33,500 bases of DNA from Ruminococcus sp. (GTDB lineage: Bacteria; Bacillota; Clostridia; Oscillospirales; Ruminococcaceae): positions 1 through 33,500 of the forward strand of contig JAKSQT010000020.1 in NCBI GenBank assembly GCA_024403995.1. Direction: 5' to 3'. The position numbers and the translations under genes are program-made. The notes below the pieces were generated by a model that made no database searches, was not told the DNA's origin, and worked only from the letters and a program-made list of their open reading frames with translations. Of this stretch, positions 1 through 33,500 are shown piece after piece. How positions within the stretch are numbered: position 1 is the first letter of the stretch; every line of letters starts with the position of its first letter.

Positions 1-54
1 ATCTACTGTACCTATCTGTTTTTTCTTACTCAAAACGGGTTTTTAGAGGTGCCC
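1..54. repeat. MITE-1 element, right end only (cut by window edge)
   Basis: These 54 bases match the right end of the complete copy ending at 33240 with one mismatch, and end in the same terminal sequence GGGTTTTTAGAGGTGCCC. The rest of the element lies outside the window. The base string after it begins TTAA, which would be the target duplication if the other flank reads the same. It lies 6 bp beyond the stop codon of the patatin-like gene. Confidence 0.85.
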
Positions 55-60
55 TTAAAT

Positions 61-909
61 TTATTTTGAAAGAAAATCAATAATACTTTCAAGTTTTTCA
101 TTGGCAATTCTGCGTCCTATGCGATAAACTCTCTGTATGACATCGGTATCGTGCTCGATATGTCCGATAGGAAGCTGGATATCGGGAGCGATAACTAATG
201 CTTTTCCGCTTTTTTCGGATGCACGGACATATTTCAGTTCATTGTTATACATCTTATGTCTGTCCGCAACTGCCTTTACAAAATTAGGATATTTCCTGTA
301 TTTCATTTTCACAAGCGACAGGCTTTTTGTCTTTTCCTTAATATAATTTCTCGGCTGTGTCAGGATAACAACATTCCTGTCATAGCCGCTTTTTTCCATA
401 AACGAAAGCGGTATGGAATCGGATATTCCGCCGTCAAGAAATCTTTTTCCGTCAAGCTCAACATAATTTGACACAAGAGGCATAGATGCAGATGCCCTCA
501 GCCATTCAAGGTCATTATAATCGGCACGTCTCATTTTGTGGTAAAACGGCTTTCCCGTGGCAAGGTCTGTACATACCACGAAAAATTCCATCGGTGACTC
601 CTCAAACGCTTTTTTATCAAATATATCAAGCTTTTCAGGAATGGTATGATAGCAGAATTCTCCGCCGAAAAGATCGCCTGTTGTCAGAAGTGACTTTCCG
701 CTGCAAAAGCTTTTATTATCGGCAAATCTGAGGGTATAGCGGATAGCACGTCCTCTCTGCCCTGATTTGATATTGCAGCCGAATGCAGCACCTGCGGATA
801 CTCCGACAGCGCCGTCAAATTCTATGCCGTTCTCCATTAATACATCGATCACTCCTGCGGTAAACATACCACGCATCGCTCCGCCTTCAAGCACAAGTCC
901 ATTCTTCAT
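61..909 (-). CDS. Patatin-like phospholipase family protein
   Basis: The 282-residue protein is a predicted cytoplasmic serine lipase/acyl hydrolase of the bacterial patatin (RssA/YlbK-like) type. The sequence shows the glycine-rich oxyanion segment LVLEGGAMRG near residues 6-13, the nucleophile elbow GVSAG with Ser38, and the catalytic Asp159 in LDGG, so the Ser-Asp dyad is intact. The length is normal for the single-domain family. GGAGA lies about 7 bases before the ATG. The gene is last in a minus-strand series after aroB, aroA, aroC and a DUF4364 gene, with only 16 bp separating it from the latter, so co-transcription is likely. The substrate cannot be told from sequence; no signal peptide is visible. 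Confidence 0.9.
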   Translation of the reverse strand: MKNGLVLEGGAMRGMFTAGVIDVLMENGIEFDGAVGVSAGAAFGCNIKSGQRGRAIRYTLRFADNKSFCSGKSLLTTGDLFGGEFCYHTIPEKLDIFDKKAFEESPMEFFVVCTDLATGKPFYHKMRRADYNDLEWLRASASMPLVSNYVELDGKRFLDGGISDSIPLSFMEKSGYDRNVVILTQPRNYIKEKTKSLSLVKMKYRKYPNFVKAVADRHKMYNNELKYVRASEKSGKALVIAPDIQLPIGHIEHDTDVIQRVYRIGRRIANEKLESIIDFLSK

Positions 910-925
910 TTTTTATCTCCATTTA

Positions 926-1519
926 TCAGTTATCGCTTAAATCGTAGGGCAGTTCTTCATTTGAAAGTGCAAGGTCTATTATCTTGCTGTAAAATCCGGC
1001 AGGATTAAGCATGACCTTCTCTCCGATCAGCTTTGCCTGTGTCAGATCAGGTGCATACAGCTTGAGATCCATAAGGTCAAAATTTGTATCAAGACATCGT
1101 ATACGTGCATAATACCCTTTTTCTGCCGGAATATACTCAATTTTCAGCTCTTTTTCATATTTTCGCCTTGCATAGTATTTAAGAGCTGCAAGCACCAGCT
1201 TATCTCTGTATGACTTCGGCGCATATATCTTTAATTCTTTAGCGCAGGTCATTCCTTTTTGTTCAAGCACGTAGCAGTCATTCAGCGCACTGTCTTTCTG
1301 AATGGAAATAAGCCCGTTTGTCAGAAGATAGTCGATAGAATCCTGATAGTAGAAATAATTGACTATTCCCGTTCCGATAGCTATCTCATAAAGCTGTTCA
1401 GTTTCAATGGGCTTGTCGATCTTGTAAAGCAGATAGCAGATAAGAATATTCAGCGTAGGTACGTCACGAATTTCCGTATCTGCACGTTCTGCCATTTTCT
1501 TTATATTTTCTTCCTGCAT
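926..1519 (-). CDS. DUF4364 family protein
   Basis: This 197-residue protein matches, from memory of the family, DUF4364 proteins of Clostridia. It is predicted cytoplasmic and largely helical at the N terminus; residues about 20-95 (LNILICYLLYKIDKPIETEQ onward) look like a winged-helix arrangement, followed by a mixed alpha/beta C-terminal half. This suggests a DNA-binding or regulatory role, which is inference. The start has AAGGTG placed 6-7 bases upstream. It lies 9 bp after aroC and 16 bp before the patatin-like gene, so it sits inside the aro transcription unit. No enzymatic motif was seen. Confidence 0.75.
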   Translation of the reverse strand: MQEENIKKMAERADTEIRDVPTLNILICYLLYKIDKPIETEQLYEIAIGTGIVNYFYYQDSIDYLLTNGLISIQKDSALNDCYVLEQKGMTCAKELKIYAPKSYRDKLVLAALKYYARRKYEKELKIEYIPAEKGYYARIRCLDTNFDLMDLKLYAPDLTQAKLIGEKVMLNPAGFYSKIIDLALSNEELPYDLSDN

Positions 1520-1528
1520 ATTATCACC

Positions 1529-2614
1529 TTAGCAAAAATTCGGATAATCTATCATATGTGAGAGAAGCGCAATATTCACTGCCGCCTCAACACACGGTAC
1601 AGAGGCAGGCACTGTACACGGAATATGTCCGCTTGTATTGTCTGCTGTCTCCTCAGTCATCTCGTGAAAATTTACCGCTCCCTCAAGCTTTGCGACTGAC
1701 GGAGACGGCTTGAATGCCACTCTCAGAGTCACAGGCATACCCGATGAAATTCCGCCGAGTATACCGCCGTGATTGTTTGTTTTTGTAAGAACATGACCAT
1801 GCTCATCAACATAGAAATCATCGTTGTTCTGGCTTCCTACCATCATTGCGGAGCTGAAGCCTGCGCCGAATTCCAGTCCCATAACGCCCGGAATGCCGAA
1901 GATGAGCTGTGCGATATTGTTCTCCAGACCGTCAAAAATAGGCGAACCTATGCCCGCAGGTACATTCACTGATGCACATTCAATGACACCGCCGAGCGAT
2001 TCTCCCGACTGACGGGCTTTTTCGATATCCTCCGTCATGAGCCAGCCTTTTCTGTCATTGATAACAGGGAATTCCTTGCTGCGTATGCTCTTTACGCCGT
2101 CACGGGTGATATTCACCGGGTCAAAGGGATTGTCCCTGATATCATGAAGCTGCAAAATATGCGCTCCTGTGTATATGCCTCGTCTTTCAAGAATCTGACC
2201 GCAGACCGCACCTGCAAAGCAAAGCGGTACAGTCAGCTTATCGGAAAAATGTCCGCTGTTACGCACATCATTGAAGCCTCTGTAGCGTACTGCGCCTGTA
2301 TAGTCTGCATGACCCGGACGCACAAGGTTGTCCAGTTCATCGTTTTTCGGTTGAGCAGACGGGATATTCTGAATGAACGCACACAGCGGCGCACCTGTTG
2401 TACGGTCATTGTAGACACCGGACATAATGTGCGGACGCATATTATCCCATGGATTACCGCCGTTCACTATATTACGTCTTGCCATGAAAGCAGAAAGTTC
2501 CTCGGCATTCAGATGTTCTCCCGAAGGAAGATTATCTATTGTCACCCCAATGGCAGGCCCTTCAGCCTCTCCGAAAATTGAGACGGATATCCTGTTATTC
2601 CAAATTGATGACAT
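1529..2614 (-). CDS. aroC: Chorismate synthase with altered GESHG motif
   Basis: Last step of the shikimate pathway: FMN-dependent 1,4-elimination of phosphate from EPSP to give chorismate. The start is taken at MSSIWNNRIS because GGAGGT lies 8 bases before it; this gives 361 residues, the normal length, and a 20-bp overlap with aroA. Family landmarks are RPGHADYTG with His102, GFNDVRNSGHFSDKLT, GESLGGVIE, GIPGVMGLEFGAGF and TKTNNHGGILGGISSGMP. Oddity: the N-terminal signature normally read as FGESHG is FGEAEG here (Ala17, Glu18), so one of the two conserved active-site histidines is absent. The rest of the fold is well preserved, so I keep the assignment. Confidence 0.93.
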   Translation of the reverse strand: MSSIWNNRISVSIFGEAEGPAIGVTIDNLPSGEHLNAEELSAFMARRNIVNGGNPWDNMRPHIMSGVYNDRTTGAPLCAFIQNIPSAQPKNDELDNLVRPGHADYTGAVRYRGFNDVRNSGHFSDKLTVPLCFAGAVCGQILERRGIYTGAHILQLHDIRDNPFDPVNITRDGVKSIRSKEFPVINDRKGWLMTEDIEKARQSGESLGGVIECASVNVPAGIGSPIFDGLENNIAQLIFGIPGVMGLEFGAGFSSAMMVGSQNNDDFYVDEHGHVLTKTNNHGGILGGISSGMPVTLRVAFKPSPSVAKLEGAVNFHEMTEETADNTSGHIPCTVPASVPCVEAAVNIALLSHMIDYPNFC

Positions 2615-3842
2615 TTGCCATACCTCCGAGCATATTGTAATCTTTGAAGAAATCGGGATAGGACTTTTCAACAGCCTCTGCTCCCCTGATTATTACGTTT
2701 TCTGTACATCCGAGCGCCGCAATTGCAGCCGCCATAACGATTCTGTGGTCGCCGTATCCGTTTACTGTACCGCCTTTAAGTCCGCCTGACGGTCTGATGA
2801 TGAGTCCGTCGTCAGTAACCTTGACATCTCCGCCAAGGGCATTTATCATAGCCGCCGTTGATTCAAGACGGTCACTTTCCTTGATGCGGAGGCGCTGGGC
2901 ATTGAATATCACTGATTCTTCGCTGCCGTATGCCGCAAGCACAGACAATACCGGCACAAGATCGGGAATATCCGAACAGTCTGCCCTGAATGATCTTATT
3001 TTGCCGTTATGACAGGCTTTACGGATAATATCAAGGATACGCCTGTCGCCCTGAACGCTGTTTTCGTTCAGATTTCCAAGCTCAACAGCCGAATTCACGG
3101 CATTTGCAACATAGAAGAATGCCGCCTGCGAATAGTCTCCCTCGACCTTTTCGCTGTGTGAATGATATGACTGACCGCCCTTGATGCTCCAGCCGTTTTC
3201 GTTTTCCGTTACATAAACGCCGAAACGCTTCATTGTATCGATAGTGATATCCACATAAGGACGTGATTCAAGCTTTGATGTCAGGACAATTTCAGAATCG
3301 CCCTTTAACAGCGGAAGTGCGAAAAGCAGTCCCGTGATGAACTGCGAGGAGACATTGCCTTCGACCTCATATGTACCGCTTTTAAGCTGTCCTGATACCG
3401 TAAACGGCATCGTATTGTTATACTCAAAATGTACGCCGTTTTTTCCGAGTTCACGTACATATATATCGATCGGACGCTGTGGAAGCCTTCCTCTGCCGAT
3501 AAATTCAGCTTCACAGCCGAGTGCAGCCGCTACCGGAATGACAAAACGCAGAGTCGAGCCGCTTTCATTGCAGTCTATGATCTTCTTTCCGCCGCCGCTG
3601 CCGCATAAGCCTGTAATGCTCACCGTACCGTTTCCCTCGTCAGTCCATTTCATGCCGAGAGCCTGCATTGCGCCGATCGTTGCATCTATGTCCTTTGAGC
3701 CGCTTATTCCGCTTATCACCGAGGTTTTTCCGTCTCCTGCAAGAGCCGCACAGATAACTGCTCTGTGAGCACAGCTCTTTGATGACGGTATATCAAGCTT
3801 TCCTCTTAAAACCGAGGGGGTTATGCATACTTCCATGTTCAT
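2595..3842 (-). CDS. aroA: 3-phosphoshikimate 1-carboxyvinyltransferase (EPSP synthase)
   Basis: Joins phosphoenolpyruvate to shikimate-3-phosphate in aromatic amino acid synthesis; cytoplasmic. The protein (415 residues, or 413 from the second ATG) is slightly shorter than the usual ~430. It shows the two-lobed EPSP signatures: PSSKSCAHRA near residue 20, NESGSTLRF, GRGRLPQRPIDIY, RLRIKESDRLES and GYGDHRIVMAAA. Its first ATG overlaps the aroB stop in an ATGA arrangement, a sign of translational coupling. The ATG two codons on (position 3836) has the better-spaced GGGAG, so the true start may be there. The 3' end overlaps aroC by 20 bp. Confidence 0.95.
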   Translation of the reverse strand: MNMEVCITPSVLRGKLDIPSSKSCAHRAVICAALAGDGKTSVISGISGSKDIDATIGAMQALGMKWTDEGNGTVSITGLCGSGGGKKIIDCNESGSTLRFVIPVAAALGCEAEFIGRGRLPQRPIDIYVRELGKNGVHFEYNNTMPFTVSGQLKSGTYEVEGNVSSQFITGLLFALPLLKGDSEIVLTSKLESRPYVDITIDTMKRFGVYVTENENGWSIKGGQSYHSHSEKVEGDYSQAAFFYVANAVNSAVELGNLNENSVQGDRRILDIIRKACHNGKIRSFRADCSDIPDLVPVLSVLAAYGSEESVIFNAQRLRIKESDRLESTAAMINALGGDVKVTDDGLIIRPSGGLKGGTVNGYGDHRIVMAAAIAALGCTENVIIRGAEAVEKSYPDFFKDYNMLGGMANVINLE

Positions 3843-4879
3843 TCTCCCATAAGCCTTGAAAATTCGGATACAGTGACCTTTTTTATCTCCGCTTTGCCTA
3901 TTTCCTCACATACAATATAGTTTATCATGTCGGACTCACGCTTTTTGTCCTTTGAGCAGAATGGCAGCAGCTCATTCATCGGTATATCCGTACCTACAGG
4001 CAGTTCATATGCTCCGATGCATTTTTTCAGTCTGCCTGCGACCTGTGGTGCAAGTCTGTCCGATATCATGCACATACCTGCCGCTACGCCGTTTCCGTGG
4101 GTAAAATCAGTATAATTATGCCATGCTTCAAGCGCATGACCGAGAGTATGACCGAAATTCAGTATCATTCTCTCTCCCCTGTCAAATTCGTCATGCTCGA
4201 CCACGTCACGCTTTATATCAATGCAGGTATACACAATATCGTCCATTGCTTCGTCAACGGTATCAAGGTCATGCTTCTCAAAAAGCTCAAAAAGATGGCT
4301 GTCTCTTATCATTCCGTATTTTATTGCTTCTGCCATGCCGTCCGCAAGTACATCACGGGGCAGAGTTTTCAGCGTATCACTGTCACATAATACAAGGACA
4401 GGCTGCTTGAATGCTCCAACGAGATTTTTGCCGCCTTTTATGTCGATGGCAGTCTTTCCGCCGACTGACGAATCGACCTGTGCAAGCAGCGTAGTGGGGA
4501 TCTGGACAAACTGAATGCCCCTGAGATATGATGCGGCTGCAAATCCTGTAATATCGCCGACTACGCCGCCTCCGAGAGCGATGAGGATATCGCTTCTTGT
4601 GATATTGAATTCACATAGGAAATCATAGATATCGCCAAGATTTGAGAGAGATTTTGACTGTTCGCCGTGCGGAAATGTGAATACCCTGCATTCAAATCCG
4701 CTGTTTTCAAGTGATCTTACAACAGTATCACCGTAAAGTGCCCCGACGGTATCATCTGTAATTACAGCGGCTTTTCGGGCGGAAGTGACCTCTGCGATAT
4801 ACTTTCCGCATTCTTTAACTGCTCCCCTTTCAATGAGCACATCATAAGGGCAGCTCGTATTTACATGGATCTTCTTCAT
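3839..4879 (-). CDS. aroB: 3-dehydroquinate synthase
   Basis: NAD- and metal-dependent cyclisation of DAHP to 3-dehydroquinate. The 346-residue protein has the GGGVVGDITGF nucleotide-binding segment, IPTTLLAQVDSSVGGKTAID, GGKNLVGAFKQP, EAIKYGMIRD and the metal ligand region NFGHTLGHALE plus HGNGVAAGM. The open frame continues far upstream, but only because it reads through a MITE-2 element; the real start is MKKIHVNTSC, with GGAGGT 8 bases before the ATG. It is the first gene of the aro operon. The 45 bp before the start separate it from the inserted element. Confidence 0.95.
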   Translation of the reverse strand: MKKIHVNTSCPYDVLIERGAVKECGKYIAEVTSARKAAVITDDTVGALYGDTVVRSLENSGFECRVFTFPHGEQSKSLSNLGDIYDFLCEFNITRSDILIALGGGVVGDITGFAAASYLRGIQFVQIPTTLLAQVDSSVGGKTAIDIKGGKNLVGAFKQPVLVLCDSDTLKTLPRDVLADGMAEAIKYGMIRDSHLFELFEKHDLDTVDEAMDDIVYTCIDIKRDVVEHDEFDRGERMILNFGHTLGHALEAWHNYTDFTHGNGVAAGMCMISDRLAPQVAGRLKKCIGAYELPVGTDIPMNELLPFCSKDKKRESDMINYIVCEEIGKAEIKKVTVSEFSRLMGE

Positions 4880-4924
4880 AGCATATACCTCCGTTTTCCG
4901 AAATCGACCGCTTTGCAGTTTTAT

Positions 4925-5096
4925 GGCAACACCGCACAAAGATTGTGCGGCAGAAACGCAGTTAGATTTTTCGTCAGATTGTACAGAAATTTTGCAGGCA
5001 TACTGTCGTATGGCAAAGAATTTCTGTGCAAGATGACGGAAAAGATACAAGTTTATGACGTACAAAGTCGTCAGACGTGCTTTGTGCGGTGTTGCC
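4925..5096. mobile_element. MITE-2 element (172 bp, non-coding) in the aro leader
   Basis: Perfect 17-bp terminal inverted repeats, GGCAACACCGCACAAAG and its complement, bound a 172-bp element flanked on both sides by TTAT (4921-4924 and 5097-5100), a clear 4-bp target duplication. A second inner inverted repeat (about 4969-5036, CGTCA..ACAGAAATT) is nearly perfect, so the whole element can fold into a branched hairpin. There is no transposase gene. It lies between the aro promoter and aroB, so it is transcribed as 5' UTR. A second copy starts at 33330 with about 11 differences counted by eye. Confidence 0.88.
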
Positions 5097-5127
5097 TTAT
5101 ATGAGCACAATAATCTATACATTAAAA

Positions 5128-5156
5128 ATTATACCACGTTTTAAAAAATGTGTCAA
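5128..5156 (-). promoter_or_regulatory. Sigma-A-type promoter of the aro operon
   Basis: On the minus strand TTGACA (5151-5156) is followed after exactly 17 bases by TATAAT (5128-5133). This is a consensus promoter facing aroB. Transcripts would begin near 5120 and cross the MITE-2 element before reaching aroB. Confidence 0.85.
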
Positions 5157-5197
5157 TAGTACTGATGGTTGCAAATATAATAATACGCTCTCAAAAT

Positions 5198-5230
5198 TTG
5201 ACAAATTTTTTAAGTTTTATATGCTATAAT
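5198..5230 (+). promoter_or_regulatory. Extended -10 promoter for the spoIIA operon
   Basis: TGCTATAAT (5222-5230) is an extended -10 element. A TTGACA at 5198-5203 is 21 bases away, too far for a standard pairing, so recognition may rest on the extended -10. AAAGGAGG at 5246-5253 follows before the first gene. I did not see a convincing sigma-H-type site, which drives spoIIA in Bacillus. Confidence 0.55.
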
Positions 5231-5260
5231 TTGGCATACAGACAAAAAGGAGGAAATACC

Positions 5261-5566
5261 ATGCAAATGGAGATAAAAAATGAAAACGGTGCGTCAGTTG
5301 CCATGATAAGCGGCGAGATCGACCACCACAATGCAAAGGAGCTTCGCACACAGCTTGACAGGTACATAATCAGCTCAAAACCGCCCGAACTTGTTATAGA
5401 CCTTGGAAATATCACGTTCATGGACAGTTCAGGCATCGGTCTTATCATGGGCAGATGCCGTCTTATGCAGGAATGCGGCGGCAGACTCATCGTACACAGT
5501 CCGCAGCCGTACATCAAAAGAGTGCTGAAACTTTCAGGCATAGAACGTATTGTCAGCATAGTCTGA
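5261..5566 (+). CDS. spoIIAA: Anti-sigma F factor antagonist (STAS domain)
   Basis: The 101-residue protein is a single STAS domain. In the known system the unphosphorylated form releases sigma F from SpoIIAB by partner switching; SpoIIAB phosphorylates a conserved serine. That site is visible in ITFMDSSGIGLIMG, around residues 48-61. The start is set at MQMEIKNENG because AAAGGAGG stands 7 bases upstream; the open frame extends further without a ribosome site. The next gene, encoding the matching anti-sigma kinase, begins 13 bp later and the sigma factor follows, the classic order. Confidence 0.92.
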   Translation: MQMEIKNENGASVAMISGEIDHHNAKELRTQLDRYIISSKPPELVIDLGNITFMDSSGIGLIMGRCRLMQECGGRLIVHSPQPYIKRVLKLSGIERIVSIV

Positions 5567-5579
5567 AAAGGAGAAAATT

Positions 5580-6017
5580 ATGGAAATAATAAATGAGATC
5601 AAGTTTACAATGCCGTCTCTTTCGGTCAACGAGAGCACCGCAAGAGCCGTAGTATCGTCATTTCTGATACAGGCTGACCCGACTGTCGAGGAGCTTTCCG
5701 ACATACGCACAGCCGTTTCGGAAGCCGTCACAAACTGCATCGTCCACGGATATCGTCACAAAAAGGGAAATATCGAGCTTACAGTGCGTCTGCTGCCTGA
5801 AAGAATCGCATATATCCGAATCAAGGACAAGGGATGCGGCATAAAGGACATAAAACAGGCAATGGAACCACTTTTCACAACCGCACCGGAGGAAGAACGC
5901 TCCGGACTCGGCTTTTCTGTAATGGAATCGTTCATGGACAAGCTTTCAGTCCGCAGTATTCCCGAAAAAGGTACGATCATCACTATGAGAAAGAAGCTGT
6001 CATCTCATGGAGAATAA
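5580..6017 (+). CDS. spoIIAB: Anti-sigma F factor, serine protein kinase
   Basis: The 145-residue GHKL-type ATPase binds and silences sigma F and phosphorylates SpoIIAA. The N-box EAVTNCIVHGY (about residues 48-58), the G1 box IKDKGCGIKD and the G2-like segment ERSGLGFSVME are all present. AAAAGGAGAAAATT precedes the ATG. The 3' end overlaps the sigma gene by 11 bp, which keeps anti-sigma and sigma production coupled. The length matches the family. Confidence 0.93.
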   Translation: MEIINEIKFTMPSLSVNESTARAVVSSFLIQADPTVEELSDIRTAVSEAVTNCIVHGYRHKKGNIELTVRLLPERIAYIRIKDKGCGIKDIKQAMEPLFTTAPEEERSGLGFSVMESFMDKLSVRSIPEKGTIITMRKKLSSHGE

Positions 6018-6666
6018 CGAAAAAAAGCCGTCTGCCGAGGAAAATCTCGGTCTTGTACATCTTTGTGCAAACCGTTTCCGTGGACGTGGAATTGACTATG
6101 AGGAGCTTTATTCCGCAGGCTGTGAAGGACTTGTCAAGGCTGTCAGGGCATTCGATGCGGACAGAGGCGTAAAATTTTCAACATATGCCGTTCCCGTTAT
6201 TCTTGGCGAAATAAAGCGGCTTTTCCGTGACGGCGGCGCAGTTCGTGTCAGCCGCAGTCTGAAAGAGCTGTCACTGAAAATACAAAAGATCAGTGAGGAT
6301 TTCCGTCAGCGTGAAATGCGTGAGCCTGTCATCAGCGAGCTTGCAGAGCTTTCGGGTGAACCTGAAGCTGTTGTTTCGGAGGCGCTTTGCGTAAGCCAGC
6401 CGCTTATTTCGCTTACTGCCGATGACGACGATGAAGGTCAGACAGATATACCATCCGAAGCGCCTGACAGAGCAATAGTTGATCTGCTTGCACTAAGGCA
6501 GATAATGGCACGGCTTGACAAAAATGACAGAACACTGCTTGAACTGCGCTACTTCCGTGAACTCACTCAGGCTAAGACCGCAAAACTTCTCGGTATGTCG
6601 CAGGTACAGGTGTCAAGGCGTGAAAAAAAGCTCCTCACCATGATGAGAGAGGAGCTTCTTGAATAG
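6007..6666 (+). CDS. sigF: RNA polymerase sigma-F factor (sporulation)
   Basis: A 219-residue sigma-70 family protein of the SigF/SigB/SigG group. Region 2 is read in YEELYSAGCEGLVKAV and FDADRGVKFSTYAVPVILGE; the VSRSLKELSLKI stretch is typical of the forespore sigma group; region 4 is in LLELRYFRELTQAKTAKLLG with a recognition helix near SQVQVSRREKK. The start overlaps spoIIAB by 11 bp and has no strong ribosome site, which fits coupling. Sigma F acts in the forespore in model sporulators; presence of this operon suggests spore-forming ability or a remnant of it, which the window cannot decide. Confidence 0.93.
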   Translation: MENNEKKPSAEENLGLVHLCANRFRGRGIDYEELYSAGCEGLVKAVRAFDADRGVKFSTYAVPVILGEIKRLFRDGGAVRVSRSLKELSLKIQKISEDFRQREMREPVISELAELSGEPEAVVSEALCVSQPLISLTADDDDEGQTDIPSEAPDRAIVDLLALRQIMARLDKNDRTLLELRYFRELTQAKTAKLLGMSQVQVSRREKKLLTMMREELLE

Positions 6667-6828
6667 TATTGCTCCACCAACTAAATCTTGAATTTTTCTG
6701 CTTGTCCTGAAGAAGAAATTCTGCGTCAGAAAACCTTGAAATACGTCAGTATTCCTGCGGCTTTCTTCCTTGACTTTCTTCTTCAGTACTTCGTATAAAA
6801 TATTCAAGACTTAATTGGCGGAGCAATA
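6667..6828. repeat. Long imperfect hairpin repeat (~162 bp) between convergent genes
   Basis: The left end TATTGCTCC and the right end GGAGCAATA are inverted, and the match continues inward through about 30 bases (left ACCAACTAAATCTTGAATTT, right with a few changes). An inner inverted pair CTGAAGAAGAAA / TTTCTTCTTCAG strengthens the fold. It fills the space between the sigF stop and the stop of the LRR-dockerin gene almost exactly, so it probably works as a two-way transcription barrier. I saw no clear target duplication and no second copy in this window. Confidence 0.7.
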
Positions 6829-6830
6829 TC

Positions 6831-8399
6831 TTACTTGGCAAATTCCTGCAATGTGCCGGTATATCCTGCCGAGCTTGAAGCATAGTAGCGGAGAATAAGC
6901 GATGCATCACGGGAATCGACCTTTTCGTCACCTGTTGCATCAGCCTGAGCAAGGTCGTATGACATCGGAATGTCCTGACTTGCCGATGCAAGCGCATATG
7001 CAAGTAAAGTACAGCTTGCGTCCCTTGCATCGATGATCCAGTCTCCGTTGACATCTCCGAGTGACGGTCTTTCCTTTGCCGACGGGTTGATGAGAATCTT
7101 GTTTATTGCAAATTTATCGGCATATGCCTCAGCCTGCGAATTGTCATAGCAGTAGAATGTTCCGTAAAAAAGCGATTTTCCTTCAAAGAACAAATTGTTA
7201 AGGAATGAAAACGGAATAGCATCTGCCTGTTCTTTCTCATCTTCTTCAAGCTCTGATTCCATATATGGCGGAATTTCGTTATCTATTTTCGTGCCTGAGC
7301 CTTTAAATGTGACTTTTTCCAGAGACATACACATAAGAAATGCACCAAATCCTACGGTTTCAAGCTTTTCAGGAAAAACTATCTCCTCAAGATCTGTCTT
7401 AGCTGCAAAAGCAAGGTCATCGACTCTTGTAACGGTATCAGGCACAGTGAATGACGTGGTTTTTGCTCCAAGAGGCACAGCAATAAGAGTTTTTCCGCTT
7501 TTGGCATACAACACTCCGTCAGCCGACATGAAATTTTTATTTGCTTTATCAACATTGAATTCCGTTGCCGAAACACAGAACATGAATGCTCCCTTTCCTA
7601 TCTTACTGACCTTTTCCGGAATCTCAAAAGCTTTGATCTTATCACAACTTGCAAACGCCAGCATACCGATATCCGTAATGTTTCCGCCTATCTTTATGCT
7701 TTCGGCTGTTTCGCAATTTGAAAAAGCCTCGTCTTTTATCGCCGTTACAGGCAGCGAATTTATCTCATCACCGATCTCTATTTTCTTATTTTCATCAACA
7801 TATTTCTCGTTATATCCTGATGCCTCATAATGATCAAACATAAAATCATACTTAACGCCGTCCACTTCACAGCTCAGGTCCTCAAAATATGATTCTCTGC
7901 CAAGCGGTATGTTCATCTTCTCCAAAGACTCAGGAACATTATCGTCATAGTATTCGGCAGTCTTGACAAATTCGCCTTTTTCATATCTGAATATCCTCAT
8001 CACCGAACTGCCGTTCTGCGTAATACAGTAGCCTATGTTCTTATTTTCTTCATCAGTATATACAACACCGTAAGAACCTAAAAAAACAGGCTTTGTAAGC
8101 ATATTACCGCTAAAGCTGTAGATCCTGACTGTTGAAACATCATATACTCCGTCTGATATCATAAGTTCAGGAATACCGTTGGAATCGAGATCCATGATCT
8201 GATACATAGAACAGCCGATACCGTACTGTTCCTTTGAATAAAAGCCGCTGCCGGAACTAAATGCAGTCAGAACTTCATAATAAGCCTCCTGCCATGTATC
8301 AAATGTCACTTTATCCGCTGCATTTACAGGAACAGCACACAATGAACCTGCACATAACATACCGGCTGTCATTGCCGCTGCCATTTTTTTAAAATTCAT
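6831..8399 (-). CDS. Secreted leucine-rich-repeat protein with C-terminal dockerin
   Basis: The 522-residue protein begins with a signal peptide (hydrophobic core to AVPVNAA near residue 28). Residues about 205-370 hold BspA-type LRR units such as ITDIGMLAFASCDKIKAFEI and VSKIGKGAFMFC. The last ~70 residues form a type I dockerin with two calcium loops, DVNGDWIIDARD and DATGDEKVDSRD, so the protein should dock onto a cohesin-bearing scaffold. No catalytic domain is visible. The start is taken at MNFKKMAAAM because AAGGAG is 9 bases before it, whereas it abuts the upstream ATG at 8408. A consensus promoter lies just upstream. The ligand of the LRR part is unknown. Confidence 0.88.
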   Translation of the reverse strand: MNFKKMAAAMTAGMLCAGSLCAVPVNAADKVTFDTWQEAYYEVLTAFSSGSGFYSKEQYGIGCSMYQIMDLDSNGIPELMISDGVYDVSTVRIYSFSGNMLTKPVFLGSYGVVYTDEENKNIGYCITQNGSSVMRIFRYEKGEFVKTAEYYDDNVPESLEKMNIPLGRESYFEDLSCEVDGVKYDFMFDHYEASGYNEKYVDENKKIEIGDEINSLPVTAIKDEAFSNCETAESIKIGGNITDIGMLAFASCDKIKAFEIPEKVSKIGKGAFMFCVSATEFNVDKANKNFMSADGVLYAKSGKTLIAVPLGAKTTSFTVPDTVTRVDDLAFAAKTDLEEIVFPEKLETVGFGAFLMCMSLEKVTFKGSGTKIDNEIPPYMESELEEDEKEQADAIPFSFLNNLFFEGKSLFYGTFYCYDNSQAEAYADKFAINKILINPSAKERPSLGDVNGDWIIDARDASCTLLAYALASASQDIPMSYDLAQADATGDEKVDSRDASLILRYYASSSAGYTGTLQEFAK

Positions 8400-8443
8400 A
8401 CGATTCATCTCCTTGATATTTATATCCCGAAAGGGATAATAGA

Positions 8444-8472
8444 ATTATATCATAAAAAAGTATAAAATGCAA
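8444..8472 (-). promoter_or_regulatory. Promoter of the LRR-dockerin gene
   Basis: On the minus strand TTGCAT (8467-8472), a 17-base spacer and TATAAT (8444-8449) preceded by TGA, making an extended -10. It faces the LRR-dockerin gene start at 8399. Confidence 0.75.
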
Positions 8473-8525
8473 GTGCTATTTTGTAAACTATGCCGACTGA
8501 AGAACACCATTCTTTTGTGCTTTGC

Positions 8526-8554
8526 TTGACAATAGGTTAAAAAATCAGTATAAT
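8526..8554 (+). promoter_or_regulatory. Promoter of the two-component operon
   Basis: TTGACA (8526-8531), a 17-base spacer and TATAAT (8549-8554), a full consensus match. The response regulator ATG follows at 8573, so the leader is short (about 12 bases) and the ribosome site (GGGTGATG) is weak. Confidence 0.88.
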
Positions 8555-8572
8555 ATATTCGGGTGATGAACT

Positions 8573-9250
8573 ATGCAGGCTAAAATAGCAATAATCGAGG
8601 ACGACAAGGAGATAAGCCGTATTCTTGCCGAAATACTGCAAAAGAACGGCTATGAAACAATGCAGGCATATGACGGAAAACAGGCAATGACATTATTTGA
8701 TGAAAATGAATTCGACCTCATTCTCATGGATCTTATGCTGCCGTTTATAAGCGGTGAACAGCTCATTCTCGGTCTGCGCCAAAAAAAGCAGACTCCCGTT
8801 ATCGTAATATCGGCAAAATCCATGATGGAAACAAAACTTGAAGTCCTGCGTCTCGGTGCAGATGACTATATCATCAAGCCATTTGACATAAACGAGGTCA
8901 TTGTCCGTGTGGAGGTCGTACTGCGGCGAAGTGCCATTCCAAAAGATAACGGCATGATCGAACTAAACGGTTTAATGCTGTTTCTGAATGAAAACAGAGC
9001 ATCATACAACGACGTTAATATCCCGCTGACTGCAAAGGAATTCATGCTTCTCAGCCTGTTCATGAAGCATCCGAAAAAAACATATACCAAGGCGGAGCTT
9101 TATGAAAATGTCTGGAATGATGTGTATTACTATGAGGACAATACCATAAACGTCCATGTGAGCAATCTCAGACAAAAGCTCAAAAAAGCATCGGGTCTTG
9201 ATTTTATCGAAACTGTCTGGGGCATCGGATATCGTCTCAGGGAGGATTAA
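8573..9250 (+). CDS. OmpR/PhoB-type response regulator
   Basis: A 225-residue DNA-binding regulator. The receiver domain (residues 1-120) has the acidic pair in IIEDDKE, the phosphoacceptor Asp53 in LILMDLMLP and the lysine in YIIKPFDI. The C-terminal winged helix (about 130-225) has LTAKEFMLLSLFMKHP, NTINVHVSNLRQKLKK and the closing VWGIGYRLRED. The kinase gene starts one base after its stop, so they form one operon. The convergent exporter genes next door are plausible targets, judged by the frequent pairing of such systems with ABC transporters; this is inference. Confidence 0.95.
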   Translation: MQAKIAIIEDDKEISRILAEILQKNGYETMQAYDGKQAMTLFDENEFDLILMDLMLPFISGEQLILGLRQKKQTPVIVISAKSMMETKLEVLRLGADDYIIKPFDINEVIVRVEVVLRRSAIPKDNGMIELNGLMLFLNENRASYNDVNIPLTAKEFMLLSLFMKHPKKTYTKAELYENVWNDVYYYEDNTINVHVSNLRQKLKKASGLDFIETVWGIGYRLRED

Positions 9251-9251
9251 T

Positions 9252-10154
9252 ATGTGGAGCATAGCAGTTATTACAACAGCAATTGCCGTTATCATGCTTA
9301 TCCATAATGTGAGGATCAAGCATGAACTGCGCTGCATCAGAAATGAACTTGCCAGATCTGCCGAACATTCATACAACAGACAGATATCAATAAAACTTTT
9401 CGACAATGACGTAAGCGCACTTGTCAAAGAGATAAACACTGCGATTGACCGACAGAAAATTCTTAAATATGAAAATGAACACTCGGAAAAGCTGCTGAAA
9501 CAGTCAATTTCAGACATCGCCCATGACCTCAGAACTCCGCTTTCTGTAATCAAGGGCAATTTGCAGCTCATCATGTCAAACGGCAGTATTTCAGGAAATG
9601 ATCTTGCCTATCTCGGAACGTGCCTTGAAAAGACCGATGTACTGCGGAATATGGCAGACGATTTTTTTGAACTGACACTTCTTGAAAGTGAGCATCAGTA
9701 TATTGAGCTTTCAAATGTGAATATGACAAATCTGCTTATGAAATTTATTGCCGACAGCGAAAGTGTAATAAGAATTGCAGGTCTTACACCTGAGATAAAT
9801 TTTCCGCCTAAACCTGTGATCGCTCTTGCAAATGAACAGATGACAGCAAGAATGCTCGGAAATCTTCTCGGTAATGTCGTAAAATATGCAAAAGAAAAAT
9901 TTTCGATCACGCTTTCTTCCGAAAACGACAAATGCTTCATAACATTTGAAAATGAATTGTCATCCGATAATTTCCCTGATACAGAGCATATTTTCGACAG
10001 ATGCTACCGTGCCGACAAATCCAGAAATTCAGGCGGCACAGGTCTCGGATTGTACATCTTCCGCCTCCTTGCTGAAAAACAAAACGGTAATGTAGGCGCA
10101 GAACTCAAAGGAAACTGCATAAAAATCCATGCATCATTAAAAAAAGCATCATAA
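9252..10154 (+). CDS. Sensor histidine kinase with a single short membrane segment
   Basis: A 300-residue kinase starting at MWSIAVITTA, with GGAGG inside the end of the regulator gene 6 bases upstream. There is one membrane segment (residues about 3-19) and almost no extracytoplasmic loop. The HisKA box ISDIAHDLRTPLSVIKGN carries His91; the ATPase domain has NLLGNVVKYAKE (N box) and SGGTGLGLYIFRLL (G2). No sensing domain is visible, so it resembles kinases that sense at the membrane or through a partner such as a transporter. It stops inside the hairpin that separates it from the convergent S41 peptidase gene. Confidence 0.93.
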   Translation: MWSIAVITTAIAVIMLIHNVRIKHELRCIRNELARSAEHSYNRQISIKLFDNDVSALVKEINTAIDRQKILKYENEHSEKLLKQSISDIAHDLRTPLSVIKGNLQLIMSNGSISGNDLAYLGTCLEKTDVLRNMADDFFELTLLESEHQYIELSNVNMTNLLMKFIADSESVIRIAGLTPEINFPPKPVIALANEQMTARMLGNLLGNVVKYAKEKFSITLSSENDKCFITFENELSSDNFPDTEHIFDRCYRADKSRNSGGTGLGLYIFRLLAEKQNGNVGAELKGNCIKIHASLKKAS

Positions 10155-10274
10155 CGGCGATACTCTTACAGATATTGTTACTTGTTATTGAGGGAAACCC
10201 TTTTGAAAAAGGGTTCTCCCTCAGAAAGGTTTGCCCCGATAAAAAGTAACAGTTCTGTAAGAGTATCGCCGTTA
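10152..10274. terminator. Nested hairpin repeat acting as two-way terminator
   Basis: A perfect 21-bp inverted repeat (10152-10172 and 10254-10274) extends by ten more near-perfect pairs (TGTTACTT / AAGTAACA). Inside it, AGGGAAACCC..GGGTTCTCCCT (10191-10221) forms a second stem. The left arm includes the TAA of the kinase gene; the right end is 7 bp from the stop of the S41 gene. A related copy is at 14733-14838, so this is also a dispersed repeat. Confidence 0.75.
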
Positions 10275-10281
10275 TGTGTTG

Positions 10282-11931
10282 TTATTTCAGATATTCAAGG
10301 GCATAGTCCATAACATAGTCCTTGTCATCGTCAAAAATAGCATGGGCAGCTTTTTCATCAAACGGAATGATGATATCTATGTCGTCTGATGCCTGACGTT
10401 CTGTGCCGGAATCTATGAAAATATCTCCGTTTCTGTCAAGCATAACTGATGACGAGCAGCTGAGTGAACCGTATTTCAGGTCAATCCCGCTTACGCCCTG
10501 AGCTGAACCGTTAGGCTGTGTGAAGCCCATAACAGTAGTGTTTTCAAATTCTCTCATGACCATAGTGAGATGGTCTGATGCACTTCCGCTGTATGAATTT
10601 ACAAGCAGAACAACTCTGCCGTCATCGCCGAGGATATTCTCTCCTTTCAGCGTAACATCTCCGTCAGGGATATACTTTCCGTCCTTGTCCTTTGAGAAAA
10701 TCTGCTGTTCCGTGTCCCATTTTGCGTCAGTAACATAGTAATGCTCGCCCTCCGGCGCAAAGCATGATGCCACCGCCTTGACAAGCTGACCTGAACCGCC
10801 CCCGTTGTTTCTGATATCTATGATAATATCCTTTATTCCCTCAGCCTGAAGCTTTTCAACTTGGGTTTTTATTTCATTTTTCATTTTTCTGTAAGCCGCT
10901 TCATCATCAAGCTTCTGAGTTTCCGTATCATACATCATCATTGAAATTCTGAGACACGCTGCTGTATCATTCATTTTCGTGAATGTAAAACTGCCTGCTC
11001 TTATATTGCAGTCTATTTTTTCCATAACTTTATATGCCCTGTCATAATAGCTTCCTTCAAGTTTCGGAAGTACGGCTTTTTCGGTCTGACCGTCATCATT
11101 TACAAATTCAACTTCAACGCTGTCTCCGCCTGTTCCGCCGCAGAATAATCCCTCATAGAATTTCTCGTTGTCGATATCGGCATATGAATTCATTTCATAA
11201 AATCTTGACTTTTTGTCAGCTTCATCAGGGGGCATTCCGTCCCAGCTTTTTATCTCGGTATATCGATGTATTCCAAGCTTTTCAAGTGTTTCATCCGCAT
11301 CAGCCGCAATAAATCTTCCGTCCGAAAGTCTGACGATAACAATTCCGTAGTCACTGCCTGATGCCCTTGAACACGCCTTTTCTATTGTTTCATCTTTTAA
11401 CGGCGAAAAACTTACATGACCGTCATGGAATTCGGCACAGAAACAGTTCCAGAGTATTGTATTTTCAACTTTGTCCCTGTCTTTTTCTGCTTTTCTGAAC
11501 TGCGGCATATACTTGTCATACAGCTTGTCCCAGTCGATTTCCTTGTGTTCGGTGAGAACGTATCTTCGTTTCATTATGTCGAAGCCCTTCTGAAAATCAC
11601 CTGAATAATCTTCTTTGTGATAAAGACTGCTGAACATACAGATCGGTACTGCTGCGATTATGCATACTGCGCTAATTACCGAGTTTCTCACTCTGAAACT
11701 GCGCTTTTCGCAGAAAAATCCTGATGCAAGCAGAAATACTCCTATGTATACGCCTGAAAGGCAGATGTCGATCACTGAAATTTCTGACATAAGCAAACAT
11801 ATCACCACAGGCAGCAGATAAAGCAGCTTCCATTTTGAACTCGGGGACTTTTCTGCAATTCTGCTGATATATCCGAGAACTATGCACATGATAAGTTCAA
11901 GGACTACCAGAATAATATCAAAATATGTCAT
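10282..11931 (-). CDS. Membrane-anchored S41 family peptidase
   Basis: A 549-residue protein with four predicted membrane segments (about 5-22, 36-54, 57-74, 84-102) followed by a large extracytoplasmic S41 (C-terminal-processing/tricorn-like) peptidase domain. The domain has FHDGHVSF with His172, the core IIIDIRNNGGGSGQLV (370-384) and the nucleophile region VLLVNSYSGSASD (441-453). The Ctp-type catalytic lysine normally found shortly after is not seen (GFTQPNGSAQG instead), so a tricorn-type His/Ser arrangement is more likely. AAGGAGG lies 7 bases before the ATG. It is the last gene of an operon with an ABC exporter. It may process or destroy an exported or foreign peptide; the substrate is unknown. 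Confidence 0.85.
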   Translation of the reverse strand: MTYFDIILVVLELIMCIVLGYISRIAEKSPSSKWKLLYLLPVVICLLMSEISVIDICLSGVYIGVFLLASGFFCEKRSFRVRNSVISAVCIIAAVPICMFSSLYHKEDYSGDFQKGFDIMKRRYVLTEHKEIDWDKLYDKYMPQFRKAEKDRDKVENTILWNCFCAEFHDGHVSFSPLKDETIEKACSRASGSDYGIVIVRLSDGRFIAADADETLEKLGIHRYTEIKSWDGMPPDEADKKSRFYEMNSYADIDNEKFYEGLFCGGTGGDSVEVEFVNDDGQTEKAVLPKLEGSYYDRAYKVMEKIDCNIRAGSFTFTKMNDTAACLRISMMMYDTETQKLDDEAAYRKMKNEIKTQVEKLQAEGIKDIIIDIRNNGGGSGQLVKAVASCFAPEGEHYYVTDAKWDTEQQIFSKDKDGKYIPDGDVTLKGENILGDDGRVVLLVNSYSGSASDHLTMVMREFENTTVMGFTQPNGSAQGVSGIDLKYGSLSCSSSVMLDRNGDIFIDSGTERQASDDIDIIIPFDEKAAHAIFDDDKDYVMDYALEYLK

Positions 11932-11942
11932 GTAAAGCCTCC

Positions 11943-12731
11943 TTATGAAAGATCGTCACGGTGATAGAACGAATAGCCGACAATGATGTATGCTGCGCTG
12001 ACGATAAGTGATACTGCTATGGTTTTTATCACATCACCCGACGAAATATATGTCTCGAAAATATAATTCGATGATGTTTCAAGTCCGAATGTGGCCCATA
12101 ATTCAAAATTGCCGATATACGATATATTAGTTATTGCAAAAAGAAACGGTGAACCTCCGGCAGAAAAAGCTGATATAAGCGAAATTAAAATATATACAAG
12201 ATACTGCACGATCAGCGGAGCAGCAACATTTTTGAATATATACGATACCAGAACAAGGAAACAGCTCATTCTCATTATCGGAAAAGCCGCAATAAATAAC
12301 CTGAATACGAAAACCTTTGCAGGAATATAGCCGCCCCAGCCATATAAAGCAGTTATGATGAGAACATCTGCGGCTATCAATGCTATTGAAAACAGCACGG
12401 AAAATGGTATGGTAATAATTACTCTTGCAAAAAATGACTGTTTACGCAGAGTTCCCGACATTGTTTCATAATTCATGGTCTTGTCGCCGAAATCAGATGC
12501 ACATACATAGCCTGTAAAAATGGCTGTGAAAAATGAAACAAGAAGCCATATCATGGAAATAGCCGATGAAGCCATGAATGATGCTGTAGGCTCAATTTCA
12601 GGCGGAACAGAACCAACGCCTATCATATATGTCATAGCCAGAGATAATGCCAGAACACCGAAAAAGGCTATATACAGGAAACGCTGTGATTTCAGCTGAT
12701 AAAGCTGTGCTTTTATTATATTTTTCATCAT
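11943..12731 (-). CDS. ABC-2 type transporter permease (second)
   Basis: A 262-residue integral membrane protein with about six hydrophobic segments. It begins with a short cytoplasmic helix (IIKAQLYQLKSQRFLYIA) like that of its neighbour and has the layout of ABC-2 permeases used for peptide or antibiotic export and immunity. The two adjacent ATGs (MMK) are preceded by GAGGTG; the second is better spaced. Six bases separate it from the upstream permease and 11 from the S41 gene. The two permeases share the N-terminal KAQxYQxK pattern, which points to duplication and a heterodimeric pore. Confidence 0.85.
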   Translation of the reverse strand: MMKNIIKAQLYQLKSQRFLYIAFFGVLALSLAMTYMIGVGSVPPEIEPTASFMASSAISMIWLLVSFFTAIFTGYVCASDFGDKTMNYETMSGTLRKQSFFARVIITIPFSVLFSIALIAADVLIITALYGWGGYIPAKVFVFRLFIAAFPIMRMSCFLVLVSYIFKNVAAPLIVQYLVYILISLISAFSAGGSPFLFAITNISYIGNFELWATFGLETSSNYIFETYISSGDVIKTIAVSLIVSAAYIIVGYSFYHRDDLS

Positions 12732-12737
12732 TTCACC

Positions 12738-13532
12738 TCAGTTCACATCAGATTTGCTGAACAGGATATATCCGCCGAAAAGGAATACAGCCGCTGTGAT
12801 GAGCGAACCGCATGACACTCCGGTAAGCAAGGACTGCGAAACGGTATCAACTGCCGTCATAACGTCTTTTCCGTCAATATATGACAGCGACATATTTCCT
12901 AAATTTATAAGCTGTATACTGCTGAAAAGCGGTATCACATGATCAAAAACACCAAAATCCGGATATGCTTCTGACAAGATCAGATTTATTATCATTTCAG
13001 TCATTGTAAATACAAAGCCGATAATATAGCCTGCCATATCCTGTTTTATGATGAAAGTCAGTGCAGAATAGAAACAGGTCATTCTTATTATAGGGAATAT
13101 CTGGAATGCTGTTCTTATTATGCCGTCTTTTTCCGGCATGATAACTCCCCAGCCGTTTTTACAACTGAAAAATACAAGCGGAAGAACTATCATGGCAAGG
13201 AAAAGTATTATGCTGAAAAAAAGTGCAGTGAAAAATCTTCCGAAATAAATGCTTCTCCGCTTTGTACCGAACATTATCTCATAATTCACGGTTTTGTCAG
13301 CCTGATCTACGCCGCATATCCTGATCACTGCCGCTATGGCAAAAAAGTAATAAAATACCAGAATATCAGACAGATGACTAAATACCAGACTTCCGGTTAT
13401 TTCAGAAAAGGCATAATCTGTCCCAAACAGATATATGCTGAACCCCAGCAGCAATACTACGCCGAATGCCATAATATACGTCACTATATCATTTTTTATC
13501 TGATAAAACTGTGCCTTCATTACATTGTACAT
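12738..13532 (-). CDS. ABC-2 type transporter permease (first)
   Basis: A 264-residue membrane protein with about six hydrophobic segments. The start is taken at MYNVMKAQFYQ, with AGGTG six bases upstream; the frame also opens at a GTG (13541) and an ATG (13538) slightly upstream. It overlaps the ATPase gene by 44 bp, so translation is coupled. The N-terminal MKAQFYQIKND motif and overall plan match the following permease. With the ATPase it should form an exporter; the substrate cannot be read from sequence. Confidence 0.85.
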   Translation of the reverse strand: MYNVMKAQFYQIKNDIVTYIMAFGVVLLLGFSIYLFGTDYAFSEITGSLVFSHLSDILVFYYFFAIAAVIRICGVDQADKTVNYEIMFGTKRRSIYFGRFFTALFFSIILFLAMIVLPLVFFSCKNGWGVIMPEKDGIIRTAFQIFPIIRMTCFYSALTFIIKQDMAGYIIGFVFTMTEMIINLILSEAYPDFGVFDHVIPLFSSIQLINLGNMSLSYIDGKDVMTAVDTVSQSLLTGVSCGSLITAAVFLFGGYILFSKSDVN

Positions 13533-14445
13533 TATCATCACCTACCAGACTCATATAATATTCTTCAAGATTTGCATCGTTCATGTGAATTTCAAGAGGA
13601 ATTATCCCGTTTTTATAAAGCGTTTCCGAAATAAGACGTATCTCGTCAAGCCGCTCATACAGCCTTACGGAACTGTCCTTTTCCACAGAAATACCAGTGA
13701 TATTGAGAACATTCTGCAATACCGCAGGCACAAGGGAATCGTTGTCAGTGTGGATATGGATATATTCGTGGCACTGCTTTGAAAGCTCATCAGCAGAAAG
13801 TGTTTTGATTATCTCTCCTTTGCGTATGAATACATAATCGGTACACAAAAGCGAAAGCTCCGAAAGGATATGCGACGAAATTACTATCGTTATATGCTCC
13901 TCACGGTTGAGTTTGAGAAGCAATTCACGTATCTCGACGATACCTTCGGGATCAAGTCCGTTTATAGGCTCGTCAAGCACCATCAGTTCAGGCTTTGAAA
14001 GGAGCGCACCTGCAATTCCGAGACGCTGTTTCATACCAAGCGAAAAGTTCTTGACTGTTTTTTTGCCCACGTTTTCAAGACCTACAAGCTTCAATACCTC
14101 ATCTATCCTGTCCTTGTTAGGTATCCCCTTTTGCAGACGGAGCTTTTCAAGGTTCTGTCTTGCAGTCATGTTCTGCTTTGCATACGGAGTTTCAATGATG
14201 AAGCACATACGTGTGCGTGAATGGGCAAGACCTTTTTCCGTTGTTTCGCCGTATAGGCTTATTGTGCCTTTTGTCGGAAGAATAAGACCTCCCAAAGCCT
14301 TCATTATCGTGGTCTTGCCTGCGCCGTTCGGGCCGACAAGTCCGCATATCATGCCTTCACGAATCTGAAAGCTTGCATCTTTTACGACCGTATTTTTCAT
14401 AAACTGTTTATCAAAATTTCTTACGTCTATAAGAACATCTGACAT
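13489..14445 (-). CDS. ABC transporter ATP-binding protein
   Basis: A 318-residue ATPase. Walker A is GLVGPNGAGKTT (about residues 35-46), the signature is FSLGMKQRLGIAG, Walker B is LMVLDEPINGLD and the switch histidine is in VISSHILSEL. The last ~100 residues form a variable C-terminal region typical of the CcmA/BcrA-like group that serves ABC-2 permeases. AAGGAGGT stands 8 bases before the ATG. It is the first gene of a four-gene unit with two permeases and an S41 peptidase, convergent with a two-component operon. Bacitracin- or lantibiotic-type immunity is a reasonable comparison but is not shown. Confidence 0.93.
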   Translation of the reverse strand: MSDVLIDVRNFDKQFMKNTVVKDASFQIREGMICGLVGPNGAGKTTIMKALGGLILPTKGTISLYGETTEKGLAHSRTRMCFIIETPYAKQNMTARQNLEKLRLQKGIPNKDRIDEVLKLVGLENVGKKTVKNFSLGMKQRLGIAGALLSKPELMVLDEPINGLDPEGIVEIRELLLKLNREEHITIVISSHILSELSLLCTDYVFIRKGEIIKTLSADELSKQCHEYIHIHTDNDSLVPAVLQNVLNITGISVEKDSSVRLYERLDEIRLISETLYKNGIIPLEIHMNDANLEEYYMSLVGDDNVQCNEGTVLSDKK

Positions 14446-14557
14446 ATCTATGACCTCCTTGTTATTTTCTATGATTTTATTCTAAATCCAATTTATAAAG
14501 AATTTCTTAACTTCTTTTAATGTTTACAATTTGTTCATATTTATCAAAAAATATATA

Positions 14558-14715
14558 GGGCACCTCTAAAAACCCGTTTTGAGTAAGAAAAAGCAGATAG
14601 GTACAGTAGATGCAAGAAAAGCCATCGAAGGCGTGCTTTCGCACTACGAGAGGGCTTGACGCAGCAGATGCTGTGCATAGCTGATTTTTCTCAGAAGGGG
14701 TTTTTAGAGGTGCCC
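14558..14715. mobile_element. MITE-1 element, complete copy (158 bp)
   Basis: Ends GGGCACCTCTAAAAACCC and its complement form imperfect inverted repeats of about 35 bases. TATA occurs directly outside both ends (14554-14557 and 14716-14719), a 4-bp target duplication. The copy is inverted relative to that at 33083 and differs at about two of 158 positions by eye, so spread was recent. It holds no gene; short open frames across it are chance. It lies upstream of the ABC exporter operon. Confidence 0.88.
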
Positions 14716-14732
14716 TATAGAACATCCGCTAT

Positions 14733-14838
14733 AAAGGCGGTACCAATATAGAAGTTTTATACTTATTATTGGGAAGAACCTTTCCTCAGAAAGGTTTGCC
14801 CCGATAAATAGTAAAACTTCTACACAAGTACCGCCGTT
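14733..14838. repeat. Second copy of the nested hairpin repeat, behind the pilus operon
   Basis: Left arm GGCGGTAC..TAGAAGTTTTA and right arm TAAAACTTCTA..GTACCGCC are inverted. The middle contains CTCAGAAAGGTTTGCCCCGA, identical to the middle of the repeat at 10152-10274, and the right end CCGCCGTTA matches the other copy's ATCGCCGTTA end. The outer arms have diverged between copies while staying complementary within each copy. It begins 26 bp after the stop of the last pilus gene and may end its transcript. Confidence 0.7.
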
Positions 14839-14839
14839 A

Positions 14840-14854
14840 CTTTGTGCGGTGTTG
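14840..14854. repeat. Fragment of a MITE-2 end
   Basis: CTTTGTGCGGTGTTG is identical to 15 of the 17 terminal bases of MITE-2. It starts right behind the stop codon of the sortase-like gene (10 bp away) and directly before the hairpin repeat. Too short to prove descent alone, but several other gene ends in the window show the same piece. Confidence 0.55.
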
Positions 14855-14864
14855 AATTTGTTGA

Positions 14865-15458
14865 TCAGCTTTGATGAGCGCAGCATACAATGATATGATC
14901 GTGCGATCTTCTTGAATTTGAGAATAATAACAGATCATACTCGCCGCTTTTTTTCAGATCATTGTCAATGTCTTTTGAATGCCTGACCGCATCAACAGTG
15001 AATGTGAATACTGCACCCGTCATATCAGTAACAGTTACTTTTTCACCGATGTCAATGTCAGAAATAAAGTCAAACTGACCTTTGAAATCTGCACCTCCTA
15101 TTATCAGTGAACCGTCATAACAGCTTCCTCTGAAACGGCACGGCGATGGGTCAGAAAACTGATTCTGCCATGAAGAACGAACAGGAATATGGACGGAATG
15201 AGCCTGAATATCAAGTAATGCGGAGTAATCCGTACCGCCAAAATTTATAACAGGCATACGTACATCCGAAAGCTGTTCCTGTTGTCCGGGATATGAAGCT
15301 GTCAGTATCTCTCCGATAAAAACGGCTGCATCAGTATTTTCATCTGTATTCTTTTTTGCACTATACGCAGAAAACAGATACAATCCAGCACAGGAAACAA
15401 TGATGACCGTGAAAAAAACAAGAACCGATCTTCCTATAATTTTAGCTGTTTTTGTCAT
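14865..15458 (-). CDS. Sortase-fold protein lacking the catalytic residues (pseudosortase)
   Basis: About 197 residues: a membrane anchor (about 8-31), then a domain that follows the sortase pattern: VHIPVRSSW, SPCRFRGS..DGSLIIGG, FISDIDIGEKVTVTDMTG and a final strand IIVCC. Active relatives, as I recall them, read AGHN, LFTCT and RVTVRC at three key places; here the sequence reads GGAD (His to Ala123), LFSNS (Cys to Asn181) and HIIVCC (Arg to His188). All three catalytic residues are thus missing while the fold pattern is kept. The start is the ATG with AAGG 8 bases upstream; a GTG two codons earlier is possible. The gene overlaps the preceding CnaB gene and closes the pilus operon. A structural or regulatory role in pilus assembly is inference. 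Confidence 0.75.
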   Translation of the reverse strand: MTKTAKIIGRSVLVFFTVIIVSCAGLYLFSAYSAKKNTDENTDAAVFIGEILTASYPGQQEQLSDVRMPVINFGGTDYSALLDIQAHSVHIPVRSSWQNQFSDPSPCRFRGSCYDGSLIIGGADFKGQFDFISDIDIGEKVTVTDMTGAVFTFTVDAVRHSKDIDNDLKKSGEYDLLLFSNSRRSHDHIIVCCAHQS

Positions 15459-16629
15459 TTTCACGCCTTTTTCCGATATATGTGAGTATGCAGTATAATC
15501 CGAACGGCACGCTTATTGCAGTGATATACGGCACTAAGCTGAATGTATCGCCTGTTTCAGCAGCCTCATCATCTGAAGATGAACCTGACGTTGATTTTTT
15601 TTTCTTTGTTGTGGTTACGGAAGAAGAATCTGAACCGCCTGTTGCACCTGTATTTACTGTGTTTTCACCTGTATCATCATCTTCGGTGATATCAGAATCA
15701 TCACGTTTTCCTTCGTCTCCATCATCTCCGGAATCATCACCGTTTCCGCCATCATCGTCATCGGTATTATCATCGTCTTCTTCATTATCACCTGTATCGT
15801 CTCCGCCAATAGGCCAGAGGGTATTGATAATGAAGAATGAAGTATCATTCTGTGCTATCTCAACATCATATCCGCCCGGTATAAACCTTTCAACTACGTT
15901 CCATTCCAATGAAGCGTCTGCATTCCATTCGTACATCCAGTTGTTTTTTTCACTGAGAATGACCGACTCCGCAAGTTCACCGTCGCAGTATATATCGGCA
16001 GTTACCGAGTCTGTACGGTATTCGGGAAAATCACGCCATTCCTTTATAACACGCATTTTTACCAGATCACTTTCCTTGATGGAGCGCACGCCCTTTGTGT
16101 GGACATCAGAGGAATATACCCATTCATTCTTTTCACCAAGCTGCGGAAGCGCTATCACAAACGGCGAAAATACAGTAACAGCATCGGCATTTGTTTCCGT
16201 TATTTTTCCCGCAAGATACAGACCGCACGGAAGATCGCTGAATGAAGCTCTGCCTTCGGAATCGGTCTTTGCAGTATATGACGGTCTGATATTGTCAGCA
16301 ACAATATATGAATACAGTGTCGAGGCAAGCGTATTCCATTGTTTCTGTGATGAAATTCCGTTTATATTAAGCTGATAACCGCTGTAATCTCCGCAGAGTG
16401 TGAATTTTGCTTTTTCATCAGGAACTGCAAACCTGTAAAGCCTGACATCAGTTCCGCCGAATTTTTCATCTCCGCACTTCATAGTTACATTCAATGAACA
16501 TCTTCTGGCTGTATCGATAGTATTGACAGCATCGATAGTATTGGCTGCACAGGCGGAAAACGCAGACTGTGAGATAATGAGGAATACTGCAGTCACAGCC
16601 GTGAGCAGTTCAATAATATATTTTTTCAT
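15442..16629 (-). CDS. CnaB-domain surface protein with acidic stalk (probable minor pilin)
   Basis: A 395-residue exported protein. Order: signal peptide (1-29); an N-terminal domain with a CnaB-like segment (SLNVTMKCG to SPFVIALP, about 45-162); a Cna_B domain (about 190-270, from MRVIKEWRD to FFIINT); a stalk rich in Asp and Glu (277-322); a Ser/Thr/Lys linker; and a C-terminal sorting-type tail with a hydrophobic segment (364-385) and GKRRENDKNS. The tail motif reads AAETGD where LPXTG is expected. The ATG overlaps the sortase stop by 4 bp (ATGA), with GGGGAGG upstream. It is likely a tip or base subunit of the pilus. Confidence 0.82.
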   Translation of the reverse strand: MKKYIIELLTAVTAVFLIISQSAFSACAANTIDAVNTIDTARRCSLNVTMKCGDEKFGGTDVRLYRFAVPDEKAKFTLCGDYSGYQLNINGISSQKQWNTLASTLYSYIVADNIRPSYTAKTDSEGRASFSDLPCGLYLAGKITETNADAVTVFSPFVIALPQLGEKNEWVYSSDVHTKGVRSIKESDLVKMRVIKEWRDFPEYRTDSVTADIYCDGELAESVILSEKNNWMYEWNADASLEWNVVERFIPGGYDVEIAQNDTSFFIINTLWPIGGDDTGDNEEDDDNTDDDDGGNGDDSGDDGDEGKRDDSDITEDDDTGENTVNTGATGGSDSSSVTTTKKKKSTSGSSSDDEAAETGDTFSLVPYITAISVPFGLYCILTYIGKRRENDKNS

Positions 16630-17471
16630 TCGTTTTCCTCCCCGAAATTTATTTCTGTATTCTGTTTTTTCGGCTGCGGTTTTTTAAGCATTACCATCAT
16701 AAACAGGATAAAAATAATCGGTATCGCAAGAAATCCTGCAACAACTATTTCGTCAATTATGACAGCCTCCGAGATAACAGAAGTACCGCTGTTTTTGTTT
16801 TCAATCCTGTGTCCACGGACAAGCAGCCTTTGTGTATTTATGCCATACGGAGTACAGGTCACAAGAGTGCAGTAATCCTTGCCTTTTTCGCATTTCAGCT
16901 CATCAGCCTCGTCGGGTTCGACAGTACGTATCATGTCAACCTCGTATGTCATTTTTTCATTGAGGATATTCAATTCAAACGTATCGCCCTCACGCATCTT
17001 ATCAAGATCAGTGAAAAGAACGGCACTTCTGAGTCCACGGTGACCTGATAATACACAGTGATTTCCTTCGCCGCCTGTCGGGAGAGATGTCCAGTCAATA
17101 TGTCCGACAGCAACCTGAAGCACATTTTCTTCCGTGCCGTGGTATATCGGAAGCTGAACGCCAATGCACGGTATCTCGATATATCCCATGATTCCCTGTC
17201 CGTCAGGATCAAGCAGAGAATTGTATTTTTCAAGCTCTGCATCTGAAAGTGCAAACGGATTTTCACGTTCATTCAGTTCTGAATTATATTCAAGCGCATC
17301 ATTCCACATTTTCCGATATTCCTCTGCATTGATTTTATCAAGGGAATCAGAATATTCTGTAATAGCTCTGGTTGAATGCATACTGTTCCAGAGATCGCTT
17401 ACAGTTGGATACAGCAACAGGGACAGACCTAACAAGCATATAAAAATCATGATCTTTGTAGTTTTTTTCAT
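16626..17471 (-). CDS. srtC: Class C (pilin-polymerising) sortase
   Basis: A 281-residue transpeptidase that links pilin subunits through their LPXTG motifs. It has an N-terminal membrane segment (7-22), a lid region with ENPF near residue 71 (class C enzymes carry a lid of this kind), the substrate-pocket segment IMGYIEIP, His144 in LSGHRGL, Cys206 in TLVTCTPYG and Arg215 in NTQRLLVRGHR, then a second membrane segment (239-262) typical of class C. All catalytic residues are present, in contrast to the sortase-like gene at the end of the operon. The ribosome site GGGAG is some 12 bases from the ATG, so initiation may be modest. Confidence 0.95.
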   Translation of the reverse strand: MKKTTKIMIFICLLGLSLLLYPTVSDLWNSMHSTRAITEYSDSLDKINAEEYRKMWNDALEYNSELNERENPFALSDAELEKYNSLLDPDGQGIMGYIEIPCIGVQLPIYHGTEENVLQVAVGHIDWTSLPTGGEGNHCVLSGHRGLRSAVLFTDLDKMREGDTFELNILNEKMTYEVDMIRTVEPDEADELKCEKGKDYCTLVTCTPYGINTQRLLVRGHRIENKNSGTSVISEAVIIDEIVVAGFLAIPIIFILFMMVMLKKPQPKKQNTEINFGEENE

Positions 17472-17499
17472 AGCTTTAAGTTTCTCCCTTATGCTGTAT

Positions 17500-17522
17500 C
17501 GGAGGGGAATATCTCCCCTCCG
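17500..17522 (-). promoter_or_regulatory. GC-rich hairpin between backbone pilin and sortase genes
   Basis: CGGAGGGGA and TCCCCTCCG form a perfect 9-bp stem with a 5-base loop, 11 bp after the backbone pilin stop. No T-tract follows on the minus strand, so it is not a standard terminator. It could protect the pilin mRNA from 3' decay or cut read-through into srtC, giving many pilins per sortase. Confidence 0.6.
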
Positions 17523-17533
17523 TCAGCAAAAAA

Positions 17534-18967
17534 TTAACCTTCGTTATAAAGTCTCTTTTTAGTTACAAGAACAACGCCGAGTCCGACGAAAAGTACTCCG
17601 CCGACTGTCAGAAGAATAGCCGTGCCCTTTCCGCCTGTTTCAGGAAGCTCTGTACCTGCACTGTTCGGTATTTCTATTACTGTTTCACTTCCATCTGCTG
17701 AAAATTCTATTTCAACAGGATCAACAAGTAAATTATATCCCTTCGGAGCAGCTATTTCCTTGAGAGTATATCTTGGAGCAAGTGCAGTCTGACCTTCAAC
17801 TTTCACACCGTCGCAGTCAAGTCCGTAAATTGTTATCGCATCTGATTCAACAGTAACAATATCCTGAGTAGCTGTTTCGCCGCTTAGAGCAAGACGATAT
17901 TCCGTACCACTGAGCTTTACAAGATCAACAGGAGTATTTCCGCCGTCATAAAGCTGGAATTTTGCACCTGCAAGAGGTTTTTTCGCTTCATCGCCGTTTT
18001 TATATTTCAAAAGCTGAAATTCTGAAGTTTCAGAGGTTACAGATGAAGCTGTTACAGAACTCTGGTCACCAAAAGTCATAGTGGCTTTATTTGTAAGAGA
18101 ACTGTTTTTATCATATGCATCGCCGTTTACTGTTGCAGAATATTTAATAGTGATATTCTTTTCTTCGGTGATCGTGTCAAGATAATCCTGATCGAATATA
18201 ATTCTGAATGTGTAATTTGTTCCTGATGCTGTATCAACTGTATAATCTGTGTTTGCCGTAAGGTCGCTGACTGTTATGCTGTCCGGAACAAGTGTGAGAC
18301 CTTTGGGCATTGTATCCATGAATACATAATTTTTAGCGCCTTTCTGAGCTTTGATATCAACAGAATACGCAATTGTATCGCCTATTGCAACGTTGTCTGT
18401 ATCAGCACTTGCAAGTTTCTTTTTTAATGTTGGCTGTTTATTCTTCTCACCCCACTGCGGATCAGGCTCACCCGGTGTTGTATCGAGCATAGCGCAGTTG
18501 CCTACACTTGAAACAACAAGATAATATCCCGGGTCGGCAAATTCAAATTTCACACTGCTTCCCGAAACGGCTGTGATCTCCTCATCTGCTTTCGTTTTGC
18601 CGCTATATATTTTATTTGCCATAATGAATTCAGCAAGTGCAGCTGCGTTTTTATCAGTAATATCTGTTACATTGCCGCCTGTTACCGTTATAAACTGTGC
18701 GCCGCCCTTGTCAGATGTATCATTAAAGAAAGATTTCCATTCATCGCTGACAGTGTATGCGTAATTATATTTTTTTCCGTTTTCGCTGTATGTAAGATCA
18801 AATACTTTATAGACATTGTATTTTTCTCCGATAAGCGGATTCATCACCGTAATGCTGTATGTAGGATCTTCAGCATAAGCTGTAAATGATGAAAATGAGA
18901 ATGCTGAAATCGTAACGGCTGATAAAATTGATAATGCTGTGGATAATAATCGTTTTTTAGTTTTCAT
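17534..18967 (-). CDS. Backbone (major) pilin, LPXTG-anchored
   Basis: A 477-residue exported pilin. The signal peptide ends near residue 32 (FTAYA). An N-terminal adhesin-like domain is followed by a fimbrial isopeptide-forming (D2-type) domain around VFMDTMPKGLTLVPDSITV and a C-terminal Cna_B domain with the E-box YTLKEIAAPKGYNL. The cell-wall sorting signal is LPETGG, then a hydrophobic stretch and KKRLYNEG. The start is MKTKKRLLST, with AAAGGA about 9 bases upstream. It directly precedes srtC, the usual order. Which lysine links subunits was not determined. Confidence 0.92.
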   Translation of the reverse strand: MKTKKRLLSTALSILSAVTISAFSFSSFTAYAEDPTYSITVMNPLIGEKYNVYKVFDLTYSENGKKYNYAYTVSDEWKSFFNDTSDKGGAQFITVTGGNVTDITDKNAAALAEFIMANKIYSGKTKADEEITAVSGSSVKFEFADPGYYLVVSSVGNCAMLDTTPGEPDPQWGEKNKQPTLKKKLASADTDNVAIGDTIAYSVDIKAQKGAKNYVFMDTMPKGLTLVPDSITVSDLTANTDYTVDTASGTNYTFRIIFDQDYLDTITEEKNITIKYSATVNGDAYDKNSSLTNKATMTFGDQSSVTASSVTSETSEFQLLKYKNGDEAKKPLAGAKFQLYDGGNTPVDLVKLSGTEYRLALSGETATQDIVTVESDAITIYGLDCDGVKVEGQTALAPRYTLKEIAAPKGYNLLVDPVEIEFSADGSETVIEIPNSAGTELPETGGKGTAILLTVGGVLFVGLGVVLVTKKRLYNEG

Positions 18968-19016
18968 AATATTTTTCCTTTCGAGTAATTTGTGCAGTTT
19001 TCGCAGAACATACAGA

Positions 19017-21776
19017 TCATTCCTCACCCGCCGGTCTGCGTTTATTTTTGTATATGCAGTAATGCATAAAAGCTGCTGCTGAGATCAGCAGTATGCCTGA
19101 GATATAGATAATTACAGTACCTGTGCCGCCTGTGGCAGGAAGTTCAACTCCCGGCACATTGATTACTGTTATATGGAGCAGTTTGCCGCTTAATGAAATA
19201 TCCGTATAGCCGCTTACGGCATTGGTATCCGTTGTAAGCTGAAATGCTTCATCAACTTTAAAGCGTATCGTGTCAGACGGCGGAGAATATCCGTCAGGCG
19301 GAGATATCTCTTTCAGTGTATATTCCGTACCAACGTTAAGGAAAACATCATCAGGCAGAGATGCCTTTCCGCTGCTGTCTGTTTCAAGTTCATACACAGA
19401 AACATTTCCGTCATAAATGCCGAACTTAACATTTGCAAGCGGAACAGCGCCGCTTCCGGTATCTGAACGTTTCAGAAGTTCAAGAGAATATACCTCACAC
19501 TTTTTATTTTTGATAATAAGATCTTTTACCTCAAATGTGTTATATTTGACATATGACAGATCAGCTACTGAAAAATCCTCATTTATGCCGTCTTTGTTTT
19601 CATCTATGGCAGAATATTCTGGCGGCGCTTTTGTTTCCTTTAAAGAATACTTTCCGGGCGGAAGTCCCGAAACAGTAACATAGCCGCTGCTGTCTGACCT
19701 TATCGCTGCTGATATGCCTCCTGACATCGGAGAATATACATATTTGTCGTATGCAAATGATACATTGACAGGCTTTCCCGAACTGTCAGTCAAAGTAAAT
19801 TCTCCATCCGGAAGAGGTTCGTCTGTGTCAATATCGACAAGCTGTGTCCGGAAACTGTATTGTCCGCCACGAACAGTTGGTGATTCAAAATCAGCAAAAT
19901 ATATCTTATTCTCATTTTCTGTCAGCTTGTATTGTATCTTGGTTTCACTGTTTGTATCGTATATCTTTTCTTCCTTGGTATCGTCAAGTTCTGAAAGCTG
20001 ACTTACACCTTTGAAACCTTCTTTTGCTGTATCAAGCTTTATTTTATAGATAAGCTGATAGGCGTTTTTCTGTGCGTAATATTCTTTAATAACATTTCCG
20101 TTTGCATCTTCATCGCCTGTAACATATTCAAAAGCAGAATTCGGGTCATCCAGACCTGTTGCCTCGTTTAGGGTAAGATCTTTATTCGGTTCTACGTTTG
20201 CAAGACTCCATTTGAGCATTTTTTCTTCATCATCATAATCTGCCTTGCCGTTAATTTCCAAGATCTGAAAGCTTTCACCATCGATATAATCACCAAGTTG
20301 ATCCTTAATGGTAATTGAGAGTGTATCATTCTCAATTTTTCCGAATTCAGAGCTGTCATTGAACTTGACATCAGATACGGGATCAAGCCACTGCATCAGG
20401 TCAACACCGTCATTTATCATACTGTTATAAACGACAAGCGGTATTTTTAAAGTACTGCTTCCTTCCTCATAAGAAATTCCCGATGCTGACTTATGCGTTG
20501 TATATGTTCCTTTGCTGTTCTGAACGCTGTAAACAAAACTAAGTCCGCTTGTTGTTGATATGGACATATTCAGGTCAGCATTTTCTTTTCGCACCGTAAG
20601 ATATCCCGAAGAATTCGGATCAGGTATCTGGAGTTCAATAGCTGTTATCCTGTGAAGATTTTTTGCAATATTATTTAATTGTTTAATACTTGAACATTCC
20701 GGAGGAAAAGGGTCTGAAAATTCTGAAAAATATGACAGACCTCCTGCACTGATCTTGTCATTTAAAGCTGCTGCCGTCATATAATTCGGATTATCTGTAG
20801 AAACGCTGAATCCAAATTCAAGTTCAAAGTCATTCTTACTGCCGCTTATCGCCATATCCAAGTTTCCGAACATTGTTCCAAGATCTCGTGTAAAAACAGG
20901 TTCAACAGTAAGACAGATATAAAACTCATCTTCATTTCCCGCAGGGAGAATTGTTTTTTTCAGCCTCAATACAGGTTTCTTCGTATCCTCATTTTCAACA
21001 AGTGTATATACTGTTTTTCCTTCCTCACCAGAAACTACCTGCCATTCATTTGCACGATTCTTACCATATGTACCTGCAAAATCAACAGGCTTACCTGTAG
21101 GCGTTTCATCGCCAAGCAGCATTATTTTTCCGACAGCCGAACCAACTGTAAGAGCATCGACCATGTCTGAATATTCATCGACCATTTTGCAGAGCGAATT
21201 ATACTCAGTCTGTGAAATTGACTGTTCACCGTAGTACGCATCATCAAAAGGCTGATACATCTCATTCAGCGAATCATATGCATCCGAAACCGAATCAATA
21301 TCATCCGCATCAAGGCTGTCAATAATTTTCCTGCACTGCGATACAGTAACATCATGCAGTTTTTTCGCCTGTGCAATGCATTCTTCCGAATGAGTATGTT
21401 CGGAAAGCGTACATTTAAGTGTACCGTCAGAAAAATAACATTCATCACTATGCATATGCTCAGGAAGTCCGCATACAAAGCCGTCATCAGCCGCAGGCGG
21501 AGCATCAAAGCATTCATCTCCGTGAATATGTTCTTCGATCTGACAGGTCATCCGCATTTCGCCGTTTTCATCAACCGTATAGCATGATGCATCATGTATA
21601 TGCTCCTTTTTTTCACATATCAGTGTCTTTTCCCACGTTATTGCAGGAATTATAAGAGCATATGTCGTAACAAACACAACAACAGCCGAAAGGAACGACA
21701 GAACTTTGTACCATCGTCGCCGTCGCTGATATCGAATATTATATTTTGTAGTCTGATTTTCGATATTTGTTTTCAT
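19017..21776 (-). CDS. Large ancillary pilin/adhesin with Cys-His repeats, LPXTG-anchored
   Basis: A 919-residue exported protein. The signal segment WYKVLSFLSAVVVFVTTYA (22-40) is of a type common in clostridial LPXTG proteins. Residues 54-133 hold four units with the pattern C-x3-EH-x-H-x3-C (starting at 54, 78, 102 and 122). A long middle region (about 210-640) has no domain I recognise but is placed where adhesive domains usually sit. Two Cna_B domains follow, each with an E-box (YSLKETKAPPEY, YTLKEISPPDGY). The tail is LPATGG, a hydrophobic segment and KNKRRPAGEE. TGGAG precedes the ATG. It is probably the tip or ancillary subunit. Confidence 0.88.
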   Translation of the reverse strand: MKTNIENQTTKYNIRYQRRRRWYKVLSFLSAVVVFVTTYALIIPAITWEKTLICEKKEHIHDASCYTVDENGEMRMTCQIEEHIHGDECFDAPPAADDGFVCGLPEHMHSDECYFSDGTLKCTLSEHTHSEECIAQAKKLHDVTVSQCRKIIDSLDADDIDSVSDAYDSLNEMYQPFDDAYYGEQSISQTEYNSLCKMVDEYSDMVDALTVGSAVGKIMLLGDETPTGKPVDFAGTYGKNRANEWQVVSGEEGKTVYTLVENEDTKKPVLRLKKTILPAGNEDEFYICLTVEPVFTRDLGTMFGNLDMAISGSKNDFELEFGFSVSTDNPNYMTAAALNDKISAGGLSYFSEFSDPFPPECSSIKQLNNIAKNLHRITAIELQIPDPNSSGYLTVRKENADLNMSISTTSGLSFVYSVQNSKGTYTTHKSASGISYEEGSSTLKIPLVVYNSMINDGVDLMQWLDPVSDVKFNDSSEFGKIENDTLSITIKDQLGDYIDGESFQILEINGKADYDDEEKMLKWSLANVEPNKDLTLNEATGLDDPNSAFEYVTGDEDANGNVIKEYYAQKNAYQLIYKIKLDTAKEGFKGVSQLSELDDTKEEKIYDTNSETKIQYKLTENENKIYFADFESPTVRGGQYSFRTQLVDIDTDEPLPDGEFTLTDSSGKPVNVSFAYDKYVYSPMSGGISAAIRSDSSGYVTVSGLPPGKYSLKETKAPPEYSAIDENKDGINEDFSVADLSYVKYNTFEVKDLIIKNKKCEVYSLELLKRSDTGSGAVPLANVKFGIYDGNVSVYELETDSSGKASLPDDVFLNVGTEYTLKEISPPDGYSPPSDTIRFKVDEAFQLTTDTNAVSGYTDISLSGKLLHITVINVPGVELPATGGTGTVIIYISGILLISAAAFMHYCIYKNKRRPAGEE

Positions 21777-21850
21777 TGTTTACTCCATTTTTCACTATCA
21801 GAACTTTTTCATTGGCAAATTCTGTTTGCGCCGCCTATATGAAAAAGCTT

Positions 21851-22462
21851 TTAATCAACTATTCCGAAATCCTTGAGAGGCCACACTCTGAAAACAATTT
21901 TTCCTACTATATTATCATAATCTATGCAGCCAACCGAAGAATTACGGCTGTCTATTGAAGTCGCTCTGTTATCCCCCATTACAAAAACAGAATTTGCAGG
22001 CACCTGATACGGAAGTGTGATATTTATATCTCCAAGAGCTTTTGTTCCTTCAGGAAGATATGGTTCGTCGATCGGCTTGTCTTTACAGTCAGTATATACA
22101 AAAACATTTCCGTCATCATCAATATCCACCCATTGCCCTGCCGTTGCAATACAGCGCTTTATCAGCACTTTGCTGCCGAAATAGACACAGACAGGATCAC
22201 CGCATTCTATATCAGCGCCTTTTATCGATACTACTATTTCGCCTTCCCTCAGAGTCGGGGACATTGAATTTCCGTAAATTCTGAGCACAGGCATGAACAG
22301 AACGGCAACGAGTACAGCAGAAGCTGCTACAACAATAAGTGTATATATCGTACTTCTCAGCAGCTTTCTGAAACGTGAATTTCTGTTGACACGTTTAAGT
22401 TCAGATTCAAGCTGTTCAATTTCAGGAGCTGCTTTGCTTTTATTGTTTTTTTTCTGCTTCAT
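21851..22462 (-). CDS. Type I signal peptidase of the pilus operon
   Basis: A 203-residue membrane peptidase. A charged cytoplasmic N terminus of about 33 residues is followed by one membrane segment (38-60), then the catalytic Ser66 in YGNSMSPTL, the general-base Lys102 in VLIKRCIA and the box VFVMGDNRATSIDSR. It should remove signal peptides of exported proteins. Placed between a small coiled-coil gene and the ancillary pilin, it is probably dedicated to the pilins, as in several Gram-positive pilus islands. GAGGAT lies 8 bases before the ATG. Confidence 0.93.
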   Translation of the reverse strand: MKQKKNNKSKAAPEIEQLESELKRVNRNSRFRKLLRSTIYTLIVVAASAVLVAVLFMPVLRIYGNSMSPTLREGEIVVSIKGADIECGDPVCVYFGSKVLIKRCIATAGQWVDIDDDGNVFVYTDCKDKPIDEPYLPEGTKALGDINITLPYQVPANSVFVMGDNRATSIDSRNSSVGCIDYDNIVGKIVFRVWPLKDFGIVD

Positions 22463-22523
22463 CAGATCATCCTCTTATGATACAGCATTATCACACAAAA
22501 ATTATGCGGCGATGCCTTAGAAA

Positions 22524-22868
22524 TTATTTCCATTTTTCAGCCTTTTTCTTTGCTTCGGAAATAATTTCATCAGCTTTAATTCTTGCATCATCAAGTATTT
22601 TTTCACATTGTATCCTGCATTCTTCATCACGTTTTTTTATATTTTCAAGATATTGCTGAGCTGCCGCATCGACAGCCTTGTACACACCGTTAAGTGAAAA
22701 AACTGCCTCTGCAAGAGTTCCGGCATTCTGAATATCTATCGTCCTGTCACTGAGCTGAATGCGTGTTTCTTCAAGTTCTTTTGCAAGTTTTTGCTTTTCT
22801 TTTTCTTCTGCTATAAGAAGTTCAAGAAGTTCTTTTCGGCTTAACCGCCTTAATTCCTTATCAGTCAT
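22524..22868 (-). CDS. Small coiled-coil protein, first gene of the pilus operon
   Basis: A 114-residue soluble, strongly charged protein beginning MTDKELRRLSRKELLELLI, with AAGGAA upstream of the ATG. Residues about 15-45 and 78-112 are predicted coiled coil (AEEKEKQKLAKELEETRIQL; AKKKAEKWK at the end); between them is AGTLAEAVFSLNGVYKAVDA. I recall similar short proteins beside sortase and pilin genes in other Clostridia but know no function. It comes directly after the operon promoter and precedes the signal peptidase by 61 bp, so it is likely a cytoplasmic helper of pilus assembly; this is inference. Confidence 0.7.
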   Translation of the reverse strand: MTDKELRRLSRKELLELLIAEEKEKQKLAKELEETRIQLSDRTIDIQNAGTLAEAVFSLNGVYKAVDAAAQQYLENIKKRDEECRIQCEKILDDARIKADEIISEAKKKAEKWK

Positions 22869-22975
22869 AATTTCATTCCTTAGTATGCAGAACAGACTGC
22901 CTTTCTTTTTATAATGCATATTAAACACATTTTCTTGAAATAAATATTAAAAATAGACATAGAATTACATATTGT

Positions 22976-23004
22976 ATTATAACACACATATATAACTTTG
23001 TCAA
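22976..23004 (-). promoter_or_regulatory. Promoter of the pilus operon
   Basis: On the minus strand TTGACA (22999-23004), a 17-base spacer and TATAAT (22976-22981), a perfect consensus. No other convincing promoter was seen between here and the end of the pilus genes at 14865. Confidence 0.88.
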
Positions 23005-23049
23005 TAGCATATGATAAATTTTTTGTATAAAATAGCAATACGGCATCAA

Positions 23050-23081
23050 TAAAAAAGCGCCGTACACAAATGTACAGCGCT
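23050..23081 (-). terminator. Rho-independent terminator
   Basis: Stem AGCGCTGTACA / TGTACGGCGCT on the minus strand (one mismatch, 4-base loop) followed by six T. It ends the transcript of the gene at 23089-23508 and separates it from the pilus promoter. Confidence 0.88.
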
Positions 23082-23088
23082 GACAAAA

Positions 23089-23508
23089 TCATTTTTTTGG
23101 AATTTTGGTCGATTTCCATTCAGGATAGACCATGTTATTCTCGTCTTGCGGATCGCCTGCATATATCTTATATGACTGCTTATAAGGAAGAATGCCGACG
23201 AAAATATAATCTCCGGTAGAAAGCTTGTTATTGAAATCTTCGCCAAGTTCAGCTCTTATTGCATCAAGGAATTTATTTGAATCCTGATAGATAAGTCTCA
23301 GGTCAAAAACATACCATTGTGCCTGATTGCCGTAACCGCTCATATTTTTCAGCGTAGCCGCCTTGCTGACTGCACTGCGGACAGTTTCAATTGTTTCATA
23401 ATCATTAGCCTTTTTTTCTTCTTTTGAATCTTTAAAAAATGAAAATGCAAACAAACCGATTACTACTAATATTACAATGCCCAAAAGCTTTTTCATTGAT
23501 GAACTCAT
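23089..23508 (-). CDS. Small membrane-anchored protein of unknown function
   Basis: A 139-residue protein I do not recognise. One hydrophobic segment (about 6-25, KLLGIVILVVIGLFAFSFF) anchors or exports it. The remaining ~110 residues include ETVRSAVSKAATLKNMSGYG and YIFVGILPYKQSYKIYAGD. GGAGA lies 8 bases before the ATG. It follows the CBM6/dockerin gene by 51 bp with no clear terminator between, so the two are probably read together, and it is followed by a strong terminator. A role with the surface protein is possible but unsupported. Confidence 0.65.
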   Translation of the reverse strand: MSSSMKKLLGIVILVVIGLFAFSFFKDSKEEKKANDYETIETVRSAVSKAATLKNMSGYGNQAQWYVFDLRLIYQDSNKFLDAIRAELGEDFNNKLSTGDYIFVGILPYKQSYKIYAGDPQDENNMVYPEWKSTKIPKK

Positions 23509-23559
23509 ATATTTTTCTCCATTTTTAACGTCCGCCGAATTTCACGGACAGTTCAGATC

Positions 23560-25236
23560 TCAGTTTTTACCAAATTCCTTGCAGAAAAGCAATTCGCCGC
23601 CGTTGTCATCAGCATATACACGCAGTTCAAATATTCCTTCTGAACTATCGGTTGACAGCGATGCCTTTTTGCCGCTTTCTATATTGCTGAGATACAGATA
23701 ATCCATATCATAATTGTCTGCGGAACGCTCATCGGTCGGAGTATCCTTCGGCACTACTCCTATCCATGCATCTTCCGCATAATTCCCACCGAAAACAGGT
23801 ATGAATGTTACTGTTTTATTCTCTTTGTCCCATGATATGTCCGAAACAGTGACAAATGCCTTGTCAGGTCCGATCACAAGCGCACTTTTCATAAGAACAA
23901 GGTCATAAACATCAAGCACGCCATCTTCGTTCATATCCCCGTTCTTCCATTTCACTGCATCTGCATTCTTAGCATTTATCAGCCATTTCTGAAGCACTAC
24001 CGCATCAGAGATATTGAAATGTCCGTCATTATTTATATCGCCTTTAATTGACGTATCGGCGGTTTCATCGGTATTGAACATGAAATAGTCCACATTCATT
24101 ATTGCAGCCGCTGAACCTCTGTACACGAAATATACATCATGAACACCAGCAACAGGAAGAACACCGCATGAGTCTTCTTCATAATTATTCCATGAATCCG
24201 ACCTTGGCACATTCAATGTTCCGATACAAACCCCGTCGGGCTTATCAATATGCACTTCCAATTCCGCATTGTCACACATACTGTTTGATGCACAGCATAT
24301 AAAGTTCTTTACAGGAACATCACCGAAATCAATGCCATAATATGCTGTACAGCTTCCGTTGGATATCCAGCCTATACAGCCGCCGTCGCTGCCCTTTGCA
24401 TCAGGATTTGCAGTTGATGCATAATCCGGGCCGTCGGAATAATCAATATCCTCTGCCTGAATTTTTGACAGTGCAGAACGCATATTACCGGGCTTTTCAG
24501 TCGTTCCGGTATCTTCGGTAACGATTATCGGAAGATAGAATATTTCCTCGGCAGTACCTCTGTCATCTCCGTTAAAAATGCGTATATCGTAATATCCCTC
24601 TTTTTCAGGAGTCCGGAGCACTGTTACCCCATCCTCTATATTTTTCAGATAAATGTACTTTCCGTTATAGTCGTCAGCCACCGCTTCGGTATGCTCTATT
24701 TCCGACGGAATAAATGTTATCCATGCATCGTCCTGAATATCTCCTGACATTTCAACAAAGATATTTATATCAGTTGAAGGCTTCACGATACGGCTGTCCA
24801 CGGAGGCTGACGCTTTAAGATAACTGTTTCTGAGCAGAATTGGCAGACAGGCTATTTCCTTTGCATCATCGGAATAATCGCTGTCAAATACACGTATATC
24901 ATAATTTCCGCTGTAACTCGGTGCTTTAAGAGTAACTCTTCCGTCCTTTATATCTTTCAGATATGAATATCCTACGTTATGTTCGTCGCTGTCCTTTTCG
25001 GTATGAGGAATTTCCGACGGTACAAATGTTATCCACGCATCATCAGGAACATCGCCTTTTATGTCGATATCAATTGTAATATCAGTATTTCTGATAAAAC
25101 AATTTCCGTCAACGCTTATTGATACACTAAGCGGTTCTGACTGTGATTCTTCTGCTGAAACAATAGCAGGCAGTGAAGATACGGCTGAAAGTACTGTACT
25201 GAATGCAACCAGTGATGAAACAATTTTTCTTTTCAT
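23560..25236 (-). CDS. Secreted CBM6/dockerin protein with three copies of an unnamed domain
   Basis: A 558-residue exported protein. Order: signal peptide (1-28); repeat domain A (35-137); repeat domain B (139-239); a CBM6-like beta-sandwich (about 259-388, IQAEDIDYSD to VDYFMF) that should bind polysaccharide; a type I dockerin (397-455, loops DINNDGHFNISD and DMNEDGVLDVYD); and repeat domain C (462-556). The repeats share DDAWITFVPSEIPHTE, YLKxIxDG and GxYDIRVF. There is no catalytic domain. The dockerin lies inside the chain, not at the end. AGGAGT stands before the ATG. It is probably a non-catalytic binding component of a cellulosome-like assembly. Confidence 0.85.
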   Translation of the reverse strand: MKRKIVSSLVAFSTVLSAVSSLPAIVSAEESQSEPLSVSISVDGNCFIRNTDITIDIDIKGDVPDDAWITFVPSEIPHTEKDSDEHNVGYSYLKDIKDGRVTLKAPSYSGNYDIRVFDSDYSDDAKEIACLPILLRNSYLKASASVDSRIVKPSTDINIFVEMSGDIQDDAWITFIPSEIEHTEAVADDYNGKYIYLKNIEDGVTVLRTPEKEGYYDIRIFNGDDRGTAEEIFYLPIIVTEDTGTTEKPGNMRSALSKIQAEDIDYSDGPDYASTANPDAKGSDGGCIGWISNGSCTAYYGIDFGDVPVKNFICCASNSMCDNAELEVHIDKPDGVCIGTLNVPRSDSWNNYEEDSCGVLPVAGVHDVYFVYRGSAAAIMNVDYFMFNTDETADTSIKGDINNDGHFNISDAVVLQKWLINAKNADAVKWKNGDMNEDGVLDVYDLVLMKSALVIGPDKAFVTVSDISWDKENKTVTFIPVFGGNYAEDAWIGVVPKDTPTDERSADNYDMDYLYLSNIESGKKASLSTDSSEGIFELRVYADDNGGELLFCKEFGKN

Positions 25237-25298
25237 TATTATACACTCCTTTTATTGTAAATGTAATAGAAATTATATATATCCACTGATATATATTA

Positions 25299-25327
25299 AT
25301 TATAACACACAGCACATATAATTTCAA
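25299..25327 (-). promoter_or_regulatory. Promoter of the CBM6/dockerin gene
   Basis: On the minus strand TTGAAA (25322-25327), a 17-base spacer and TATAAT (25299-25304). It faces the ATG at 25236. Confidence 0.72.
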
Positions 25328-25353
25328 TATATTTTTTTGTCTTTTCAAAAAAA

Positions 25354-25390
25354 TAGAAAAAAACTGCACAGAGCATTACTTCTGTGCAGT
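25354..25390 (-). terminator. Rho-independent terminator of the sigma/anti-sigma operon
   Basis: Perfect 10-bp stem ACTGCACAGA / TCTGTGCAGT (25363-25372 and 25381-25390) followed on the minus strand by a T-rich tract. It lies about 60 bp beyond the stop codon at 25450. Confidence 0.9.
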
Positions 25391-25403
25391 AAATCAATGT
25401 TAA

Positions 25404-25439
25404 GGCAACACCGCACAAAGCACGTCTGACGACTTTGTA
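25404..25439. repeat. Truncated MITE-2 element (36 bp)
   Basis: These 36 bases are identical to one end of MITE-2 as found at 5061-5096 (inverted), starting GGCAACACCGCACAAAG and preceded by TTAA. Identity stops abruptly at 25439, ten bases before the stop codon of the anti-sigma-like gene. The rest of the element is missing. Confidence 0.8.
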
Positions 25440-25449
25440 AGGTACTGAC

Positions 25450-27489
25450 TTAATGTAAATTGAATATTTCGTTTTGAGTCCAGCACTTGTATTCCACACC
25501 AACACGCTGATAGAAATAATGACCGGTGTAATAAAGCATTCCGTATTCACTGTACGGAGCATAACAATCCCCGTCGGCATCATAATTAACGAAAAATCCA
25601 TACTTTTCACCGATTATGGGTTCTTCACCGCTGAGAGCATACTCATGATAGTATAAGACTCCGCCTTTTGCTTTACTTGAACGGAAGCCTCCCGGAAGAC
25701 AGATTTTTATGGTTTCACCGTATGTGAATGAGCTTTTTCTTGAGTAGGTCATCTCAACACTGAGCATGGTATATACCGGATATTTGCCGTTCGGTTTTTC
25801 GGTATATGAAATATCCTTAATTTTTCCGATAACAAAATCATCCGTTTCTTCTGAAATGGTTCTGATATCTGAAGTTATCGTGCCGGAATCCAGAATGCTC
25901 CTTTCGATATAATTGCTTTCTTTCTTTACATCGTCAAAGAATGTAGGCTTTTCAAACATTTTCGGAGTTCCGGATATTCCCCATATTTTGCCGGACTCCA
26001 GTTTTTCTTCATCACACCAGACCATATATCTTGATTCATCCGATGATGCATCAGCTATTATTTCTTTGATAGGGCTGAGAATATCTTTGTCTGATCTGAA
26101 CATTCTTTCGTTGTTCAGCAGCAGCCTGTTATCAGCAAACAATTCGATTTTGATTGGTTCATTGCCATTATAAATATAGATCACAGCACCCTGTTCCCGA
26201 CTTACGAGCGCCCCCAGATCTACCCATTTTGAAGAAGTAAGCAGATTTTCTATCTGCAATATTTCGCTTGAACTTGCATAGAAAAGATGCGGTGAAAAAA
26301 CGGCAGAAGTAAATGCTACATCATCAAAAATAACATCTTGTACGGTTAAAATGCCTTTTTGTTCATTTTTTGAATATCCGTTATCATTACTATCGAACGA
26401 TGAACTTTCAGAATCGTATCTTCTTGGGTCATTTCTGATATGCATATACGTTCCGCCGCATATTCCTATAAGGAGAACTGCCCCTGCCGCAACAGAAGCA
26501 TACTTTCTCCAGAGCGATTTTTTGTAAATCTCAATATTGAATTCGGTTTCTGTCTGAGCATTATCGTCCCTGATGCGGTCTATATACTTCTGTATACTTC
26601 TGGCAAAAATATTGTCTTTTTCTTCATCATCGACCTTTTGGGGATCGGTTTTATTTGTCAGCCACTCAAAAGAACTCTCCTTAACTCTGACATTCCGACT
26701 GCCGCTGTATACAGAATCATTTTTTTCTTTTTTATTTTTATTTTCATAACTTTTTTCCCTGCCTTTACCGAGCACATCATCCGTCCCCACGATTTTGATG
26801 CTGTTCAGTTCCGCAACATAGTTTTCAAGAATTCTGTCAATGCCATTATGGGATTCTGCGGCAGTTTCAGAAGTTTTCCTGATATCTCTGCCGTTCACTG
26901 CGGCAGGAGAATTATTGTTGACGGAAGCATGGTTTCCATCTGTTTTTTTCGGCGATACGGTGTTTTCGCCTGTTGTTGCATTGTTTTTCGTTTGATGTTG
27001 TCTGAGGTCATTCTTATCCCCGTCTGACTCAAAGAATTCATCAATACGTCTGATACAGCGATGTTCAGTTCTTTCCGTCAGAACGCCGTCTGTTTTTTCG
27101 GTGGGAAGTGAAGCATTCTGTCTGATGCCGTTTTCTTTCACGCCCGGAAAATCTACCAGTTCATTCTCATCGCCGATCTCAAAATATTCTGTAGTACGAC
27201 TCTCAAAAACAGTTCCGTGTTTGTTTATTATTTCAGTATTCTGAACTGCCGGTGTCTCAGCCGCATCAGCATTATTGTCCGGCACTGTTCCTTGCTGTCT
27301 GAAACTCTGACTGCTCTGAATGATATTTCTGTAATCCGAATTGCTTCTTGAATGGAATTCTGCGAGACTTCTTGCAAATAGATCATCCATCTTCTCATTA
27401 CCAAGAGCAGAATATTTTTCAGCCATAAGTTCGAGAGTTTCATCATCGGCATTTTCAAGTGCCGTCAGATCGATGTCTTTCTCATTCAT
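25450..27489 (-). CDS. Large single-pass membrane protein, candidate anti-sigma factor
   Basis: A 679-residue protein encoded 13 bp after an ECF sigma gene. The cytoplasmic part (1-330) is long and mostly low in order, rich in Asn, Asp, Lys and Thr. It holds the motif FARS twice, at 38-41 (MDDLFARSLAEF) and 295-298 (KDNIFARSIQKY). One membrane segment (about 331-349) leads to an outer domain of ~330 residues with no recognised family. The layout, cytoplasmic part then membrane then outer sensor, and the gene order fit a membrane anti-sigma factor, but no known anti-sigma fold such as a zinc-binding domain was seen. GAGGAGGAG precedes the ATG. The 3' end abuts a truncated MITE-2. Confidence 0.65.
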   Translation of the reverse strand: MNEKDIDLTALENADDETLELMAEKYSALGNEKMDDLFARSLAEFHSRSNSDYRNIIQSSQSFRQQGTVPDNNADAAETPAVQNTEIINKHGTVFESRTTEYFEIGDENELVDFPGVKENGIRQNASLPTEKTDGVLTERTEHRCIRRIDEFFESDGDKNDLRQHQTKNNATTGENTVSPKKTDGNHASVNNNSPAAVNGRDIRKTSETAAESHNGIDRILENYVAELNSIKIVGTDDVLGKGREKSYENKNKKEKNDSVYSGSRNVRVKESSFEWLTNKTDPQKVDDEEKDNIFARSIQKYIDRIRDDNAQTETEFNIEIYKKSLWRKYASVAAGAVLLIGICGGTYMHIRNDPRRYDSESSSFDSNDNGYSKNEQKGILTVQDVIFDDVAFTSAVFSPHLFYASSSEILQIENLLTSSKWVDLGALVSREQGAVIYIYNGNEPIKIELFADNRLLLNNERMFRSDKDILSPIKEIIADASSDESRYMVWCDEEKLESGKIWGISGTPKMFEKPTFFDDVKKESNYIERSILDSGTITSDIRTISEETDDFVIGKIKDISYTEKPNGKYPVYTMLSVEMTYSRKSSFTYGETIKICLPGGFRSSKAKGGVLYYHEYALSGEEPIIGEKYGFFVNYDADGDCYAPYSEYGMLYYTGHYFYQRVGVEYKCWTQNEIFNLH

Positions 27490-27502
27490 AACATTCTCCT
27501 CC

Positions 27503-28069
27503 TCATATGGTTATTCCGCTCTTTTCAAGAATGTCTCTCAGCTTTTTCACGGCTCTTGCACATCTTACATTTATTGCATTTGGTGTAAGTACCACTATAT
27601 CTGCAATTTCTTTGGATGATCTGCCGTAATAATATTTCTGCATGATAATTGTTGAATCAGGTTCCCCAAGTTCTGTTATTTTTTCAAGAAGAATTCTGCC
27701 CACTTCTTTTTCTGCTACAGTACTTTCTATATTTTCACCGGATTCTATCGGGGAAAAGTTTTCATCATCAATTGAGATACTCTTGTTTTTTTTGGAGACG
27801 ATGCGTTTATAATAATCCGCTGCCTTTCTTTTTGCAACAGTTCCGATAAAGCCTTTCAGTTCTCCTGAAAACTGCTTTTCGGAATTATATCCTGCAAATA
27901 CATCAGCAAATATATCAACAACACATTCGTCCATATCTTCTTTTTCTGCACAGCTTCTCAATCTGTTGAAAACTATGGTATAAACATAATTACAGTATTC
28001 ATCAAAAAGCATTCTGAACGCAGTATCTTTTGACTCAGTTAAATTTTTCCGATAATCCTCGTGATCCAT
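27503..28069 (-). CDS. ECF-type RNA polymerase sigma factor
   Basis: A 188-residue sigma-70 family protein of the extracytoplasmic-function type. Region 2 is in AFRMLFDEYCNYVYTIVFNR to FIGTVAKRKAADYYKRI; region 4 in IIMQKYYYGRSSKEIADIVV with the recognition helix at TPNAINVRCARAVKKLRDI. The start is MDHEDYRKNL because AAAGGAGGG is 6-7 bases upstream; the frame opens 14 codons earlier. The next gene is a membrane protein that may hold it inactive. A sigma-A-like promoter lies at 28181-28209; whether it also reads its own promoter is not visible. Confidence 0.92.
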   Translation of the reverse strand: MDHEDYRKNLTESKDTAFRMLFDEYCNYVYTIVFNRLRSCAEKEDMDECVVDIFADVFAGYNSEKQFSGELKGFIGTVAKRKAADYYKRIVSKKNKSISIDDENFSPIESGENIESTVAEKEVGRILLEKITELGEPDSTIIMQKYYYGRSSKEIADIVVLTPNAINVRCARAVKKLRDILEKSGITI

Positions 28070-28180
28070 CCTATCCCTCCTTTTAGAGCCTGACAGGCCC
28101 TTAAACAGCACCGCACGGCAGTATTATGTCCGTTTTCCGGCGGGCTGTCAAAAATGATGAGCAATGCATTTTCATCTTTC

Positions 28181-28209
28181 ATTATACACATTCCTTTTCA
28201 GAAATGCAA
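28181..28209 (-). promoter_or_regulatory. Promoter of the ECF sigma operon
   Basis: On the minus strand TTGCAT (28204-28209), a 17-base spacer and TATAAT (28181-28186). The ~110-base leader is unusually GC-rich for the region and has the small palindrome GCCTGACAGGC (28088-28098) just before the ribosome site. Confidence 0.7.
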
Positions 28210-28278
28210 ATCTTACACAAAAAAATATATTTTTTTATTTTAACTTTATGATATCTCTGAAAAACTGCTCTGAGCAAG

Positions 28279-28312
28279 AAAAAACGGCACATACATTTTC
28301 GTGTATGTGCCG
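28279..28312 (-). terminator. Rho-independent terminator
   Basis: Perfect 11-bp stem CGGCACATACA / TGTATGTGCCG (28285-28295 and 28302-28312), then six T on the minus strand. It lies 17 bp after the stop of the 37-codon ORF and serves it and the large LRR gene. Confidence 0.9.
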
Positions 28313-28329
28313 ATATACCGACATTTCAG

Positions 28330-28443
28330 TTAATCAATATCTACTCCCTCGGTTTCAGGGAAAAAAATATCACTTGTAGTCACAACATCTTCTGTGTCAA
28401 AAATGATAACTTTAATATAACATGGCTCATAAACTTTCTTCAT
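28330..28443 (-). CDS. Small peptide, 37 residues, unannotated
   Basis: An ATG at 28443 preceded by GGAGAGGAAG (8 bases away) opens a 37-codon frame ending in TAA. The peptide starts MKKVYEPCYIKVIIFD, carries DVVTTS in the middle and ends acidic (PETEGVDID), with a single cysteine at position 8. There is no signal peptide or membrane segment. The general pattern, YExPxIxVIxF followed by D(V/I)(I/V)TTS, recalls many short hypothetical proteins of gut Clostridia that I know only as uncharacterised. It sits 65 bp after the large LRR gene and just before a terminator, with no terminator between. Role unknown; a precursor peptide is one possibility. Confidence 0.65.
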   Translation of the reverse strand: MKKVYEPCYIKVIIFDTEDVVTTSDIFFPETEGVDID

Positions 28444-28508
28444 AGCTATCTTCCTCTCCTTAAATCTTGTCCGCATAAAATGAACAAGTCATTGACTTAA
28501 CTTTATCA

Positions 28509-31448
28509 TTATTTACCGGCATAATTGCTTGCCGCATTTCCATACTCAAACAATGCACACACAAGATCGACCAGATCTGCCTTTTCAGAATTGCTGCTGT
28601 ATTTATTCAGTACTGAATAAACATAGGAATACGGACCAAAGCAAACTGAATTGCTGTCAAATTCAATTGAATAATATGTATTCATAGCTTCCGGACTAAT
28701 ATCAGGTATTTCGATATAGTACAGATCGCCCTTCTGCTTGATATCAAACGCTGAACTGTGATTTTTTATATCATCACTGCACGTAAAATAGAGACGGCAG
28801 TCCATTCTTGAATCAAGAACGAGCGAGATCTGTTTAAATTCTATCGTATTTGGAATAGTACTGTCTTTTGCAAATTTAAAATTCCTGAAATAATCTGCTT
28901 TATAACGGCTTACTTTATCAACATTGCTTGAAAGCGGAGTATCAAAGAAATACTTCTCAGCATATGCAAAATATGTTTTCATCGAAGAAACAAGCGTTCC
29001 GAGCTTTTCATCCTTTGAAACATCAAGCGATTCCAGATACTTCTGAACAGATATTTTAAGCGTATTATCGGTATAATTGCTTCCGTCCTCACGAAGTATG
29101 TCTATTTTTTCGCCTTTTTCATCAACAAGTTTCAGGCTGATATCTTTAGCGGTCTGCACTGACGATACCTCATAAGTAAAGCAGTAGCGTCCATCCGAAA
29201 CTTTATAGCTTGGATCTGCATAGAGTTTCTGCTGACCGTTCGGGCCGTTCAAAACGGCATAAACTCCCTGATTTACCAGTGAATCCGGAATATCGATATA
29301 GAAATTCAGTCCTATCATGCCTGTGAGTGAAACAGATGCACCGGCTTTGACAGCCGCATGCTCTGTATTGCTGTTTTCCTGTTCAAGATCAACAGAATAC
29401 CAGATAATTGAGTTTGCTGCCTTGTCGGCACAAGCCCATTTTATCACATCTCCCTCAACAATTGGTTCAACTGATGTATCGGAAAGACGAGCACCGCCTA
29501 TCCTGCCCTCGCTGCGGAGAACATTTCCTACCTCATCGAATATCTCATATTTGAGCGACTCAAATTTTCCGTTTCTCCATTCTTCCCAGAGCACACAATA
29601 TGAACCGTCATCCAGTGTCACAAGCTTTGTCTGTCCAGGCACAAGTCCGCTGTCATGTGCTGAATCTGTAAGCCAGAATATATTGGAATCGACATTATTG
29701 CCCGTTTTAGCATCAATCCTTGTCTCGCCGCCAATATCCTCACTGAATTTTTCTGAAAGAGACTTGTCCTTGATTATTATGAACGCATCATACTTTCCTG
29801 TTTTAGATGATGAATTTTTGAATGTACCTGATGTAAATTCTCTTGTGCCGCTTCCTGAAAATGCCATAGTAGATTCACTTTCAGCAACGTTTCCGAGCTG
29901 ACAATAGGTAGGATTTCCATCACCCTCATATGTACCGGGGCTTGTGAAAATATTCGTATCTCCGTTTGCTCCGAGATAGCTTTCTATAATGCTGTCAGGC
30001 GAATCTATCTTATAAGTATTCAGGTTGACTGCACGGCTGTAAGCATCGCCCATCTGGAGGACAGCCATGCCGTAATCAGTGACAATAGCAGTATTTCCGA
30101 AAGAGTGTGAGCCTTCGTTGTTCCAGCACTGCTTCAGAGTGAGGTCATCCGCATCAAACATACAGGTTACAATTCCCTGATGATTCGTACCGTTTTCATC
30201 ATGATACCATTCGGTGTTGAAGAACAAGCCGAGAACGCCGTTCTTTACACACATATTTGCGTTTCCTGCCGCAAAAGGACGCAGAGCATTTGTCGTTCTG
30301 AAATCTACCGTCTGCGAATCGATCAATTTGCCGCTCAAGTCATATTTCTCAACGCAGACGTTGTCCTCGCCTGAAACATGGGAAGTTTCTTCTCTGCTGT
30401 CAGGAATTGTGTATGCCCACATTATGTAAAGGAAGTCGTTTTCATCAATTGCTGCTGCGCCGAATGACCAGTCTTCCTTTTCAAAAACAAGAGGTCCCTG
30501 TGTTGAATCTTCCGGAAGTATACAGCACCAGCCTGCCGTATTCTGAATGCCGAAATATTTGGCTTCATGGTCAAAATAGCCATATGCCGCATAATCATTT
30601 CCCTCGCTGTCCGTCAGTTCCTGAACCGTATCAGGTCTCCATATTCCGCCGTATTCATTTGTATCACGGCTGGAATTTAGATAATTCTGTCCCGGAAGTC
30701 TGCCGTATGTATTCAGTTTTACTGAATGATCATCAGGGCATTTCACAGACTCAGACTGTGCCGTTAAGTTGTAATCGATATCACTGTACTGATACGTAAG
30801 CTCATCACGGGGATTATCAACGCTTAAAGAAGTACCTCCGCCTGGATCGCCCATGAAGTTTACTCTGCCCGTACACGAAATAGTTTCCAGATTCGGACAG
30901 TTCCTGAATGCATTGCTTGCAACAGTTGTTCCGCCGCCTATTTTAACGGAAGTAAGTGCAGGCAGATCTGCAAAAGTGTTTTTGGCAATATTGCAGTTTT
31001 CACCGATAGTTACAGAAGCAAGCTTATCTGACTTATAGAAAAGAGAGGTTACATTTTTTTCATTTTGAACTATTGAACAGCCGCTGCCTAACTCCACGCA
31101 TTCAAGTTCATCCATATAAATGAAAGCCCAGCCTTCAATAGTTACATTATCAGGAACTTTCAGAGAAGTAATTTTGCTCTGACCATTAAAAGCGTTTTCT
31201 TTTATCAAAGTAACTTTTTTGCCGTCAATTTCAGAAGGAATTTCAACATTTCCCGAAGCTGCATATTTCAGTTTTTTAACAGAAACAGTTCCGTCACCGT
31301 TGTCATCAATGATATATTCAACATCTGCGGCTTCTGCTGTAATTCTATGCTTTGGCAGTATCAAAGGCGCTGACGGTACTGCATAAACAGCCGAAAGAGA
31401 AAGCGCCGCAATAACGATCAGTGATTTTTTTATCATCTTCTTCATCAT
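28509..31448 (-). CDS. Large secreted BspA-type leucine-rich-repeat protein
   Basis: A 979-residue exported protein. A signal peptide (to about residue 40, ITAEAA) is followed by LRR_5/BspA units (about 55-195, e.g. LIKENAFNGQSKITSLKVPD, NTFADLPALTSVKIG, NAFRNCPNLETIS). The middle (about 200-690) has repeated Trp/Tyr-rich strands such as WSFGAAAIDENDFLYIMW and YCVLWEEWRNGKF that could form a beta-propeller; this is a guess. The C-terminal ~270 residues start at VSLTGMIGLNFYIDIPDSL and end with AKxxLVxxxxxYGNAA-type helices, a pattern common in gut clostridial surface proteins. GGGAGG precedes the ATG. No anchor or dockerin is visible, so it is probably released. Confidence 0.83.
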   Translation of the reverse strand: MMKKMIKKSLIVIAALSLSAVYAVPSAPLILPKHRITAEAADVEYIIDDNGDGTVSVKKLKYAASGNVEIPSEIDGKKVTLIKENAFNGQSKITSLKVPDNVTIEGWAFIYMDELECVELGSGCSIVQNEKNVTSLFYKSDKLASVTIGENCNIAKNTFADLPALTSVKIGGGTTVASNAFRNCPNLETISCTGRVNFMGDPGGGTSLSVDNPRDELTYQYSDIDYNLTAQSESVKCPDDHSVKLNTYGRLPGQNYLNSSRDTNEYGGIWRPDTVQELTDSEGNDYAAYGYFDHEAKYFGIQNTAGWCCILPEDSTQGPLVFEKEDWSFGAAAIDENDFLYIMWAYTIPDSREETSHVSGEDNVCVEKYDLSGKLIDSQTVDFRTTNALRPFAAGNANMCVKNGVLGLFFNTEWYHDENGTNHQGIVTCMFDADDLTLKQCWNNEGSHSFGNTAIVTDYGMAVLQMGDAYSRAVNLNTYKIDSPDSIIESYLGANGDTNIFTSPGTYEGDGNPTYCQLGNVAESESTMAFSGSGTREFTSGTFKNSSSKTGKYDAFIIIKDKSLSEKFSEDIGGETRIDAKTGNNVDSNIFWLTDSAHDSGLVPGQTKLVTLDDGSYCVLWEEWRNGKFESLKYEIFDEVGNVLRSEGRIGGARLSDTSVEPIVEGDVIKWACADKAANSIIWYSVDLEQENSNTEHAAVKAGASVSLTGMIGLNFYIDIPDSLVNQGVYAVLNGPNGQQKLYADPSYKVSDGRYCFTYEVSSVQTAKDISLKLVDEKGEKIDILREDGSNYTDNTLKISVQKYLESLDVSKDEKLGTLVSSMKTYFAYAEKYFFDTPLSSNVDKVSRYKADYFRNFKFAKDSTIPNTIEFKQISLVLDSRMDCRLYFTCSDDIKNHSSAFDIKQKGDLYYIEIPDISPEAMNTYYSIEFDSNSVCFGPYSYVYSVLNKYSSNSEKADLVDLVCALFEYGNAASNYAGK

Positions 31449-31496
31449 ATATTCCTCCCTGTATATTTCTTTAAACGGATAGAATTTTGTATTTTC

Positions 31497-31525
31497 ATTG
31501 TATCATGTTTTTAAGTAAAAATCAA
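31497..31525 (-). promoter_or_regulatory. Promoter of the large LRR gene
   Basis: On the minus strand TTGATT (31520-31525), a 17-base spacer ending in TGA, and TACAAT (31497-31502): an extended -10 promoter facing the ATG at 31448. Confidence 0.7.
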
Positions 31526-31624
31526 GTTTTTTCTATATATTTTTCTGAATTTTCTTAACATTATATATTTAATTTTACCAATAAAAAGAAGTATAAACAA
31601 CTAAGAAGTTTTATTGGAGGAACA

Positions 31625-31660
31625 AAAAAGCCGCACAAAATTTCAGTAAATTCTGTGCGG
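31625..31660 (-). terminator. Terminator of the NifX/hydrolase unit
   Basis: Stem CCGCACAGAATTT / AAATTTTGTGCGG (one G-T pair, 4-base loop) followed by six T on the minus strand. Its first arm continues the sequence CAACACCGCACA, which equals 12 bases of the MITE-2 end, so the terminator may derive from that element. Confidence 0.88.
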
Positions 31661-31666
31661 TGTTGA

Positions 31667-32608
31667 TTATTTGTTTAATTTTCCGTCTTTCCAGTTTGCG
31701 ATCTCAGCTTTAAGTTTCTCATCGATATCAATTCGTGTTTTTTTGCATTCTTCAGGGAAATTCTTCGCATCAGAAAAAGCCATGTTCACAAATCTGTCCG
31801 CCCCCACAGGCAGCATTATCTGCAAAGCAGACTGCGGAAAAACAAAATGTGTGCCGTGTTCATATGTATAGGCTGCATAGCTGCAATAATGCTCAAGCTT
31901 TTTCAGACGCTGCTCCATGCGCTGTATATAGCGGACTGTATCCCAGAGTACATCGTCATCTGCACCGACAAGAACAAGTCTTCCCCTGATTTTTTCGATT
32001 TCTATCATGTGCTCCTCTTTCAGCCATCCACGCTGTTCAGGCACATCAAAAAGATGCCGTGAATATGTCATATCTCCGTGTACTCTTGCCTTTTCAACAA
32101 TACTGTACCAGTAATCGGGATGTCTGTGTGCAAACGGCATATACGGCAGCGGTTTTCCACGGAATGATACTGTGGATTCGCCCTCAACAGGCCATTCCTT
32201 GCAGTCGTCAAGATTTCCTCTTTCAAAGCCCTGCCATATGAAATCGCTTGGAGAAAGTGCAATAGTCAGCGTAATATCAGGAAATCGTGAAGCTGCTGCA
32301 AGTGACACCATAGCTGTTGTTGATGCACCGATTATGCCTACTTTCAGATTACCCTGTTCCATAAGCCATTTCATAGCCGTTTCAATTCTTTCAAGCGGAT
32401 AATTATGGTGGCTGTAGTCTTTTTTTGCCGGAGACATCGTCATGACATTCAGACCAAGCCTGTGAAACCATTTCACAAAACTTTTTGCCATATGGTCTTC
32501 TATATCGTCACCAACCATTGCGATGATACCTGCATTTGTCTCTGTGCTGTTTTTCCAGTATGCACCGTAAAATCCGTCATTTTCAACGCTGAAATTCCTG
32601 TGCTTCAA
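31667..32608 (-). CDS. Alpha/beta hydrolase (BAAT/acyl-CoA thioesterase C-terminal type)
   Basis: A 313-residue predicted cytoplasmic hydrolase resembling the C-terminal domain of acyl-CoA thioesterases/BAAT. The nucleophile elbow is IGASTTAMVS (Ser near residue 95), the acid is likely in VLVGADDDVLWDT, and the histidine in YEHGTHFVFP. The frame starts with TTG; no in-frame ATG occurs nearby and a TGA stands three codons upstream. A strong AGGAGGAG site further up instead serves an out-of-frame ATG (32627) with a 13-codon frame that overlaps this start. It follows the NifX-like gene by 31 bp and ends at a terminator. Substrate unknown. Confidence 0.8.
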   Translation of the reverse strand: MKHRNFSVENDGFYGAYWKNSTETNAGIIAMVGDDIEDHMAKSFVKWFHRLGLNVMTMSPAKKDYSHHNYPLERIETAMKWLMEQGNLKVGIIGASTTAMVSLAAASRFPDITLTIALSPSDFIWQGFERGNLDDCKEWPVEGESTVSFRGKPLPYMPFAHRHPDYWYSIVEKARVHGDMTYSRHLFDVPEQRGWLKEEHMIEIEKIRGRLVLVGADDDVLWDTVRYIQRMEQRLKKLEHYCSYAAYTYEHGTHFVFPQSALQIMLPVGADRFVNMAFSDAKNFPEECKKTRIDIDEKLKAEIANWKDGKLNK

Positions 32609-32639
32609 TTCCCCTCAACTCCATTCTCCTCCTGTAAAT

Positions 32640-33035
32640 TCAGTGGCAGCTTCCGTTTCCGCAGCCATGTTCCCCACATGAATGCTCTGCTTCGTGGTCA
32701 TGATGATGGTCACAGGTCGGATTGGAATTCTGTGCGAGAGTACCGCTGAGAAGTGTCATAACAGCTACGTCAGCACTTCCCGAATTTCCTGCATAAAGCT
32801 TTATGCCTGCCTGAGCGAGAGCCATCTGTGCACCGCCGCCTATTCCTCCGCAGATAAGGGTATTGACACCATTTACAAGCAGAAAACCTGCAAGAGCACC
32901 GTGACCGCTGCCGTTAGTATTTATCACCTGTTCGGAAACAACTTTTCCGTCCTGAATATCATAGAATTTGAATTGTTCGGTATGACCGAAATGCTGAAAA
33001 ATCATTCCGTTATCATATGTTACTGCAATTCTCAT
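32640..33035 (-). CDS. NifX/NifB-family (dinitrogenase Fe-Mo cofactor-type) protein with metal-binding tail
   Basis: A 131-residue protein. Residues 1-105 form the NifX/NifB-type fold: MRIAVTYDNGMIFQHFGHTE, then LICGGIGGGAQMALAQAGI and LYAGNSGSADVAVMTLLSG. In nitrogen fixers this fold binds the iron-molybdenum cofactor or precursors, but stand-alone copies are common in anaerobes without nitrogenase and their role is unclear. The last ~24 residues are crowded with His and Cys (CDHHHDHEAEHSCGEHGC), a likely metal-binding tail. GGAGG lies 8 bases before the ATG. A 158-bp MITE-1 separates it from its promoter. Confidence 0.88.
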   Translation of the reverse strand: MRIAVTYDNGMIFQHFGHTEQFKFYDIQDGKVVSEQVINTNGSGHGALAGFLLVNGVNTLICGGIGGGAQMALAQAGIKLYAGNSGSADVAVMTLLSGTLAQNSNPTCDHHHDHEAEHSCGEHGCGNGSCH

Positions 33036-33082
33036 AATAATTCCTCCGTATATACAAAATTATCGCATAGTATTGTAATTAT

Positions 33083-33240
33083 GGGCACCTCTAAAAACCC
33101 CTTCTGAGAAAAAACAGCTATGTACAGCATCTGCTGCGTCAAGCCCTCTCGTAGTGCGAAAGCACGCCTTCGATGGCTTTTCTTGCATCTACTGTACCTA
33201 TCTGCTTTTTCTTACTCAAAACGGGTTTTTAGAGGTGCCC
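33083..33240. mobile_element. MITE-1 element, complete copy (158 bp)
   Basis: Ends GGGCACCTCTAAAAACCC and its complement, flanked on both sides by TTAT (33079-33082 and 33241-33244), a 4-bp target duplication. It differs from the copy at 14558-14715 at about two positions and has the opposite orientation. The centre holds GTGCGAAAGCAC, a small hairpin. It lies between the promoter at 33251-33279 and the NifX-like gene. Confidence 0.9.
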
Positions 33241-33250
33241 TTATATTTAT

Positions 33251-33279
33251 ATTATAACATATATATTTCTATAAGTCAA
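33251..33279 (-). promoter_or_regulatory. Promoter of the NifX/hydrolase unit
   Basis: On the minus strand TTGACT (33274-33279), a 17-base spacer and TATAAT (33251-33256). Its transcript would cross MITE-1 before reaching the NifX-like ATG at 33035. Confidence 0.78.
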
Positions 33280-33329
33280 CCCTGTCAGGATGAATAGACA
33301 CGGCAACAACATTTACTTTTATAGATTAA

Positions 33330-33500
33330 GGCAACACCGCACAAAGAGTGTGCGGCAGAAACGCAGTCAGATTTTTCGTCAGATTGCATAGAAATTTCGC
33401 AGGCATACTTACGTATGGCAAGGAATTTCTGTGTAATATGACGGAAAATATACAAGTTTATGACGTACAAAGTCGTCAGACGTGCTTTGTGCGGTGTTGC
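33330..33500. mobile_element. MITE-2 element, complete except for the last base (window edge)
   Basis: Begins GGCAACACCGCACAAAG after TTAA (33326-33329) and runs to the complementary end GTGCGGTGTTGC, whose final C falls at 33501. Length would be 172 bp, equal to the copy at 4925-5096 and in the same orientation, with about 11 differences by eye. The right flank is outside the window, so the target duplication (expected TTAA) cannot be checked. Confidence 0.88.

What the first reader, a model, noticed from the sequence alone, without database searches (positions are those of the whole stretch)
14865..15458. A catalytically dead sortase encoded at the end of a pilus operon
The protein keeps the sortase sequence pattern and a membrane anchor but has Ala, Asn and His where active relatives have the His, Cys and Arg of the active site. 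The active class C sortase two genes upstream, with all three residues, serves as an internal contrast. Loss of all three residues without a frameshift or stop suggests selection for a non-enzymatic job, such as holding pilin sorting signals, regulating the active sortase or anchoring the pilus base. I know of no described role for such a protein.
Basis: partly seen in the sequence, partly recalled or inferred. Interest (0 to 1): 0.78.

Follow-up and report, generated by a model that had tools for sequence, protein, structure and literature searches.

The report
Conserved dead sortase of pilus operons
At the end of a pilus gene cluster a bacterium carries a protein that descends from a pilin-linking enzyme but has lost its whole active site; related bacteria have kept this dead version, beside a pilin with a changed tail, which suggests a structural job in building or holding the pilus.

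Summary
The ORF (ATG at 15458, stop at 14865) is a sortase homologue with Ala123, Asn181 and His188 where relatives have His, Cys and Arg. It is not a lone wreck. Of 145 distinct family members read, 119 keep all three residues, one active copy is cut off by a contig end, and 25 have none; none has lost only one or two. With catalytic columns removed, the 24 dead rows in the tree form one clade (100/100) inside the active family. They share new residues (GQFDF motif; Arg or Lys for Cys; Tyr for Arg), and one close pair has dN/dS 0.17. The gene ends a conserved operon: large pilin, major pilin, class C sortase, minor pilin, dead sortase. The minor pilin's sorting signal differs with it: TG followed by a WP-type tail beside active copies (91 of 98; often LPQTGQLWWPV), TG[DE] beside dead ones (18 of 22, against 1 of 98). 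Best reading: a non-catalytic partner of the minor pilin, whose joining passed to another sortase, perhaps class B. The mechanism is inferred; structure prediction was off.

The parts
14865..15458 (-). pseudo-sortase, 197 aa, N-terminal hydrophobic segment then sortase-like domain; last gene of the operon
15090..15092 (-). Ala123, at the catalytic His position
14916..14918 (-). Asn181, at the catalytic Cys position
14895..14897 (-). His188, at the catalytic Arg position
15442..16629 (-). minor pilin, 395 aa (PF16555 and NF033902 match under their cut-offs); its end overlaps the start of the pseudo-sortase gene
15547..15564 (-). AAETGD, the place of the minor pilin's sorting motif
16626..17471 (-). 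active class C sortase, His, Cys and Arg present
17534..19027 (-). major pilin, LPETGG anchor
19017..21776 (-). large SpaA-domain pilin, probably the tip, LPATGG anchor
21851..22462 (-). signal peptidase I (PF10502) upstream of the pilin genes; ORFs of about 200 aa lie in the same place in several dead-type operons but were not identified

Best explanation
The gene makes a membrane-anchored pseudo-sortase. Shown: it belongs to a clade that arose inside an active 'terminal' sortase family which ends pilus operons after a minor pilin with a TG...WP-type tail (often LPQTGQLWWPV); His, Cys and Arg are all absent throughout the clade, its members are kept in ten families of one class, and the partner pilin's tail is of a TG[DE] type. 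Inferred: the dead protein still binds the minor (probably basal) pilin at the membrane, as its ancestor bound that pilin as substrate, and holds or presents it, while the covalent step is done by another sortase. Many of the new tails are of the (S/P)PxTG type that a class B sortase cleaves in C. difficile, so the housekeeping class B sortase is the likeliest joiner. It would then work like SipA, the inactive signal-peptidase homologue needed for pilus polymerisation in S. pyogenes.
For: 119 HCR, 1 cut off, 25 with none of the three and no intermediate among 145 distinct members. One clade, 100/100, catalytic columns removed, class C as outgroup; the dead rows are one side of a branch in 100% of 200 bootstrap trees. 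Residues common in the 25: Q128 24, F131 24, G121 24, G127 23, Tyr at the Arg site 24, Arg or Lys at the Cys site 22. dN/dS 0.17 for G820/G884 over 121 codons; the other pairs listed have synonymous sites at or near saturation with pN 0.17-0.41. Operon order conserved where enough upstream DNA was held. Tails: 91 of 98 active partners are WP-type by script against 2 of 22 dead, and both of those two carry GD or TGE before the WP (Fisher 6e-15, relatedness not corrected); TG[DE] in 18 of 22 dead, 12 of 22 fit (S/P)PxTG. C. difficile SrtB cleaves PPKTG, SPKTG, SPSTG and SPQTG peptides (PMC4155245, passages). In G941 a class B sortase gene abuts or overlaps the end of a gene whose product ends in PPQTGDSS.... 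A class B-like sortase is in 11 of 11 dead-bearing genomes inventoried, over the TIGR03064 cut-off in 9. Precedent for an inactive helper: SipA (PMC4049620, abstract and passages).
Against: No binding, structure or phenotype was tested. Class B sortases are as common in active-bearing genomes (25 of 25 match, 20 over the cut-off), so they do not single out dead-type operons. Ten of 22 dead-type tails do not fit (S/P)PxTG; the window's own is AAETGD; two (G841:C22, G679) have no TG at all and one (G810) has it displaced. Six of 22 dead-type tails still hold a WP further on, so the change is a shift, not a clean replacement. On the tree the TG[DE] label needs six changes over 74 rows. One dead gene (G1156) has no minor pilin before it. 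The window copy is the most divergent of its clade and lacks the clade's usual Arg/Lys and Tyr.
Confidence: 0.5

Rival explanations
1. Membrane-held pilus base: with the enzyme dead and the sorting motif drifting, the minor pilin keeps its tail uncut in the membrane and the pseudo-sortase clamps it there, so the pilus is anchored non-covalently instead of being linked to the wall.
For: Two of 22 dead-type partner pilins have no TG at all, one has it displaced, and the window's has lost the Pro, yet all 22 keep a hydrophobic tail; the two genes stay together.
Against: 18 of 22 tails keep TG[DE], more than expected if no sortase reads them.
Confidence: 0.2
2. Regulator or cofactor of the class C sortase of the operon: the dead protein pairs with it and steers or stops polymerisation; the class C enzyme itself joins the minor pilin.
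For: A class C sortase was labelled upstream in 17 of the 25 loci listed by script (the label missed at least L031, where one is present, and L198 was not listed); the one dead gene without a minor pilin lies directly after a class C gene.
Against: The large and major pilins printed have LPxTG-type motifs not followed by D or E, unlike the minor pilin, so a shared enzyme is not obvious; active terminal sortases have the same neighbours without being dead.
Confidence: 0.15
3. A decaying gene: the clade is real, but the window copy is on its way out.
For: Longest end branch of the 24 dead rows (1.36) and absence of the clade's Tyr and Arg/Lys; selection was not measured on this copy.
Against: Open over 197 codons after long divergence, with ribosome site, overlap with the pilin gene, and GQFDF, TDMxG and PxRxxGS motifs kept.
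Confidence: 0.1
4. A different chemistry: conserved Arg/Lys and Tyr at the former Cys and Arg positions make a new active site.
For: 22 of 25 Arg or Lys and 24 of 25 Tyr; Arg goes with Asp at His+1 in 13 of 14, Lys in 1 of 8.
Against: The window copy has Asn and His there; the Asp-Arg link rests on four independent pairs, three agreeing and one without difference, p 0.25.
Confidence: 0.05

Closest known systems
Active terminal sortases of the same pilus operons (unnamed; TIGR01076 only)
   Same: Homologous over the full length (E 1.4e-46), same place after a minor pilin
   Different: Keep His, Cys, Arg (119 of 120 rows, one cut off); partner pilin has a TG...WP-type tail
Class C sortase (pilin polymerase)
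   Same: Sortase superfamily, same operon; hhalign 95.7%, E 9.2e-9
   Different: Has the catalytic residues and a C-terminal hydrophobic segment; separate clade
SipA of Streptococcus pyogenes
   Same: Inactive homologue of an envelope enzyme, encoded in a pilus operon
   Different: Signal peptidase family, not sortase; its need in assembly was tested (PMC4049620, abstract and passages), this one's was not
C. difficile SrtB and its (S/P)PxTG substrates
   Same: 12 of 22 partner pilins of dead sortases carry such a motif
   Different: SrtB is an active class B enzyme; the dead protein is not class B

Membership tests
Sortase superfamily (PF04203) | Sequence homology to sortases | tested here: met
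   PF04203 hit in 14 of 15 dead members at E up to 1, best 7.8e-7, window 0.0028 and under cut-off; profile match to the active family E 1.4e-46; best solved sequences are sortases, E 0.0026 and 0.0078
Sortase superfamily (PF04203) | Eight-stranded beta-barrel fold | not testable with these tools
   structure prediction switched off
Sortase superfamily (PF04203) | N-terminal membrane segment | tested here: met
   hydrophobic stretch within the first 35 residues, read by eye; no predictor run
Active sortase (cysteine transpeptidase) | Catalytic His, Cys and Arg | tested here: not met
   A, N, H in the window; none of the three in 25 of 145 members
Class C sortase | NF033745 over its cut-off (160 bits) | tested here: not met
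   no hit for the window at E up to 10; 7 of 15 dead members match, best E 4.6e-6, bits not printed but far from 160 at that E
Class B sortase | TIGR03064 over its cut-off | tested here: not met
   not among the families matched by the 15 dead members at E up to 1
SipA-like inactive pilus helper (works like) | Required for pilus assembly though inactive | not tested
   needs bench work

The most novel reading that the evidence does not exclude
A clade of sortase-dependent pili in one class of bacteria has given up its dedicated pilin-joining enzyme and turned it into a non-covalent membrane socket for the pilus base, with the basal pilin's sorting signal drifting or switching to match: a pilus base held by a dead sortase.
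Probability: 0.22. Interest if true: 0.86.

Novelty: new variant of a known kind. Interest (0 to 1): 0.73.

Why it matters
Sortases are usually treated as enzymes only (recalled). An old, single-origin clade kept without any of the three catalytic residues, nearly always beside one pilin whose sorting signal differs with it, would be a natural separation of a sortase's binding role from its chemistry. It makes testable how a Gram-positive pilus is handed over or held at its base, and would give a sortase counterpart to SipA.

Tried and rejected
Lone pseudogene: rejected for the clade, kept as a minor rival for this copy. Independent losses: rejected, one clade. Presence of a class B sortase as a mark of dead-type genomes: failed the control, 25 of 25 active-bearing genomes match TIGR03064, 20 over its cut-off. 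Genome-wide [SP]PxTGD pattern in 8 dead-bearing genomes: 19 places, of which 5 are the dead operons' own minor pilins and 2 others look like C-terminal signals (G858:C70, G941:C11); the backward control pattern gave 7 places. A coupled Asp-Arg pair in the old active site: suggestive, too few independent changes. No match on plasmids; no Rfam match in 8400-24000. In the 396-genome family sample no further dead copy was seen among the loci read. Rows dropped before counts: matches under 70 bits to the family profile, and copies with the same last 110 residues (G886 merged with G599). Only places whose DNA was fetched were read for the triad, so lower-scoring places were not.

Literature: 'pseudosortase' 0 papers; 'sortase' with 'catalytically inactive', 'pilus' and 'lacks the catalytic' 0; 'catalytically inactive sortase' 0; 'sortase' with 'pseudoenzyme' 1, off topic by title; 'inactive sortase' 2, both on an engineered inactive sortase C of L. 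lactis (passages); 'sortase-like protein' with related words 25, of which 20 listings were seen; class B and basal pilin words 7 listings. I saw no natural dead sortase family in these; the library lacks most subscription journals.

Full report
What is there. It follows, with an overlap, a minor pilin gene (15442-16629), preceded by a class C sortase (16626-17471), a major pilin (17534-19027, LPETGG), a large SpaA-domain pilin (19017-21776, LPATGG) and a signal peptidase I (21851-22462). Pfam's Sortase model gives only E 0.0028, under its gathering score.

Homologues. A search of 125 genomes of the same genus found a match in 94. Of the 30 loci fetched, 28 are active-type sortases with AAHNY-, TCT- and SRVTVR-like blocks, and two (the window and G089) are not. 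The window's genome has an active paralogue at the end of a second pilus operon (G000:C103). A third dead protein is L043, from a water-buffalo caecum Clostridia MAG (JAFYNW010000215.1). A profile of these three (A1) over 394 genomes of the order found twelve more genomes with dead copies, 137-180 bits against 131 or less for the active ones read. A 396-genome sample of the family showed no further dead copy among the loci read. A 15-row profile (A3) added copies in the family of G858 (63 genomes) and in a 391-genome sample of the class; there dead copies scored 182 bits or more, active ones read 151 or less. In a 398-genome sample of the phylum the four matching genomes outside the class gave five loci, all active.

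All or none. After merging copies alike in their last 110 residues, 145 members were aligned: 119 with His, Cys and Arg, one active copy cut off before Arg, 25 with none of the three. None has lost only one or two. The dead ones are 26 places in 23 genomes of ten family codes (one genome, G513, has no code told). At the Cys column they have Arg (14), Lys (8), Glu (2) or Asn (the window); at the Arg column Tyr (24) or His (the window). A second His near the active site, present in 93% of active rows, is Gln in 24 of 25 dead rows, within a new motif GG(S/T)DxKGQFDF in place of AAHNYxSHFG; positions shared by both groups (LPV, Trp97, Pro106, Gly111, TD, Gly148, Phe179; window numbering) are kept. 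So the scaffold stayed and the pocket region changed.

One origin. Maximum-likelihood trees of 86 rows, catalytic columns removed, class C sortases as outgroup, put the 24 dead rows in one clade: SH-aLRT 100, and 100/100 in the careful run and in all of 200 bootstrap trees (its bootstrap had not fully settled). The clade sits inside the active family, so catalysis was lost. Its sister group is not resolved.

Selection. The G820 and G884 copies give dN/dS 0.17 over 121 codons; the other pairs listed, at 43-73% identity, have pS 0.65-0.92 and pN 0.17-0.41. This is purifying selection on the clade. It was not measured on the window copy, which has the longest end branch of the dead rows (1.36).

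Fold. By profile, dead and active families align over 197 columns, E 1.4e-46; dead family and class C sortases, E 9.2e-9; the active family matches a solved class C sortase at E 2e-17; the dead family's best solved-sequence hits are sortases at E 0.0026 and 0.0078.

Partner pilin. In 22 of 25 dead loci the gene before has a hydrophobic tail of pilin type; two loci have no upstream ORF in the stretch held, and in G1156 a class C sortase comes directly before. Of 120 active rows 98 have such a tail upstream, 13 have no upstream ORF and 9 have one without such a tail. By script 91 of the 98 active tails are TG followed by a WP-type stretch; 32 hold LPQTGQLWWPV to the letter. Of the 22 dead-type tails 18 have TG[DE], against 1 of 98; 16 have PxTG[DE] and 12 fit (S/P)PxTG. 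Of the other four, G841:C22 and G679 have no TG, G810 has PSPGD with a TG two residues on, and G089 has PPKTGI. Six dead-type tails keep a WP further on, so the old signal was altered rather than replaced whole. The Fisher value of 6e-15 ignores relatedness: the dead rows are one clade, and the TG[DE] label needs six changes on the tree over 74 rows, which I read as one main change with later losses.

Mechanism. Many of the changed tails resemble the (S/P)PxTG signals that C. difficile's single sortase, a class B enzyme, cleaves (PMC4155245; passages). A class B-like sortase occurs in 11 of 11 dead-bearing genomes inventoried, over the TIGR03064 cut-off in 9 and below it in G858 and G841. In G941 one such gene abuts or overlaps the end of a PPQTGDSS-tailed gene. 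But class B is as common in active-bearing genomes (25 of 25 match, 20 over the cut-off), so this shows possibility only. I therefore propose that the covalent step of the minor pilin passed to another sortase, most likely class B, and that the old terminal sortase remained as a holder of that pilin. SipA of S. pyogenes, a signal peptidase homologue without catalytic residues that is needed for pilus polymerisation (PMC4049620; abstract and passages), shows that such helpers exist. The tails without TG, and the window's AAETGD, keep open that the pilus base is held in the membrane without covalent anchoring.

Novelty. The text searches listed in Tried and rejected showed no natural dead sortase family. 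The protein is a pseudoenzyme of a known superfamily in a known kind of pilus operon: a new variant of a known kind, with an unusual joint change of enzyme and substrate signal.

Noticed in passing
window 14554-14719 and 33083-33241: MITE-like element: 33-nt inverted repeats 100 nt apart, just after the pseudo-sortase gene. In the window's genome the first 40 places listed (40 of 112 candidates scored) are 90% identical or more, nearly all over most of its length.
   Followed up: partly
window 14732-14839: A second palindrome, 28-nt arms 82% complementary, between the element and the gene's end; may be a terminator or another repeat.
   Followed up: no
L032:8399-9097 and other active relatives: Five of five active terminal sortases scanned pass no NCBIfam class cut-off, only the general TIGR01076, and such genes follow a minor pilin with a constant WP-type tail: apparently an unclassed sortase group with its own signal.
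   Followed up: partly
L207 (G536) and L159 (G601): Active terminal sortases whose upstream minor gene shows no LPxTG in its last 60 residues but keeps the WWPIPV or YWPIPV part of the tail.
   Followed up: no
L232:8-1630 (G941:C11): Class B sortase gene abutting or overlapping the end of a gene whose product ends in PPQTGDSSRIELW...: likely enzyme and substrate pair.
   Followed up: partly
window 6831-8408 and 23560-25236: Dockerin type I domains on a BspA-type repeat protein and on a CBM6 protein, which may point to a cellulosome-like system in this genome.
   Followed up: no
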